A stretch of DNA of 64,000 nt from Nitrospira japonica (GTDB lineage Bacteria > Nitrospirota > Thermodesulfovibrionia > UBA6902), in assembly GCA_020723105.1 (NCBI GenBank), contig DYJL01000004.1, forward strand, positions 1-64,000, in the 5' to 3' direction. The notes under the pieces were generated by a model, which worked only from the letters and a program-made list of their open reading frames with translations, did no database searches and had not been told where the DNA came from. Positions 1 through 64,000 of this stretch are shown in pieces; the stretch's first letter is position 1; each line of letters begins with the position of its first letter. A program made the position numbers and the translations under genes.

Positions 1-73
1 TTTCCACCTTAATTCAGCCCCAAAACTGTCCAACCATTGGGGTCCACCTCTAACACTAAATCCGGCGTAAGTC

Positions 74-153
74 GAACACCCAATCCGATGGAGCCAGAAC
101 AGCAAATCCGGCAATGCCCGAACACTTTTGAAGGGATATCGGATTCGGTGTTC
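74..153. repeat. Imperfect inverted repeat near the window start
   Basis: Positions 74-89 (GAACACCCAATCCGAT) and 138-153 (ATCGGATTCGGTGTTC) are reverse complements with one mismatch, separated by 48 bp. The stretch between them also contains short GC-rich complementary pieces. No gene is visible in 1-230, so this is either part of a decayed mobile element end or an intergenic palindrome. Its identity is unknown. Confidence 0.5.
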
Positions 154-234
154 GGGTAAACCGGATTCCGGCCTTTTCTTAATAAACTCCTGCAGTTTGT
201 ACTAAAATGCCCTCCAAAACTACCAGGAGGGTAA

Positions 235-309
235 ATGAAGAAGAAAAGCGGGAGGATAAGCGTGAGAAAGATACATGAAGTATGCAGGCTGCGGCTTAAG
301 ATTGCCTAA
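235..309 (+). pseudogene. Decayed 5' end of an IS21-type istA transposase
   Basis: An AGGAGG at 225-230 precedes an ATG at 235 that opens a 24-residue frame ended by TAA at 307. The peptide starts MKKKSGRISVRKIHEVCRL, which resembles the usual N-terminus of IstA (IS21-family) transposases, where RKI.EVLRL leads into a helix-turn-helix. Shortly after the stop another frame reads LIRSNYSINKY, as the IstA helix-turn-helix might after a frameshift. Nothing else of the transposase or of istB is visible before prsK. It is a relic, and the assignment rests on one short motif. Confidence 0.4.
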
Positions 310-335
310 TCCGGTCTAACTACTCGATTAACAAA

Positions 336-364
336 TACTAAAAAAGATATAAAAAGGGTATAAT
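336..364 (+). promoter_or_regulatory. Possible promoter upstream of the MITE and prsK
   Basis: A perfect TATAAT lies at 359-364 in an AT-rich stretch, directly before the MITE-like repeat. The matching -35 region around 336-341 (TACTAA) is poor. If used, the transcript would begin inside the repeat and carry it as a folded 5' leader into prsK. This is a motif match only. Confidence 0.25.
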
Positions 365-371
365 TTTATAT

Positions 372-518
372 TAGCAGGCTACTGAAAAAGTCTGTAATTG
401 TCATTGCGAGGAGCATATTTTGCGACGAAGCAATCTCAAACTTATTGATTTATAAAGAAGTGAGTTTGCTTCGCTTCGCTCGCAAAGACAGCTAAAATAC
501 TTTTTCAGCAACCTGTTA
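372..518. mobile_element. MITE-like element, copy 1 (147 bp)
   Basis: The element has imperfect terminal inverted repeats: TAGCAGGCTACTGAAAAAGT at the left, matched by the complement of ACTTTTTCAGCAACCTGTTA at the right. It encodes nothing. A second copy at 39864-40067 is nearly identical, apart from two segments of 32 and 25 bp missing here. Both copies fit a TA dinucleotide at each edge, as expected for IS630/mariner-type targets. The interior carries a GTCATTGCGAG / GAAGCAATCTC type palindromic repeat. The right edge is only 13 bp from the prsK start codon. Confidence 0.8.
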
Positions 519-531
519 GTTATTCCATGTA

Positions 532-2595
532 ATGATGATTATATTTATTTTTTCAATAATAACTGCTATCAGTGCAATTCTTATAGCCTTCGTGGTCTTT
601 TTCAAGAGATATGACCGTCTTTCCCATATAGCTTTTCTTCTAAGTATGCTTTCTACAGCGTTTGTGATTTTTGGGGATTCAATGTGTGTATTCAACCCCG
701 GATCACTGTTTGTCTGGAAAAGGTTCGTTTTTATAGCCGAGGCTGTTATGGTTACTTCATGGCTTTTATTCACCATGAGTTTTGCAAGAGCTGACTATTG
801 GGATGTTGTTAATAAATTTTCCGAGCTTTTATTATTAATATCGCCTTTATATGCATATTTTATCATTGCTATTCCAATAGACGAGTTCTTTTATTCTCCG
901 GAGTTTAATATGGAAAAAATTCTTTTTCTGGGGAGCACAGGATATGTATTCAATCTTTTGCTTCTTCTTTATGCAGTAGTTTCAATAATAAATTTAGAAA
1001 CAACATTAAGAAGCTCCTCCGGAGCTAATAAATGGCAAATTAAATATATCTTTCTGGGAACGGGCGGCATAATAGCAATGAACATTTTCTACTATAGCTA
1101 TGCGTTGCTTTATCGTTCAATTAATATGAACTTTTTGCCTGTAAGGAACGGAGTGGTATTAGTTTTAATTTTTTTAATAGCATTCTCTCTTTTTAGGCAT
1201 AATGCTATGGATGTTGAAGTGACTATATCAAGGAAAATGTTCTATAGATCGCTAAGTATTTTTATTATAGGATGTTATCTGCTTGGGCTTGGATTGGTAG
1301 GACAGGGGATGAGATATTTTGATCCGCGGATTGGTGAGAATATTGTGACCTTCCTTGGATTTGTTGGCGCCATCGTGGTCCTGATAATTATTCTTTCAGA
1401 ACAATTGCGAAGAAAGGCAATAGTTTTTATTAGTAAAAATTTCTACAGTTATAAATATGATTATAGAGAACAGTGGCTGAAGTTTACCCAGCGTATTTTT
1501 TTAAAAAATGATTTTAACGAGCTTCTTGATTCAATTGCTGAAGGTTTTAAGGAAGCCATAGGTTCAAGAGGAGCTTCAGTGTGGTTGAAAAGTAAGGACA
1601 ACAGAGAATATGTATGCGTTAAGGTAATAGAAACCAATATGGTTAATATTGTCCCGGACAATAGTCTTATTGAATTTTTACAACATAATAAATGGGTTCT
1701 AAACATATATGACAGTAATTGTAAAGCTATTGTTTCAGATAATAAAGAATTTTTAGAAAAGACAAAAACCTCTCTTATAGTTCCTTTTCTTCATATTGAC
1801 AGGCTGATAGGTTTTATTATTCTTATGGAAGGGCTTGGTGATGACGAATATAATTATGAAGACTATGATTTACTTAAGACCTTAGCTAAACAGGCAACCT
1901 TGGCGATTATTAATACCCAACTTGCAGAGGAATTAATAGAAGCAAAAGAAATGGAGGCAATGGGGAGATTATCATCGTTTATAATACATGACCTTAAGAA
2001 TTCGGCTTCTATGCTTTCACTTATAGCACAAAATGCTGAAGAACATATTGATAATCCTGATTTTCAGCGCGATGCAATTCGTGCTGTCGCTAATACTACA
2101 GAAAAAATTAAGGGTATTATTGAAAAGTTAAAGAATCTTCCGGTTAAGAGAAAATTTGAGATGGAATATTCTGATTTAGGGGAGTGTGTTAAAGGTGCTA
2201 TTGCACAGATTAACCTGAATGGAAAAGGGAATCTCTCTTTCAAGGGACTTGAACCTGTAAATATAGAGTTTGATAAAGAAGAAATTTCAAAAGTTGTTTT
2301 AAATCTTGTAATGAATGCACTTGATGCAACTGAAATGCAGGGTGATATAAAAATATTGACAGGCTTTGAAAATTCCATGGCTTTTATCAAAGTATCTGAC
2401 AATGGATGCGGGATGTCTGCGAAGTATATAGAAGAAAAACTTTTTAAACCATTTCAAACTACCAAGAAAAAGGGGCTTGGAATAGGTCTATATCAATGTA
2501 AATCAATTGTTGAGGCTCACTCTGGTAAATTGATAGTGGAGAGTAAAGAAGGGAAAGGGACAGATTTTATAGTCTACTTGCCGGTAAAATTATGA
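532..2595 (+). CDS. prsK: PEP-CTERM/exosortase-system sensor histidine kinase PrsK
   Basis: Membrane histidine kinase of 687 residues. Roughly the first 300 residues hold a cluster of hydrophobic helices (about eight), a GAF-like domain follows at about 320-465, and then the kinase core. The phospho-acceptor box reads FIIHDLKNSASM, with His486. The ATP-binding domain shows DNGCGM and GLGIGLYQCKSIVEAHSG. This architecture and the HDLKN box match PrsK, the sensor that partners PrsR in exosortase/exopolysaccharide loci. Here prsR is not adjacent but two genes downstream (4973). The start is MM at 532/535 with no clear Shine-Dalgarno, and a MITE ends 13 bp upstream, so expression may depend on that insertion. 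The signal sensed is unknown. Confidence 0.9.
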   Translation: MMIIFIFSIITAISAILIAFVVFFKRYDRLSHIAFLLSMLSTAFVIFGDSMCVFNPGSLFVWKRFVFIAEAVMVTSWLLFTMSFARADYWDVVNKFSELLLLISPLYAYFIIAIPIDEFFYSPEFNMEKILFLGSTGYVFNLLLLLYAVVSIINLETTLRSSSGANKWQIKYIFLGTGGIIAMNIFYYSYALLYRSINMNFLPVRNGVVLVLIFLIAFSLFRHNAMDVEVTISRKMFYRSLSIFIIGCYLLGLGLVGQGMRYFDPRIGENIVTFLGFVGAIVVLIIILSEQLRRKAIVFISKNFYSYKYDYREQWLKFTQRIFLKNDFNELLDSIAEGFKEAIGSRGASVWLKSKDNREYVCVKVIETNMVNIVPDNSLIEFLQHNKWVLNIYDSNCKAIVSDNKEFLEKTKTSLIVPFLHIDRLIGFIILMEGLGDDEYNYEDYDLLKTLAKQATLAIINTQLAEELIEAKEMEAMGRLSSFIIHDLKNSASMLSLIAQNAEEHIDNPDFQRDAIRAVANTTEKIKGIIEKLKNLPVKRKFEMEYSDLGECVKGAIAQINLNGKGNLSFKGLEPVNIEFDKEEISKVVLNLVMNALDATEMQGDIKILTGFENSMAFIKVSDNGCGMSAKYIEEKLFKPFQTTKKKGLGIGLYQCKSIVEAHSGKLIVESKEGKGTDFIVYLPVKL

Positions 2596-2780
2596 TAATA
2601 GTGACAAACAGAGTGTCAGGCAATTTTCTTTAAATGGATTTATTTGGTATGAAACTTTCAACAAGCAGGATTAGATGTTATTATATTTAAAGTACGTTAA
2701 GGATTTTGTCGAAGAACATAGTAAAAAATAAAATTTTGTGTTGAACTATCAAAAATAAATTAGAAGAGGAAAGGAACACA

Positions 2781-3605
2781 ATGGAACTGAATGAAAGAGA
2801 AAAACTAATGGCGCTGAATCTTGAAGAGAAAATTAACCAGTCCAAGAAGGTCATAAAAGAGGCAATAGAGAAATTTGGCACTGAGAAATTGGCTGTTGCA
2901 TGGACTGGCGGTAAAGACAGTACAACAATGACATGGTTGTTCAGGGAGGCTTGCAGAGATCTTAATATACCCATGCCCAAGATTATGTTTATTGATGAGG
3001 GATATGTATTTGAGGAGATTTGGGATATAGTAAATCAACTTAAAAAAGATTGGAATCTTAATGTGATAATTGCAAAGAATACAGATGTCAGTGATAAGGC
3101 GAAGAACATAGGAGACATGATTAAGGTAAGCAGTCTTAATGAACGCAACAGAAGCGAAATTGTAACACTTGGTTTTGATGGAGAAGAATTCCCTTTTGAG
3201 CCCGAATCCTATGTTGGTAATCATTTAATGAAGACTGTTGCTATGAATACGTTTTTGGAAGAGAATGGAATTCTGGCACTTGCTACTGCTATCAGATGGG
3301 ATGAACAGACAGCAAGAATTGAAGAGACATATTTTAGTCCGAGGAGCAACCCCTCTCATGTCAGGGTACAGCCTATATTGCATTTTAAAGAGCGTGATAT
3401 TTGGAATTTTATTTTCGCATATAAGGTTCCCTTTTGTGTATTATACAACGACGGGTATCGGTCTCTTGGAGCAAAGGGATCTACAACTAAAATGTCAGAC
3501 ATTCCAGCTTGGGAACAGGATCTTGAAAATACCTCTGAGAGGGCTGGACGCGGACAGAATAAAGAAGAAATCATGGGTAAACTGAGAGACTTGGGATATA
3601 TGTGA
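2781..3605 (+). CDS. CysD/PAPS-reductase-family PP-loop protein
   Basis: A 274-residue protein with a PP-loop TGGKDS at 42-47, the ATP-pyrophosphatase signature shared by PAPS reductases and the small subunit of sulfate adenylyltransferase (CysD). RWDEQTAR near 172 followed by FSPRS resembles the CysD R.DE..AR.KE..FS.R stretch, and LYNDGYRSLG near 226 is shared with CysH. The CysH catalytic C-terminal Cys motif is absent, so reduction of PAPS is unlikely and an adenylyl-transfer role is more plausible. No CysN GTPase is in the window. A strong GAGGAAAGGA ribosome site precedes the start. Its stop overlaps the next start, so the two are translationally coupled. Both sit between prsK and prsR. 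Confidence 0.8.
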   Translation: MELNEREKLMALNLEEKINQSKKVIKEAIEKFGTEKLAVAWTGGKDSTTMTWLFREACRDLNIPMPKIMFIDEGYVFEEIWDIVNQLKKDWNLNVIIAKNTDVSDKAKNIGDMIKVSSLNERNRSEIVTLGFDGEEFPFEPESYVGNHLMKTVAMNTFLEENGILALATAIRWDEQTARIEETYFSPRSNPSHVRVQPILHFKERDIWNFIFAYKVPFCVLYNDGYRSLGAKGSTTKMSDIPAWEQDLENTSERAGRGQNKEEIMGKLRDLGYM

Positions 3606-4936
3606 TGTTAGGTTTTTTGAAGAAGAAATCAAAACATAATAAAGCGATTGTCGTCGGCATTGACGGCGTTTCCTGCAGATTGTTAAACCGATTTACTAAA
3701 GAGGGCTTAATGCCAAATCTTGCAGATATTGTCAGTAAAGGGACGATTACTGATATGACCGCATCCATTCCCGAAATTTCATCTACTTCATGGACGACTT
3801 TCATGACCGGGGTGAATCCTGGAAAACACGGGATTTACGGTTTTATGGAATTACAGAAGGGAAGTTATAAATGGCGATTTCCCAATTCTGCTGACATTAA
3901 AAGCAAAACACTATGGGAAATAGCGGGTGAACAGGGCAAGAAAAGCATAGTACTCAATGTGCCTTCTACATATCCTGCCAGGCCATTGAATGGTATCCTT
4001 ACTGCAGGCTTTGTCGCACTTGATTTGAAAAAAGCCACGTATCCGGATATGGCGTATGAATATTTAAAGAACATAGGATACAGGATGGATGTTGATATAA
4101 AGAAGGTGCAGGAATCAGTGCAAGCGCTTGCACTGGACATAGAAGAAGCTTTTACTATAAGAGAAAAAGCAATATTGTATTTTCTTGATAATCATGCATG
4201 GGACCTGTTTATAGGAGTAATAACAGAAACTGACCGTTTACATCATTACTTATGGTCAGCTCTTGAAGATGAAAAACATCCACAGCATAATTTCTTTCTT
4301 GATTTTTATAGAAAGCTGGATACTTTTCTTGGCAAAATGTATGAGAGAGCAGGAGATGATATTCCCTTCATTATATTGTCTGATCATGGCTCTATAGGGA
4401 TTAAGCAGGAAATATATCTTAATGCATGGCTTAAAGAAAATGGATATTTGAAATTTAAGAAGGAAAATCCAGAGACTTTCGAAGATATGCTTCCTGAAAG
4501 TAAGACATTTGTTCTTGATCCAGCAAGATTTTATATTCATTCAAAAGGTAAATACCCGCAAGGGAATGTTACCTCAGATGAATATTATAATTTAAGGCAG
4601 AAATTGAAAGAAGAACTCCTATTATTGTCTGTAAATGGAGAAAAAGTTATAAGATCAGTTTTTTTAAAAGAGGGACTTTATAGTGGTAATCTGGTTGATG
4701 AAGCGCCAGATCTCGTTGCTTTGCCTTACGAAGGCTATGATTTGAAGGGTGCAATCAATAAAACTCAAATATCTGGTAAAGGTTTTCTCACAGGGGGACA
4801 TACGAGAGATGATGCAGTCTTTTACATCAACAGGAAAATAAATGTAACAAACATAAATATAATAGACGTTGCTCCTACCATAACATCACTACTTAAAATT
4901 GAACATAATGGTTTTGATGGGAAATGCCTGATATAA
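3602..4936 (+). CDS. Alkaline-phosphatase-superfamily phosphodiesterase/nucleotide pyrophosphatase
   Basis: About 444 residues. The first metal-binding Asp lies in VVGIDG (Asp21), followed by the SSTSWTTFMTG nucleophile region with GVNPGKHGIYGF, then LSDHG near 260-263 and a late GGHTRDD. These are the landmarks of the type I phosphodiesterase/nucleotide pyrophosphatase branch. The enzyme would hydrolyse phosphodiesters or phosphomonoesters of an unknown substrate. There is no signal peptide, so it looks cytoplasmic. It may start at GTG 3602 or ATG 3605, both overlapping the stop of the PP-loop gene. A longer paralogue lies at 27588-29225 in the exopolysaccharide locus, which suggests a function linked to that pathway. 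Confidence 0.85.
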   Translation: MMLGFLKKKSKHNKAIVVGIDGVSCRLLNRFTKEGLMPNLADIVSKGTITDMTASIPEISSTSWTTFMTGVNPGKHGIYGFMELQKGSYKWRFPNSADIKSKTLWEIAGEQGKKSIVLNVPSTYPARPLNGILTAGFVALDLKKATYPDMAYEYLKNIGYRMDVDIKKVQESVQALALDIEEAFTIREKAILYFLDNHAWDLFIGVITETDRLHHYLWSALEDEKHPQHNFFLDFYRKLDTFLGKMYERAGDDIPFIILSDHGSIGIKQEIYLNAWLKENGYLKFKKENPETFEDMLPESKTFVLDPARFYIHSKGKYPQGNVTSDEYYNLRQKLKEELLLLSVNGEKVIRSVFLKEGLYSGNLVDEAPDLVALPYEGYDLKGAINKTQISGKGFLTGGHTRDDAVFYINRKINVTNINIIDVAPTITSLLKIEHNGFDGKCLI

Positions 4937-4972
4937 GCAATATAGCGTATTAATCTTACTCTATTATTAATC

Positions 4973-6361
4973 ATGAAACAATTATTGATAGTTGAAGACA
5001 ACTCTGATATCCAGACGCAGATGAAGTGGGGATTTAATAAAGAATATGATATCATTCAGGCATCTGACAGAGTAACAGCGCTCAAGTTGTTTAGAAAGAA
5101 ACATATTCCGGTTGTTACGCTTGATTTAGGACTTCCACCCGATGAGGATGATGCAAGCGAAGGTCTGCTATGTCTTCGTGAGATATTGATTGAGGCTCCT
5201 GAGACCAAAATAATTATAGTTACAGGTAACAACGACAGAAAAAACGCCCTTAAAGCTATCCATATGGGTGCTTACGATTATTATCTTAAGCCTGTGAATA
5301 TTAATGAACTTAGTGTCATTATACAAAGAGCCTACTACCTCCATGAAATAGAAAATGAAAATCGTAAGCTGCATACTCTTCTGGAGCATGAGGTTGGGTT
5401 TGCCGGCATGATAGGTCAGAGTCCGGAGATGCAGAAGGTTTTTGACACCATTCAAAAGGTTGCTTCGACTGATACGACCGTTTTGATTACAGGGGATAGT
5501 GGCACTGGGAAGGAACTGGTTGCACGGGCTATTCATGAAAAGAGTTTAAGAAAGAAGGGACCGTTTATTGCGATAAATTGTGGAGCAATTCCGGAATCAC
5601 TCCTTGAATCAGAACTTTTTGGACACGAAAAAGGTGCGTTTACAGGTGCATATGCGCAACAAAATGGGAAGTTTGAATATGCAGACAAGGGAACCCTCTT
5701 CCTTGATGAAATTGGAGAAATGTCTACAGGCCTTCAGGCTAAACTTCTAAGATTTCTACAGGAGAAAAAAATTCAGAGGGTTGGCGGCAGAAATGATATA
5801 GAAATTGATACGAGAATTATTGCTGCGACGAATATTGACTTGGTCAATGCAATGAAAGAAGGTACGTTTCGGGAAGACCTCTTTTACAGAATAAGCGTAA
5901 TATCAATTAATGTACCTCCTCTAAAGGAAAGAGGCAATGATATAAGATTGCTTGCCAATGCATTTCTTGAAAGGTATAACATAATGTTTAAAAAGAAGAT
6001 AAAGGGGTTCAGCCATTCGGCACTGAATGCAATTGAGAACCATACCTGGCCAGGTAATGTACGGGAGCTTGAAAATAAACTACAGAAAGCTGTTATTACA
6101 GCAGATTCAAACGTAATAGAGCCTCATCACTTAGGGTTGGAGAAACAAATGGAAATATACGGAGAAAATACAGGGAAAAGATATGAGGGAATTACATTAA
6201 AAGAAGCCCGCAATAAATTTGAAAAAGATCTTATTGAGATCGTGGTCAAAAGACATAATGGTAATATAAAACGTGCTTCTGAGGAATTGGGAATAAGCAG
6301 GCCAACCTTATATGACTTAATTGATAAATATAAATTATCTGTCAAAGATGATTTGAAATAG
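4973..6361 (+). CDS. prsR: Sigma-54-dependent response regulator PrsR
   Basis: NtrC-type regulator of 462 residues. The receiver domain (about 1-120) has the acidic pocket VEDN and the phospho-acceptor Asp51 in TLDLG. The AAA+ domain has Walker A GDSGTGKE near 173-180 and the sigma-54 contact loop GAFTGA at 221-226. A Fis-type helix-turn-helix (NIKRASEELGISRPTLYDLI) lies at the C-terminus. With prsK upstream this matches PrsR, the activator of exosortase-system exopolysaccharide genes with RNA polymerase sigma-54. It begins 37 bp after the phosphodiesterase gene, so it is probably in the prsK operon. I saw no convincing -24/-12 site in the intergenic regions I scanned. Confidence 0.92.
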   Translation: MKQLLIVEDNSDIQTQMKWGFNKEYDIIQASDRVTALKLFRKKHIPVVTLDLGLPPDEDDASEGLLCLREILIEAPETKIIIVTGNNDRKNALKAIHMGAYDYYLKPVNINELSVIIQRAYYLHEIENENRKLHTLLEHEVGFAGMIGQSPEMQKVFDTIQKVASTDTTVLITGDSGTGKELVARAIHEKSLRKKGPFIAINCGAIPESLLESELFGHEKGAFTGAYAQQNGKFEYADKGTLFLDEIGEMSTGLQAKLLRFLQEKKIQRVGGRNDIEIDTRIIAATNIDLVNAMKEGTFREDLFYRISVISINVPPLKERGNDIRLLANAFLERYNIMFKKKIKGFSHSALNAIENHTWPGNVRELENKLQKAVITADSNVIEPHHLGLEKQMEIYGENTGKRYEGITLKEARNKFEKDLIEIVVKRHNGNIKRASEELGISRPTLYDLIDKYKLSVKDDLK

Positions 6362-6478
6362 ATATATAAAGTTTTATTAATCATAAGACATAGAAACCAC
6401 TTCTCTTTTCATGCCAACAAATCTATTTCAATTGTGTATAATATTAGCCGGTTAAGTTCAGAATGAATTGCTAATGTT

Positions 6479-6563
6479 GCCGGAGTGGCGGAATTGGCAG
6501 ACGCAAGGGACTTAAAATCCCTCGTTCCCAAAGAGCGTACCGGTTCGAGTCCGGTCTCCGGCA
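6479..6563 (+). tRNA. tRNA-Leu (anticodon TAA)
   Basis: An 85-nt class II tRNA. The acceptor stem GCCGGAG (6479-6485) pairs with CTCCGGC (6556-6562), followed by discriminator A. The anticodon stem GGGA/TCCC holds the loop with TAA, and there is an extended variable arm typical of tRNA-Leu. The T arm is CCGGTTCGAGTCCGG. CCA is not encoded. The 3' end is only 6 bp from the stop of the convergent hpt gene. Confidence 0.97.
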
Positions 6564-6569
6564 CTTAAT

Positions 6570-7091
6570 TTAGGTGCTTTCCTTGAATATGGAAATATAC
6601 GGTAGATTCCTGAATTTATTGTCGTAGTCAAGCCCATATCCGACAACAAAATAATCTGAAATTTCAAAACCTACATAATCCAGTTTCAGTTCAGCTTTTC
6701 TTCTGGGTTTCTTGTCAAGAAAGGTGCAAATTTTTAAGGATGCAGGATTTCTTCCCAAAAGCGTATCCTGAATATGTTTTAAAGTTAATCCTGTATCTAC
6801 AATATCTTCAATAAGAAGTACATGTTTTCCTTTAATATCTTCTCTCAAATCTGCATGAATTTTTATTTCGCCGGAGGTTTGCGTTTTGATGTAACTTGAT
6901 GCAATAAGAAAATCTATGCTCATTGGGACCTGTATATGCCTTACGATATCAGAGAAAAACATAAAGGCTCCTCTCAGAATTCCTACTGCCAGAACTTGTT
7001 TCCCTTCATAATCTTCTGATATCTTTGACGCCAGTTCTTTGACCCTGTTTTGAACTTGCTCAACAGTTAGAAGGGGTTTTCCAATTACCAT
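6570..7091 (-). CDS. hpt: Hypoxanthine phosphoribosyltransferase
   Basis: A 173-residue purine salvage enzyme that joins hypoxanthine (or guanine) to PRPP to make IMP (GMP). The PRPP-binding signature LLIEDIVDTGLT lies at about 92-103, and GILRGAFMF near 37-45 is the conserved loop next to the active site. Length is normal for bacterial Hpt. The start has an upstream AAAGGA-like site. It converges with tRNA-Leu and has no evident terminator on that side. The 171-bp gap to the divergent dsbA-like gene is AT-rich; a TTGATG / TATAAT pair with a 20-bp spacer at 7130-7161 could be its promoter, but the spacing is poor. Confidence 0.95.
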   Translation of the reverse strand: MVIGKPLLTVEQVQNRVKELASKISEDYEGKQVLAVGILRGAFMFFSDIVRHIQVPMSIDFLIASSYIKTQTSGEIKIHADLREDIKGKHVLLIEDIVDTGLTLKHIQDTLLGRNPASLKICTFLDKKPRRKAELKLDYVGFEISDYFVVGYGLDYDNKFRNLPYISIFKEST

Positions 7092-7262
7092 ATAAATTCC
7101 TTTCTGTAAGCTGTACTTGGTCTTGAAATATTATATATCTTAACGAATAAGATTTCATCAATTTTTTATTGAGTTACAGGTGTGAACTCTCTATACATTT
7201 CTACTAATCTATTGTAATATAACTGTAATTTTTGAATATATGAAAAAAAAGGAGAAAGGCTA

Positions 7263-8075
7263 ATGAAAAAAATATTCATTATTATATCGTTACTTTTAAG
7301 CATCATTCTTTGTATCTCCAGCTGTGTACAAAAAGAACCTGTGAAAGAAATTAAAGCCCCTGCTATTACTAAAGAAGATTTCAAGGAAATCAAAGACACA
7401 CAAGCAGAGATTCAAAATATACAGACTGACATGAGAAACACATTGGCAGATATTCAGAATACACAAAAAGCGATCCTTGCAAAGCTGTCAGATATCGAAA
7501 AGAAGGTTATGACACCGGTCCAGGCAGCGCCTCAGGGAAGACCGGTCATTGATTTTAATAAAATATATAACTTACCTGTAGCCCATTCACCAGTGAAAGG
7601 CAATAAAAATGCACCTGTCACTATCGTTGAATTTTCTGACTTTCAGTGCCCGTACTGTTCGCAGTTGCAGTCAACCCTGAATGACGTACTGCAGGCTTAT
7701 CCCAAAGAGGTAAAACTGGTTTTCAAGCACTATCCCTTATCGTTTCATCAGCAGGCTATGAATGCAGCAAAGGCCTCTGAAGCAGCACGGGAACAGGGAA
7801 AATTTTGGGAAATGCACGATCTTATTTTTCAGAATTTCAATAAACTGAATGAACAGTTATTTAAGGAATTTGCCCAGCAGATGGGCCTGAATATGGAGAA
7901 ATTTTCATCTGATTTCTCAAGCAGTAAATATGACCAGCAAATTCAGCAGGATATGATGCTTGCAAGAAGCTCAGATGTGACCGGCACTCCTACTCTTTTT
8001 ATAAATGGGAAGAGAGTACAGCAAAGGTCCTTTAATGATTTCAAACTGGCTATTGATTCTATATTAAAAAAATAA
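7263..8075 (+). CDS. DsbA-like thioredoxin-fold lipoprotein
   Basis: A 270-residue exported protein. The N-terminus is a lipoprotein signal with lipobox ISSC (Cys21). Residues about 40-80 are a Gln/Asp-rich coiled coil with repeated IQN/TQ motifs. A thioredoxin-like domain of the DsbA family (DSBA/Thioredoxin_4 type) follows, with the redox motif CPYC at 129-132, the alternating helices of DsbA and a cis-Pro in TGTPTLF near the end. It probably acts as a membrane-anchored periplasmic oxidase or isomerase, with the coiled coil as spacer or oligomeriser. GGAGAAAGG lies just before the start. It is a single gene ended by the hairpin at 8107. Confidence 0.88.
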   Translation: MKKIFIIISLLLSIILCISSCVQKEPVKEIKAPAITKEDFKEIKDTQAEIQNIQTDMRNTLADIQNTQKAILAKLSDIEKKVMTPVQAAPQGRPVIDFNKIYNLPVAHSPVKGNKNAPVTIVEFSDFQCPYCSQLQSTLNDVLQAYPKEVKLVFKHYPLSFHQQAMNAAKASEAAREQGKFWEMHDLIFQNFNKLNEQLFKEFAQQMGLNMEKFSSDFSSSKYDQQIQQDMMLARSSDVTGTPTLFINGKRVQQRSFNDFKLAIDSILKK

Positions 8076-8106
8076 TTTTCCATTTTTCTGACAGGAGAGT
8101 TTTTTT

Positions 8107-8140
8107 AAAAAGCCCCTTGGTAAGATTCAAGGGGCTTTTT
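8107..8140. terminator. Bidirectional rho-independent terminator
   Basis: AAAAGCCCCTTG and CAAGGGGCTTTTT form a 12-bp stem around an 8-nt loop. An A-run at the left and a T-run at the right let it serve both the dsbA-like gene (+) and the convergent gene at 8158 (-). Confidence 0.9.
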
Positions 8141-8157
8141 GATTTATTCCTGGAGAA

Positions 8158-8727
8158 TTATCCCCTTGGCTTGGCAAGAATTTCAAGGACCTTTAAATTC
8201 AGAAATCTTTTTGAGGTTACGGATCTTATGATTGTTACTGTGTCTGCACCGTAACCAGTGCCAGCAACTGCGACTACTTCTTCACCTTCAGGGATGAGTC
8301 CAGCGTCTGCTGCCATCATCACTATTTCACAACAAACTTTTACGCCTTCACCAAACCGGCGAAGTGTTTGTGCAATCAGAAGGGTGGGGTAAACACCACT
8401 GAATTTTGCGGCCAAAGCCGTCTCTAAGTTGTGGGTAATCATGGTTCCCGTATATATTCTGGCGCCTGCTGAAAGGATCCGGTCTCTTGCTTCCTGAGAG
8501 AGTTCATTTTTGTTGGTTTCTTTAAAGCCGTGTGAATGAGTTACCAGAACTAAATTAATATTTCTTCCATTAAGGCTTTCAGCAAAAAGCTGTCCAGTGC
8601 TGCCGGTCGTAGTTGCAACGACGATATGTTGGTAGTTAAATTTATCAAGGGTTTCTTTTACAATTGCAAGGCATGGTCCGGTATTTTCAGGACCTGTTTT
8701 TTTAAAATAGGTTACAGTTTTTTGCAT
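8158..8727 (-). CDS. Pyruvate kinase C-terminal (alpha/beta) domain-like protein
   Basis: A 189-residue protein matching stand-alone versions of the pyruvate kinase C-terminal domain. Landmarks are IVVATTTGSTGQLFAESLNG, LVLVTHSHGF and AGTGYGADTVTII. The catalytic barrel of pyruvate kinase is absent, so it is not a kinase. Such proteins occur in many anaerobic and environmental bacteria without known function, and a ligand-sensing role for a phosphorylated metabolite is only a guess. It is a single gene facing the terminator at 8107 and divergent from mazG by about 80 bp. Confidence 0.82.
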   Translation of the reverse strand: MQKTVTYFKKTGPENTGPCLAIVKETLDKFNYQHIVVATTTGSTGQLFAESLNGRNINLVLVTHSHGFKETNKNELSQEARDRILSAGARIYTGTMITHNLETALAAKFSGVYPTLLIAQTLRRFGEGVKVCCEIVMMAADAGLIPEGEEVVAVAGTGYGADTVTIIRSVTSKRFLNLKVLEILAKPRG

Positions 8728-8807
8728 GTTTTTTACCTCCAGAAATGATATTCATTATACCAGATCCATCCGACATCATTCTCAGCAAATTTGCTATACT
8801 CATGACT

Positions 8808-9575
8808 ATGAACTTTGAAGAATTGGTTAATATAGCTTCGAAACTCAGAGGTCCCAACGGTTGTCCCTGGGATAAAGAACAGACCAGAGAGAGCCTCAGG
8901 CCGTTTCTTGTAGAAGAATTCTACGAGCTGATTGATGCCATGGACACAAATGATCCGGAAGGTATTAAAGAAGAATTTGGCGATCTTCTTTTTCAGATAG
9001 TTTTGCAAAGTCAGCTTTCAAAGGAAGAGGGTCAGTTTGATATAAATGACATTATCAGGGGTATTGCTCATAAGATGGTAAGCAGACATCCTCATGTCTT
9101 TGGTGACAAGGATTTAAAAACTTCCGATGATGTTAAAGTCTGGTGGGCGGAGCATAAAAAGAATGAAGGGAAGAATTACGCTTCTGCAATTGACGGGGTA
9201 CCGAAATCTCTTCCAGCCTTGCTGCGTGCAAGCAGGATCCAAAAGAAAGCCACAGAAGTTGGTTTTGACTGGGAGCGGATCGAGGATGTGTTTGCAAAGC
9301 TCGACGAGGAGATAAAAGAATTAAAAGAAGCTCTGGATAAAAAAAATCACAGAGAAATTGAAGAGGAACTGGGGGACATATTTTTCGTGCTTGTAAGAGT
9401 TGCAAATTTTATAAATGTAAATCCCGAAGATGCTCTGAGAAAAACTATGAATAAATTTTCCCAGAGGTTTAAGTATATGGAAAAAGAATCGCTCGAGCAG
9501 GGCAGAAGGCTTGCTGATATGACGCTTGCAGAGATGGACGTTTTATGGAATCAGGCAAAAAACAAATCAGGATAA
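8808..9575 (+). CDS. mazG: Nucleoside triphosphate pyrophosphohydrolase MazG
   Basis: A tandem MazG protein that hydrolyses (d)NTPs to NMP and pyrophosphate and cleans up aberrant nucleotides. The first domain has GCPWDKEQT then EEFYELIDA and EEFGDLLFQ. The second has EEIKELKEA and EELGDIFFVLV, the metal-binding EExxE/ExxD pattern. I place the start at ATG 8808 (MNFEELVNIASKLRGPNG), which gives the usual spacing to GCPWD. ATG 8802 is equally possible, and the longer frame from 8745 is unlikely. It converges with lptD, with five bases between the stop codons. Confidence 0.93.
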   Translation: MNFEELVNIASKLRGPNGCPWDKEQTRESLRPFLVEEFYELIDAMDTNDPEGIKEEFGDLLFQIVLQSQLSKEEGQFDINDIIRGIAHKMVSRHPHVFGDKDLKTSDDVKVWWAEHKKNEGKNYASAIDGVPKSLPALLRASRIQKKATEVGFDWERIEDVFAKLDEEIKELKEALDKKNHREIEEELGDIFFVLVRVANFINVNPEDALRKTMNKFSQRFKYMEKESLEQGRRLADMTLAEMDVLWNQAKNKSG

Positions 9576-9580
9576 GATTG

Positions 9581-11647
9581 TCACAAACTCCCTAACGCAA
9601 GCGTGCCGAGTCCCTTGAGCTCAAAGGCAAACATAATTTGATATTCACTTGGCTTCTTTGTGAAAGAAAGCGCCAGCGCCCAGCATTGATGAGTGTAGAT
9701 GCTTTTGGCAGTAAATTCCTGAACTCCGTTTCCATTCAGGTCATACCATAATTTCCCCTGTAAATCAACTGGAAGTGGTTCCTTGTAGAACTTTATAGGT
9801 TTATTAAGTCCGGCATCAATACTGATCTGGTCCAGCAAAGAAGAGCGTCTGAAATTTTTACCCATTCCGATATATCCTTTCTTGTCCTTCAGTGTAAACG
9901 AGGCAATAGTCTCTGTTAATACCCTGTCATGAACATCATATGAGGCATTGATATGAAATGATAAGTTATTGCCTGATACAGCGGCTTCTGCGAGTACAGG
10001 AGAAAAATGCCTGTCATCATCAAGAAGACTGTAACTCTGAGAGAGCCGGAATCGGGTTTCAGTTTTATGCGGACTTAAACCTGAAATCCTGTTGGTGAGC
10101 GAATAAACAAAGCTGCTTGTATGAGAGATGGTGTCTATTGAATTGAAAAAAGGGATATTGTCGGTATCATACGGTGGAATGTAAATGTATTCCAGAGAGG
10201 GTTCTATAATATGAACATGGGAAGAATATTTCTTGAAAAGTTTTGTACTCAGATTGGTGCTGAGATCAACAATCAATCTGTTTTTATTGACCGCTGGCGA
10301 ATTGAGAAAATAAGCTGTTTCCCTCAGACCGACTTTTTGAGTAATATTTGTCAGCCGGCCATAGCTGAGATAAAGATTCGGGTTGATATCAAGCCTGAAT
10401 CCTTCCTGGCCGTCTTTTCTTGAAAAATTAACACCATTAAACGCAGCATTAAAAGAAAAGGGGCCCCTGGATATTGTATTTATGATAAACCCTATTTCAG
10501 GGAGACTTTGAGGGACCTCTTTTGAACTGCCTTCGAGACTTTGCCGCATTTGGGCTAACAAATAAGTCCTGCCGACGTGATGAGGTTTTGAAAGATGCAG
10601 GTTTGATTCGAGATATTTCTGCAGTCTTTCTTCTGATGCAAACCCAAAAGGGTTTGTTTCCCAGGAGGACAGGCCAAATCTCTTGAATGATGTTGAGTCC
10701 AAGGTTTCATAATAATCGAACTCATTTACTGCATGCAATTTCAGATAAGCTGAAATGTTATATGGAAACTGCTGATTATGATAGGCCTTAACTTCAATAA
10801 GGTTTCTGGCTGGTTCGTCGTCTCTTGCGTGATATATCCAGAATTCGCCGTTTGCTTCAGGTGTTAAGATGTAACGATAATCCAGGCCTTCTGCCAATTT
10901 CTTTTCCGTATAATAATCAAGATACAAAGTTGCGTCCTGATTTTCTTTCAGAGCCCAGAAAAATCCTTGTTTATAATAGTTCCCTTTTGTGCTGCTGTAA
11001 CCAAATGATGGGAAAAGGAAGCCGGTCTTACGTTCTTTTATAATAGGCGCCCAGAAATATGGTGTATAAAAAACAGGGGTATTATTGATATGGAATTTGG
11101 CATGTCGTGCGCTTAAACTCTCATGCTGTGTTGTTTCTACATCATCTCCGGAAATATGCCACGAGGGTATATCAGCATCACATGAAGTGAAACGCGCCTT
11201 ATTAAGACAAAAGCTTTTATCGCCGGTCTTTTTAATATTATCACTGTGAAGATGAAAATTCTGCTTTTTATAGAACATATAACTGTTGTAAATGGTGCCG
11301 AGTTTTGTCTTTAAGTTAAGCTCAATCTTATCAGCTTTAATAATAAGTTCAGAATCTTCATATACAACATTGCCAATGGCGACGGCATCTGAGGTATTAT
11401 TGTCAAGACGCATTTCATCTGCATTTAAAATTGAATCTTCAAATACTAACCTGGCAGAACCTCTTGCTATATATATATTGGCTTGAGAAAGATATTCCAG
11501 ATTGTCAGCGGAAATCTCTGCCTCTCCATCGGCAAAGGAAGAAGCGGGCAACAGGAGGTGGGAAACAGGAAATAATAAAAAAATAAAAAAATAAAAAAAT
11601 ATGATCCTCCCTTTCCAGCTTTTTCTCCTTATCTTTCTCTTCATCAT
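9581..11647 (-). CDS. lptD: LPS-assembly protein LptD
   Basis: Outer-membrane protein of 688 residues that inserts lipopolysaccharide into the outer leaflet. A signal peptide with a Phe-rich core and an ASSFA-type cleavage site precedes an OstA/LptA-like jellyroll (EISADNLEYL, ARGSARLVFEDSILNADE; about 40-150). The large C-terminal barrel contains the family's FLFPSFGYS region. It is the last gene of the trpF-to-lptD block and overlaps folC by 4 bp. The signal-peptide coding sequence contains three copies of an 8-bp A/T repeat (11576-11599). Any copy-number change would shift the frame. Confidence 0.9.
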   Translation of the reverse strand: MMKRKIRRKSWKGRIIFFYFFIFLLFPVSHLLLPASSFADGEAEISADNLEYLSQANIYIARGSARLVFEDSILNADEMRLDNNTSDAVAIGNVVYEDSELIIKADKIELNLKTKLGTIYNSYMFYKKQNFHLHSDNIKKTGDKSFCLNKARFTSCDADIPSWHISGDDVETTQHESLSARHAKFHINNTPVFYTPYFWAPIIKERKTGFLFPSFGYSSTKGNYYKQGFFWALKENQDATLYLDYYTEKKLAEGLDYRYILTPEANGEFWIYHARDDEPARNLIEVKAYHNQQFPYNISAYLKLHAVNEFDYYETLDSTSFKRFGLSSWETNPFGFASEERLQKYLESNLHLSKPHHVGRTYLLAQMRQSLEGSSKEVPQSLPEIGFIINTISRGPFSFNAAFNGVNFSRKDGQEGFRLDINPNLYLSYGRLTNITQKVGLRETAYFLNSPAVNKNRLIVDLSTNLSTKLFKKYSSHVHIIEPSLEYIYIPPYDTDNIPFFNSIDTISHTSSFVYSLTNRISGLSPHKTETRFRLSQSYSLLDDDRHFSPVLAEAAVSGNNLSFHINASYDVHDRVLTETIASFTLKDKKGYIGMGKNFRRSSLLDQISIDAGLNKPIKFYKEPLPVDLQGKLWYDLNGNGVQEFTAKSIYTHQCWALALSFTKKPSEYQIMFAFELKGLGTLALGSL
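11576..11599. repeat. Octanucleotide simple repeat inside lptD
   Basis: Three perfect tandem units of TAAAAAAA (+ strand) lie within the first 25 codons of lptD. The unit is not a multiple of three, so gain or loss of a unit would frameshift the gene. Confidence 0.9.
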
Positions 11648-12996
11648 TTAGTTGCTTCCTCGTTTCTTATTTGCTCCCTTAAATCCGACAGTACGGCAGA
11701 GCACCCGAAAATTTCCTTAACTTCTCCGGCAGTATAAAAAGAACCTGTTACAAGGATGATTCTATCTTTTACGCAGTGAGTTTTTGCAAGTTCCAAGGCT
11801 TCGTTAACGGTATCAGTCTTCATTATTGAAGCAGGGGGATTTTTCAGGGTTCGTATAATTTTTTCAAGCCGGTCCGGTAAAGCGGCCCGCTCATGTTTCG
11901 GTTTTGTTACTATTACAGATTCGGATATGTTAATTAGAGGTATTAGTATTTCTTTAAGATCCTTATCACCCATAATCCCTGCGATAAGGATAATTTTTTT
12001 ATCAGGGAATAGGTCACCTATAGTTTCACTTAGAGAAAATGCTGCTTCCGGGTTATGAGCTCCATCAACGATGACAGGGGGTGATTGGGAAATCCATTCC
12101 AGACGACCTTCAAGATTTACATTTTGCAGGCCCTGTCTTATTGACTCATCTGAAATGGAGAAACCTCTCGCTTTCAATATTTCACAGGTGCGTACGGCTG
12201 TGCAAGCGTTGTAAATTTGATATTTTCCAGGAAGAGATATGGAAAGATTGCTGAAGTTTTTAAAGCCGTCATAATTGAAGGCAGTCTGTTTGTTATCCAT
12301 ATGGAGAAGGCTGCCTCTGAACTCCTTGTTATATATATGAATTTCTGAATGGCGGCTGTTTGCAATATCTGATAATTGTTTGATTACATTTGGCAGTCTT
12401 GATGCTGTTATCAGAGGGATACCTGGCTTAATAATCCCGGCCTTCTCAAAGGCAATATCTGAAATATCATTGCCCAGGAACTCGCAATGATCGAGGCTTA
12501 TATTGGTAATAATGCTTGCTTGAGGCAGGATAACATTAGTTGCGTCAAGTCTTCCGCCCATGCCTGTCTCAACCACGGCCCAGTCAACATTATTTTGTGC
12601 GAAATAACAGAAGGCCATTGCAGTGACGAATTCAAAAAATGTGGGATTCAGGTCTGTACCGGCTATAGCATCACGGATCATGGATGCAATCCTTATTACT
12701 TCAGATTTGTCTATGCGCAGATTATTTATCTGTATTCTTTCAGTGAAGCTAACGAGATGAGGAGAGGTAAAAAGACCGACCTTGAAACCATTTTTCATGA
12801 GAATGGAAGCTATTGCTGCTGATGTAGATCCCTTGCCATTAGTTCCGGCGACATGAACTGAATTAAAGGAGTTGTGAGGCTCTCCAAGTATATTCATCAA
12901 TTTAATAATATTGGCCAGACCCAGTTTTATTCCATGGTGTTGCAGGCTATATAGATAGCTTATGGTAGTGTCGTATTTATTGAAATCTGAGATCAT
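11644..12996 (-). CDS. folC: Folylpolyglutamate synthase/dihydrofolate synthase
   Basis: Mur-ligase-family enzyme of about 450 residues that adds glutamate to dihydropteroate and folates. The ATP loop VAGTNGKGSTS, FTSPHL, the GGRLDATN stretch and the DGAHNPEA motif are all clear. I prefer the start at 12996 (MISDFNKYDTTISYLYSLQ), which fits the usual short N-terminus. The longer frame starts at 13029 and would borrow its first codons from a palindromic repeat. It lies between accD and lptD, the common accD-folC order, and overlaps lptD by 4 bp. Confidence 0.93.
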   Translation of the reverse strand: MISDFNKYDTTISYLYSLQHHGIKLGLANIIKLMNILGEPHNSFNSVHVAGTNGKGSTSAAIASILMKNGFKVGLFTSPHLVSFTERIQINNLRIDKSEVIRIASMIRDAIAGTDLNPTFFEFVTAMAFCYFAQNNVDWAVVETGMGGRLDATNVILPQASIITNISLDHCEFLGNDISDIAFEKAGIIKPGIPLITASRLPNVIKQLSDIANSRHSEIHIYNKEFRGSLLHMDNKQTAFNYDGFKNFSNLSISLPGKYQIYNACTAVRTCEILKARGFSISDESIRQGLQNVNLEGRLEWISQSPPVIVDGAHNPEAAFSLSETIGDLFPDKKIILIAGIMGDKDLKEILIPLINISESVIVTKPKHERAALPDRLEKIIRTLKNPPASIMKTDTVNEALELAKTHCVKDRIILVTGSFYTAGEVKEIFGCSAVLSDLREQIRNEEATK

Positions 12997-13023
12997 GTTG
13001 AATTTAAAAGATACATAGTCTAC

Positions 13024-13142
13024 TGTCATTCCTGTGAAAGCAGGAATCCAGATTAATTGCAGAGGAGGTTAGAAAATTAACAAGGAACTGGATTCTCGCC
13101 ACGGCGAGTCGCTGTGGTGACCGCATCAAATGCAGAATGACA
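13024..13142. repeat. Palindromic intergenic repeat between accD and folC
   Basis: The ends are TGTCATTC (13024) and GAATGACA (13142). Inner arms CAGGAATCCAG (13041-13051) and CTGGATTC (13088-13095) are also complementary. This resembles the dispersed palindromes of the TGTCATTCCTG/CTGGATTC type scattered through many environmental bacterial genomes. It lies inside the trp-acc-fol-lpt block and reaches into the longest possible folC frame. Confidence 0.75.
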
Positions 13143-13166
13143 AATTATCTTTGATTAACATTCTTA

Positions 13167-14018
13167 TTAACCTGTGTTCTCATTTCCGGCTGTTAATGAC
13201 AATAATTTCACAATGGTTTGTTTCAGTTCTTTTCTGCTGACAATCATGTCAATCATTCCATGCTGAAGCAGAAATTCCGCAGTCTGGAAATTCTCAGGTA
13301 GCTGCTGTTTTATCGTTTGCTCAATGACTCTCGGACCTGCAAAGCCAATAAGGCTCTTGGGTTCAGCAATAATGATATCTCCCAGCATTGCAAAACTTGC
13401 TGACACTCCTCCAAAGGTCGGATCCGCAAGTATTGATATATAGGGCCTTCTTTTTTCCTTGAATCTGGCTATAGCTGCAGATGTTTTTGCCATTTGCATA
13501 AGAGAAATAATCCCTTCATGCATCCTGGCTCCGCCGGATGAGGCAATTGATATCAGAGGCAGTTCTTCCTCGGTTGCTTTTTCTGCTGCCATTACAAATT
13601 TCTCACCAACCACTGATCCCATACTTCCGCCCATGAATTCGAAATCAAGAACCACGAGCATTACTTTATAATTGCCTACCAGTGCAGTGCCTGTAATTAC
13701 GGCATCTTTGTTGTCTGTTTTCTTTTGATACTCAGTAAGCCTGTTTTTGTACGTTATCTGATCTTTAAAATTCAAAGGGTCTCTTGATACGAGATTTTTA
13801 CCTATCTCAATAAAACTGTTTTCATCTATGAAGAGAGATATGCGTTCCTTTGCAGAAATTCTAAAATGATAGTTGCATTTGGGACATACTTTCAGATTTT
13901 TTTCAACCTCTTTGCGGTAGATAATCTCTTTACAGGAATTGCATTTTACCCAAAGACCTTCTGGTACTTTAACTTTTTTAGCGAGTACAGGTTGATCTTT
14001 TTTCTTGAACCAGGCCAT
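13167..14018 (-). CDS. accD: Acetyl-CoA carboxylase carboxyltransferase subunit beta
   Basis: A 283-residue subunit that, with AccA, transfers CO2 from biotin to acetyl-CoA for fatty-acid synthesis. The N-terminal zinc ribbon has Cys26, Cys29, Cys45 and Cys48. The crotonase-fold core shows SSGGARMHEGI and FAGPRVIEQTI. Length and motifs are complete. It follows trpA by 40 bp in the same direction. accA is not in the window. Confidence 0.96.
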   Translation of the reverse strand: MAWFKKKDQPVLAKKVKVPEGLWVKCNSCKEIIYRKEVEKNLKVCPKCNYHFRISAKERISLFIDENSFIEIGKNLVSRDPLNFKDQITYKNRLTEYQKKTDNKDAVITGTALVGNYKVMLVVLDFEFMGGSMGSVVGEKFVMAAEKATEEELPLISIASSGGARMHEGIISLMQMAKTSAAIARFKEKRRPYISILADPTFGGVSASFAMLGDIIIAEPKSLIGFAGPRVIEQTIKQQLPENFQTAEFLLQHGMIDMIVSRKELKQTIVKLLSLTAGNENTG

Positions 14019-14058
14019 AGAAACAGTTATAAGGGATTAGGGGTTAGTATTTTGAATT

Positions 14059-14829
14059 TCATATTGCATCTCTCAGGGATCTGGTGAACTCTTTGATATC
14101 CTTTTCCCCCGCAATTCTTTTCACTATTGCGCTTCCGACAATAATGCCATTGGCAAGTTTTGATATCTCTGAGGCTTCTTCTGGATTAGAAATGCCAAAA
14201 CCAATCGCTACAGGTTTATTTGTGTTGTCTTTTATCAGGTTCAGGGTGTTTTTCATGGGGTCGTTAATTGAGAGCTCTGCACCAGTGATGCCTGTGATAG
14301 ATACATAATATATAAATCCGGTTGAAGCCTTCACCACCTTTTTTATTCTTTCCAAGGTGCTTGTAGGAGCAAGCAGGAAAATAGTATCCAGTTTGTATTG
14401 CCGTGCAACAGCTATGAAATCATCTGCTTCATCGGGAATCAAGTCAGGTATTATCACTCCGTTAACTCCGGCGCTGGCAGCTTCTATTACAAACTTTTCG
14501 ATGCCAAATTTGAAGACAGGATTATAGTATGTCATTAATATCAGAGGTATCTGAGAAGTTTGTCTGATCTCTCTAACTAATGCAAGAACTTTCCTCAAGG
14601 TAGTTCCCTGCTGTAGGGCGCGTTCCGAAGCCCGCTGTATCGTGGGGCCATCAGCAAGAGGATCGCTGAAGGGAACGCCAAGTTCAATAATATCTGCGCC
14701 TGCCTCTTCCAGTTCGGCAACGAACTTTTTTGTAGCATCAAGATCTGGATCTCCTGCCATGATATAGGAGATAAGGGCTTTCCTGTCTGTTTGCTTCAGT
14801 TTTTTAAAGACATTTTCTATCTTATTCAT
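14059..14829 (-). CDS. trpA: Tryptophan synthase alpha chain
   Basis: A 256-residue TIM barrel that cleaves indole-3-glycerol phosphate to indole, which is channelled to TrpB. Catalytic Glu49 (ELGVPFSDP) and Asp60 are in place, and the phosphate-binding GFGISNPEEA and GIIVGSAIVK are clear. It lies 27 bp after trpB, probably co-transcribed. Confidence 0.96.
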   Translation of the reverse strand: MNKIENVFKKLKQTDRKALISYIMAGDPDLDATKKFVAELEEAGADIIELGVPFSDPLADGPTIQRASERALQQGTTLRKVLALVREIRQTSQIPLILMTYYNPVFKFGIEKFVIEAASAGVNGVIIPDLIPDEADDFIAVARQYKLDTIFLLAPTSTLERIKKVVKASTGFIYYVSITGITGAELSINDPMKNTLNLIKDNTNKPVAIGFGISNPEEASEISKLANGIIVGSAIVKRIAGEKDIKEFTRSLRDAI

Positions 14830-14856
14830 TATGGTCTGACTATAGATTTGAAATTA

Positions 14857-16059
14857 TTAAAGGGCGATACCTTTTATTCTTGCTACTTCCTGTACGTCTT
14901 TATCTCCCCTGCCGGAAAGATTGACAATTATAATGGAATCTTTTGGCATTGCAGGCGCTGTTTTTACTGCCTCTGCGATTGCATGGGCTGATTCAAGTGC
15001 CGGAATAATACCTTCAGTTCTGCTTAGTAGTTCAAAGGCCCTCAATGCTTTTTCGTCAGTGGCATAAGTATATTCAATCCTTTTCATATCTCTCAGATAA
15101 CAATGTTCAGGACCCACTGAAGCGTAATCCAGTCCTGCAGAGACTGAATGCGTACCAAGGACGTTTCCGTCATCATTTTGCAGCAGATAACTTTTACAGC
15201 CCTGAAAAACGCCAAGAGAACCTCCTGCAAAGCGTGCTGCATGCTCCCCGGAAGAAATGCCACGCCCGCCTGCTTCAACGCCGATCATTCTTGTTTGGTC
15301 TTCGAGAAATGCAGAAAATAGACCGATAGAATTACTGCCGCCACCAACACAGGCGATGAGACAATCCGGTAGTCTCTTTTCTAACCTTAATATCTGTTTT
15401 CGTGCTTCGTTACCGATTACTGACTGGAAATCTCTCACCATGACGGGGTAGGGGTGAGGACCGAAAGCAGTGCCCAGCACATAATGAGTGTTTTGTACAT
15501 TTGTGGTCCAGTCTCTCAGAGCTTCATTAATTGCATCTTTTAGTGTTTTTGAGCCAACATTGACATCTGTAACTTTTGCATCAAGAAGCCGCATTCTGAA
15601 TACATTCAAGGACTGTCTTCTTATGTCTTCGCTGCCCATATATATTTCACATTTAAGGCCGACAAGTGCGGCTCCCGTTGCAGTGGCAACACCATGCTGC
15701 CCTGCACCAGTCTCTGCTATGATTCTGCTTTTCCCCATCTTCTTTGCAAGGAGAGCCTGCGCAAGTGCATTGTTTATCTTATGCGCACCGGTGTGGCAGA
15801 GATCTTCTCTTTTAAGATAGATTTTTGCGCCACCAAGAGTATTTGAGAGATTCTTCGCAAAATACAACGGAGTGGGTCTTCCGATGAAATCTTTTTGAAG
15901 CAACGTCAGTTCATTAAGGAAGTTTCTATCTTTCTTATACTTCTTATAAGCTGTCTCAAGCTCAATAAGGGCAGGCATAAGGGTTTCAGGCACAAACCTG
16001 CCTCCGTAAGGGCCGAAATGACCTTTTGCATTAGGAACTTTCTTTGGAAATGCATCCAT
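14857..16059 (-). CDS. trpB: Tryptophan synthase beta chain
   Basis: A 400-residue PLP enzyme that condenses indole with serine. The PLP lysine is Lys94 in [11 protein letters not shown], and the phosphate-binding GGGSNSIG and the GRGDKD C-terminal motif are present. It is the classical TrpB1 type that partners TrpA. It is preceded by 172 bp with no gene or clear terminator, then by a glycosyltransferase. Confidence 0.97.
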
Positions 16060-16231
16060 TTTAGTTATTATCTCTGTTGTTAGTTAGCTCATAACAATAA
16101 TTAAAAAATTGTAAGTCAATATTATATCACAGCATGATAGAATAACAATAGAAAATAGAAAAGCGTTGTGGTGCCGGTATGGATCCTACGATTTTACTTA
16201 ATATAAGATGTGATAGGAAAAATATAAGGCG

Positions 16232-16939
16232 TTACTTGAACCGGAAGATTCCATACTTCAAGATTACATATACTGCTCTGATACCATCTTTCCAGTTAAT
16301 TTTTTTCCCTTCTCTGTATGTGCGCCCAAAATAAGAAATTCCTACTTCGTATATTCTGCAATTGAGCCTGCTTATTTTAGCAGTGACCTCTGGTTCGAAC
16401 CCGAATCTGTTTTCTTTTAATTCTATTTTATCCAGTATTTCCCGCCTGAAAACTTTGTAGCATACTTCCATGTCTGTGAGATTCAGGTTTGTAAATATGT
16501 TAGAAAGGAGGGTCAGAAATTTATTGCCGAGGGAATGCCAAAAAAATAATATCCGGTGAGAGTCCCCACCGATAAAACGGGAACCATATACCACATCAGC
16601 CTTGTTTTCAACTATTGGTTTCAGAAGTTTACTGTATTCATTTGGGTCATATTCGAGGTCGGCATCTTGAATTATGATTATATCACCGGTTGCAGCTTTA
16701 AAGCCGGTCTTTAAAGCTGCCCCCTTACCTTTATTTTCAGAATGATATATGATTGTTGTATTGTTGTCTTTTCCTTCTATGGATTTCAGATACTCCCTTG
16801 TTCCATCAGTTGAATAATCATCTACAATAACAATCTCCTTATCCATACCTACATGAACCCCGGAGATTACATCCAGGATTGCTTTAATAGAGTTTATTTC
16901 ATTGAAACACGGCATTACAATAGACAGTTTCATGGTCAT
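16232..16939 (-). CDS. Family 2 glycosyltransferase, polyprenyl-phosphate mannose synthase-like
   Basis: A 235-residue GT-A enzyme with [16 protein letters not shown], the nucleotide-binding DDYSTDGT and the metal motif QDADLEYDP, followed by the VYGSRFIGG loop. The length and absence of transmembrane helices resemble DPM1-type transferases that load mannose or glucose onto polyprenyl phosphate. Its position inside a trp/acc block is unusual. It may serve the polysaccharide locus that starts at 19020. The exact donor cannot be read from sequence. Confidence 0.85.
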
Positions 16940-17040
16940 ACCCTAATGTAATAGAATACAAATCTGTTATAAAAAAGTATATAAAATTAACAAGAAAATA
17001 AGATGAAGCAGCTATCTTGAGATCCATTCAATCAAGCTTA

Positions 17041-18222
17041 TTATAATTTTTTCATAATGGTAACGAAGAGTTTTTCAAGTACTTTTTGGTAAAAAGGGCG
17101 CTTCTCCCATGTGTTTATATCCATTTTTACAGATTTTTCCATGTCATTATAAAATATCTCTATCATATTCCTGCTAAAACCGGTATCGAGAATTCCAACG
17201 TTGCTTTCTTCATTTCGTCGTAAGGATTGAGAATCGAGATTTGCTGAACCTACTATACTCCAGCATCTGTCAAACACAGAAGTCTTTGCATGGAGTATAG
17301 CACCTTGGTAATCGTAGATTATAACCCCTGCCTTTAATAATCGTTTGTAATAAGTTCTGCTGGCATAATAAACGGGGATAACATCAGATTTTCCGGGAAG
17401 AAGCAGTGCAACTTTGACCTCTCGTTTAACTGCGTTTATTAAGGCTCTCAATATTTTTCTGCTTGGAACGAAATAAGCAGTTGTTAAAAATATGCTTTCT
17501 CTCGCATTTCTTATACTGTAAAGAAGTAATGTTCTCATCTTCCTCTTGGCCCTTCCGGAGTTTGCAAAGATTGGAATAGCCGGAATGCCATAAGTCAGGG
17601 GATTATTTTCTATGTATAACTTGGGCGGCTCACCTTTCCATGTTTTCCAGCTTTTACTGAAAATACCGAGTAAAGTGGAAGCAATAGGTCCTTCAAGATA
17701 AATACCTGTATCACGCCAGTTGTTTTTTCTTTTTTTAAAATAACCTTGATATTCATCTGCAATATTAAATCCGCCTGTAATCGCTTTTTGTCCGTCAATT
17801 ACCAGGAGTTTTTTATGATTACGGTAAATATATCCACGGGGATAAGACCATTTAAATGGATGGGATACACGGACCTTTACGCCCTCTTTTTTCAAGTCAG
17901 ACCAGAAACTCCTGGATGTAAGGAATGATCCGAAATGGTCATAAAGTAAATAAACGTTAACACCCTCCCTCGCTTTTTTTTTGAGTAATTCAGCTAATTG
18001 TCTGCCGGAGTTATCGTCTCTGAAAATATAGAATTCAATACATATGATTTGCTGTGCTGTTGATACGGTGTCAAGGATAGTCTGGAAGGTTTCTTGTCCG
18101 CTTTTCAGGATCTTTATATTATTATTTCCGGAAAAAGGCAAACCTAATATATTTTCAATGATATTTTTTTTAAAAGTCAGAAAATTTGGGGAAGATTCGG
18201 TGGGAACTAACCTGTTGTTCAT
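17041..18222 (-). CDS. Phospholipase D-family protein, cardiolipin synthase-like
   Basis: A 393-residue protein with two HKD motifs: His136-Lys138-Asp143 (HKKLLVID) and His311-Lys313-Asp318 (HAKTSVFD). Each is followed by the usual Gly/Ser-Asn stretch (GGFNIAD; GSANLDSQS). This pattern fits bacterial cardiolipin synthases (ClsA/B), which join phosphatidylglycerols. It lacks the N-terminal transmembrane pair of ClsA and so resembles ClsB more. It overlaps trpF by 4 bp and is probably translationally coupled to it. Confidence 0.88.
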   Translation of the reverse strand: MNNRLVPTESSPNFLTFKKNIIENILGLPFSGNNNIKILKSGQETFQTILDTVSTAQQIICIEFYIFRDDNSGRQLAELLKKKAREGVNVYLLYDHFGSFLTSRSFWSDLKKEGVKVRVSHPFKWSYPRGYIYRNHKKLLVIDGQKAITGGFNIADEYQGYFKKRKNNWRDTGIYLEGPIASTLLGIFSKSWKTWKGEPPKLYIENNPLTYGIPAIPIFANSGRAKRKMRTLLLYSIRNARESIFLTTAYFVPSRKILRALINAVKREVKVALLLPGKSDVIPVYYASRTYYKRLLKAGVIIYDYQGAILHAKTSVFDRCWSIVGSANLDSQSLRRNEESNVGILDTGFSRNMIEIFYNDMEKSVKMDINTWEKRPFYQKVLEKLFVTIMKKL

Positions 18223-18851
18223 AAATAATATTTTAAGGAAGCATTTTTTGCTCTCGCGATGAATAGTTTTAATTTTTCATGATCTTTTATGCCCTTAGTT
18301 TTGCTTTCTACTCCGGAAGCCACATCAACTCCATATGGCTGTACAATTTTGACTGCTTCTGCAACGTTGTCAGGAGTCAATCCGCCCGCGAGTATTATTC
18401 GTCCCAATTTTTTTGCTTCAATTGCAATATTCCAGTTAAAGATCTGTCCGGTACCTCCGACTGCATCAGATGAATACGTATCAAGAAGAAATGCTGAAGC
18501 GTCTTTATAGCCAGTTAGAGGCATAATATCTGAAAGTTTTCGTATCCTTAGTGCTTTAATGATTCTTTTATTGAGGTTACAGTATTCCGGAGGTTCAGAA
18601 CCATGGAGCTGAATTGCATCCACACCTGCGTAAGAAGCGATTTTTACAAGAGCCGATTTTTCTTTATCGACAAAAACACCGATAGTCGTTACAAAAGGCG
18701 GAAGCGATGAAATAATCTTCTTTGCATTTTCAGGGGTTACAGAACGAGGACTTTCAGTGTAAAAGATAAAACCCAGTGCATCTGCACCGTGGTCAATTGC
18801 CGCAAAGGCATCATTAAGATTTGTTATACCGCAGATTTTGACCCTGACCAT
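18219..18851 (-). CDS. trpF: Phosphoribosylanthranilate isomerase
   Basis: A 210-residue TIM barrel for the third step of tryptophan synthesis. MVRVKICGIT carries the catalytic Cys7, the phosphate loop LAGGLTPDNV and GVDVASGVE are standard, and the general acid Asp sits in LLDTYSSD. It is the first gene of the minus-strand block. TrpC, TrpD, TrpE and TrpG are absent from the window, so the pathway is split. I saw no tryptophan-rich leader or clear promoter upstream (18852-19019). Confidence 0.95.
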   Translation of the reverse strand: MVRVKICGITNLNDAFAAIDHGADALGFIFYTESPRSVTPENAKKIISSLPPFVTTIGVFVDKEKSALVKIASYAGVDAIQLHGSEPPEYCNLNKRIIKALRIRKLSDIMPLTGYKDASAFLLDTYSSDAVGGTGQIFNWNIAIEAKKLGRIILAGGLTPDNVAEAVKIVQPYGVDVASGVESKTKGIKDHEKLKLFIARAKNASLKYYL

Positions 18852-19019
18852 AGTCGTATTTTAGCACATAATTATGTTAACCTATAAAATCTGAGTAGTT
18901 AGCCATATGATTTTCAATTGTAATATTTTAGATTATTCTCAATATAATACTGTCCAAAACGTTCTATACCCCTCTCTTAATAGGAATAATTGTACAGGCT
19001 TTAATAAAGACTTTTTCTA

Positions 19020-20186
19020 ATGAAATTCTATATAATAAAAATTATTCATAAAGTTATCAGTAGTCTTATAATTAGAAATAACGTAAGTTTATATATAAAA
19101 TGCTGCACATTTCTCTTTACGGTTTTCCTGTCTTCAAGCGTTTATGCTTTTTCATTCAAAGACTTAGACCTAAAGATTCAGGCCTCTATTTCCGAAATGT
19201 ATGATGACAACCTTACTTATGTTAAAGAAGATAAAAAGGAGGACTTTATAACAACATTGGGACTTGGTGCAGACTTCACATATGAGGGTAAAAGGCGTTC
19301 TCTGAATCTTTCGGGTAACATAAACCAGCAGTTACAGACAAGGTTTAAAGATATTAAGTCTTCTTCTCAAAATTTAAGCCTTAATTTTACTAATGAGTTT
19401 ACAGCCTATGACAAAATTACATTTACTGATACATTTTCCCATACACAGTCGCCAGCGAGCTTTGAGGAAGAATTTGGCAGGGTAAGACACCGGCGTGATA
19501 CTTATGATAATAGTCTGACCCTGAACTATCTAAAGGAAATAAGTGAGCATCTTGCCATGAATGCATCATATACTTATTCACAAACCTTGTTTCCTGAAGA
19601 GGACTTCGATAACACGTCACAATACGGATTGGGTTTTAATGTAAGATATTCGCACAGCATTTTAACAGATTATATATTGTCATATTCTTTTAGTAGAAAT
19701 AATTTAGGCAATTCTGTATATAACACAGGGATAGGCATAACAAAGCATATCTATATATCCAAGAAGAGTTACCTGACTGGCAATTTAGGATTTTCAGGCA
19801 GCAGCAATAATGATACCCGCCTTAATTTGAATGCAGCTTTTACTAATGAGATAGACGAGAAGTCTGTTGCCAACTTAAGATTTAACATGGGGGATCAATT
19901 GACATCTGAGGGAGGAGATGTTTTTAGAAGTTGGCAGATTGATGGAGGCTTTTCAAGGTGGCTTTCATCAAAACTCAATGGCGCCACGTCAGTTTTTTAT
20001 GGGAAAGGAACCTATTCTTCAACAGGTGTAACTAACACACTTATGGGAATAAGTGCGATGGCTTCTTATGATTTTCTTGAGGATTTAAATGGCAGTATTA
20101 ACTATTCATATTCAACCTCTGCTGTCGATAAAATTAAAGAATATACAAAAAATATTGTTCAGTTTCAATTGAATAAAACTTTTTAA
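19020..20186 (+). CDS. Outer-membrane beta-barrel protein, exosortase-locus type
   Basis: A 388-residue protein with an N-terminal signal segment ending SSSVYAF, then amphipathic strands alternating with polar turns up to a C-terminal Phe (FQLNKTF), as in barrels inserted by BamA. The ISEMYDDNLTY start of the mature part is typical of the PEP-CTERM-system-associated outer-membrane family (TIGR03016-like). I infer a role in polymer export or surface retention. It is the first gene of the large plus-strand locus and ends one base before the sugar transferase start. Confidence 0.75.
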   Translation: MKFYIIKIIHKVISSLIIRNNVSLYIKCCTFLFTVFLSSSVYAFSFKDLDLKIQASISEMYDDNLTYVKEDKKEDFITTLGLGADFTYEGKRRSLNLSGNINQQLQTRFKDIKSSSQNLSLNFTNEFTAYDKITFTDTFSHTQSPASFEEEFGRVRHRRDTYDNSLTLNYLKEISEHLAMNASYTYSQTLFPEEDFDNTSQYGLGFNVRYSHSILTDYILSYSFSRNNLGNSVYNTGIGITKHIYISKKSYLTGNLGFSGSSNNDTRLNLNAAFTNEIDEKSVANLRFNMGDQLTSEGGDVFRSWQIDGGFSRWLSSKLNGATSVFYGKGTYSSTGVTNTLMGISAMASYDFLEDLNGSINYSYSTSAVDKIKEYTKNIVQFQLNKTF

Positions 20187-20187
20187 C

Positions 20188-21672
20188 ATGATAAAAGAGC
20201 AAGGTAAAATCTTTCAAAGAGTTCAACTAATAAGCGATCTCTGTTTAGTAACCCTGTCATTTTTTGTAGGATATTTTTTAAGGGATAAAATTTTAGATAT
20301 CTACCCAATAAGTTTGCTGGGTGAGTATCTGAGAGATGAGAACCTGCTCGCGATAAGTTATTATGCTTTCTATATAGGACTTCTTCCGGTATTGCTCATT
20401 ATATGGGCCAGCCTTCTTTCTTATTTTGGGATGTACAAGTATTCAAGCATTAAACGAATCCCTGAGGCATTACTGATTATTGTAAAAACAACCCTTGTAG
20501 GCTTTGTTATTTTCGGCAGTTATGTTTTTATTCTCAGACTGCAAGAAGATATTAGCAGACTGTATATAGGCTTCATATTTCTCTCATCAGCGATTCTCAT
20601 TAGTATTGAGAAAATAGTGTTTGTATATATAGTCAAGATACTTAGTAAGAGGACAAAAAGTTTTCAGAGCGCTCTAATTGTCTTTAGAAGAATTCTAATT
20701 GTAGGCACTGGAAAGCGAGCAAAGAATTTTATCAATCTTATTGATAAAAATCCTGACTGGGGTATAAGAATTTCGGGTATCCTGGATATTGACAATACGA
20801 AAAAAGGGGAAACCATTCAGAAATATAAAGTGTTAGGATCCCTGGATGATTTACCGGAAATTATCCATGAAAATATAATAGATGATGTAGTTTTTATTGT
20901 ACCGCGTTCATGGCTGAACAAAATAGAAGAGGCCATGCTTTACTGTGAAAGTGCCGGTATCAGGGTCAATGTTGCTGTTGATTTGTTTAAACTGAAATTT
21001 TCCAAATCAAAGCAAACTGATTTGTTTGGGTTCCCTTTGCTTTCTTTTGAATCTACTCCTGTAAAGTTTGGTCACCTTTTTATTAAAAGATTATTTGATT
21101 TTGTTGTGTCAGGCATTGTGCTTGTGATGCTGATACCAGTATTTGTAATTACTGCTATTCTTATAAAGATTGATTCAGAAGGGCCCATCTTTTTTAAGCA
21201 ATCAAGATATGGACTTTATGGTAGGACGTTTGTACTTTATAAATTCAGAACAATGATAAAAGATGCGGAATCAAAAATATTGAGTCTTCTCAAGTATAAC
21301 GAAATGAAGGGCCCTGTTTTTAAAATGACCAATGACCCCCGTGTAACAAAGGTTGGTATGTGGATGAGGAAGTACAGTATAGATGAATTGCCACAGCTGT
21401 GGAATGTTCTTAAGGGTGATATGAGCCTTGTCGGCCCAAGACCCCCACTGCCGTCAGAGGTTGCAAATTATGATATATGGCAGAGGAGAAGGCTCAGTAT
21501 GAGGCCTGGAATTACTTGTATCTGGCAGGTTAAGGGAAGGAATAAAATTGTTGATTTCTCAGAATGGATGAAGCTTGATCTTGAATATATTGATAACTGG
21601 TCTTTGGCCCTTGATTTTAAAATTTTATTCAAAACTATTCCTGCAGTTTTGTTTGGGACAGGAGCAAAATAA
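20188..21672 (+). CDS. Undecaprenyl-phosphate sugar phosphotransferase (WcaJ/EPS_sugtrans type) 1
   Basis: A 494-residue polyprenyl glycosylphosphotransferase that starts glycan assembly by moving a sugar-1-phosphate onto undecaprenyl phosphate. N-terminal transmembrane helices (about 1-150) lead to a CoA-binding-like domain ([14 protein letters not shown], about 170-260). A further membrane helix precedes the catalytic domain, with [25 protein letters not shown] and SLVGPRPP. All core motifs are intact. A second enzyme of this class lies at 45760. The donor (glucose or galactose) is not decided by sequence. Confidence 0.93.
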
Positions 21673-21718
21673 ATATATCTTATTGTAATAACTGCAGAAG
21701 TTATGGAGGCAATTACAC

Positions 21719-23362
21719 ATGGTATACAAGCATTTAAAAACAGCAGTTCTTTTATCAGTTATTTTTTTAGTTTCAATAGTAAGTACTGCCTTTTCAAGCG
21801 AAACATACAGAGTAGGTGTGAATGATATACTCGAGATAAGAGTACTCGACCATCCTGAACTCACTATTCCTACTACAGTTTCAGCAGATGGCTCTATTAC
21901 ATATCCATATTTAGGAAGCATTAATGTGAAGGGGAAGACATTGATAGAAATCAAAGATGAGATAACAAAAGGACTCAGTGAGGGATATATCAAGTATCCG
22001 GTTGTTACAATTTCAATTGTTAAATCTTTGAGCAGAAAAGTATATATGTATGGTTATGTTACTCTGCGTGGAGCAATAAGTTATGAGGAGAACATGACAG
22101 TGCTTATGGCCTTATCAATGGTTGGCGGGGTTTCCGCCGAAGGGTTGAATGGTAAGCTGACGATCAAAAGAAAGCAGAGGGATAGATTGGAGAGCTATAA
22201 AAATGTCCTGGAAGCAAGATTAATAGAAGGGTTGTTCGAGAAAAAGGAAATTGAAAATATGCTGCTTCTCCCAGACGACATATTAATTATTGAGCGCAGT
22301 AAAACTTTTTTAATCCAGGGTGAGGTTGCGCAGAGGGGCCGGTTTAATCTGGAAGATGGCATGACTATAAGAAAGGCATTGTCTTTAGCTGGCGGGGTAA
22401 CTCCAGATGGCCGTTACGGGACAGTTAAGGTGATGCGAACAAATGAAGGACCGCAACGGGATAAAAATATTATTGAAGCCAAACTGAATGATGGTTTGAT
22501 AGAAAGTAAAGAAGTTGGTGATACACTTCTTCAACCTGACGATATGTTGATAGTTGAACGCAGTAAAACCTTTTTGGTCCAGGGCGAGGTTAATACCAGA
22601 GGCAGATTTGCACTTGAGAAAGATATGACAGTTGTAAGGGCGCTGTTACAGGCTGGAGGCGTATCAGTTGAAGGTTCATTCGGCAGAATAAAGTTGAGAC
22701 GCAAAGTAGAGGCAGACAGCGGGAGTTACATTGATATTGCAGAGTCCAATATTAATGATGGAGCAATAGAGAGTAAAGAAGTTGAAAATATGCTGCTTGT
22801 CCAGGATGACATATTAATTGTAGAACGTAGTAAAACTTTTTTAATCCAGGGCGAGGCTGCAAACCGTGGCCGATTTAGAATTGAAAAAGATATGACGGTG
22901 TTAAGGGGTTTGTTACAAGCCGGAGGTGCAACAAACGATGGTTTATTTGGTAAGATAAAACTGAGGCGTAAGCAAGAGAAAGCACCTTGGGGCTATACAG
23001 ACATTGCAGAATCAAATCTCAATAACGGAGTAATAGAGAATAAAGAAGTAGAGAATACCATTCTTAACCCTGATGATATACTGGTTATTGAGAAAAATAA
23101 AACATATTTCATTTATGGAGAGGTTAACAGAACAGGAGAATTCGTTCTTAAGGATGAGATGACAGTTTTTAAAGCTTTGACAATTGCTGGCGGGCTTACT
23201 AAATTTGGTTCTAAAGGGCGGGTTAAAGTATTAAGGTCGGATGATAAAGAGGCCGTTGAGATAATCAAAGTCAAACTTAATGAAATTATTGCTGGAGATA
23301 CTAATGCAGATGTCAAGCTTCAGCCGGGAGACATTATAATCGTATCTGAAGGGATTTTTTAG
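21719..23362 (+). CDS. Wza-like polysaccharide export protein with five SLBB units
   Basis: A 547-residue exported protein. A signal peptide ends near STAFS (no lipobox Cys), a Poly_export domain starts at YRVGVNDILEIRV, and five SLBB-like units follow. They are anchored by the recurring ERSKTFLIQGEV at about 22028, 22292, 22556, 22823 and 23090, a period of 88-89 residues. Wza-type proteins form the periplasmic and outer-membrane conduit for capsule or exopolysaccharide. Many have two or three SLBB domains, so this is a long version. The units are alike at DNA level too, which suggests recent internal duplication. It lies just upstream of the Wzc-like gene. Confidence 0.9.
   Translation: MVYKHLKTAVLLSVIFLVSIVSTAFSSETYRVGVNDILEIRVLDHPELTIPTTVSADGSITYPYLGSINVKGKTLIEIKDEITKGLSEGYIKYPVVTISIVKSLSRKVYMYGYVTLRGAISYEENMTVLMALSMVGGVSAEGLNGKLTIKRKQRDRLESYKNVLEARLIEGLFEKKEIENMLLLPDDILIIERSKTFLIQGEVAQRGRFNLEDGMTIRKALSLAGGVTPDGRYGTVKVMRTNEGPQRDKNIIEAKLNDGLIESKEVGDTLLQPDDMLIVERSKTFLVQGEVNTRGRFALEKDMTVVRALLQAGGVSVEGSFGRIKLRRKVEADSGSYIDIAESNINDGAIESKEVENMLLVQDDILIVERSKTFLIQGEAANRGRFRIEKDMTVLRGLLQAGGATNDGLFGKIKLRRKQEKAPWGYTDIAESNLNNGVIENKEVENTILNPDDILVIEKNKTYFIYGEVNRTGEFVLKDEMTVFKALTIAGGLTKFGSKGRVKVLRSDDKEAVEIIKVKLNEIIAGDTNADVKLQPGDIIIVSEGIF
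22028..23356 (+). repeat. Five tandem SLBB-coding repeats
   Basis: Units begin at about 22028, 22292, 22556, 22823 and 23090 (264, 264, 267 and 267 bp steps). Units two to four are the most alike: stretches such as GTAAAAC(T/C)TTTTT(A/G)(A/G)TCCAGGG(T/C)GAGG recur with few changes. The first and last are more diverged. Such repeats are prone to recombination that would lengthen or shorten the protein. Confidence 0.85.
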
Positions 23363-23372
23363 GAAAAAGATT

Positions 23373-24926
23373 ATGACAAATCAGAATTCGTATACGTTAA
23401 GGGATATTTTAAGGATTTTTTTCTCTCATAAGATTTTTTTTGTGGTTATTCCTGCTGTATTGGTTATTGCGGCTTATATCAGATATGAGCTTCAAACTCC
23501 CATGTATGAAGCAAGTGTAAGAATGTTTGTAAAAGGTGAAAAAAAGACAGAGGCAGAGTTTTATGTGGGCATAGGCAAGCTTAGCCATGTTGGTGAACAT
23601 GTAGGCCTCATAAGATCTAATACAGTATTGGGAAGGGTAGTTGAAGTGCTTAAACTTTATGACCGTCCCGTTGATTATGAAAAGGCTTATGCCTCTTCAC
23701 TTAAGAGGGCTTTTATTGATTATAGTCTTGATAGAAGTGAAGCTCAAACAAATCTGAATATTCGATTTGCAAGAGCGATTGGCGAACTGAATGCGAATAT
23801 GGTTATAACTCCGGATAATGAATCTAATATGCTTACTATCAATGTTACAGATTTCAATCCGGCTATCGCAACAAAAACTGCTAATTCGATAAGCCGCTCA
23901 TATGTAATTTTTGATCTTGAGCAGCAAATAGAAGAGCTGAAACTTAAATATGGTGAAAAGAATCCAGAGGTATTGCAGTTAAAAGACTATATGAATGAAT
24001 TCAAAAAGACCCTCCATGGCAATCTTATTCCTGATATAGAAGCATTCGGACCGGCAAGTATAAAAATAGTTGCACAGGCAGAGGGAGCAGCCTTAAAGAC
24101 GAGTATACCCAGAAACGTTCTCCTTATTTTTTCTTTTTTTACCGGTATATTCCTTGCCATTATTTTTTCTGCCATTTTTGAATATACAGGCCATACCTTC
24201 AGAACACCCAAAAAAGTTGTAGAACACCTTAATCTTCCATTATTAGGCTCTATTCCTAAAAGAAAATTAACGAAAAAGACTAAGGACGATAGTCAGCCTA
24301 CAGACGATCAGAAAACGTTTCAGGTCCTTACGGAACAGCTAACTCTATTGACAAGAGATAAAAATTTAAAAACTATTTTGATAACAGATGTTGAAGGATC
24401 GCAGGAAACACCTGTTATAAATGCAAACATAGGTCTTTCATTTGCACATGAAACCGGGCGCAGGACGTTAATTATTGATGCTGATTTACATAACTCTTCG
24501 TTATCTAAAATGTTTAACATTACCGATAACGGTCTGGGACTTGCTGATATTATAGAAAGTAAGTCTTCTATTATGCATGTCGTTCACGATTTGGGGTCTA
24601 ATCTGTATTTTATACCTGCTGGTATTACATCAGCGAACCCTGTAGTGCTTTTAGATTCTCCGGAAATGTCTGAATTATTAAAGAGAGCTAAAGAGGAATA
24701 TGATTTGATATTAATCAATTGTCCGGATTTAAGGAATTATACAGATCCTGTAATCCTTTCTTCTTATATTGACGGGCTTATCCTTGTTGTCAATGAAGGT
24801 AAAGTGAGGCGGCAGATTCTTGATAATGCAGTTAATCCTCTTAAGCAGAAAGGTGTCAATATAATCGGCATAATTTTTAATAATCGCACATATGCCATTC
24901 CTGATTTTATCTACAGATTGACATAG
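23373..24926 (+). CDS. Wzc-like chain-length copolymerase with degenerate tyrosine-kinase domain
   Basis: A 517-residue inner-membrane protein. A Wzz domain lies between two transmembrane helices (about 17-38 and 246-268), with a KYGEKNPEV stretch near the second. A BY-kinase-like cytosolic domain (about 310-517) follows. The fold is recognisable (TLIIDADLHNSSLSKMF at 366-382, GLADII), but the ATP machinery looks broken: the Walker A site is DVEGSQETP at 339-347 with no GK(S/T), and the Walker B aspartate is Asn449 (LILINCPD). No terminal tyrosine cluster is visible. It probably sets chain length or docks partners without phosphorylating them. It starts 10 bp after the SLBB gene. Confidence 0.88.
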   Translation: MTNQNSYTLRDILRIFFSHKIFFVVIPAVLVIAAYIRYELQTPMYEASVRMFVKGEKKTEAEFYVGIGKLSHVGEHVGLIRSNTVLGRVVEVLKLYDRPVDYEKAYASSLKRAFIDYSLDRSEAQTNLNIRFARAIGELNANMVITPDNESNMLTINVTDFNPAIATKTANSISRSYVIFDLEQQIEELKLKYGEKNPEVLQLKDYMNEFKKTLHGNLIPDIEAFGPASIKIVAQAEGAALKTSIPRNVLLIFSFFTGIFLAIIFSAIFEYTGHTFRTPKKVVEHLNLPLLGSIPKRKLTKKTKDDSQPTDDQKTFQVLTEQLTLLTRDKNLKTILITDVEGSQETPVINANIGLSFAHETGRRTLIIDADLHNSSLSKMFNITDNGLGLADIIESKSSIMHVVHDLGSNLYFIPAGITSANPVVLLDSPEMSELLKRAKEEYDLILINCPDLRNYTDPVILSSYIDGLILVVNEGKVRRQILDNAVNPLKQKGVNIIGIIFNNRTYAIPDFIYRLT

Positions 24927-25025
24927 TTATGCAAAAGTAAAATTGTGACATGAGGTGAAGAAATCTGAACCTTTTACTTATTATCGTAAAATTTTATAAG
25001 TAGTCATTTAACATAGGAGACTGTA

Positions 25026-25943
25026 ATGAAGATATTGGTAACTGGAGGTGCAGGGTTTATAGGTTCACATATCGTTGATATGCTTATTGACAGCGGCCAT
25101 GAAGTCGTCATAGTGGATGATCTATCTTCAGGCAGGGAAAGCAATATCAATAAAAAAGCCAGATTTTATAAGTTAGATATTCAGGACTCACTATTAGACG
25201 ATATCTTCAGTAAAGAGCGGCCTGATTATGTAAACCATCATGCTGCGCAAAAGGATGTTCGACTTTCAGTTACTGATCCTATTTATGATGCCAAAATAAA
25301 TATATTGGGTACAATCAATATTCTTCAGAACTGTATCAAGCATAAAGTAAAGAAAGTAATTTTTGCCTCAACTGGCGGTGCTATTTATGGGGAACAAGAT
25401 GTTTTTCCCGCAACTGAGGCTCATCCTGCAAGGCCCATTAGTCCTTATGGTATAACAAAACTCGTGGCAGAACATTACCTTTATTATTATAAAGTCATTT
25501 TTGGCTTGGACTATACAGTCCTTCGCTATTCAAATGTCTACGGGCCCCGTCAGGATCCTTTCGGTGAAGCAGGGGTTGTAGCTATTTTCATCCAGAAGAT
25601 GCTTAAGGGAGAACAACCAGTTATCAATGGTGATGGGGAACAAACAAGGGATTTTGTTTATGTTGGAGATGTTGCAAGAGCTAATATTTTAGCAATGCAA
25701 GATGATATCTCAGAAAACATATTCAATATTGGGACAGGTGTCGAAACTTCCATTAAACAGACTTTCAACTGCCTTAGAGAGATTATAGGACCATCTATTC
25801 AGGAGAAGCACGGTCCTGCAAAACAAGGTGAACAGTTCAGGAGCGTAATTGAATGTACGAGGGCAAAAGAATTTTTAAAATGGGAACCTGTAACTTCACT
25901 TATAGATGGTCTACGCAAAAGCTGCAAGTACTTTCAGCTATAA
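25026..25943 (+). CDS. NAD-dependent sugar epimerase/dehydratase (GalE-like)
   Basis: A 305-residue extended short-chain dehydrogenase with NAD loop GGAGFIGSH at 7-15, FASTGGAIYG and the catalytic Tyr141-xxx-Lys145 (YGITK). The substrate part (YSNVYGPRQDP, FVYVGDVARA, FNIGTG) is typical of UDP-glucose 4-epimerase-like enzymes, including UDP-glucuronate and UDP-GlcNAc 4-epimerases. A good GGAGA ribosome site precedes the start. The exact sugar is unknown. A second GalE-like enzyme at 44701 suggests different substrates. Confidence 0.88.
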   Translation: MKILVTGGAGFIGSHIVDMLIDSGHEVVIVDDLSSGRESNINKKARFYKLDIQDSLLDDIFSKERPDYVNHHAAQKDVRLSVTDPIYDAKINILGTINILQNCIKHKVKKVIFASTGGAIYGEQDVFPATEAHPARPISPYGITKLVAEHYLYYYKVIFGLDYTVLRYSNVYGPRQDPFGEAGVVAIFIQKMLKGEQPVINGDGEQTRDFVYVGDVARANILAMQDDISENIFNIGTGVETSIKQTFNCLREIIGPSIQEKHGPAKQGEQFRSVIECTRAKEFLKWEPVTSLIDGLRKSCKYFQL

Positions 25944-26086
25944 GTCGGAAAATAGAGTTATTAAACTGATAATCCCAACTTACATATCACAGCAATTATT
26001 TAACTGTCAGTAATACTGTTTGAACTTATTAGAGAGTTACGATTGCCTTCATTATGTAACTGAGAAGGCGGAGCAGTGCCTCAAAG

Positions 26087-27577
26087 ATGGAATCTGTTGT
26101 AGGAGGTAGTTTGGTATTTGAGAAGCTGTTAAAGAAAGAGACCGTAGTTGAGTCAGCTACATTTACATTAATTTTTCTGATAATTGAGAGAGTCATTCAG
26201 ACCATAAGAGGTATTGTCTTTGCCCGGATGCTGGGCCCGAGTGAATTAGGCGTATATACATTATCATTCTTCCTTTTTTCTATCATGGTCACGTTTGCAA
26301 GGTTAGGTATTCCCTCTTGTTATGGACGCTATATCCCTCAATATGAGAAAAAAGGTTTGGTGAAAGGTTTTTTCAGGAAAAGTTATTTGTTAGCGGTAGG
26401 ATCAGGAGTATTTTTTACTGTTTTGCTCCTGTTTTTTTCAACGCCTATATCTGAATTGTTGTATTCTAAAACTCAATACAGCCATCTGATTATATTATGT
26501 ACCCTATCAATACTTCCTTTTGTATTATATGAAAACTTTCTTGCTTCTTTTAATGGGCTGAGGGTTTTTAAAGTGGGAGTCTTAATGCGGTTTAGTCAAT
26601 TTCTCATTTTTACTGCAACGGCTGTTGGATTAATAATTTTTTACCCTAAAGCAGAAGTTGTAGTTGCAACCAATTTGCTTTCGTACATACTTGTATCGTT
26701 TGTATTTGGTTTTATAATCTGGAAATATATATTGCATTCTACTGTTCAGAAGATAGAAATACACGAAGAAAATTTTTATGGCAAAATACTTAAGTATTCC
26801 ATCTGGTTTATGGCCGTGCCTATTTTTGATAATTTGTTTAATTATACAGATCGTTTTATACTTAATAAATTTTTGGGGTTAGAAGAAGTGGGCATTTATT
26901 CAACAGGCATTAATGTATCCAATCTTATCCTGATGTTTGGTTTAGTTGTCGGCAGTATCATAACACCAAGTCTAAGCCACTTATGGGAGAATGGGGAGAA
27001 GCATAAAGTAGTCAAACTTTTAAACTTATGTGTCAAAGTTAATATTGTCTTTCTTCTGTTTATTTCTGTAATCATATCGTTATTCAAGGAAAAAATTGTT
27101 TTTATTCTGTATGGCCAGCCTTATATGGAGAGTGTATCAGTTATAAATATATTATTAATATATTCTCTGCTATCAAGTACGTACTGGACAATTTGGGGAT
27201 ATACAAGCATGATTGAAAAAACATATATCCCGCTTATAAGTAACTCTATTGGTTTTGTCTGTAATGTAGTTTTGAATTATATACTAATCCCGATTTTTCA
27301 TATGAAAGGGGCTGCAATAGCTACAACAATCTCCTTCATTATATGTTTTGTCATAATAAATATCTGGATGTTCAGGGAAGGCTTCAAAATAAGCTCTACC
27401 ACTATCTTTTTATATTTAATTCCGGGCAGTCTTATTATGGGCAACATAATTATGAGTATTATTCTGATCACATTAGTTGCAATGATCATAAAAACAAATC
27501 TTATTATTAGTGAAGATGAAAAAAATATAATACTGGAACAAGTGAGAAAATCAGTTTCCAAATATCGAACAGCTTGA
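26087..27577 (+). CDS. Oligosaccharide flippase (Wzx/MATE-like) 1
   Basis: A 496-residue membrane protein with about 12-14 hydrophobic helices and the flippase landmarks FARMLGPSELGVYTL near the start and GAAIATTISFI in a late helix. It would move lipid-linked repeat units to the periplasmic face. Start choice is open: ATG 26087 has a weak GGCGGAG upstream, while TTG 26111 lies four bases after a perfect AGGAGG (26101-26106) in the same frame. It ends 10 bp before the phosphodiesterase-like gene. Confidence 0.9.
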   Translation: MESVVGGSLVFEKLLKKETVVESATFTLIFLIIERVIQTIRGIVFARMLGPSELGVYTLSFFLFSIMVTFARLGIPSCYGRYIPQYEKKGLVKGFFRKSYLLAVGSGVFFTVLLLFFSTPISELLYSKTQYSHLIILCTLSILPFVLYENFLASFNGLRVFKVGVLMRFSQFLIFTATAVGLIIFYPKAEVVVATNLLSYILVSFVFGFIIWKYILHSTVQKIEIHEENFYGKILKYSIWFMAVPIFDNLFNYTDRFILNKFLGLEEVGIYSTGINVSNLILMFGLVVGSIITPSLSHLWENGEKHKVVKLLNLCVKVNIVFLLFISVIISLFKEKIVFILYGQPYMESVSVINILLIYSLLSSTYWTIWGYTSMIEKTYIPLISNSIGFVCNVVLNYILIPIFHMKGAAIATTISFIICFVIINIWMFREGFKISSTTIFLYLIPGSLIMGNIIMSIILITLVAMIIKTNLIISEDEKNIILEQVRKSVSKYRTA

Positions 27578-27587
27578 GATTGTAAAC

Positions 27588-29225
27588 ATGGACAGGAAGA
27601 ATATCATAATAGGTTTAGACGGGGCCACATGGGAGGTAATAGATTATTTTATACATAAGAATGTGATGCCCTCTTTAAAGAAGATAAAGGAAATGTCGAG
27701 CTATGGAGAACTGTCATCAACGATTGTCCCGATAACTCCTTCTGCATGGGCTTCCATGATAACAGGTTGCATGCCTTCAACGACAGGTATTTTTGATTTT
27801 TTAAAGTCCGTAGATGGGACCTATAACTGGAGGCTGGTTAACAGTCAGGATATTAAAGTCCCTACTATGGCTAATATACTTTTAAGTTATGGCAGAAAGG
27901 TTAGTCTGATAAATGTGCCAATGACATTTCCTCCAAACCAGAATGACGGTTATTTACTTACCGGATTATTGACTCCGATAGGAGAAAAAAATATTTCCTA
28001 CCCTGAAAATCTTGTAGAGGAATTAAAAAAGCATGGCATAAATTATCGTATTGATACCGAACTCCATGCGAATCGTTCAAAGTTGTTTACTGATCATGAT
28101 TATGAGAAGACAGTGTTTGGAAACGGCGCCGAAGTTTTTTTCCGGGATCTTAATGAACTTTTAGAAATACGTAAGAAGACTGTTGATTATCTCATGCATG
28201 AGAAAAACTGGGACTATTTTATGTTTGTCCTTATTGGCATAGACAGAATCCAGCATCATCTGTGGGACTACATTATGCAGCCAGAGATAGATAGCAGCAT
28301 GACAAGAAATATAGGGAACTACTTCAGGCGAGTGGACGAAATTATCGGAGATATATATGAAAACTTTAAAAATAATGCAAATATTTTCATAGTTTCAGAT
28401 CACGGGTTCTCAAAGCTTCACGGTATATTCATGATTGATGTCTGGCTCCTGAATAAAGGTTATTTAAAACTTAATCTGAGCAAAATGCCCTGGATAAAAA
28501 GCATTATAAAGAAGATGTTAAACGGATTAAATATCAACCCCAAAAAGCTGTTTGGCAATTTACTGAAGAAAGAAAATATAAGTAGATTGATGATATCGTC
28601 TCATAATATAGATTGGTCCAATACAGTGGCTTACAGTACCGAAACGAATGGAATCAATATTAATTTAAAAGGCCGGGATATATTGGGAGTTGTTGAGAAG
28701 GAGAAATATGATGAAATAAGGGATGTAATAATTGATGAACTGATGAATGTTACTGATCATGCCGGAGTAAAAATTGTTAGAAAAGCACTAAAGAAAGAAA
28801 ATATTTTCAAGGAAGGTGATTTGAATCACGTACCTGACATTATTATAGAATTCTACAACGAATATCTTTTCCATACCCGTGGTTCAAATAATCTTTCAGA
28901 AGATCAGGATATGTTTATAAATCATGAATGGCAAAAGGGATTTCATATACGGGAAGGTGTCTTTCTGGCGACTGGCGAGGATATTTACAGAGGGAAAAAA
29001 GTTGAGGGCATTAAAATGGAGGACATTCTGCCTACATTGCTGGCGCTTAATAATGAAAAGATACCGACTCATCTCGATGGCAGAATTGTCAGGGAGATTA
29101 TCAAGAGGGAAATCAATGAGAAATATACGGATTTTAAATTCAATCATGATAGTAATTCATATGAATATGCCGAAGAAAGCGGCAATGAGATAATAGAGAA
29201 ACTGAAATCGTTAGGATATTTATAG
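27588..29225 (+). CDS. Alkaline-phosphatase-superfamily phosphodiesterase, second copy
   Basis: A 545-residue relative of the protein at 3602. IIIGLDGAT carries the first metal Asp, ITPSAWASMITG the nucleophile region, VSDHGFSKLHG the middle metal site, and a late HEWQKGFH the last His. The PxxHGI signature of the family reads PSTTGIF here, so its His is replaced. Cytosolic by sequence, it may cleave a phospho-linked sugar or lipid intermediate. It lies between a flippase and a methyltransferase, which ties this poorly understood family to polymer synthesis. The C-terminus is unusually charged. Confidence 0.83.
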   Translation: MDRKNIIIGLDGATWEVIDYFIHKNVMPSLKKIKEMSSYGELSSTIVPITPSAWASMITGCMPSTTGIFDFLKSVDGTYNWRLVNSQDIKVPTMANILLSYGRKVSLINVPMTFPPNQNDGYLLTGLLTPIGEKNISYPENLVEELKKHGINYRIDTELHANRSKLFTDHDYEKTVFGNGAEVFFRDLNELLEIRKKTVDYLMHEKNWDYFMFVLIGIDRIQHHLWDYIMQPEIDSSMTRNIGNYFRRVDEIIGDIYENFKNNANIFIVSDHGFSKLHGIFMIDVWLLNKGYLKLNLSKMPWIKSIIKKMLNGLNINPKKLFGNLLKKENISRLMISSHNIDWSNTVAYSTETNGININLKGRDILGVVEKEKYDEIRDVIIDELMNVTDHAGVKIVRKALKKENIFKEGDLNHVPDIIIEFYNEYLFHTRGSNNLSEDQDMFINHEWQKGFHIREGVFLATGEDIYRGKKVEGIKMEDILPTLLALNNEKIPTHLDGRIVREIIKREINEKYTDFKFNHDSNSYEYAEESGNEIIEKLKSLGYL

Positions 29226-29296
29226 TGAGTTGCGCTGGTTTATTAGTGTAACGGTCAGATTTAAAACAAAGAATATATATGTCCGGGTAGAAGCGA

Positions 29297-30076
29297 ATGG
29301 CAACTGATAATAAGAGAATTACAACCAAGGAGCAGTGGAATAATGTTTATAGCGCCTTATATGAAAAACTGCCAATAACCCCTACAGATAAATCCTGGAT
29401 TGGTTATCAGATTTATACTGAACTTATCAAATATTTTGAAAAAGATAGTACAAAGAAGTTTATAGAGGCAGGTTGCGCACCTGGTGAGTATGGGATTTTC
29501 TTTGCAAAATTGTTTGAACATGAGATATTTGGATTTGATTATTCACCCGAGGGATTGGCCCTTACAAAATCTAACTGGGAGTTATCAAACATCAAAGGGA
29601 ATATTATTGAGGCTGATATATTTGATTTACCCGATTACTATCAGAATAATTTCGATGTTGTTTTTTCTGCAGGTTTTATAGAGCATTTCAGGGATCCGCA
29701 GGAGATTATAGATATTTTTCACTCGCTTCTGAAGAAAGATGGATTGATTGTTACAATTATACCGAATACTTATAGTTGTTTAAATATGACCCTTAAAAAA
29801 ATATTCTCAACTGATAACTACCTGAAAATAAAGGACACTCATATACCAATAGATTTCGAGACGTTACTGCAATATCATTGCAGATTTGATATTTTATGTG
29901 CAAAGAGGATTGTCGGTTTTTTCCCGGACTCCATTTTTTCGTCTCGTAATATATTGTCTAAGATGATGAGCAGAATATTAAATAAAGCCTTGATTATTCC
30001 AGCCCGGCTGAACAGGGTATTACAATATAATTATCTTTCATCCAATTTTATGATAATTGGAAAGAAAGCTGCTTGA
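29297..30076 (+). CDS. Class I SAM-dependent methyltransferase
   Basis: A 259-residue Rossmann methyltransferase. Motif I is FIEAGCAPGEYG (55-66), motif II-like FGFDYSPEGL, and FDVVFSAGFIEHFRD is the motif IV region. The second half has no family I can name. It probably methylates a sugar or lipid of the local polymer and could cap chains, though this is inferred from position only. Confidence 0.85.
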   Translation: MATDNKRITTKEQWNNVYSALYEKLPITPTDKSWIGYQIYTELIKYFEKDSTKKFIEAGCAPGEYGIFFAKLFEHEIFGFDYSPEGLALTKSNWELSNIKGNIIEADIFDLPDYYQNNFDVVFSAGFIEHFRDPQEIIDIFHSLLKKDGLIVTIIPNTYSCLNMTLKKIFSTDNYLKIKDTHIPIDFETLLQYHCRFDILCAKRIVGFFPDSIFSSRNILSKMMSRILNKALIIPARLNRVLQYNYLSSNFMIIGKKAA

Positions 30077-30164
30077 AGCTTTATATTGTTGCCACATTTT
30101 CTGGCACTAAGGGGAAATAACGTTTTTCAATTTACAATAAAAGAGTATTTTACGGAAGGAGAAA

Positions 30165-31865
30165 TTGATGAATCCATCATTAGTCAGAAATATAATTTAT
30201 CCGGCTTATAGATTTATACAACGTGACGGAGTCTTTTCAACTCTTAAGGAGTTGGAGAGAAATCAATGGTTATCGGGAAATGATTTGAAAAATCTACAGG
30301 TTGAGAAGTTAAAACAATTGCTGGATTATACCTATAAAAATGTCCCTTATTACACTCAATTATTTAATGAATTAGGTATAAAACCGGACAGTATCCATAG
30401 TCCGGCTGATTTCCGTCAGGTGCCAATATTGACAAAAGAAATAATCAGAAATAATGGTAACAAGATGATAACTACTGACCCCTTACGGAAAGGTGCTGTT
30501 GCAAACACGGGGGGATCGACAGGAGAAACACTTTACTTTTATAAGGATGTGGGAAGCCGCAACTATAATATAGCTTGTGATATCAGGTTAAATAAGTGGT
30601 ACGGCATAAATATAGGAGATAAAGAAGCTGTTTTTTGGGGCATGCCGTTTGATGTCAGCAGTACACGTAAAATAAAAGATAACTTTAAAAGATACATGCA
30701 GAATATCCTGCATCTTTCAACCTTTGACATGTCTGAAAAAACAATGCTGAAATATGCTGATATACTACGTGGCTTCAAGCCAAAAATTCTGCGGGGATAC
30801 CCATCAGCCTTATTTGCTTTCGCATATTTTTTAAAGAAGAACTATATAACTGATATTAAACCAGAGATAATTATCTCTACTGGTGAAAAATCTTTTCCCT
30901 TTCAGAAAGAATTGATGAAAGATGTATTTGGCTCCGAAATATATGAAAAATATGGCAGTAACGAGTTCGGGATGATTTCTCAGGAATGTGCTGAGCATCA
31001 TAAGTTACATGTTATCAGTGATATGAATTATGTTGAGTTCATTAAAGATAACAGACCTGCGGAAAAGGGGGAACTTGGAGAGATAGTTGTAACAAGCTTG
31101 CATAACTATTATATGCCTTTCTTGCGTTATAAAATTGGAGATTTGGGGGTGTTATCGGATATTCAATGTAGCTGTGGCAGGGGGTTCCCCTTGATGGAAG
31201 AGGTTAGGGGCCGGGCTTTCGATACGATAATAACTCCAGAAGGTAAAGCCTTAGGAGGATTTTTCTGGACGTTTATTTCACGTGCTGTTCCCGGAATAAA
31301 ACAGTTCCAGATAGTGCAGAATGAAAAAAATAGTATAGATTTTAAAATTGTACCAGAGAGTTCTTTCAGCATTGAATCAACAAAACATTTAGAGAAGGAA
31401 ATCAAAGAAGCAGCAGGTCAGAACTTTAAGGTTAATTTTAAGGTTGTTGATGAAATCCCCTTGACTCCTTCAGGCAAGTTCAGATTTATTGTTTCAAAAA
31501 TCTCGGAAGAGCGTTTGGTTATGAAATCAAAAATTCACAAGGCCGTGGTTACTGAAATTAACCCGAATCATCTGGATTGTATTACAATTGATGAAGATTT
31601 GATGAAAAAAGTAAATTTAAAAGAATTTGAAAAGGTGCTCGTAGTTGATAATACTAACGGTGCCCGTTTAGAGACTTATGTGATCAAAGGGAAGAAAGGT
31701 TCCGGAGTTGTTTCCATAAATGGTGCAAGCACCAATCTGATAAATAAAGGCGATGAGATTATCGTTATGTCTTTTACCTGGACGGATGAAGTTATAGTGC
31801 CACAGGTCATTCTTGTTGATGCAGAAAATAGATTTATCCAGTTTTTGGAAGGCGCTGAGTTTTAG
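30165..31865 (+). CDS. PaaK/CapK-like adenylate-forming ligase fused to a PanD-like domain
   Basis: A 566-residue fusion. Residues about 1-445 match the phenylacetate-CoA ligase/CapK family, with adenylate loop NTGGSTGET at 114-122, EKYGSNEFG, YKIGDLG and the C-terminal LTPSGKFR. Residues 453-566 match aspartate 1-decarboxylase. In E. coli numbering it keeps Lys9 and His11 (Lys456, His458), Arg54 (501), Thr57-Tyr58 (504-505) and Asn72 (519). However, the self-cleaving Tyr22-Glu-Gly24-Ser25 reads His469-Leu-Asp471-Cys472. Normal pyruvoyl formation is therefore doubtful, unless Cys replaces Ser. Met453 (31521) has GGAAGAG nine bases upstream, so the PanD part might also be made alone. I infer a role in activating or attaching an amino acid to the polymer. 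Confidence 0.87.
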   Translation: MMNPSLVRNIIYPAYRFIQRDGVFSTLKELERNQWLSGNDLKNLQVEKLKQLLDYTYKNVPYYTQLFNELGIKPDSIHSPADFRQVPILTKEIIRNNGNKMITTDPLRKGAVANTGGSTGETLYFYKDVGSRNYNIACDIRLNKWYGINIGDKEAVFWGMPFDVSSTRKIKDNFKRYMQNILHLSTFDMSEKTMLKYADILRGFKPKILRGYPSALFAFAYFLKKNYITDIKPEIIISTGEKSFPFQKELMKDVFGSEIYEKYGSNEFGMISQECAEHHKLHVISDMNYVEFIKDNRPAEKGELGEIVVTSLHNYYMPFLRYKIGDLGVLSDIQCSCGRGFPLMEEVRGRAFDTIITPEGKALGGFFWTFISRAVPGIKQFQIVQNEKNSIDFKIVPESSFSIESTKHLEKEIKEAAGQNFKVNFKVVDEIPLTPSGKFRFIVSKISEERLVMKSKIHKAVVTEINPNHLDCITIDEDLMKKVNLKEFEKVLVVDNTNGARLETYVIKGKKGSGVVSINGASTNLINKGDEIIVMSFTWTDEVIVPQVILVDAENRFIQFLEGAEF

Positions 31866-32066
31866 TAACTTCTGTTTGTTATTGGAAAAGGTTGTTGTAA
31901 CAGCATTTGTTCTCCTCTTTTTCATTTAAGGTCTTTCAGCCGACATGGAAGCCTGTTTCAGAATTTCTACAATCGATATTTTTCTAAAGACCAGTTTAGC
32001 CGTTTAAGCTGTTTAAACCGTTTTTTTAATTCCTATCTTTAATCTTATGTATAAATTGTTAAGAAG

Positions 32067-33170
32067 ATGAATATTAAACTTGAAAACAGATTTGAAAATA
32101 TAGGACAGGAGAAATGGAATGCTCTGGTTTTAAAGAGTAACACCAATACAGTTTTTCAGACATATGAATGGCATTATTCGTGGTGGAAAGTATTCGGAAC
32201 GGATAAAGAGTTATTTATTATTTATGTGAAGGATGGAAACCTTTTGTCAGGCTTGGCGCCTCTTATGATTTGTAAGGACAAGGGAGGCAAAAGAGTTTTA
32301 AGGTTCGTTGGACATGGGAGGTCAGATTATTCAGACTTTATTTATATTAATGAAGAAATTCTGGAGAGTATTCTTGAGTTTATCAAACATCAATCATCAA
32401 AGTGGGATGAAATAGAATTGCACAGGATTCCGAGTTATTCTGCATCTTCAAAACTTATTGAGAATATTTGTAAGGTTAAGAAACTATACTGCTTAAGAGA
32501 TAAAACAGCAATATGTTCTGTTCTGGATATCAGAAAGGAGCCGGATTTTGCTCAGAAAATTCTGAACAAGAAGAAACTGATACAATACAAAAATTATTTT
32601 GTAAAAAAAGGGAATTACAAGGTTAGCCATCTCACGGATAAATTTGAAATTATGAAACATCTCCAATCATTCTTTCAGCAGCACATAGAGAGATGGGGTG
32701 CAACAGAAACACAAAGTCTTTTTTTAGACCAGAAGAACTGCAGTTTTTATAAAGAGATAGTAATGAATATGACTGATAAGGGATGGATTATCTTTACAGT
32801 TATAGAATCGGACGGGAAACCTGTAGCTTTCCATTTTGGATTTACATACAACAACAGGATTATTTTTTATAAGCCTACTTTTGAAATTTCTATGTCTAAA
32901 TATTCACCTGGGCAGGTACTTATAAAAGAGCTTCTGGATTTTGCAGTCTCAAACAATTTCGATGAATTTGATTTTACGGTTGGAGATGAGACGTACAAGA
33001 GAAGGTTTGCCAATAAATTTGGAGAAAATATTTCATATAAGATTTTTCAGAAATACAGAATATATTGGTTTTATAAAAAGATGAATACTATCAGGGAAAA
33101 TATGAGAAAACATAAGATAGGAAGTTCCGTGTTGATATTTGGTAAACAGCTTAAGGAGAAAATCTGTTAA
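32067..33170 (+). CDS. GNAT/FemAB-like acyl- or aminoacyl-transferase (BioF2/CelD-like domain)
   Basis: A 367-residue protein. TVFQTYEWHYSWW near the start and the C-terminal GNAT core (VAFHFGFTYNNRIIFYKPTF, FDEFDFTVGDETYKRRF) match the Acetyltransf_6/CelD/FemAB-related group found in exosortase and cellulose loci. It would acylate, or add an amino acid to, a sugar or peptide amine. The adjacent ligase-PanD fusion makes an amino-acid decoration plausible. I do not consider it the PanD maturation factor PanZ, which is far smaller. A 201-bp gap upstream holds no gene or clear signal. Confidence 0.8.
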   Translation: MNIKLENRFENIGQEKWNALVLKSNTNTVFQTYEWHYSWWKVFGTDKELFIIYVKDGNLLSGLAPLMICKDKGGKRVLRFVGHGRSDYSDFIYINEEILESILEFIKHQSSKWDEIELHRIPSYSASSKLIENICKVKKLYCLRDKTAICSVLDIRKEPDFAQKILNKKKLIQYKNYFVKKGNYKVSHLTDKFEIMKHLQSFFQQHIERWGATETQSLFLDQKNCSFYKEIVMNMTDKGWIIFTVIESDGKPVAFHFGFTYNNRIIFYKPTFEISMSKYSPGQVLIKELLDFAVSNNFDEFDFTVGDETYKRRFANKFGENISYKIFQKYRIYWFYKKMNTIRENMRKHKIGSSVLIFGKQLKEKIC

Positions 33171-33196
33171 AACGAATTTTGTAATGAAAAGGTAAT

Positions 33197-34321
33197 ATGT
33201 CCAAAATCAATTTACTTTATATTATAAACTCTCTTACTTTGGGCGGTGCTGAAAAACAGGTAGTGACTTTGCTTAACCATCTTGATAAGGAAAGATACCA
33301 TGTTGTAGTTTGCTGTATCCGCAGCGGCGGGCCCCTGGAAGATGAAATAAGGGATGAAAACGTAGAGGTAATATATTTACGGATGAGGCTTCGCTACTTC
33401 TTTATTGCAATTTACAAGCTGGTGCGTCTGATGAAAAAAAAGAATATTCAGATTGTTCATACACATCTCTACACGAGCAGTTTTTGGGGCCGTATAGCTG
33501 CCTGGATTGCGGGTGTGCCTATAGTTATTGCTACTGAACATGGCCGGGGGTTGTGGAAAAAGGGAAGGCATTTAATGTTTGAACGGATTGCAAACAGGTA
33601 CACCGATATGAGGATTGCAGTTTCCGAAGATGTGCGCCAGATTCGCATCAATAGAGAACATACTCATCCTGAAAAAGTAATGACAATTCGAAATGCTATT
33701 AACCCGGATGACTTTATGGTTTCTGATTCGGTCCGGCAGGGTAAAAGAAAAGAGTTAGGAATAAAAGATGACGAGTTAATTGTCGGGACTGTAGCCCGTT
33801 TGGACCCTGACAAAGGTCTGCACTATTTGCTGGAAGCTGCCGCTCATGTGGCAGAGGCAATTAATGATGCACGCTTTATTTTGGTTGGAGATGGTGAGTT
33901 AAAACAATATTTGGAGAATTATGCCTTAAAACTGGGTATTGCTGATAAAGTAATTTTTACCGGATCCCGCACGGATATTGCGGAATTCCTGAGTATTATG
34001 GATGTATTTGTCAATTCGTCAATCCGTGAAGGTATTCCAGTTTCTTTATTAGAAGCCATGGCTGCAGAAAAGCCTGTAGTTGCAACAAAAGTAGGAGGAA
34101 TTCCAGAGGTGATCAACGATGAATCAGTTGGCATACTGGTCCCCTCAGAAAATGTCATGGAACTGACCGGTGCTATTATTGCCCTTCTTAATAATAAAGC
34201 TTTGAGGGTAAGAATGGGGCTGAAAGCCCGTGAGAGGATACAGAGTCATTTTTCTGCAAATATGCAGGCCAGGCAGATAATGGGTATATATGAAGACCTG
34301 TTAATGAAGAACTCGATATGA
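33197..34321 (+). CDS. Family 4 glycosyltransferase
   Basis: A 374-residue GT-B enzyme. The acceptor half begins INSLTLGGAEKQVVTLL, and the donor half contains VARLDPDKGLHYLLEAA, FTGSRTDIAEFL, NSSIREGIPVSLLEAMA and AEKPVVATKVGGIPEVI. The EGxPxxxxE motif that anchors the nucleotide sugar is complete. It adds one sugar to a lipid-linked intermediate, with donor unknown. It overlaps the deacetylase start by 4 bp (ATGA). Confidence 0.92.
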   Translation: MSKINLLYIINSLTLGGAEKQVVTLLNHLDKERYHVVVCCIRSGGPLEDEIRDENVEVIYLRMRLRYFFIAIYKLVRLMKKKNIQIVHTHLYTSSFWGRIAAWIAGVPIVIATEHGRGLWKKGRHLMFERIANRYTDMRIAVSEDVRQIRINREHTHPEKVMTIRNAINPDDFMVSDSVRQGKRKELGIKDDELIVGTVARLDPDKGLHYLLEAAAHVAEAINDARFILVGDGELKQYLENYALKLGIADKVIFTGSRTDIAEFLSIMDVFVNSSIREGIPVSLLEAMAAEKPVVATKVGGIPEVINDESVGILVPSENVMELTGAIIALLNNKALRVRMGLKARERIQSHFSANMQARQIMGIYEDLLMKNSI

Positions 34322-35532
34322 GAGATAAGATTCATAGCGTACCGGTTATTATGTATCATTCTATTGGTCCTGATAATCCGGAATGGCTCTGGAATTATCT
34401 GATTACGCCTGTAAAGATATTTGAAGAACAGGTAAAGCTGCTTTCAGATAAGGGTTTCAACACTATCACTTTACAGGAACTTTATGATTATATGAAGTTT
34501 TGCAAAGCGATACCTGACAATCCTATTGTGCTTACTTTTGATGACGGCTATCTGGATAACTGGGTTTACGCATATCCTATCCTGAAGAAATATAGGATGA
34601 AGGGGACTATTTTTGTTAATCCGGAATTCGTGGACCCTACTAAAGACTACAGGCCTAATTTAGAAGATGTATGGAAAAATAGATGTATGGAGTCAGATCT
34701 GGATACAAAAGGATTTTTATCATGGCATGAGATGAGGATGATGGAGGAGAGTGGGACCATTGATATTCAATCACATTCGATGTCTCACACATGGTTTTTC
34801 TGCGGCAATGAAATCATAGACTTTCATTATCCTGGCAACAAGAAGTACCCATGGCTTTTCTGGAATGCTTTACCCGAAAGGAAAAGCTATTATTTGAGAG
34901 AAAATCAGGAGCATTTTGTATCCTATGGCATACCAATCTATCAACATGGCAGATCCCTCGGGATAAGGAGATATTTCGAGGATGGGGATTTGAATAACTA
35001 TTTGGTGGATTTTGTTAAGCAACGAAATGACAATTTTTTTAATCGGAAGGACTGGAGAAATGAACTGTTCGCACGGGTGGAGATTTATAGATCAAAGAAC
35101 AGTTTAAAGGACAGATATGAGATAGATAAAGAATTGGAGGAAAGGTATAAATATGAATTAATTGAAAGCAGGAGGATATTGGAAGAGAAATTGAATAAGA
35201 GAATCCAATTTCTATGCTGGGCCGGAGGAGCGTTAAATGACAAGGCCTTGGAAATAGCTAAAGAGGCTGGATATCTTGCGACTACATTATTCTATAATGA
35301 TACGAACAGGAAAAATATTTTTGGAGAAGACCCATCTGCGATTAATCGGACCGGCTGTGTTTCTGAATTTTATTGGAAGAACAAATTCATATCATATACT
35401 GACCCCGGTCATTTCATGGCGAATATAAAAAACTTTTCTGGCAGGAGGATATATCTTTGGGTTCTCAGATTGTACAAATTGAAATACTTGTTGAGATATT
35501 TTCTTGTGAAGGGATTGAAACGAAGAGGGTAA
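34318..35532 (+). CDS. Polysaccharide deacetylase (NodB homology), copy 1
   Basis: A 404-residue cytosolic protein with the NodB fold. VIMYHSIG marks the start, LTFDDGY at 72-78 carries the catalytic base and metal Asp, and IDIQSHSMSHTW is the HxxxH metal motif. A long insertion with many charged residues (about 190-280) separates these from the FLCWAGGALND motif. It would remove acetyl groups from N-acetylated sugars. It is translationally coupled to the glycosyltransferase at 33197 and ends 52 bp before the free panD gene. Confidence 0.88.
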   Translation: MRDKIHSVPVIMYHSIGPDNPEWLWNYLITPVKIFEEQVKLLSDKGFNTITLQELYDYMKFCKAIPDNPIVLTFDDGYLDNWVYAYPILKKYRMKGTIFVNPEFVDPTKDYRPNLEDVWKNRCMESDLDTKGFLSWHEMRMMEESGTIDIQSHSMSHTWFFCGNEIIDFHYPGNKKYPWLFWNALPERKSYYLRENQEHFVSYGIPIYQHGRSLGIRRYFEDGDLNNYLVDFVKQRNDNFFNRKDWRNELFARVEIYRSKNSLKDRYEIDKELEERYKYELIESRRILEEKLNKRIQFLCWAGGALNDKALEIAKEAGYLATTLFYNDTNRKNIFGEDPSAINRTGCVSEFYWKNKFISYTDPGHFMANIKNFSGRRIYLWVLRLYKLKYLLRYFLVKGLKRRG

Positions 35533-35584
35533 CAGCAGAATAAATGTTTGCACGGAAAAATAAATTAGAGGGAGGAGAGGTTAT

Positions 35585-35941
35585 ATGAAATTCAATATAT
35601 TAAAATCGGCAATCTTTAATGCGACGGTTACTGAAGCAGACCTGAATTACATCGGGAGTATTACTATTGATGAAGATTTAACGGAGCGGGCCAATCTGAG
35701 GGCCGGTGAGAATGTCCTGATAGTAGATCATACCAACGGTGCGCGTTTAGAGACATATGTCATCGTAGGAGAGAGAGGTTCAGGTGTGATTTGCATGAAT
35801 GGAGCAGCAGCGCATCTGGTCAAGAAGGGCGATAAAATTACAATAATGACTTTTACTTGGAGTGACAAAGGGATAGTGCCTAATTTTGTGATTGTTGACG
35901 AGGGTAACAAATTTGTAAAATACCAGGAGATAAGTAGTTAA
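35585..35941 (+). CDS. panD: Aspartate 1-decarboxylase-like protein (free PanD module)
   Basis: A 118-residue homologue of PanD, the pyruvoyl enzyme that makes beta-alanine from aspartate. The cleavage site is intact in the E. coli numbering: Tyr22, Gly24-Ser25 ([10 protein letters not shown]). Arg54, Thr57-Tyr58 and Asn72 with Ala-Ala-Ala-His are also present. However, Lys9 and His11 are Ala9 and Phe11, so the substrate-binding N-terminus is abnormal. The fused PanD domain at 31521-31862 has the opposite defects. No panB, panC or panE is nearby, and its neighbours are a deacetylase and an O-antigen ligase-like gene. AGGGAGGAGAGG lies just upstream. Function in pantothenate synthesis is possible but doubtful. 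Confidence 0.87.
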
Positions 35942-36085
35942 GGTTTAATTGTTGAAAGAGTTTTAGCGATTTACTGAAATAACTTTCGTTCTACCTACAG
36001 AATTTTCTCCTCCGAGATACCAGCGATTAGAAAATCAATTTGAGAAAAATAGCAAAAGATGATGTGTTACAAGAAATAGCTTTAT

Positions 36086-37582
36086 ATGAACAGAACATTG
36101 TTTAAATATATTTTCTTAATATTGTTTGTGATAATCAATATATTTGGTATTAATAAGTATATTCCTACTGTAAGTTTGTTGAAATTGTATTTGTTTCTCG
36201 GCGTGGTTTTTGTCTTGCTAATATTTATTATGAAAAATGACCTGGTAAATCTATTATTGCTGTGGTTTGTAGCAGCCATGTTCAAGGAATTAGGTATGAT
36301 ACCTTTGCCTTTGCTTCCGGATATTTTTGCAGACAGAATCGTGTGGGTTTTAATTGTCTTAATCTTTCTGTTCGATGTAGCGTTTAAAAAGACGAGACAG
36401 CTTCTTCCCATTACTGGTACAGAGGTGGTGATGGTGGTGTTTTCTCTGTTTAGTACAATTTCCATGTTTTCATCTGCTTATATTACCAATGAAGATGTGA
36501 AATTTAACTTTTTTGCAAATGGTTATGGAATACCTTTTACAATTTATTTCCTCTCTAAGAATATAGTGGATGATGAAGAGAAAATAAAAAAAGTATTTAT
36601 TTCTTTTGCTGTGGTAGGTTTATACTTAGGACTTACCGGCATATTTGAAATACTGAAGATTGATCAGTTGGTTTTTCCCGGTTATATTGTGAATCCAATG
36701 ATTGGCCTTCATTACGGCAGAGCAAGAGGGCCTTTTCTAATCTCAACGGTGAATGGAGCCGTAATAGGTATGATAATTTTTATGTCAATTCATCTGTTGT
36801 TCAATGAGAAAGGTAGATGGAAAAGATACTTCCTCATTATTACGCTCCTGTGCATGTTTGTTACACTTGTTCTTACTTACACACGCGCATGCTGGATTGC
36901 GTTCTTTATTGCGATATTGATAGTATCGATCTTCATTCCACACGTGAGAAAAATATTTCTTCTTATCTGTGCTGCATCTGTTATCCTGGTTTCTTATGTT
37001 TTTTACCTGCATCCACACTTCAAAATGGCTGAATCAGAACAGCAACTTATCTCTAAAAAAGCTCCAACTACGGAATTGTTTATTAATAGACTTCTGAACA
37101 CAAGCACTATTGAAGGCCGGATAGACTTATATAAGTTAAATTCGAAACTGTTTCTTAAAAGTCCGATTTGGGGTAACGGATACGGGGCCTACGGGAATGT
37201 GAAAGAGGAATTCGAACAAAAAACCCATACAAAAATCTCAAAATATAAATTTATTCAGAAAGGCGCTAAATCGCATGACACCATAGTAGGGATTTTAGTA
37301 GATTTAGGATTGCTGGGGTTGGGCCTTCTAATGTATATTTTCTTTTATTTCTTTAAAGCTATTTTTAGATTGTATAACAAATTACCACAAGACGGATTTT
37401 TAGGAAAGGATCTGGCCGTAATGTTTCTTGGAATGATTATTGTCTTTATAATAAACGTTCAGACGGTTGAGATACGTTTTTTTCTTTTTGTGAACAGCAT
37501 GTTGTTCTCAATTGCCGGAATAGCAGTTGGCCTGTATCAGCGGGTTTCTCAGGGTGAAAAAAGATTGTCGCGGGAGGTTTAA
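36086..37582 (+). CDS. O-antigen ligase/Wzy polymerase-like membrane protein 1
   Basis: A 498-residue protein with about ten to twelve hydrophobic helices. The large periplasmic loop carries STIEGRIDLY and LFLKSPIWGNGYGAYG, the R..ly..al.l....pl.G.G.g pattern of the Wzy_C/O-antigen ligase family, and a conserved His in KSHDTIVGILVDLGLLGL. It would join lipid-linked repeat units or ligate glycans. A 144-bp gap before it holds nothing I can recognise. A second member of the family lies at 51338. Confidence 0.87.
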   Translation: MNRTLFKYIFLILFVIINIFGINKYIPTVSLLKLYLFLGVVFVLLIFIMKNDLVNLLLLWFVAAMFKELGMIPLPLLPDIFADRIVWVLIVLIFLFDVAFKKTRQLLPITGTEVVMVVFSLFSTISMFSSAYITNEDVKFNFFANGYGIPFTIYFLSKNIVDDEEKIKKVFISFAVVGLYLGLTGIFEILKIDQLVFPGYIVNPMIGLHYGRARGPFLISTVNGAVIGMIIFMSIHLLFNEKGRWKRYFLIITLLCMFVTLVLTYTRACWIAFFIAILIVSIFIPHVRKIFLLICAASVILVSYVFYLHPHFKMAESEQQLISKKAPTTELFINRLLNTSTIEGRIDLYKLNSKLFLKSPIWGNGYGAYGNVKEEFEQKTHTKISKYKFIQKGAKSHDTIVGILVDLGLLGLGLLMYIFFYFFKAIFRLYNKLPQDGFLGKDLAVMFLGMIIVFIINVQTVEIRFFLFVNSMLFSIAGIAVGLYQRVSQGEKRLSREV

Positions 37583-37629
37583 TAGATTCAAGAAGTCAAG
37601 ATCGGGTTTCTGGGTCAAGGTTATAAAAA

Positions 37630-38676
37630 ATGATAAAGAATAATCTTAAATCCATCTGCTCCAGGGTGGCAGGAATTCCTGGAATTTACAATTTGATGAG
37701 AAGATATAAGAAGGGATGTACAGTTTTTTTTTATCATGGTGTGGAAAATAAACTGGTTGACCCTCTGTTGCAGGAAGTGCATTTGCCTTTCAGTCAGTTT
37801 GAGAAGCAAGTGAAGTACTTGATGAAGAATTATGAAATTATCTCACTTGATTACCTTTACGACTGTATAATCAATGGATACAAGATAGATCCATCACATG
37901 TTCTGTTAACTTTCGATGATGGGTATAAAAACAATATTGATGTTATTGAGCCTTTTCTGAGAAGCATGAATATACCTTTTTCGGTATTCATATCTACCAG
38001 ACATATTGATACCGGAAAGAGATTCCCTACTTACTATCTGCGCGCGGCCATTCTATATACTGAGAAGGAATATATATCTGTTCCAAGTATAAATAAATAT
38101 CTTGATATGAGCTCTCAGGACAAGCGCTGGTTGGCTATCAGTAATATGGCTGCTGTTCTGAAATCAGTGCCCCAGCAAACAGTGGATTTAATGGTTTCCG
38201 ATCTGATTAAACTGCTTCCTGATGACAGGTGGGTAGAGCTGAATAATCTTTTTATGTCAGATGAACCAATGAATTGGGACGATATAAAAAAGCTGCATAA
38301 ATCAGGGGTAATAATTGGTTCTCATTGCCATGATCATGCTATCTTGCATGATCATCAGAGTAGTAGCGAGATAAATTATCAGTTGAAAACAAGTAAAGAA
38401 CTGATAGAAAAACATTTAGGTGAATGTAAATATTTTGCTTATCCAAACGGCTCAATGAAAAAAATTTCCCTTGAGGCTATGTTAGGGGTTAAGAAAAATA
38501 AATACCTTTTAGGTTTTTCCATAGTTCCGGGAGAGATAGAAAATCCAGCAAATGCATTCCTTCTTCCCCGGATTCTTGCTGTAACTGATTTTGATGAGTT
38601 TAAGTTTCATCTAAGTTCCTGTTCTTTCTACAATAAAAAATATAATGAATGGTCTTATAGTTTTAGTTCAACGTAA
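37630..38676 (+). CDS. Polysaccharide deacetylase (NodB homology), copy 2
   Basis: A 348-residue NodB-type protein. FFYHGVENK opens the domain, LTFDDGY at about 93-99 holds the catalytic Asp pair, and VIIGSHCHDHAIL carries the HxxxH metal motif, with FAYPNGS near the C-terminus. It has no signal peptide. Compared with copy 1 it is shorter and only distantly similar, so different acceptors are likely. Confidence 0.88.
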   Translation: MIKNNLKSICSRVAGIPGIYNLMRRYKKGCTVFFYHGVENKLVDPLLQEVHLPFSQFEKQVKYLMKNYEIISLDYLYDCIINGYKIDPSHVLLTFDDGYKNNIDVIEPFLRSMNIPFSVFISTRHIDTGKRFPTYYLRAAILYTEKEYISVPSINKYLDMSSQDKRWLAISNMAAVLKSVPQQTVDLMVSDLIKLLPDDRWVELNNLFMSDEPMNWDDIKKLHKSGVIIGSHCHDHAILHDHQSSSEINYQLKTSKELIEKHLGECKYFAYPNGSMKKISLEAMLGVKKNKYLLGFSIVPGEIENPANAFLLPRILAVTDFDEFKFHLSSCSFYNKKYNEWSYSFSST

Positions 38677-38738
38677 TATTTCCTGACGTATTACACATAG
38701 GTTTGACAGAAGAATAATTCTATTGTAAGAGCTTGCCA

Positions 38739-39866
38739 ATGAAAAAAATTAACATAATGATCTTAACACATTCTCTTCATGTAGGTGGTGCCGAAAATCA
38801 TGTTAACAGTTTGGTGTTGAACTCGGATAAAGCGAAATTTAATTTTGTCATTGTTTGCTTGTACGAGTTAGGGGTAATTGGCGAAAGGCTTTCGAAAGAG
38901 AAAGATGGCATTAAGGTTTATCATAATTTAATGAGACGCAACTTTGATGTGTCGGGAGTGTGGAAGCTTATCCATATAATGAGAGGCGAAAATATTAATA
39001 TCCTTTATATAGTGCTTACTCCTTTCACTCTTTTCTGGGGTGCATTTTGTGCAAAGATAGCTGGTGTTAAGGCATCTTTAGCCAGATCTACAACTATATA
39101 TCCGATCTATCGTGTAACTAAAAAACGCAAGATAATTACTTCTGTTTCACTGAATTTTATTGATAAGATTATAGCCCAGAGTAATTCCCATAAAGACTAT
39201 TTAGTAGAATCTGCGGGTTTTGACCCAGGAAAAATTATAGTGATATACAATGGGGTTGATTTGGAATGTTACGGCAAATATATTGATATGGCAGACTTTA
39301 AATTTTCTGTAAAGATTCCAACGGGAGCCCCTGTCATCGGAATAGTTGGCCGGTTAGTTCCGGAAAAAGGGCATCTCATATTTTTACGAGCAGCGAGAAG
39401 GATTCTTGAGTCATTCCCTCAGGCCCATTTTTTAATTGCAGGCGATGGAAAACAGAGAAGTGAACTGGAGACGTTTTCAAATGAGCTCAGGATAGATTCA
39501 AATGTACATTTTTTAGGAACAAGACATGATATTTCACAGATTCTTTCATTGCTGAATGTTGCAGTTATGTCATCTGTTACCGAGGCCTTTTCTAATGCCA
39601 TTCTTGAATATATGGCAGCCTCAAAACCTGTTGTTGCAACAGATGCAGGAAGTAATGCTGAGATAGTCGTTGATGGAGACACGGGATATGTAGTCCCATG
39701 TAATGACTCAGAGGCAATGGCTGATGCAGTACTTAAACTTCTGAGAAATGAAAAGCTTGCGATAAAAATGGGTGAAACAGGTAGAGCAACAGTAATAGAA
39801 AAATTTACTATTCAGGACATGATAGCAAAGTACGAATCTCTCTTTATTGATTTAGTTGAGTATTAG
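38739..39866 (+). CDS. Family 4 glycosyltransferase ending inside a MITE
   Basis: A 375-residue GT-B enzyme: ILTHSLHVGGAENHVNSL, IVGRLVPEKGHLIFLRAA, FLGTRHDISQIL, MSSVTEAFSNAILEYMA and VVATDAGSNAEIV. The E-x7-E anchor is present. I take ATG 38739 as start; an in-frame TTG lies six bases earlier. The TAG stop (39864-39866) is the first three bases of the MITE-like element, so the insertion may have cut or replaced the original C-terminal end. Length is normal for the family, so little has been lost. Confidence 0.9.
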   Translation: MKKINIMILTHSLHVGGAENHVNSLVLNSDKAKFNFVIVCLYELGVIGERLSKEKDGIKVYHNLMRRNFDVSGVWKLIHIMRGENINILYIVLTPFTLFWGAFCAKIAGVKASLARSTTIYPIYRVTKKRKIITSVSLNFIDKIIAQSNSHKDYLVESAGFDPGKIIVIYNGVDLECYGKYIDMADFKFSVKIPTGAPVIGIVGRLVPEKGHLIFLRAARRILESFPQAHFLIAGDGKQRSELETFSNELRIDSNVHFLGTRHDISQILSLLNVAVMSSVTEAFSNAILEYMAASKPVVATDAGSNAEIVVDGDTGYVVPCNDSEAMADAVLKLLRNEKLAIKMGETGRATVIEKFTIQDMIAKYESLFIDLVEY

Positions 39867-40067
39867 CAGGCTGCTGAAAAAGTCTGTAATTGTCATTGCG
39901 AGGAGCGTATTTTGCGACGAAGCAATCTCAAACTTATTGATTTATAAAGAAGTGAGTTTGCGGAGTTTATCCCGAGCGGTAAAGAAAGATTGCTTCGCTT
40001 CGCTCGCAATGACAAGCGAGGGACCTGCTCGCAAAGACAGCTAAAATACTTTTTCAGCAATCTGTTA
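39864..40067. mobile_element. MITE-like element, copy 2 (204 bp)
   Basis: Terminal inverted repeats TAGCAGGCTGCTGAAAAAGT and the complement of ACTTTTTCAGCAATCTGTTA bound a non-coding 204-bp sequence. The same element at 372-518 lacks 32 bp and 25 bp of this one. The 25-bp gap is flanked by GCTCGCAA direct repeats and the 32-bp gap by short TTGC repeats, so copy 1 looks like a slippage product. The interior holds GTCATTGCGAG and its inverted partner CTCGCAATGAC (about 39893 and 40003), a palindrome likely to fold strongly in RNA. It supplies the stop codon of the gene before it. Confidence 0.85.
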
Positions 40068-40121
40068 GTGATTATTTTATATGCACTTTTAATATTTTCT
40101 TTTTTTATATGTTGAAAGAGT

Positions 40122-42254
40122 ATGCCAAGATTTAAAAATACTATTGTAATAATTGTCATTATTGTTCTCTGCACCTTTTTGATATTTTCATCTAAAAGTT
40201 GGAGTGGTGGTTATAGTGCATGGCATGAGGTAGGCCCCGGGGGAGGCGGTGCAGTGCAGGATTTTGCATTTGATCCATATGATTCTAACAGGGTATATCT
40301 GACTTCTGATATGGTAGGAGTCTTTGTAAGTGATGATGCAGGCGATCATTGGAGATGGAGCAGTTATGGAGCACCAAATCAAAAAGGCGGTATTGCAGTG
40401 GACCCGAGTAATCCGAACATACTTTACGTCGTGGGACGTGAAGGCATATATATGTCTACTGATAGGGCGGGGCATTGGCAACTGATATACAGCAAAGGTA
40501 ATGGATTTCAGGGAATAAATAATGTGCATTTCCCAGGACTTGAAAACTCAGTCTTTGGAGCACCGGGCCAATCCATTTCTATAAGTTCATCCGGTATTGT
40601 TTATGTTCATACTGTAACTGGCGATATAATTATCAGCAATGATAGGGGCAAGAGCTGGAAATGTGTTTCGACCGGTGGAAGAAGCTCTGTAATAAGTATC
40701 ATCCCTATTGACAATAAAAACGTAGTGGCTGCTCTTTACAGAGACGGTATTTATTTAAGCAGAGATGAAGGGATTTCTTGGGAAAAGACTCTGTCATCTG
40801 ATAATGGTGATATATTGGCTTTGGCTATTCATCCTATTAAGAGGAATGTTCTGTATGCTCTTATTGGAAGACTTTCAAACCCATACAGTCAAAATAGACT
40901 GCCAGCTTATCTGTTTCAAAGTACTGATGCAGGAGTCACCTGGAAACTTGCACATTCTTTCCAGGAACTTGATCTCAGGGAAGGTGGAAGACGTCTGATA
41001 GATGTAAGCAGTAAAGGTACAATAATCATTTTGACAGCGAAAGGTTCAATAAGAAGTACAGATGATGGCCGAAACTGGGAAAGCTCAAACATCAAAGGCA
41101 AGAAAGACGATGGTTTTATTTATGATGCGTTAAAAGGCAATCCGGACGGCCCGCATACGATATATGCGGATTTCCGCAAAGCAGATACATGGTATATGAC
41201 AAATATGCTGGCAGCATTCAGAAGCGACGATGATGGTAAAACCTGGCATTATAAAGTTGAGGGTTTGAGGGAACAGGCTTACTGGTTTGCCAGAGTAAAC
41301 CCGGCAAATCCTGATATTGTGATTGCGTCTGACTTAGATCATGGTTTGATAAGGAGTTCTGATAACGGTAACACATGGCATAACGTTATTATTGTTAATC
41401 CATATGAAGAATGTAATCAGTTAAGATTTTTGCCAGAAGATGGTACATATAACGTATTGTATGCGTTGTATAATCATCCTTATCCCTTTATTGCAAAGAG
41501 TGCAGATGCAGGTAAGACATGGAGCGTTTTAAAAAAATGGGAAAATAAGGGATACTGGGCTATGAATGGAATGTCTCTTACCAAAGGTGATAATTTTCCA
41601 GTTATATATGTAGGGGAACCTAATATTGGAATATGGAAGAGCATTGATGAAGGCCAGAATTGGACCAGAACAAACAAAGGCCTTCCACGATCTGAAGAGA
41701 TATCATATATTCAATTTTTAGAATCTGACAAGCGCGGATATATATATGCTGGCATAGCATCTAACGTCAAAGGTAAGGGAGGGGTATATACAAGCAGGGA
41801 TGGTGGAGAGACGTGGTTCCAGATTAATAAGGGGGTGGAATCCTTATGGCCACGACGGGGAGGTTTTGAGATAGATCCTAATAACCCTGATATCTTATGG
41901 CTTGGTGCGGGTAGAGCTGTATATAAAAGCGAAGATGCTGGAATGACCTGGGAAAAGCGCATTGAAGGTGTATATTGCAGTGCAATTCTTGTAGAACCAG
42001 GAAATTCGGATATTGTATATATTGCTTCGTATACAGGGGGGTCTATCACAGAGCAATTTACTGAAGGTATTTTTAAATCTGTTGATGGGGGAAATTATTT
42101 TTTTAAAATTTCCGGAGATTTATTCAGAACGATAGGAACCACTTATAGGATACAAGACCTGGAATATGGTTGGAGGGGACAAGGCGGTATATGGGCTGCC
42201 CCAAATGGTGGAGGTTTGATTTACACAATTCCGCCGCATATTCAACATGAATAA
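40122..42254 (+). CDS. Exported BNR/Asp-box beta-propeller protein (GH74/VPS10-like)
   Basis: A 710-residue protein with an N-terminal signal anchor or peptide. WHEVGPGGGGAVQDFAFDP and repeated Asp-box motifs follow (SDDAGDHW, STDRAGHW, SNDRGKSW, STDAGVTW, STDDGRNW, SSDNGNTW, SADAGKTW, SRDGGETW). This is a double seven-bladed propeller pattern, like xyloglucanases (GH74) or sortilin domains. I cannot confirm catalytic residues. It may cut, bind or shape the exported glycan in the periplasm or outside. No C-terminal PEP-CTERM tail is present. GAAAGAG precedes the start, and its upstream region is a MITE. Confidence 0.83.
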   Translation: MPRFKNTIVIIVIIVLCTFLIFSSKSWSGGYSAWHEVGPGGGGAVQDFAFDPYDSNRVYLTSDMVGVFVSDDAGDHWRWSSYGAPNQKGGIAVDPSNPNILYVVGREGIYMSTDRAGHWQLIYSKGNGFQGINNVHFPGLENSVFGAPGQSISISSSGIVYVHTVTGDIIISNDRGKSWKCVSTGGRSSVISIIPIDNKNVVAALYRDGIYLSRDEGISWEKTLSSDNGDILALAIHPIKRNVLYALIGRLSNPYSQNRLPAYLFQSTDAGVTWKLAHSFQELDLREGGRRLIDVSSKGTIIILTAKGSIRSTDDGRNWESSNIKGKKDDGFIYDALKGNPDGPHTIYADFRKADTWYMTNMLAAFRSDDDGKTWHYKVEGLREQAYWFARVNPANPDIVIASDLDHGLIRSSDNGNTWHNVIIVNPYEECNQLRFLPEDGTYNVLYALYNHPYPFIAKSADAGKTWSVLKKWENKGYWAMNGMSLTKGDNFPVIYVGEPNIGIWKSIDEGQNWTRTNKGLPRSEEISYIQFLESDKRGYIYAGIASNVKGKGGVYTSRDGGETWFQINKGVESLWPRRGGFEIDPNNPDILWLGAGRAVYKSEDAGMTWEKRIEGVYCSAILVEPGNSDIVYIASYTGGSITEQFTEGIFKSVDGGNYFFKISGDLFRTIGTTYRIQDLEYGWRGQGGIWAAPNGGGLIYTIPPHIQHE

Positions 42255-42273
42255 AAGCCTTATTCATTAAATA

Positions 42274-43383
42274 ATGAAAATAGCAGTTGTAGGAACCCGG
42301 GGTTTCCCCGGTATACAAGGCGGAGTAGAGAAGCACTGCGAGAAACTCTTCACACATTTAGCTGGGAAGGGATGTGACGTTACAGTATTTTCAAGAAAAC
42401 CATATGTAACATATAAACACAGTGAATATGAAGGTGTTCATTTAGTACCTGTTGAATGTCCGAGAAACAAATTTCTTGAAGCGCTTGTTCATACGTTCAT
42501 ATGTATTCTTAAGGCAAAAAAGTTGCATCCGGATATACTTCACATACATGCTATCGGACCATCGCTTTTTACTCCTCTTGCAAAAAGCCTCGGTATGAAA
42601 GTTGTAGTGACACATCATGGTCCTGACTACATGAGAAAGAAATGGTCTCTCCCTGCAAAATTGTTTCTAAAATTTTGTGAGCGGATTGGCATGACGTCAG
42701 CAGATGGGATAATAGCTATCTCAAAAAACATAAGTGAAGATATAAAAGACAGATTCAAAAGAACTGCTGTTGTGCTCCCTAATGGTATAGATGCACCTGA
42801 TATAACACATACAGAAGAAACTTTAATAAAGTTTGGACTCCAGAAAGAGAAATATATTTTAGCAGTAGGCAGATTTGTACCCGAGAAAGGATTTCATGAT
42901 TTACTTTCTGCTTACGCAATTGGACGCTTTGGAGATTTAAAACTCGTAATTGCAGGTAGTGCTGACCATGAAGACAATTACAGCCTGAGTTTAAAGAAAA
43001 TGGCAGGACAAACACATGGTGTGGTCCTGACAGGGCTGCTGACAGAACAGTCATTGCGGGAGCTTTATAGTCACGCTGCTTTATTTGTTATTCCATCGTA
43101 TTATGAGGGGTTGCCTATAGTATTACTTGAAGCATTGAGTTATGGGATAAAGTGCATTGCGAGCGATATTCCTTCAAACAGGAATATCCAGTTAAATGAT
43201 GACAGATTTTTTAAGCCCGGTGATATCAAATCTCTTGCAGCAAAAATCAGGGAGATTGTTGACTTAAAATGGAACGATCAAGACAGACAGAATCAAATCA
43301 AAATGATTTATAACTCATATAATTGGAAATTGATTGCAGAGAAAACATTGAAGTTTTATAACAACTTAGTGTTATGCAATTAA
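42274..43383 (+). CDS. Family 4 glycosyltransferase (rhamnosyltransferase-like)
   Basis: A 369-residue GT-B enzyme beginning KIAVVGTRGFPGIQGGVEKH, the signature of the DUF1972/rhamnosyltransferase subgroup. The C-terminal half has AVGRFVPEKGFHDLL, VLTGLLTEQSLREL and the anchor YEGLPIVLLEALSYG. The sugar transferred is likely a deoxyhexose by similarity, which fits the rhamnose-4-epimerase-like gene at 47234, but this is tentative. It ends with TAA and is followed by a 140-bp gap. Confidence 0.9.
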   Translation: MKIAVVGTRGFPGIQGGVEKHCEKLFTHLAGKGCDVTVFSRKPYVTYKHSEYEGVHLVPVECPRNKFLEALVHTFICILKAKKLHPDILHIHAIGPSLFTPLAKSLGMKVVVTHHGPDYMRKKWSLPAKLFLKFCERIGMTSADGIIAISKNISEDIKDRFKRTAVVLPNGIDAPDITHTEETLIKFGLQKEKYILAVGRFVPEKGFHDLLSAYAIGRFGDLKLVIAGSADHEDNYSLSLKKMAGQTHGVVLTGLLTEQSLRELYSHAALFVIPSYYEGLPIVLLEALSYGIKCIASDIPSNRNIQLNDDRFFKPGDIKSLAAKIREIVDLKWNDQDRQNQIKMIYNSYNWKLIAEKTLKFYNNLVLCN

Positions 43384-43523
43384 TTGTTATTTTATGGGAA
43401 ATTTTCTATAATTTTATAAAGCATATTTATAATATTATTAATTGAAAGCATTGGAGTAACCAAAGTTACTTTTCGTATTCCAACGATTTTTTCACTATAT
43501 ACCTTTAAAGACAAAATAAATCT

Positions 43524-44654
43524 ATGGATGTTTGCGTAATACTGACATATAGATGTAATTCAAAATGCTCGATGTGTTATGTATGGCAGAATCCGACTAA
43601 AGCCAGCGAAGAAGTTACACTTGATACACTTAAAAAAATTCCCTCTGGAATATGTTACTTGAATCTTACCGGCGGGGAACCTACTTTAAGACAGGATCTG
43701 ATGGAAGTTGTGGATCTCATTTATCCAAAGGCAATGACACTTGAGATTAGCAGTAATGGTCTAAATGCTGAACGACTGGAGCCGATAATCAGAAAGTATC
43801 CGAATATAAAAATCAGGTTCAGTCTTGAAGGATGTGAAGAGACTAACAATAAAATTCGTGGTGAAAAGGATGGATATAGAAAGAAAGTCAATGGCTTGCT
43901 GCGACTGAAAGAATTAGGCGGAAAAGACCTCGGTTTCAGTGCGGTTATACAGGATGATAATGCCGGCGAAGTTGTTGAGCTTTTTCGTTTTGCAAAGAAA
44001 CATGGATTTGAGCTTGCAACGTCTACACTTCATAATGGTTTTCAGTTTCATAAGAACGATAATGTTCCATATAACCGGTTATACATAGCCTCTCATATGG
44101 GAAATCTGATTACTGAAATGCTGAAAGGTTTCAATATTAAAAACTGGTTTCGCGCCTATTTGAATTTAGGGCTTATGGCAAAGGTGTTAGGGCAGAAACG
44201 GATATTGAAATGCACGGCTGGTACCGACCTGCTTTTTATTGATCCATGGAGTGATGTTTACGCTTGCAATGTAAGACCTGACTTGAAGCTTGGAAGTTTG
44301 AAGAGCCAGAGTTGGGATGAAATATTGCAAAGTCCGAATATCGAAGAAGCCCGAAACAAAATAAGCAATTGCAGTCATAACTGTTGGATGGTGGGAACCG
44401 CGAAAACAGCAATGCGGCATCCAAGGTATCACAAGATTCCCGGAGTCGTTCCGTTAAAATGGGTTGTATACAACAAGATTAAATTAATGCTTGGCGGGAA
44501 AATTAATTTTGAGCATTATCTGGATTACAAGAATGTTTATGAAGACAAGCAAATTGTTTTCAGGAGGTTCTTTTTAGATGAAAAGGTTGAAAGAACAGTC
44601 CAGTCGGCTGATGAGCCACATTATCAGAAATGCAGGGAAGTCTCTAATAAGTAG
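43524..44654 (+). CDS. Radical SAM/SPASM-type protein
   Basis: A 376-residue enzyme. The [4Fe-4S] binding CNSKCSMC at Cys11, Cys15 and Cys18 lies almost at the start, and NLTGGEPTLR is the SAM motif. The C-terminal part has further Cys in CTAGTDLL, YACNVRPD and SNCSHNCWM, like SPASM/twitch domains that hold extra clusters. The in-frame stop at 43506 fixes the start at 43524. In glycan loci such enzymes may modify a sugar, lipid or peptide. No peptide precursor is visible here. Function is open. Confidence 0.85.
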   Translation: MDVCVILTYRCNSKCSMCYVWQNPTKASEEVTLDTLKKIPSGICYLNLTGGEPTLRQDLMEVVDLIYPKAMTLEISSNGLNAERLEPIIRKYPNIKIRFSLEGCEETNNKIRGEKDGYRKKVNGLLRLKELGGKDLGFSAVIQDDNAGEVVELFRFAKKHGFELATSTLHNGFQFHKNDNVPYNRLYIASHMGNLITEMLKGFNIKNWFRAYLNLGLMAKVLGQKRILKCTAGTDLLFIDPWSDVYACNVRPDLKLGSLKSQSWDEILQSPNIEEARNKISNCSHNCWMVGTAKTAMRHPRYHKIPGVVPLKWVVYNKIKLMLGGKINFEHYLDYKNVYEDKQIVFRRFFLDEKVERTVQSADEPHYQKCREVSNK

Positions 44655-44700
44655 TTTATGTGACTGGTCTGTTTAAAGCTGAGAAGAAAGGAAAAAGAGA

Positions 44701-45690
44701 ATGAACGTATTGGTAACAGGCGGAGCAGGATATATTGGCAGTGTATGTGTTGAAGAGTTAATAAATCAGGGACACTCAGTTGTTGTCATTGATAATCTTC
44801 AGGAAGGTCATAGAGAGGCTGTGCTGTTTGAAGCTGTTCTTTATGAAGGAGATTTTGGAGACAAGAAGTTGTTAAAAGAAATTTTTGAAGCATACAAAAT
44901 TGAAGCTGTTATTCATTTTGCTGCTGAAACTACTGTTGAGTTTTCAATGACGGATCCACAAAAGTATTTCATTAATAATATTGTTAATGGCATAACCCTG
45001 CTCGAGGTTATGAAGGATTATGGTTGTAAAAGATTTATCTTTTCTTCTACTGCAGCAACATTTGGAGAGCCGGAATATACCCCGATTGATGAAAGCCATA
45101 TTCAGAAGCCAATTAATGCCTATGGTGAATCAAAGTTAATGTTTGAGAAAATCCTTGATTGGCATCATATTGCATATGGTCTTAAATTTAATGCATTTCG
45201 ATATTTTAATGCAGCCGGCGCCTCTGCGAAATTAGGCGAAGATCACAGACATGAAAGCCATTTGATACCTATAGTATTGAAGACAGCTTACAATGTGCGA
45301 CTTGATAAAGCTGTCAGGGGGTTGAAGGTGTTTGGAAGAGATTATCCAACAACTGATGGTACGTGTGTTAGAGATTATATTCATGTTGTCGATTTGGCGA
45401 GAGCGCATATATTGGCGCTTGATAATCTGAACAGCCATCCAAATTCAAAATATAATATGGGAAACGGGAAGGGTTTTTCAGTTCTTCAAGTTATAGAAAT
45501 TTCTAAAAAAGTTACAGGTGTTGATGTACCTTATGAATTTGCAGAAAAGAGGCCGGGTGATCCGGCAATACTTGTTGCAAGCTCTGATAAGTTCAGGAAA
45601 GAAACTGGATGGTCTCCGCTATATCCCGATCTTGAGATAATTGTAAAGACTGCCTGGGAGTGGCATAGTAAATATCCTGATGGATATTAA
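44701..45690 (+). CDS. galE: UDP-glucose 4-epimerase
   Basis: A 329-residue SDR with NAD loop GGAGYIGSV, the FSSTAATFG serine region and catalytic Tyr141-xxx-Lys145 (YGESK). FRYFNAAGA, the TCVRDYIHVVDLA stretch and YNMGNGKGFSV are typical of GalE, which interconverts UDP-glucose and UDP-galactose. AAGAAAGGAAAAAG precedes the start. Fine substrate choice (hexose or N-acetylhexosamine) is not decided. Confidence 0.92.
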   Translation: MNVLVTGGAGYIGSVCVEELINQGHSVVVIDNLQEGHREAVLFEAVLYEGDFGDKKLLKEIFEAYKIEAVIHFAAETTVEFSMTDPQKYFINNIVNGITLLEVMKDYGCKRFIFSSTAATFGEPEYTPIDESHIQKPINAYGESKLMFEKILDWHHIAYGLKFNAFRYFNAAGASAKLGEDHRHESHLIPIVLKTAYNVRLDKAVRGLKVFGRDYPTTDGTCVRDYIHVVDLARAHILALDNLNSHPNSKYNMGNGKGFSVLQVIEISKKVTGVDVPYEFAEKRPGDPAILVASSDKFRKETGWSPLYPDLEIIVKTAWEWHSKYPDGY

Positions 45691-45759
45691 ACAACTCGAA
45701 TATACATTCATCTCTAAAGCAGGTATTTTGACTGATAACAACTTCAATAAGGTTCTAAA

Positions 45760-47202
45760 ATGTTTACTGGTTATCCCGTACTAAGCAGAATAAGTCTTTT
45801 ATTAATAGAAACAGTCGTTACTATTTTTTCATACATATTTGCTAATTATGTAAGGAACAGACTGGGGTTAAGTACTGATGTCTATTGGAAGGAGTATTGG
45901 AACCTCCTTTTTATTATCATTATTATCTGGGGCGGGCTATCAGAATATTTCGAAGCTTATGCCGGAAGCGCTTTCAAATCGGGAAGATATCAAAGCAGCC
46001 TGAATTCATTAAAAAAAGAAATCACTATTGTTTTCAGAATGGTTTTATTTGGATGTCCGATAGTTTATTTTATATCTCTTGTTATAGGTAATTTTACGGA
46101 ATGGATAGTTCCTAAGAGCCTTGTCTTGATATTTGGTGTAATTAATTTTTCAATGCTTTCTACTGAAAAAATATTGGTCTCAAAATATATCGAATATCAC
46201 CGCAAGAAAGAAAAGAATATCAGAAAAGTTTTAGTTCTCGGCACAGGTGATGTAGCAAAACAATTTTTGGATTCGATTGATAACAAGCAGGTGAACGTTC
46301 TTGGACTTATCAGTAAAGAAGGGCAAAGTGGCAGGGAAGAATATTTTGGCTATAAGGTGGTTGGTTATTCTGACAGTCTTGAGAAAACGCTACATGCAAA
46401 TTACATTGATGAACTGGTTATTGCCCTCCCAGCCAAATATCTGGGAGATATAGAAGAAGTTGTTTCTTTATGTGATAGAGAGGGAATTCCTGTAAGAATT
46501 GTTTCCCCGTTTTTTAAAAATCTTCTTTCAAAATCAAGAACGGAGCTTGCTTATGGACTACCTAATATAATATTTTCACCTGTTGAGAGAAACGACTTTG
46601 AGATGGCCATAAAGAGAATAATGGATATAGTGGTATCTCTTACGGTCCTGCTCCTGCTCCTGCCTTTCTTATTAATAATCGCTATGTTTGTTAAATTTAC
46701 ATCTGAAGGGCCTGTATTTTATAAGTGGAGAATAATGGGTTTAAACAAAAAACACTTTGTGAGTTATAAATTCCGTACCATGGTTGAAAACGCAGAAGAA
46801 ATTGAAAAAAAACTCAGGACACAGAATACTAATGAGATGGAGGGCGTATATTTCAAGTTACAAAATGATTTGCGAGTGACACCGGTAGGAAGGATATTGA
46901 GAAAATATAGTCTCGATGAAATCCCTCAACTATATAGCGTACTGAAAGGCGATATGAGTTTAGTCGGTCCCAGACCTGTGAGAATTGTTGAAAAACATGA
47001 ACTGGAGAATTGGCACAGGAGAAGGTTTTGTGTTAAGCCCGGAGTGACCTCAACATGGGTCATTATGGGAAAAAATAAGATATCTAATTTTGATGATATT
47101 GCAAAATTAGATTTAGATTATATAGATAACTGGTCGTTATGGCTGGACATTAAGATATTGTTCAAGACGATTCCAATTATTCTGTTTGGAAAAAATTTCT
47201 AA
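45760..47202 (+). CDS. Undecaprenyl-phosphate sugar phosphotransferase (EPS_sugtrans type) 2
   Basis: A 480-residue protein of the same architecture as the one at 20188. Several membrane helices lead to a CoA-binding-like middle (VLVLGTGDVAKQFL), then the catalytic part with KRIMDIVVSL, YKFRTMVENAE, DEIPQLYSVL and SLVGPRPVRIVE. Presence of two initiating transferases implies two lipid-linked glycans or a switch between donors. It ends 31 bp before the SDR gene. Confidence 0.92.
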   Translation: MFTGYPVLSRISLLLIETVVTIFSYIFANYVRNRLGLSTDVYWKEYWNLLFIIIIIWGGLSEYFEAYAGSAFKSGRYQSSLNSLKKEITIVFRMVLFGCPIVYFISLVIGNFTEWIVPKSLVLIFGVINFSMLSTEKILVSKYIEYHRKKEKNIRKVLVLGTGDVAKQFLDSIDNKQVNVLGLISKEGQSGREEYFGYKVVGYSDSLEKTLHANYIDELVIALPAKYLGDIEEVVSLCDREGIPVRIVSPFFKNLLSKSRTELAYGLPNIIFSPVERNDFEMAIKRIMDIVVSLTVLLLLLPFLLIIAMFVKFTSEGPVFYKWRIMGLNKKHFVSYKFRTMVENAEEIEKKLRTQNTNEMEGVYFKLQNDLRVTPVGRILRKYSLDEIPQLYSVLKGDMSLVGPRPVRIVEKHELENWHRRRFCVKPGVTSTWVIMGKNKISNFDDIAKLDLDYIDNWSLWLDIKILFKTIPIILFGKNF

Positions 47203-47233
47203 AATATTATCTTGATAATTATGAAGGAGTAAA

Positions 47234-48346
47234 ATGAAAATCTTAGTTACAGGAGGAGCCGGTTTTATAGGTTCACATACAGTAGACAGACTGATTGAGG
47301 AAGGTCATATGGTGAGGATTCTGGATAATCTTCAGCAGCCAGTCCATCTCAAGGGGAAGCCTGATTATTTACATAAAGATGCTGAATTTATATTAGGCGA
47401 TGTACGGGATAAATTCATTCTTGAGAAAGCAATGACAGGTATAGATGCAATTTATCATTTTGCGGCATATCAGGATTATCTGCCAGATTTCAGCACCTAT
47501 TTCCACGTCAATAGTGTAAGCACGGCGCTTATTTATGAAATAATTGTTGAGAAGAGACTTCCTGTTGGAAAGGTTATCGTTGCATCGTCCCAGGCAGTTT
47601 TAGGGGAAGGTTTATACCGGTGTCAGGAGCATGGAGAGATGACGCCGGACATTCGTATTGAGCAACAGCTTTCTAAAGGGGACTGGGAACAGCACTGTCT
47701 TTGTTGCGATAGGTATATGCAATATTTACCTACTCCGGAACAAAAAATAAACCCCCAGAACCAATATGCGATGTCTAAATATTCACAGGAAATGATCGCA
47801 GTTAATCTGGGAAAGAGATACGGGATTCCATCTGTGGCCCTTCGTTATTCTATTGTGCAGGGGCCTCGACAGTCTTTCTATAATGCATATTCAGGTGCAA
47901 TGAGAATATTTGCTCTTCATCTATATTTCAATAAACATCCAATCATATATGAAGACGGGAGACAAATACGCGATTATATAAATTACAGGGATGTTGTTAA
48001 TGCCAATATTCTGGTGTTGAATGATGAGAGAGCTAATTATCAATGCTTTAATGTTGGCGGGGGCCATCCATATACCGTGGTGGATTTCTACAGAAAAGTG
48101 GAACAGGTAACAGGTAAATGCATTAATCCTGTTATTATGAAGTATTACCGTTATGGAGACACAAGACATATTTTCTCGGACATATCTAAATTAAAATCCT
48201 TAGGTTGGAAACCCAATGTTCCGATTAACAAAAGTATTGAAGAATACTGGGATTACCTTAACAGTCAGACAAATATTGAAGACATCCTTGATTATGCAGA
48301 GAAAACAATGAAGAACAAAGGCGTGGTGAGGGCTATAAAGCAGTGA
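47234..48346 (+). CDS. Extended SDR, dTDP-L-rhamnose 4-epimerase-like
   Basis: A 370-residue SDR with GGAGFIGSH at 7-15 and Tyr178-xxx-Lys182 (YAMSK). An insertion before the active site has Cys130, His133, Cys155, Cys157 and Cys158 (RCQEHGE; EQHCLCCDRY), then PTPE. This zinc-ribbon-like insert and the ALRYSIVQGPRQSF loop are typical of dTDP-L-rhamnose 4-epimerases making 6-deoxy-L-talose, and of related epimerases. dTDP-rhamnose synthesis genes (rmlABCD) are not in the window. The stop overlaps the GTG start of the next gene. Confidence 0.82.
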   Translation: MKILVTGGAGFIGSHTVDRLIEEGHMVRILDNLQQPVHLKGKPDYLHKDAEFILGDVRDKFILEKAMTGIDAIYHFAAYQDYLPDFSTYFHVNSVSTALIYEIIVEKRLPVGKVIVASSQAVLGEGLYRCQEHGEMTPDIRIEQQLSKGDWEQHCLCCDRYMQYLPTPEQKINPQNQYAMSKYSQEMIAVNLGKRYGIPSVALRYSIVQGPRQSFYNAYSGAMRIFALHLYFNKHPIIYEDGRQIRDYINYRDVVNANILVLNDERANYQCFNVGGGHPYTVVDFYRKVEQVTGKCINPVIMKYYRYGDTRHIFSDISKLKSLGWKPNVPINKSIEEYWDYLNSQTNIEDILDYAEKTMKNKGVVRAIKQ

Positions 48347-49083
48347 AGGCATTTCTCCTTGCTGCCGGAGAGGGCACACGACTAAGACCATTGACATTAG
48401 AGACACCTAAATGTCTGGTCCCGATTTGTGGAAGACCATTAATAGAATATTGGTTTGACCTCTTTGAACTCTACGGTATAGACGAGATTCTTATCAATAC
48501 GTCATATCTTGCAGATAAAGTCAGGAGTTATATCAAAAACAATTCACGAGCTTTAACAGTTTATATGACATATGAAGATATCCTTCTCGGAAGCGGCGGC
48601 ACATTAAAGAAGAATTGGGATTTTGTAAAAGGCGAAGATTCTTTTTTTGTTTTATACGCCGACAATCTGACTAATATAAATTTAGACAAGATGATGAAAT
48701 TTCATAGTGATAAAGGGAAAGATTTTACATTAGCTCTTTTTAAAGTCATGAATCCTCGTGAATGCGGCATTGTTGAATTAGATGAATTCTCAACTATTGT
48801 TTCTTTTACTGAAAAACCCAAAAACCCTGTCTCAGATTTGGCCTTTGCCGGCATTATGCTGGGCAATCAGAGCTTGGCAAGCTATTTCCCAGATAAAGAA
48901 ATATTTGACCTTGGCTATAATGTTTTGCCGTACATTGTAAAAAATGCAGCAGGATATGTTATGAGAGAATACTTGCTCGACATTGGAAATATCGAGAAGT
49001 TAAAACAAGCAGAACATCATGTAAGGAACAAAATATTTAAATCGGAGAATTGTTTTCAGCGAGATAATCATGGTGTTCGATGA
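48343..49083 (+). CDS. Sugar-1-phosphate nucleotidyltransferase (HddC-like)
   Basis: A 246-residue enzyme with LLAAGEGTRLRPLT and the lysine-bearing ETPKCLVPI, then FFVLYADNLTN for metal binding. It activates a sugar-1-phosphate with an NTP. Together with the HddA-like kinase (50320) and GmhA-like isomerase (59671) it fits GDP-D-glycero-D-manno-heptose synthesis. RmlA- or glucose-1-phosphate-type activity is an alternative. It begins with GTG and overlaps the SDR gene by 4 bp. Confidence 0.85.
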   Translation: MKAFLLAAGEGTRLRPLTLETPKCLVPICGRPLIEYWFDLFELYGIDEILINTSYLADKVRSYIKNNSRALTVYMTYEDILLGSGGTLKKNWDFVKGEDSFFVLYADNLTNINLDKMMKFHSDKGKDFTLALFKVMNPRECGIVELDEFSTIVSFTEKPKNPVSDLAFAGIMLGNQSLASYFPDKEIFDLGYNVLPYIVKNAAGYVMREYLLDIGNIEKLKQAEHHVRNKIFKSENCFQRDNHGVR

Positions 49084-49089
49084 CTCTTT

Positions 49090-50196
49090 ATGGAATATTT
49101 TTTTTGGGGGTCGTCAATTACCGGAAACCAAATGACTTTGAGTAATAAAATTGATAAAGCTTATGGTCAAGACAGATTGCTTTCATTGGATTTTGTAAAA
49201 GGTGTCGGCATTATTCTTGTTGCATGGGGACATGCTGATATGAAGTTGGATCCGATTTTTTTTGAACGTAATCTGAAGCTTATAAATGAAATAATATATT
49301 CTTTTCATATACCTCTTTTTTTTATTGTTTCCGGAGCATTGATGACGAGGTCTTTTGGCAGTGCCGGCTTTGATGGAAATGTGTATTTGAAGAAAATTAC
49401 TTCTACAGTTCTGTTTCCGTTTCTCTCATTATGCATTATTTTTGGCATTGTTAATGTCTTGATGCCCCAATCATTTTATGCTACTCCCAGTATAAAAGAA
49501 ATGCTGATGGCGACACTGTTTATGCAATCGCATATTCAGTTTATGCCGTCTCCTCCTTTATGGTTTTTATTCACATTGTTTTTATCGGCGCTCATAACTT
49601 ATCTCTTGGTTATGAAATTAAAAATGGACAAGTATTCGTTGCTTATGGTATCCGTGTTACTTGCACTTGCTCATCCTTATTGGTATCACGTGGAGATAAT
49701 GGGCTTACGTAGATTTTTACAGAATTACGAATTTTTTGTAGTGGGATATATTCTGTCCAGTCAAATTATGAACAAGAATATAAAAGTCACAAATTATCTC
49801 CTGATACTGTTAGTAGTTTGCTGGTTATTGCCGGTTGTATTTAAAGGTGTTTATAATGTGTTCCTACATTTCATCACTGGAGTTGCCGGTAGTTTATTTA
49901 TCATTTTTCTAAGTAATAGAATGAACCATTCACGGGAGCACTTTTTATATAAATATTTTTATAAATGTGGTGAATTTTCAATGTTGATTTTTGTATTTCA
50001 TATGCCAGTATATGTTATTGCAAAGAAGATTGTATATGCTCTTCGATTGTCTTCCAGTTATTCAGGATTATTTATAATGATAGTATCGGGGGTTATTATC
50101 CCCTTAATTATAGGAAGAATTATTGGCTACAATGAAATCCTTTATAAATTAATATTCTGGAGAAATCCTAAACGGTCGCTGGTTGTTGAATCATAG
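49090..50196 (+). CDS. Acyltransferase family 3 membrane protein (OafA/WecH-like)
   Basis: A 368-residue protein with about ten hydrophobic helices. LLSLDFVKGVGIILVAWGHA near the start contains the conserved His of acyltransferase family 3, and SFHIPLFFIVSGAL is also typical. Such enzymes O-acetylate or otherwise acylate surface glycans from acyl-CoA. The conserved part begins after residue 25. ATG 49132 (MTLSNKID) is a plausible alternative start, since neither ATG has a good ribosome site. Confidence 0.85.
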   Translation: MEYFFWGSSITGNQMTLSNKIDKAYGQDRLLSLDFVKGVGIILVAWGHADMKLDPIFFERNLKLINEIIYSFHIPLFFIVSGALMTRSFGSAGFDGNVYLKKITSTVLFPFLSLCIIFGIVNVLMPQSFYATPSIKEMLMATLFMQSHIQFMPSPPLWFLFTLFLSALITYLLVMKLKMDKYSLLMVSVLLALAHPYWYHVEIMGLRRFLQNYEFFVVGYILSSQIMNKNIKVTNYLLILLVVCWLLPVVFKGVYNVFLHFITGVAGSLFIIFLSNRMNHSREHFLYKYFYKCGEFSMLIFVFHMPVYVIAKKIVYALRLSSSYSGLFIMIVSGVIIPLIIGRIIGYNEILYKLIFWRNPKRSLVVES

Positions 50197-50319
50197 TTCA
50201 CACCGAATAGGGCAGAATATTATAAGATGTTAATAGAGTAACACGATAGAATTATATCAATTGCAACCAATAAGAATCTCTTTTAATGAACTACTTTCAA
50301 ATCAGGAGGATTTAAATTA

Positions 50320-51309
50320 ATGGTTATTTCTCAAACGCCTTTAAGAGTTAGTTTTGTGGGAGGAGGTACGGATCTGAAATCATTTTATCGTCTTGAAGAT
50401 GGCATGGTTCTAAGCACGGCCATAGATAAATACGTTTATGTAATTGTAAAAGGAAGATTTGATGAAAAAATATACATTAACTATAGCATAAAAGAAATTG
50501 TTGACGATGTATCAGAAGTAAAACATGACCTGGTGCGGGAAGCAATGAAAAAAACCGGCGTAGTAAGAGGAGTTGAAATAACTACATTAGCCGATATACC
50601 TTCTGAAGGATCAGGGCTTGGATCTTCCAGTAGTGTTACCGTAGGACTTTTAAATGCTTTGTACAATTATGCTGGAATTCAGGTTACATCAGAACGGATT
50701 GCTAAGGAAGCATGTGAAATTGAAATTGATATCTGCAATAAACCTATAGGCAAGCAGGATCAGTATATAGCGGCATATGGAGGCATAAATAAAATTATTT
50801 TCCATCCGGATGAATCAGTATCGGTTTCCAGCTTACCCGTTTTTAACAGCAGTCTTTTGAGACTTGGGTCTAATTTGCTTCTATATTATACGAATAAGAC
50901 AAGAAGTGCTGACACGATTCTTGCCAAACAGAAGAAGAGCACCGATGACAAACGTGATATATTGAGATCCATGAGGAACCTGGTCCCGAAATTGGAAGAA
51001 TTTCTTGTGGATGGTAAGTTTGACAAGCTTGGCGTACTGCTCCATGAAAATTGGCTTTTAAAGAAATCATTGGTTAGCACTATATCAAGCTCTGATATTG
51101 ATAAAATTTATCAGCAGGCAATAGAAGCTGGAGCACTCGGTGGTAAATTGTGTGGAGCCGGTGGAGGGGGTTTTCTTTTGCTTTATGTGCCAAAGACTAA
51201 GCATGATGCAGTCCGCTCTGTATTGAAGGACTATCGTGAACTGCCTTTCATGCTGGATCCTTACGGGAGCAGAATAATTTTTAATGTGAGAAGCTACTCG
51301 ATAAAATAG
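50320..51309 (+). CDS. GHMP kinase, D-glycero-D-manno-heptose-7-phosphate kinase-like
   Basis: A 329-residue GHMP kinase. ISQTPLRVSFVGGGTDL opens the fold, GSGLGSSSSVTVG is the ATP phosphate loop, and GGKLCGAGGGGFLLLY is the third motif. It matches the HddA (heptose 7-phosphate kinase) and fucose/sugar kinase branch. The HddC-like transferase and GmhA-like isomerase nearby support heptose. A strong AGGAGG with spacing seven precedes ATG 50320. The phosphatase GmhB is not in the window. Confidence 0.88.
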   Translation: MVISQTPLRVSFVGGGTDLKSFYRLEDGMVLSTAIDKYVYVIVKGRFDEKIYINYSIKEIVDDVSEVKHDLVREAMKKTGVVRGVEITTLADIPSEGSGLGSSSSVTVGLLNALYNYAGIQVTSERIAKEACEIEIDICNKPIGKQDQYIAAYGGINKIIFHPDESVSVSSLPVFNSSLLRLGSNLLLYYTNKTRSADTILAKQKKSTDDKRDILRSMRNLVPKLEEFLVDGKFDKLGVLLHENWLLKKSLVSTISSSDIDKIYQQAIEAGALGGKLCGAGGGGFLLLYVPKTKHDAVRSVLKDYRELPFMLDPYGSRIIFNVRSYSIK

Positions 51310-51337
51310 CTTGTTTATAGAAGACAAAATTAACGTT

Positions 51338-52711
51338 ATGTACAAGAATATCATCAGGTTGTGGCTTACTGCCATCCTTCTTTTTTTGCCATTTCAGGAT
51401 GCTATTTATAGAATAAGTTTCTTTTATCAAATTGAATTAGGAAAATATATCAATAGAATTGATGAGATTACAGTAATAATATTTACCCCCCTGGCGCTGA
51501 TAGAAATCTATAGAAAAAGAGAATTCATTAATCGGCCTTTTTTGCTTCTGTTGTTTTCTATTCTTTCTCTAAGTCTTCACGGACTTGTTTCAGGCTTGAT
51601 AAATAATAATTCTCTTGCTTCTACTATTCACGGTACATTTGACTATATTAAATATTTAGTTGTTTTTTTTATTTATGCCGCATTTTTTCACGAGCCTGAT
51701 GATGTTAAAAAAATTTTTAAATCATTAGTAGCAATTGCTGTTTTTTTTGGAATAGTAGCATTTATTCAGGAAGCCTGGGCAATTGGTAATAAATATATTC
51801 TTAAAAAAGCTTACGAGGATATCTTCTATCTTGAAATTGACCAGATCTTTAATATAAAGCAAAATGTAAATGATACCGTACCTACCTGGAGATTTGGCAT
51901 GGTCAGGACTCCAGCCTTGATGGCTAATCACAATATGTTAGGCTCATATTGTCTTTTCATACTTACCATTTATTTTTGCTTCAAAAGAAAGACAAATCCT
52001 TTTATTTTGTCTACTCTGTTATTTGGTATCGTTGGAAGTATTTCAAGAACAGTCTATACGAGTTTCTTATTTATGATAGGATTACAGATTTTCAGAGGAA
52101 GAAAGTGGTTATTATTGTTTCTTATTCCTGCCATACTGGCCATTCTGACATTTAGCAGTAAATATAGTTTTAACATCCTGAATGTTATGGAGTCTGTAGA
52201 AGCATATACGTCGAACAGCGAGGAAGCATCAGGAACTCCTACAGGAATGATTACTTACAGAAGACATATGAGAGACAAAGCTATTGAGATATGGAAGGAT
52301 CATGTTATATGGGGAGTAGGCCCTGCAATGTATGGAGGGCTTGCTGTAAAATATAATTCGCCTGTGCTTGAATATGATAGATACCGGATTGCCCCTATTG
52401 CTGTATATTACCTGAAAGCATGGGGGACTATTGACCAGTTCTGGCCTCAGGTTCTTGCTGAGTTAGGAGTAATAGGTATTCTGATTTTCGTCTGGTTCTT
52501 TATTTCATTGGCTGTTTTACTCTTTTTGTTCAGAAAAAGAGCTCCATCAGATGAAATGAAAAATCTGTTTGAAGGATTCATGATATTTTATGTTGTTATG
52601 CTGATTTCTACTTTTGCAAATACCCTAAACTTTACACCTGTAATCTTTCCTTATTATGCATTAATTGGCATTGCATCGGGTTATATTGGCAGGTTGTCTT
52701 CGGTTAGATAA
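51338..52711 (+). CDS. O-antigen ligase/polymerase-like membrane protein 2
   Basis: About 457 residues with ten or more membrane helices. A long external loop holds ITYRRHMRDKAIEIWKDH and WGVGPAMYGG, the pattern of Wzy_C-type ligases and polymerases. I use ATG 51338; a TTG nine codons earlier is in frame. The stop overlaps the start of the next gene as TAATG. With the protein at 36086 this makes two polymer-joining enzymes in one locus. Confidence 0.86.
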   Translation: MYKNIIRLWLTAILLFLPFQDAIYRISFFYQIELGKYINRIDEITVIIFTPLALIEIYRKREFINRPFLLLLFSILSLSLHGLVSGLINNNSLASTIHGTFDYIKYLVVFFIYAAFFHEPDDVKKIFKSLVAIAVFFGIVAFIQEAWAIGNKYILKKAYEDIFYLEIDQIFNIKQNVNDTVPTWRFGMVRTPALMANHNMLGSYCLFILTIYFCFKRKTNPFILSTLLFGIVGSISRTVYTSFLFMIGLQIFRGRKWLLLFLIPAILAILTFSSKYSFNILNVMESVEAYTSNSEEASGTPTGMITYRRHMRDKAIEIWKDHVIWGVGPAMYGGLAVKYNSPVLEYDRYRIAPIAVYYLKAWGTIDQFWPQVLAELGVIGILIFVWFFISLAVLLFLFRKRAPSDEMKNLFEGFMIFYVVMLISTFANTLNFTPVIFPYYALIGIASGYIGRLSSVR

Positions 52712-53943
52712 TGTTGCTTAATAAGCATAGGACAAGATTTCTACCTCTTTTATTGCTTTATATCTTTATAGTCTTAACAATAGCGACGAATACATTTGAA
52801 GGCGATGAAGAGCGTTATGTTAATTTTGCGCATAATCTGACTCATGGTTACTATTCTCCTGTGAACGATGTATATCTCTGGAATGGCCCTGGTTATCCCA
52901 TAATTTTAGCTCCCTTTGTTTTGCTAAAGCTCCCTTTGTTAATAGCAAAGCTATTAAATGCCTTGTTGTTATTTGGGGCAGTTTTTTATTTTTATAAAAC
53001 CCTCTTATTTTATGGTAAAGAAAAGTACGCGATGTTCCTTTCATATTTATTAGGTATCTATCCGCCATATTTAATATATCTTCATTTGCTGCTTACCGAA
53101 ATATTAAGTATTTTCTTGATTTGTGGTTTTATGTTTCATCTCTGCAAATTATATTATGATGGTAAAAACCTCAAGTCCCATCTTTTTTTTGCATCATTTT
53201 ATTTAGCTTATCTGGTATTGACCAAGATATTCTTTGCATATGTTATCCTTGCAGGGATTCTATTTTTCCTCGCATTATATTTCTGGAAGAGAAAAAGTGG
53301 AACTAAAAAGGCACTTCTAATTTATTTATTTGCTCTTGTTTTTTGTTTGCCATACCTGTTTTATACGTATTCTTTAACAAATAAAATATTCTACTGGGGG
53401 AGTTCTGGCGGACAAAGCCTTTACTGGATGTCTACACCTTATGGGAATGAATTTGGTGATTGGCATGATTTCGATACTATCGGTAGCAACCCAAATCTTG
53501 AGAAATATCAAAAATTTTCTGATGAGCTTAATAGCATTTCCAGTATTCAAAGAGATGACAGGCTGAAAAAGGAAGCTATTAGAAATATTACTCAGAATCC
53601 TGTTAAATATTTGAATAATTTGGCGGCAAATATCGGGCGCATGTTATTTAATTATCCATATTCATATACTTACCAGAAGATGAGCACATATTTCTATATT
53701 ATCCCTAATATGTTTATCGTAGTATTTAGCATTATATGTCTGTGCCCGTATTACATATACAGAAGGTTGATTCCCGGAGAAGTCCACTATTTGATTATTT
53801 TCTTCCTCTTTTCTTTTTGGGGAAGTTCTCTTGTGAGTGCATATCCCAGACAGTTTACGATACTTGTTCCAATTTTAATCTTATGGATGGTATCTGTACT
53901 CACACGAACTATAAAAGTCGAATTGAAAGATATTTTTATATAA
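52711..53943 (+). CDS. Membrane glycosyltransferase, GT-C (ArnT/PMT-like)
   Basis: A 410-residue multi-pass protein. TFEGDEERYVNFAHNL carries the acidic Asp-Glu pair expected in the first extracytoplasmic loop of GT-C enzymes, and NGPGYPIILAPFVLL follows. Such enzymes transfer a sugar from a polyprenyl-phosphate carrier on the outer face of the membrane, consistent with the DPM1-like gene at 16232. It overlaps the previous stop by one base. Donor and acceptor are unknown. Confidence 0.78.
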   Translation: MLLNKHRTRFLPLLLLYIFIVLTIATNTFEGDEERYVNFAHNLTHGYYSPVNDVYLWNGPGYPIILAPFVLLKLPLLIAKLLNALLLFGAVFYFYKTLLFYGKEKYAMFLSYLLGIYPPYLIYLHLLLTEILSIFLICGFMFHLCKLYYDGKNLKSHLFFASFYLAYLVLTKIFFAYVILAGILFFLALYFWKRKSGTKKALLIYLFALVFCLPYLFYTYSLTNKIFYWGSSGGQSLYWMSTPYGNEFGDWHDFDTIGSNPNLEKYQKFSDELNSISSIQRDDRLKKEAIRNITQNPVKYLNNLAANIGRMLFNYPYSYTYQKMSTYFYIIPNMFIVVFSIICLCPYYIYRRLIPGEVHYLIIFFLFSFWGSSLVSAYPRQFTILVPILILWMVSVLTRTIKVELKDIFI

Positions 53944-53952
53944 TATTAGTTT

Positions 53953-54684
53953 ATGAATCATGAAGGCCCAAGAATTCCACCATTACTATCATGGCTTTTC
54001 CCCTATAAACGGAAGGGCTTATCTATTGATACACAATCTTCTCTGAAATATTATGTGTTTCAGAATAAAATTTCCTTAACAATCATTAACTGGCTTTTTC
54101 AGGGTATGAGGAGTATGGGGGCAGCAGATCTTGTTGGAAAGGTCTTATTAGAGATTATTTTATTCTCTATCTCCTTTGTAATATTAGAGGGTCTGATAGT
54201 GTATCGAATAATTATAGCGTTAATAGTAGCACATACAATCAACTGGATGATAAATGCACACTTTTGGGACGTTGGAAGGTTTATTGGGATAACCCGTACT
54301 CCGCCTGATCGGTTTTTCCCCTATCTTAGAAAAGTTATGGACAATGTTAATGATACTAATTCAATTGTTGCTGTAATTGTGATTGGTGGTATTTCGCGTA
54401 ATGCCGGGTTTAAGGAAACTTCGGATGTAGATATGATATTTATTAAAGAGAAGGGAGTTAAGAATGCAACAATCTCGGTCCTTGTGACAGTGCGGGAAAG
54501 GGCAAAAGCATTTATTACTAAATTCCCTTTACATCTTGAACTTTATGACAGTATGAGTTTGGTAAAACACAGAACTGATGAGGTTCCTATAGTATTAAAG
54601 GATGTTGGTGACATAGTTAAAACATATTATAAGAAAGCTGGTCATAGGACAGCAAACTTAGACGACTACGATAGACAGTTCTAA
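53953..54684 (+). CDS. Membrane-anchored nucleotidyltransferase-fold protein of unknown function
   Basis: A 243-residue protein with two strongly hydrophobic segments (about 63-82 and 84-101), followed by a predicted DNA-polymerase-beta-like domain. Its IGGISRNAGFKETSDVDMIF at 144-163 matches the GG.S.......SD.D pattern of MNT-type transferases: Gly145-Gly146, Ser148, Arg149, then Asp158 and Asp160. Such domains transfer nucleotides, but the membrane anchor and glycan setting are unusual. It starts 10 bp after the GT-C gene and precedes the Alg14-like gene by 36 bp. I know no named family. Confidence 0.65.
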   Translation: MNHEGPRIPPLLSWLFPYKRKGLSIDTQSSLKYYVFQNKISLTIINWLFQGMRSMGAADLVGKVLLEIILFSISFVILEGLIVYRIIIALIVAHTINWMINAHFWDVGRFIGITRTPPDRFFPYLRKVMDNVNDTNSIVAVIVIGGISRNAGFKETSDVDMIFIKEKGVKNATISVLVTVRERAKAFITKFPLHLELYDSMSLVKHRTDEVPIVLKDVGDIVKTYYKKAGHRTANLDDYDRQF

Positions 54685-54719
54685 CTTCTAACACATCAAT
54701 ATAAAAGTGCATAAAGTTA

Positions 54720-55199
54720 ATGGGTGAAGAGAAAGGTAAAATTAAAATTTGTATTGCTTGTTCAGGTGGCGGCCATTTTTCTGAAGCCCTGAAGGCCACG
54801 GAAAAACTTAAATGTGAAAAATATTATGTAACCTACTACAATTCAGCAACACAGGAGTTCTCCAGAAAAAACAGAGTATACTTCATTACACATCCACGTC
54901 ATTGTTTTTTTATTCTCAGGTTGTTTTTATTTATTAGAAATATTATTGAATCTTTATTTGTTTTGCTTAAAGAAAAACCGGACCTGATTATCTCAACAGG
55001 GGCAGATGTTGCCGTAGCTACATGTATAAGCGGGAAACTTTTTGGCAAAAAACTAATATATATCGAATCAGGAGGATATGTCACATCTAAATCTGTTTCT
55101 GGCCGGATAATTTACCCATTTGCTGATTTGTTTATTGTTCAATGGGAACCAGCCCTGAAGAATTTTCCAAGGGCAACGTATGGCGGGCCTTTATTTTGA
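54720..55199 (+). CDS. Alg14/PssD-like glycosyltransferase anchor subunit
   Basis: A 159-residue protein. CIACSGGGHFSEALKA opens the Alg14-type N-terminal GT-B half, IISTGADVAVATCISGKLFG is the middle motif and IYIESGGYVTSKSVSGRIIY the end. Alg14-like proteins (PssD in rhizobia, Cps14F in pneumococcus) recruit the catalytic Alg13-like half, encoded next. Its stop overlaps the probable start of that partner. Confidence 0.88.
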   Translation: MGEEKGKIKICIACSGGGHFSEALKATEKLKCEKYYVTYYNSATQEFSRKNRVYFITHPRHCFFILRLFLFIRNIIESLFVLLKEKPDLIISTGADVAVATCISGKLFGKKLIYIESGGYVTSKSVSGRIIYPFADLFIVQWEPALKNFPRATYGGPLF

Positions 55200-55675
55200 T
55201 TTTTGTATCTGCAGGCACACAAGAGAAACCATTCAACCGCTTAATTGAAGGTGTGGATAAAATCGCCGATTTGGCCGGTGAACGAGTTTTGGCTCAGATA
55301 GGTTATGCAACGTATCTTCCTAAGAAATGTGAATATTTTAGGTTCTGCAGCCGTGAAGAAATGTTATCTCATATTAACGCTGCAAGTATGGTCATTGCTC
55401 AGTCTGGATTTGGAATTATTGGTGATTCTATAAAATTGATGAAACCTTTAATATTAGTGCCCCGTGAGTTAAGGTTCGGAGAAGCGATAGATAAACAGTA
55501 TGAATTAGCCGAGTATCTTGCAAGCAGACATGAGTCAATTATTTGTATAAGAAATATAGAGCTCATGGCCGGTGCTGTTAGAAAAATAAGAAACTCCCAT
55601 GTTGATTATAATTACAAGACGGTTATCCCTGATTTAATTGATAGCTTTATTACGCAGGTATTTTATTCAGGATAA
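55196..55675 (+). CDS. Alg13/PssE-like glycosyltransferase catalytic subunit
   Basis: A protein of about 159 residues for the donor-binding half of the split transferase. IFVSAGTQEKPFNRLIEGVD is the standard Alg13 N-terminus, and HINAASMVIAQSGFGIIGDS with LILVPRELRFGEAIDKQ is the UDP-sugar site. I choose TTG 55196, which puts IFVSAGT at residue 2 and overlaps the alg14 stop by 4 bp. A longer frame from ATG 55142 would add 18 residues unlike the family. It pairs with the gene before it, and the stop is four bases before the next start. Confidence 0.88.
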   Translation: MIFVSAGTQEKPFNRLIEGVDKIADLAGERVLAQIGYATYLPKKCEYFRFCSREEMLSHINAASMVIAQSGFGIIGDSIKLMKPLILVPRELRFGEAIDKQYELAEYLASRHESIICIRNIELMAGAVRKIRNSHVDYNYKTVIPDLIDSFITQVFYSG

Positions 55676-55678
55676 TGA

Positions 55679-56470
55679 ATGGACTTATCAATTGTACTCG
55701 TGAGTCATAATCAGAAGGAACTGATAAAAAAATATCTGCCTTCCCTGTATACAGTCCCAACTTCTGCAGCATTCGAGGTTTTATTGATAGATAACACATG
55801 TGCTGACGGAACTGCTGATTGGGTCGGTAGGAATTTTCCACAGGTTAGAATTATCCGTAATGATGTCAGGAAGTCATACGCAGAGAACATGAACCTGGGA
55901 ATGCGTTCATTGCAAAAGGGTCGCTATTTTGTCGTACTGAATCCTGATATTGAATGTTTGCCGTCTCTATGGGATGTGGCGGTTAAGTTTATGGATAACA
56001 ATCTTGACGTCGGTTTAATAGGCCCTCAGCTTCTAAATCCTGACCTGACAGTTCAGCCGTCTTGCCGGAGATTTCAAACCCCTTTGACTATGTTAATACG
56101 CGGACTGCATCTTGATGGCATTTTAGGAAAGTTCGAGGCGATGCGGCAGTACTTAATGATGGATTATGATCATAAGACTGTAATTGATGTAGATTGGGTA
56201 ACAGGGGCTTTGATGATTGTTCGACGTGAAGCTATTACCAAAGTTGGCGGGATGGATGAGAGATATGAAATGGCATATTCAGAGGATCAGGACTGGTGCT
56301 GCAGAATGTGGCGTGCGGGATGGCGTGTCTGTTATGTTCCACAGGCTAAAGCAATCCATGATCATCAGCGGGAAGGCATACGTAAGCCATGGAGTAAAAT
56401 GGCACGTGCTCAATTAGTAAATGCAATTCGAATGTTTCAGAAATTTAATTGGAAATTGAGTCGTTCATAG
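55679..56470 (+). CDS. Family 2 glycosyltransferase (rhamnosyltransferase/WbbL-like)
   Basis: A 263-residue GT-A enzyme: IVLVSHNQKELIKKYLPSL, LIDNTCADGTADW, VLNPDIECLP (metal binding) and DVDWVTGALMIVRREA, with SEDQDWCCRMWRAGW as the late acceptor/base motif. It resembles dTDP-rhamnosyl transferases, in line with the rhamnose-4-epimerase-like gene at 47234, but other deoxysugars are possible. It is the last gene of the long plus-strand run and ends 27 bp before a convergent gene. Confidence 0.9.
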   Translation: MDLSIVLVSHNQKELIKKYLPSLYTVPTSAAFEVLLIDNTCADGTADWVGRNFPQVRIIRNDVRKSYAENMNLGMRSLQKGRYFVVLNPDIECLPSLWDVAVKFMDNNLDVGLIGPQLLNPDLTVQPSCRRFQTPLTMLIRGLHLDGILGKFEAMRQYLMMDYDHKTVIDVDWVTGALMIVRREAITKVGGMDERYEMAYSEDQDWCCRMWRAGWRVCYVPQAKAIHDHQREGIRKPWSKMARAQLVNAIRMFQKFNWKLSRS

Positions 56471-56497
56471 TTTGCAGGCAGAATATACATCAGGAAG

Positions 56498-57172
56498 TTA
56501 TAGTTGCTTATTGTCAGCAATTGCTTCCTTAACTTTTAAAACAGTGTCATTAAAGTTGTTATTTTCAATTATTCTGAGATTCAATCTATTCATTATAATT
56601 TGATATGCCTTATATTTAAGATCATAATCTTCGTCGTCTAATAATACCTCCGGTTTCCTCCTTATAATCTCTTCCTTCTCCACTGTAAAAAGTATTAGTG
56701 GAGTATCTTTGGGTATCAATCTTAAAAACAGTTTTGCAATCTTCTTGTCTAACATGTTTAAGTCTTTTGTTTCTATCATGAAATCTGCCAATATGTCATA
56801 GACAAACTTATCACAAAAGATGACACAATCTGTAAACTTTAGCGGTATCCAGACTTTTATTATGTATGCGGTAAGAGTGTCAATAAAATGTAAGTACTGT
56901 ACAAGAAAGGCTATGAATTTTGATTTATGAAAGTCATGAACGCTAATTATTCTGTTACCTCTTCTTTCCCTTCTGGTAAGTCCGATAATTCTGCAAAGAA
57001 AAAGGATGGGTTTTGTAAAAAAATAATTGAACCTTAACCAGACTTTTCTTGCGTTTATGCCTTTTTTCTGATATTCATTAATTAACAGATCAATGACTGT
57101 TGATTTGCCGCTGCCATCCACACCAGTAAAATAAATAAAGCGGGGAGATATGTTGTGTTGCTCGTTATTCAT
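56498..57172 (-). CDS. Thymidylate-kinase-like P-loop kinase
   Basis: A 224-residue P-loop protein with TGVDGSGKSTVIDLL (Walker A at 17-24). DCVIFCDKFVYDILADF resembles the DR(Y/F) region of thymidylate kinases, but the dTMP-specific motifs are weak, and Lys-Phe stands where the usual Arg-Tyr is expected. Several polysaccharide loci carry a similar protein next to an APH-like kinase. It is probably a small-molecule or sugar kinase and not the housekeeping Tmk. It forms a minus-strand unit with the next two genes. Confidence 0.72.
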   Translation of the reverse strand: MNNEQHNISPRFIYFTGVDGSGKSTVIDLLINEYQKKGINARKVWLRFNYFFTKPILFLCRIIGLTRRERRGNRIISVHDFHKSKFIAFLVQYLHFIDTLTAYIIKVWIPLKFTDCVIFCDKFVYDILADFMIETKDLNMLDKKIAKLFLRLIPKDTPLILFTVEKEEIIRRKPEVLLDDEDYDLKYKAYQIIMNRLNLRIIENNNFNDTVLKVKEAIADNKQL

Positions 57173-57178
57173 CTTAAT

Positions 57179-58372
57179 TCATAATAAGTTGCTAACATTG
57201 TTTTTTCCACTATCTATTCTGTTCCAATAATATTCCAGGAAATTCTGCCAATACTTTTCGTTAACAGTATCCCGGTTCTTAACATTGAATATCAGGAAAC
57301 TCTGAAATATAAATCTTATGTGATCTGTATTAATCTTTGCGATATTGGATAAATCCGTAATGCAATTGTCAACTTCTGCAGAAAGTCTATTGTCGGTAAA
57401 ATAATTTACTTCTCCTCCTATATGGAAGACTAACGAAAAAAAGTCCCACAAGGGCACTCCTCTTTCCGAAAAAAATTCCCAATCTATAACTCCTATATTT
57501 TCACCATTATATAGGATGCTACCAGTCCAGAAATCTCCATGCATCCATACGGAATGAAGTCCCCGATTCTGCATATCATCAACTTGCTCTTTCAATTTAT
57601 GCAGTCTGGATGGATGTTTTTGGCCCAGTATGGTTTTTTTAAAATAGTCTAGGGGTTCATAGAAATATTTATAGAAATCCTCTGAAGTCAGGTCTTGATT
57701 CTGACGGTGCAAGTTTATTAGAAAATCTTTGCACTTTTTCGAGACTTGAATATATAAATTATGCTTCGTATTTTTTCTGAATATGGTTTTAAGATAATCA
57801 TTAAAAGGTATACCGCCAAGAATTCTTTCAAAATAAGTAATAGTTTTGTCTGTATTAAGTAAAGTTAACGGTTCCGGGATAAAAGCTGTATTAGTCTCTC
57901 TGAAATAGTTGTACACTTTTTGGCAGTTTGTAAACTCCCTCCTGACAGCATCTGGATTTTCCAAACTGCCAATTTTTGCTACAACAAAGGGTTGCTTATT
58001 GCTATTACAAAAGAAGATGATTACAAATTTATCCGTTGCTCTCTGCCATTTACTTGTTCGGATTATGAAAGTAATATCCTTAACATATTCAGTGTTAGGC
58101 AGGAATATTTTTCTGTTGTTTTTAATAAAGCTTAGTAAGTTGTCAACGGTCCCTGAGAGCGTATAGGGCAGATTTCTACCCTTTTTTATAATTATCTTAA
58201 GGAGTAAGCATAAAAATGAATCAGGCGCTGTTGACTTGATTGTATTTAGCAGGAATTGTATCTTTGTATTGCGTGAATAAAGAAAGTTGTAAATAAAAAA
58301 AGTCAATACATTGTTGCTGTCAGAAAAATAGAATTGAGGTTTCTTGGAAGATGGAAAAATAAAAAAACTCAT
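57179..58372 (-). CDS. Aminoglycoside-phosphotransferase-fold kinase
   Basis: A 397-residue protein. The C-terminal half has the protein-kinase-like APH core: SVWMHGDFWTGSILYNGEN (His278, Asp280) and GVIDWEFFSERG with the metal Asp297. In the family motif HGDxxxxN the Asn that binds metal is Ser285 here. The N-terminal 120 residues are not recognisable. It may phosphorylate a sugar or polyol of the glycan, or lack catalysis. It overlaps the following glycosyltransferase start by 4 bp and precedes the P-loop kinase by 6 bp. Confidence 0.75.
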   Translation of the reverse strand: MSFFIFPSSKKPQFYFSDSNNVLTFFIYNFLYSRNTKIQFLLNTIKSTAPDSFLCLLLKIIIKKGRNLPYTLSGTVDNLLSFIKNNRKIFLPNTEYVKDITFIIRTSKWQRATDKFVIIFFCNSNKQPFVVAKIGSLENPDAVRREFTNCQKVYNYFRETNTAFIPEPLTLLNTDKTITYFERILGGIPFNDYLKTIFRKNTKHNLYIQVSKKCKDFLINLHRQNQDLTSEDFYKYFYEPLDYFKKTILGQKHPSRLHKLKEQVDDMQNRGLHSVWMHGDFWTGSILYNGENIGVIDWEFFSERGVPLWDFFSLVFHIGGEVNYFTDNRLSAEVDNCITDLSNIAKINTDHIRFIFQSFLIFNVKNRDTVNEKYWQNFLEYYWNRIDSGKNNVSNLL

Positions 58373-59508
58373 AAATGTCTGTTAAAGTAGTCCTGGTAAA
58401 GCCTGTCATAGCTTTCTACCATTTTTTTAATATCAAATTTTTCTATGGCTGTTTTATAGCCATTAGTGGCAAATTCTTTTCTTAGTTTTTCAGAAGTCAG
58501 AAGAGTCTCTATTGCTTCTGCAAGTTCTGTCACATTTGCAGGTGGAACAAGCAGGCCATTCTTATTATGCATAACTATTTCAGGGATGCCATCAATATTT
58601 GTGGCTATAACGGGACAGCAGGCTGCAAAAGCTTCGATTACAACTAAGGGCAGACCCTCCCTTAATGAGGGTAAAACAAAAATATCCATTATATTGAGAA
58701 GATTTGGAATATCATATCTCGTGCCAAGAAATATAAAGTTGTCAGACAACCCGTAATCAGAGATTAATTTTTTTAAATAAGCTTCGTCAGGTCCTTCCCC
58801 AATAAGCAGACAGCAAATATTATCAAATTTTCTTTTGAGGCATCTAATGGATTCGATTAAATATACTAAACCTTTCTCCTTTGTTATGTTACCGATAAAT
58901 CCTATGATGTGATGCTTTTTTTGAATTCCCAAACCCCTTAACTCTTTTTTCAACGCATCTATTTCATTTTGTTTAATGTTACTGAACTTGCTTGTTTCAA
59001 TTCCTGCATAAATTGGTTTTTCAATTTTCTTTTCTTTTATTTTTTCTGTGTTAATTAAATAATTTCTTACGGACTGGGAGAACGGGATAATCGCATCAGA
59101 GAACGTAGACATTAGTCTGTCAAGAAAGTGATGTATTGCCCCTCCCCATTTGTTGTGTACAGAATAAAGGACCAGTGGTGCTTTTGCAAGCTTTGCCAAG
59201 GGTCTTCCCCACAGGGCTGCCCTGAAGTGATGGAAATTGATGATATCTGGTTTGTAGGTTTTCAAGTATTGATAGAACCTGAATAAGGAAACAAAATCTA
59301 TGTTGCTTTTCATTCCTATTATATCAATCTTAATATCGGAGCTTTTGTTTATATAGTCTGCATAGGGTGCAAGATTTCTGAGACATAATATTTTGATCTC
59401 ATAAATATCTTTCGGAAGTAGTCTATATAATGAAATCATTAATCTCTCAGCACCTCTGTCAACAAAAACTGATGAGACTAATAGAAGTTTTATCTTTCTT
59501 TTTTCCAT
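58369..59508 (-). CDS. Family 4 glycosyltransferase
   Basis: A 379-residue GT-B enzyme: SSVFVDRGAERLMISLYRLL, FIGNITKEKGLVYLIESI, FLGTRYDIPNLLNI and SLREGLPLVVIEAFA, the nucleotide-sugar anchor. It is the first gene of the minus-strand island that ends with the APH-fold kinase and P-loop kinase. The 162-bp gap upstream, shared with the divergent isomerase gene, should hold both promoters, but no convincing -35/-10 pair stands out. Confidence 0.92.
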   Translation of the reverse strand: MEKRKIKLLLVSSVFVDRGAERLMISLYRLLPKDIYEIKILCLRNLAPYADYINKSSDIKIDIIGMKSNIDFVSLFRFYQYLKTYKPDIINFHHFRAALWGRPLAKLAKAPLVLYSVHNKWGGAIHHFLDRLMSTFSDAIIPFSQSVRNYLINTEKIKEKKIEKPIYAGIETSKFSNIKQNEIDALKKELRGLGIQKKHHIIGFIGNITKEKGLVYLIESIRCLKRKFDNICCLLIGEGPDEAYLKKLISDYGLSDNFIFLGTRYDIPNLLNIMDIFVLPSLREGLPLVVIEAFAACCPVIATNIDGIPEIVMHNKNGLLVPPANVTELAEAIETLLTSEKLRKEFATNGYKTAIEKFDIKKMVESYDRLYQDYFNRHL

Positions 59509-59670
59509 TGTCAGTCCATATTGGAGTTTTAAGTTAATTTTTATTTCAAGTAAATGTTAGTCTGATTGCAGATTGAAATATAATTTAAAAAGACAATTTA
59601 TTTATTTTAATACATTTATTATGTTATTTTAAAACATAAGTGTAACCATTAATTATCTTTAAGAGATGCG

Positions 59671-60258
59671 ATGAAGCAAACATTCAGTCTTGATTATCTA
59701 AATAGCTTGAAAGAATTATTGGATATTTTCCCGCATGACCGTTTTGAAGAAATCTGCAAGACACTTATGTCAGCTTATGAAATGGAAAAGCAGATATTTG
59801 TCATGGGCAATGGCGGCAGCGGCGCTACAGCGTCTCATTTTGTCTGTGATATTAATAAGGGCTGTTGTCTGGAATTCGAAAAGAAATTTAAGGTTATTTG
59901 CCTGAATGATAATATACCTACTATGCTGGCTTATGCCAACGATTTGTCATACGACAAGATATTTGTTGAGCCACTCAAAAATTTTCTTCAATCTGGAGAT
60001 GTTGTTATAGGAATCTCAGGAAGCGGTAATTCCAGGAATGTTCTTGATGCGGTTTCCTATGCAAAGGAGAAAGGAGCCAGGACTGTCGGTTTGACCGGCT
60101 TTGACGGCGGTAAACTTGCAAAATTGGCAGACATCCCCTTTGTTGCAGCAATAAACGATATGCAGAAAGTTGAAGATGTTCATATGATAGTAGTTCATAT
60201 GCTGATGCAATATCTATGCAATGCATTGAGTGGAAATCCCAAATGTCAATGCACATAG
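59671..60258 (+). CDS. gmhA: SIS-domain phosphoheptose isomerase-like protein
   Basis: A 195-residue protein of the GmhA/SIS family, which converts sedoheptulose 7-phosphate to D-glycero-D-manno-heptose 7-phosphate. VMGNGGSGATASHFVCDI at 44-61 binds the sugar phosphate, GISGSGNSRNVLDAV is the second SIS motif, and DVHMIVVHMLMQ carries the conserved Glu/His near the C-terminus. It is paired in function with the HddA-like kinase (50320) and HddC-like transferase (48343). Confidence 0.85.
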   Translation: MKQTFSLDYLNSLKELLDIFPHDRFEEICKTLMSAYEMEKQIFVMGNGGSGATASHFVCDINKGCCLEFEKKFKVICLNDNIPTMLAYANDLSYDKIFVEPLKNFLQSGDVVIGISGSGNSRNVLDAVSYAKEKGARTVGLTGFDGGKLAKLADIPFVAAINDMQKVEDVHMIVVHMLMQYLCNALSGNPKCQCT

Positions 60259-60358
60259 GCAGTTGACAGGCTATCTGTACTTGTTCCGATTATCAAAAGA
60301 AGATACCCCTCGTTCCCTGTATGTACAACAGCTTGTATGGTATTAAACTTTAATTAAT

Positions 60359-60919
60359 ATGAAATTATTATTGGTCAGACATGGTGAGATTTCTTCTAAT
60401 ATAAACAAGGTGTATGCCGGCAGAAGCCCTGAGAAACTGACAGAAAGAGGTTTGGTTCAGGCAAGGGAAGTTTCTGAACAACTAAAAAAATACCTGGTGC
60501 ATGCTCTTTATACAAGTCCGGTGTACAGGGCTATTCAGACAAGTGAGATTATAGGGGAAGCTATTGGTTTAAATTTTCAGATTGATGAAGTGTTCAGAGA
60601 AATAGAGATGGGCCCGTGGGAAGGTTTATCCGAAGAAAGGGTTGCAGAGCTGTATCCTGAGGAATGGCGGATATGGCTTAACAGACCTGCTGACCTAAAA
60701 TTACCGGGCAGGGAGACGCTCGAAGATCTCCTGAAACGTACTCTGGGCGGCATTCAGAAAATATATCAGAATGCGGGTGATAAAAATATAGTAATAGTTA
60801 CACATGTTGCTGTAGTAAGAGTATTATTGCTATGGCATACAAAACAATCTCTGAACCTCTATAAAACAATTCATGTTCCTAATGCTGGAGTATTTGAGAT
60901 GAAATTGACAGCTTTTTAG
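60359..60919 (+). CDS. Histidine phosphatase-family protein (GpmB/CobC-like)
   Basis: A 186-residue phosphatase with LLVRHGEISSN (catalytic His8), TSPVYRAIQTSEII, REIEMGPWEGLS and ITHVAVVRVL with the second His. It is of the alpha-ribazole-phosphatase/GpmB type, whose substrates vary widely. Downstream of gmhA with a 100-bp gap, it could supply the sugar phosphatase step missing from the heptose set, but GmhB proper is a HAD enzyme, so this is a guess. It converges with epsI. Confidence 0.85.
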   Translation: MKLLLVRHGEISSNINKVYAGRSPEKLTERGLVQAREVSEQLKKYLVHALYTSPVYRAIQTSEIIGEAIGLNFQIDEVFREIEMGPWEGLSEERVAELYPEEWRIWLNRPADLKLPGRETLEDLLKRTLGGIQKIYQNAGDKNIVIVTHVAVVRVLLLWHTKQSLNLYKTIHVPNAGVFEMKLTAF

Positions 60920-60933
60920 CAGCAGAAGCTTTT

Positions 60934-61581
60934 CTACTTGCCACCCAAGATATACTCTGCCTCATCACGCTTAAGAGCCTGGCTTAAATTATAAGTAAAC
61001 TGTTTTGCCATAGCGGAAGCATTGCTGATATCTTCTTTTTTAGCGGGGATATCCATACGTATCATTAATCCTATTTTTTTCTTATTGAACATGGAGTAGT
61101 ACAATTGTTTGAATTTTTGTTCTAACCATTCATGGGCAACATTTTTGTCAATTACTATCCAATAGAAACTAAGGAAGCTTTCGTTATCTCTCGTTGTAAA
61201 AAGTGTATGTGTTTTTAATGAACGATTTACAAGTTGAAATTCAGTATCAGGAAGCTCTGTTATGTCAAATCCGGCCCCTGTAAAACAAACTTTGGGATGA
61301 TGAAAATTCCCTGCATCCAAAATAATAAATAACAGGTTCTTCCCATTTCGGTTTACATAGTTATATGCTATTGCATCATTGATAAAGTTGAAATTTGTAT
61401 CTGCTGTATTGATATTCAGAGCTTTTGAAACATCTGTTCCCTGCCATTCGGCAAACGCAAGAGGCACCTCCATGGCGGAAATAAAATTGGTGCCGACATA
61501 TTTAGCCCGGGGCGCAAAATAGCTCACAGAAATTGCGATAAGCAGTAAGAAAATAATTATAATGTGTTTAGATACTTTCAT
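60934..61581 (-). CDS. epsI: Exosortase-associated protein EpsI
   Basis: A 215-residue EpsI-family protein. A single N-terminal transmembrane helix is followed by a periplasmic domain with NFHHPKVCFTGAGFDI (His94-His95-Pro96, Cys99), the hallmark of the family. It always accompanies an exosortase and in some species is fused to it. Its start lies 14 bp inside the exosortase gene, so the two are coupled. The role in polymer or protein processing is not known in detail. Confidence 0.9.
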   Translation of the reverse strand: MKVSKHIIIIFLLLIAISVSYFAPRAKYVGTNFISAMEVPLAFAEWQGTDVSKALNINTADTNFNFINDAIAYNYVNRNGKNLLFIILDAGNFHHPKVCFTGAGFDITELPDTEFQLVNRSLKTHTLFTTRDNESFLSFYWIVIDKNVAHEWLEQKFKQLYYSMFNKKKIGLMIRMDIPAKKEDISNASAMAKQFTYNLSQALKRDEAEYILGGK

Positions 61582-62389
61582 TTTTCATGCCGAGCAGGGT
61601 TTCTGCGCCTATCAAACCGATAATAGTGATTATAAATATTACTATCCCGCTAAAATTATGGAAAAATCCCTGTCCAGCTTCCTCCCCGAAATAGAATGTT
61701 ATAAGACAGAGTGTTATGACCCTGACCACATTGCCGAGCAGCGTTATAGGTACTATCAAAGATGTCAGGATGAGTTTTTGAGTGAGGCTCCCTTTACCCA
61801 TGTATACGTAAACCAGTACGAGGGAAAACATTGTAATGAGCGATCGGAAGCCGCTGCAGGGCTGCCCCATAAAAATATCGTTATAACCTATAGTCAATAA
61901 AAGCCCGTCTCTTGTGACGGGATAGTCAAAAAGTCTTAAAATGACTTCCGCTGCAACCGAGGTGCCGTGACGCATAGGCAGTGTTATGCTGTCCAATATT
62001 CCAAAAGGTGGCGGCACCATCAGAAGAAGATAAAGAATGGGAAATAATAAAGACTTTGCCATACTGAATCCGTATAGACATATTATCAAACCGTATAAAA
62101 CAGGAATCAGAGAGAGAGTAGTCACAAACAGGTAATCTTCACGCCAGCCAAAAATGAAAGTTGCTATTCCTATGGAAAAGACAGAGAGTCCGAGCCAGGA
62201 ATATTTTATGTTGCCAGCCTGTGAGATTTTTTTTAATTGTGCTCGCTTGCGCCATGCTAACCAAAGAGATATGGGTAAGATGAAATAAGCATGGGTATAA
62301 TCAACCTTATCCCATCGGAAGCTGTAAAGAGAATAGAATACCGGTGTATATAGGATGCCTATAAGTATCCAAACTATATAATTAACCAT
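61568..62389 (-). CDS. Exosortase (Xrt, PEP-CTERM-type transpeptidase)
   Basis: A 273-residue multi-pass membrane enzyme. The catalytic triad residues are in place: Cys178 in GQPCSGFRSL, Arg223 in LGNVVRVI and His244 in FFHNFSGIV. MVPPPFGILDSITLPMR is another conserved patch. Exosortases cleave the PEP-CTERM tail of exported proteins and probably attach them to lipid or glycan. Subtype (XrtA or another) is not certain from sequence alone. No PEP-CTERM protein is visible in the window, so its substrates lie elsewhere. Confidence 0.92.
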   Translation of the reverse strand: MVNYIVWILIGILYTPVFYSLYSFRWDKVDYTHAYFILPISLWLAWRKRAQLKKISQAGNIKYSWLGLSVFSIGIATFIFGWREDYLFVTTLSLIPVLYGLIICLYGFSMAKSLLFPILYLLLMVPPPFGILDSITLPMRHGTSVAAEVILRLFDYPVTRDGLLLTIGYNDIFMGQPCSGFRSLITMFSLVLVYVYMGKGSLTQKLILTSLIVPITLLGNVVRVITLCLITFYFGEEAGQGFFHNFSGIVIFIITIIGLIGAETLLGMKNESI

Positions 62390-62552
62390 AAATATGTATG
62401 CTTAAATGCCCCCAGTGCTGCCAGAAGTTATAATCAGAATGCTAAGAATAAATGAAAGATTTATGTTAGTTCAGGATGTTTATAAGATATAGTTTATACT
62501 TGTGATGATTTTTTATCAATCGGTAAACTACAATAAACCATAAGGAAATAAT

Positions 62553-64000
62553 TTGGAAGACAACGTCTCAACAGAAAATAGTTTAGCAGTTGGAGCAAGA
62601 GGTGGCGCGGTAGCTTTTGTATTGAAAATTGCTTCAACTGTTTTAGGTTTTCTCAATCAGATTGCTTTAGCCCGCATATTAGGCGCAGGTGGGGTCGGCG
62701 AAGTATTGCTTGCCATTAGTGTAACCAGGATATTTTCACAGATTGCAAAATTTGGCATGGAAGAGGCGATGATGCGGTTTGTCCCTGTCTATGTCGATCA
62801 AAGGGATGAGGCTCGTCTGAAGGGCGCAATTTATTTTTCGCTGTCATTGTGTCTTGGGATATCTCTGATTTTTGCATTTCTTGCCGTTGTTTTCTCGGAA
62901 TTTATTGCAGTAAGTTTTTTTCATTCACAAAATCTTGCAAAGTTGCTGCCGTTGATTGCGGTCTCTATTCCGGCAGGAGTAATAAGGGATGTGACAGGTG
63001 GCATATTAAGAGGGTATAAAGAGGCGTTCAGGTCTTTGCTGCCTGAAAATGTAATTGCGCCTTCCTTCAGGCTTGCGATTTTTATGGTTTTATCCTTTAA
63101 TGGTGTATCTTCCATACATGCTGTTGTTGCATATGTAATAGGTGAGGTCCTTTCCAGTTTCATGTCAATTAAGTTCTTATTGAGCCAAACAAGAAAAATA
63201 TTGCCGGTCAAAAGCATGTATGAGTATAAAAATATTTTTGAGGTTGCTTTTACCATAATTCTTACCGGCATCAGCGCCTTGCTTTATACCCAGGCCGATA
63301 TAGTGATATTAGGCATGTTTACTTCCACCGAGATGGTAGGTATATATGGAGTTGCCTCAAAACTTGTGCTTCTTGTGTATTTTCCCATGATGGCGTTTGC
63401 GACAGCGATACCTCCCCTGATTGCATCGGCTCATGCGGCTGGGGACCAGGGCGGACTAAAAAATATCGTAAGTGAAAGTACCCGCTGGATACTAAGCACT
63501 GCGATGCCAATCATTTTGGTACTCGCCCTTGAGGGTAAATACATCCTGAGGTATTTTTATGGCCCTGAGTTTGAGGCCGGTTATATCGTATTGCTAATCC
63601 TGACGCTGGGGCAATTGGTCAAGGCAGGCGCAGGACTTATCGGGGTTATACTTCAAATGACGGGAGAGCATAGGGTCTATATGAAGATCAGTATAATCTG
63701 GGGTATTATAAATATTATTCTGAACGTTATCCTGGTGCCTCGTTTCGGCATGACGGGTGCTGCAATATCTACCTCAGTTTGCCTTGTGATGATAGACATT
63801 ATTTGTATTTTTATTATATACAAAAGATTAGCAGTGGTTACTCTTGCCAAAGGATTAAAATTTGATGTCATATTTATTACGGTAGTGACAGCAGGGTATG
63901 TTTTATTAAGTTATAATAAAATTTATTTTGGACATCATATTCTATTGCTGATTGCGCTTGTTATTTACATCGGGAAGTCAATCTATAACCATGATATTCC
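62553..64000 (+). CDS. Oligosaccharide flippase (Wzx/MATE-like) 2, partial at window end
   Basis: An open frame of at least 480 codons that continues past 64000. It starts at TTG 62553 after TAAGGA (62541-62546) and begins EDNVSTENSLAVGARGGAVA. Repeated hydrophobic helices and ARILGAGGVGEVLLA then GMTGAAISTSVCL match Wzx-type lipid-linked oligosaccharide flippases. It is the second flippase of the window, divergent from the exosortase gene. The C-terminal end is cut by the window, so total length is unknown. Confidence 0.88.
   Translation, partial: MEDNVSTENSLAVGARGGAVAFVLKIASTVLGFLNQIALARILGAGGVGEVLLAISVTRIFSQIAKFGMEEAMMRFVPVYVDQRDEARLKGAIYFSLSLCLGISLIFAFLAVVFSEFIAVSFFHSQNLAKLLPLIAVSIPAGVIRDVTGGILRGYKEAFRSLLPENVIAPSFRLAIFMVLSFNGVSSIHAVVAYVIGEVLSSFMSIKFLLSQTRKILPVKSMYEYKNIFEVAFTIILTGISALLYTQADIVILGMFTSTEMVGIYGVASKLVLLVYFPMMAFATAIPPLIASAHAAGDQGGLKNIVSESTRWILSTAMPIILVLALEGKYILRYFYGPEFEAGYIVLLILTLGQLVKAGAGLIGVILQMTGEHRVYMKISIIWGIINIILNVILVPRFGMTGAAISTSVCLVMIDIICIFIIYKRLAVVTLAKGLKFDVIFITVVTAGYVLLSYNKIYFGHHILLLIALVIYIGKSIYNHDI

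Follow-up and report, generated by a model that had tools for sequence, protein, structure and literature searches.

This locus raises the question of why a PaaK/CapK-like adenylate-forming ligase should end in an aspartate decarboxylase (PanD) domain, and what that domain does there. In the window, by which we mean the whole 64,000-nucleotide stretch analysed, the open reading frame 30165-31865 (+) runs without interruption in a single intact frame and encodes the ligase, a short linker and the C-terminal PanD domain:

30168..31865, + strand: ligase-PanD fusion gene, 565 aa, with TTG 30165 as alternative start
30168..31490, + strand: ligase part, with motifs common to all three fusions described below
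31515..31865, + strand: fused PanD domain; Lys9, His11, Arg54, Thr57 and Asn72 kept, Tyr22 and Gly24 lost
31521..31523, + strand: internal ATG, nine bases past GGAAGAG (31505-31511)
31575..31580, + strand: GAT TGT, an Asp-Cys dyad at the position of the PanD Gly24-Ser25 cleavage bond

The ATG at 30168 appears the likelier start than the TTG directly preceding it, because AAGGAGA lies upstream and the proteins of the relatives align from the same Met; the dyad, D471-C472 when counted from the TTG, then becomes D470-C471. In a profile search, residues 451-557 matched PF02261 (E=6e-34, 116.8 bits against a cut-off of 25) and scored 102.6 bits with TIGR00223 (panD), slightly under the cut-off of 106. 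The AlphaFold2 model has a mean pLDDT of 87.8, with lower confidence around the linker and ~90 in the PanD domain.

The same fusion is present in the window genome (G000), in a second genome of the genus (G037, 69% identity) and in one of the same family (G029, 68%), together 3 of 396 genomes of the phylum Nitrospirota. A scan of an 84,980-species genome collection returned it from one species genome only, that of G029 (GenBank contig JACRPZ010000060.1, a groundwater Nitrospirae MAG); among the matches listed in a plasmid search none spanned the PanD part, and a literature search of partial coverage returned no paper on a ligase-PanD fusion. The preliminary description had proposed a ligase-PanD fusion without known parallel, and a genuine and rare fusion is borne out; its presence in three independent genomes rules out an assembly artefact or frameshift as its origin.

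The N-terminal part matched PaaK/CapK-type ligase models, all below their cut-offs. Its best Foldseek match was PaaK1 (2y27, E=4.3e-28), and Foldseek also groups it with BT_0428 and PaaK-family AMP ligases. It has an ANL-type fold with the A3, A5, A7, A8 and A10 motifs, including the C-terminal Lys, and the motifs look intact: NTGGSTGE (P-loop), YGSNEF, RYKIGD, CSCGR, GRAFD and TPSGK with the catalytic Lys, roles that we take from the ANL superfamily at large. With TIGR02155 (PaaK phenylacetate-CoA ligase) the ligase scored 87 bits against an equivalog cut-off of 646, so that by this model it is not a phenylacetate ligase.

The preliminary description had also suggested that a free PanD-like protein might be made, from the internal ATG of the fusion. 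A free PanD is indeed encoded in the cluster, by a gene of its own:

35585..35941, + strand: PanD2, with Tyr22-Ile-Gly24-Ser25 intact and Lys9 changed to Ala, His11 to Phe and Ile86 to Thr

PanD2 matches PF02261 (E=5.5e-40) and TIGR00223 (129.1 bits, above the cut-off), and its AlphaFold2 model (pLDDT 94.6) has the PanD fold, with TM ~0.9 to the E. coli and Mtb precursors. All three fusion genomes encode it (73-78% identity), and all three proteins have the YIGS motif, keeping the whole cleavage site plus Tyr58. Lys9 (codon 35609-35611 in the window) is replaced by A, A and A, His11 (35615-35617) by F, I and L, and Ile86 by T, T and A. These same positions are retained in the three fused domains, where in the window Lys9 is encoded at 31530-31532, His11 at 31536-31538 and Arg54 at 31665-31667. 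The fused domains have changed elsewhere: their cleavage regions read NHLD/CITID (G000), HPFD/SITID (G037) and NHTD/SITID (G029), so that Tyr22 has become H, P and H, Gly24 is D in all three, and Ser25 is C, S and S. The Gly24-Ser25 dyad is thus missing from every one of them (Asp-Cys, Asp-Ser, Asp-Ser), and Tyr58 is Y, Y and F. For comparison we used 71 ordinary PanDs from Nitrospirota, Bacillota and Bacteroidota, in which Lys9, His11, Tyr22, Gly24, Ser25, Arg54, Thr57 and Tyr58 were each present in 71/71. A visibly degraded second PanD-like fragment ~8 kb from an intact panD (L108, G144:C1:1573835-1574047) was left out of this set. None of Lys9, His11, Tyr22, Gly24, Ser25, Arg54, Thr57, Tyr58, Asn72 and Gly73 is absent from both the fused domain and PanD2.

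This division appears to follow the architecture of the enzyme. PanD has four active sites, located at protomer interfaces (PMC4410942); Lys9 is contributed by the other subunit, and Pyr25, Thr57 and Tyr58 belong to the same subunit (PMC3314653), while Arg54 is likewise donated by the neighbour (PMC3314653; PMC6969166). For B. subtilis PanD, strands 2-14 and 82-94 are listed as the face of the pocket formed by the adjacent subunit, together with strand 52-59, which mixes both sides (PMC11808261). From strand position, His11 and Ile86 would lie on the neighbour side. With these two so placed, PanD2 appears to have lost neighbour-side residues only, and the fused domain own-side residues only. 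A rough post-hoc figure for such segregation by side is ~0.001 over 13 positions, a guide only, as independence is assumed and some sides are inferred; moreover, the fusion is known from only three genomes of related lineages, so that the residue pattern is effectively one evolutionary event. Based on this reciprocal pattern, we consider it probable that the fused domain and PanD2 form a composite, heteromeric decarboxylase. The H11A mutant of E. coli PanD is, by the title of its structure (PDB 1pt1), unprocessed, and PanD2, which lacks His11, therefore plausibly depends on the fused domain. Arg54 is kept in PanD2, and Thr57 and Asn72 in the fused domain, though a heteromer would not strictly require them there.

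A less demanding arrangement would have PanD2 working as a homomer, with the dead fused domain joining its tetramer to tether or regulate the ligase and donating no residues. PanD is tetrameric, so an inactive paralogue can co-assemble, the fused domain is well conserved outside its cleavage site, and regulation by a dead paralogue is known from the trypanosome AdoMetDC/prozyme pair (PMC5201418). However, this leaves unexplained why Lys9 and His11, present in 71/71 PanDs elsewhere, are lost from 3/3 PanD2 proteins and kept in the fused domain, and we regard it as unlikely.

The two genes share a common origin. In a maximum-likelihood tree the fused domains and the PanD2 proteins are each monophyletic (100/95 and 100/99) and form sister clades (98/80), which suggests one duplication and one fusion followed by reciprocal loss. 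Their next-closest relatives are free PanDs adjoining TRAP-TAXI transporters (100/99). PanDs of that type, at L055-L059 (G017, G018, G016, G014), keep all catalytic residues; one of them replaces the gatC-linked panD in G016 and G018, and G017 has two copies. In the genus of the window genome the usual site of panD is after uvrD-gatC. The gene is missing there from all three fusion genomes, which contain no PanD other than the fused domain and PanD2. In G037 a remnant survives (L115, G037:C20, ~823-1226) between gatC and a small ORF before yqeY, with the start and end of the gene around a large internal deletion. The sister species G036 has an intact panD (L114, G036:C84, 4099-4449) with nearly identical flanks, so that the loss in G037 is recent and separate from the others. 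All three fusion genomes have panB and panC. In the window genome, phage-type and integrase-like genes, recognised by eye, lie just upstream of the panC region (L109, G000:C50, 3750-6939). Of the other routes to beta-alanine, searches of the three genomes found no PLP decarboxylase, and D-hydantoinase matches below cut-off only. On these data the simplest reading is that the fused domain and PanD2 together probably make the beta-alanine of the cell in place of PanD, although it might instead come by scavenging or another route.

The same losses bear on a further alternative, in which PanD2 without Lys9 acts on a different substrate, such as an aspartyl group carried on the ligase or on a sugar, with the fused domain as its uncleaved partner. 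Lys9 forms an ion pair with the alpha-carboxylate of the substrate (PMC3314653), so its loss could shift specificity, and the genes do sit within a polysaccharide cluster. Yet the loss of the housekeeping panD alongside retained panB and panC points to free beta-alanine as the product, and the sister paralogue retains Lys9; such a change of chemistry is, in our view, clearly improbable.

An acyl shift and self-cleavage at Asp-Cys had been the main idea of the preliminary description. The dyad does lie at 31575-31580, but Asp-Ser in both relatives rules it out as a conserved thioester site; as far as the three sequences go, the conserved change is Gly24 to Asp together with loss of Tyr22, and the Cys is peculiar to the window genome. 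The domain might nevertheless process itself at Asp-Cys or Asp-Ser and be a decarboxylase in its own right, perhaps also made free from the internal Met (Met453). Position 25 is Cys or Ser in 3/3 fused domains, Thr57 and Asn72 are kept, and the E. coli S25C mutant is processed, according to the title of PDB 1pyu, so that Cys at this position is not in itself prohibitive; the Y22F and Y58F enzymes also still process (PMC3975893). Against this, Gly24 is Asp and Tyr22 is lost in 3/3, both being invariant in ordinary PanDs, and one of the three (G029) has Phe in place of the proton donor Tyr58. The internal ribosome site fares no better: the ATG at 31521 is indeed nine bases past GGAAGAG, but the purine motif is not conserved in the relatives (G037 CAGGAGCG, G029 AAAGAGCG), and the internal Met is probably the fossil start of an ancestral free panD (MKSKIHK...). 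The fused domain thus looks processing-dead, and that it cleaves itself is very unlikely. The suggestion that it is a substrate-binding relic holds in so far as processing seems lost; it fails in that the domain is conserved like the ligase and keeps the residues a neighbour would donate. A neutral relic or accidental fusion without a role, to which the degraded cleavage motif and the restriction to three genomes might point, is scarcely credible, given that the domain is conserved to the same degree as the ligase part (67-68% identity vs 65-70%; dN 0.18-0.21, with dS saturated or close to it), that almost every structural column is preserved in it and that three clusters of differing gene order have all retained it, so that by these measures it is not decaying.

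If the fused domain and PanD2 form one decarboxylase, its purpose may be sought in the surroundings of the fusion:

20188..43383, + strand: Wzx/Wzy-type surface polysaccharide cluster that surrounds the fusion
32067..33170, + strand: GNAT/FemAB-like acyltransferase (PF13480)
33197..34321, + strand: GT4 glycosyltransferase of the same cluster
34318..35532, + strand: polysaccharide deacetylase-like protein (PF01522, E=8.4e-21) with TFDDG and HSMSH motifs

The cluster encodes a sugar-phosphate transferase, a Wza-like exporter, a Wzz/BY-kinase, a Wzx flippase, a Wzy/ligase and glycosyltransferases. The deacetylase-like protein has no apparent signal peptide and looks cytoplasmic. Its gene is the sole other one found near the fusion and PanD2 in all three clusters: in G037 and G029 the deacetylase gene lies directly 5′ of the fusion and PanD2 directly 3′ of it in an overlapping stop/start arrangement, with overlapping or abutting stop and start codons on both flanks of the fusion; in the window genome all three genes are present, scattered over 5.8 kb. 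The GNAT/FemAB-like protein is a possible acceptor-side partner in the window cluster only; as a PanZ-like maturation factor it was rejected, being FemAB-like by PF13480 and, in the relatives, not adjacent to the fusion. The cluster of the window also contains a second polysaccharide deacetylase (PF01522, 37630-38676), a large sortilin/BNR beta-propeller-like protein (40122-42254), for which a protein of similar size at L053 1252-3405 may be the counterpart, and a Type I phosphodiesterase/alkaline-phosphatase-superfamily protein (PF01663, 27588-29225) that recurs in fusion clusters (L053 6057-7481) and resembles a protein adjoining an unfused CapK gene at L060.

We propose the following sequence of events for the heteromeric enzyme. 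A single panD would have been duplicated and one copy joined to a CapK-type ligase, after which the two copies lost complementary parts of the active site. PanD2 would cleave itself at Gly24-Ser25 to generate the pyruvoyl cofactor and contribute the same-subunit residues Tyr22, Thr57, Tyr58 and Asn72, while the fused domain would stay uncleaved and, as the neighbouring subunit, give Lys9, Arg54 and probably His11 to the PanD2 site; on its own, PanD2 is expected to be poorly processed or inactive, and the fused domain inactive. Since the latter is part of the ligase, beta-alanine would be produced at the ligase, which would activate it as the adenylate and then form a CoA thioester or transfer it directly as an amide; the acceptor would probably be an amino sugar that the co-conserved deacetylase has unmasked. 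Free beta-alanine would also feed pantothenate synthesis. To this explanation as a whole, two halves of a heteromeric decarboxylase feeding both ligase and pantothenate, we lean slightly. The handover of beta-alanine to the ligase, taken by itself, falls just short of an even chance. A tentative extension, which we hold somewhat less readily, is that a split-gene PanD borne on a ligase replaced the housekeeping enzyme, so that the B5 precursor and polysaccharide beta-alanylation come from one complex. Beta-alanyl decoration of the polysaccharide is in itself doubtful, and deacetylation followed by N-beta-alanylation is our preferred guess for the ligase role. Relatives of PaaK mostly accept aryl acids, which argues against beta-alanine as the substrate. 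The PaaK-family AMP ligases NatL2 and AjiA1 form amides in natural-product pathways, so a carrier need not be present.

If this is correct, the locus offers a clean case of a homomer turned into an obligate heteromer through reciprocal loss of active-site residues. It would tell cis-acting PanD residues from trans-acting ones, the role of His11 in maturation included, and would be a naturally occurring case in which a decarboxylase hands substrate on to an adenylating enzyme. It would also carry a warning for annotation, as the two "panD" genes here would be one enzyme, and a genome without a classical panD may still be self-sufficient for beta-alanine; for the CapK-like ligases that are widespread in polysaccharide clusters it provides a lead on their substrate.

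Among known systems, PanD itself (PF02261, TIGR00223; E. coli, M. tuberculosis) shares the fold, about half of the residues and the active site at the subunit interface, and PanD2 resembles it further in the Gly-Ser cleavage motif and Thr57, Tyr58 and Asn72. Ordinary PanD, known from textbooks as a homotetramer and targeted by the drug pyrazinamide, has every catalytic residue in one gene, whereas here the invariant residues are split over two genes, of which one also encodes a ligase. The structures of PaaK1 (2y27), BT_0428 (4r1l), ClxA (9s45), NatL2 (6tm4) and AjiA1 (6wuq) match the N-terminal 440 residues in fold and motifs, but none has a PanD domain, and the known ones take mainly aryl or other acyl acids. 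In Paenibacillus, PanD is found beside NRPS or adenylation genes (L067, L074), presumably for beta-alanine, although there it is free, complete and unfused: in P. massiliensis (L074, and L077 6422-8396) a complete panD overlaps an NRPS-type adenylation gene that stands alone, the two being a likely beta-alanine activation pair, and in Paenibacillus sp. P96 a complete panD (L067 8007-8378) lies within an NRPS cluster. E. coli PanD requires a second protein, PanZ, for maturation and function, but PanZ is a GNAT protein rather than a PanD paralogue and binds at the interface instead of being a subunit of the tetramer. The sequence pattern of the fused domain and PanD2 would fit the prozyme type, an uncleavable paralogue encoded with its active partner. 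Trypanosome S-adenosylmethionine decarboxylase is a pyruvoyl decarboxylase controlled by such a paralogue, prozyme (PMC5201418); there the fold is unrelated, the effect allosteric and the paralogue unfused, while for the ligase-borne domain and PanD2 we propose a shared active site.
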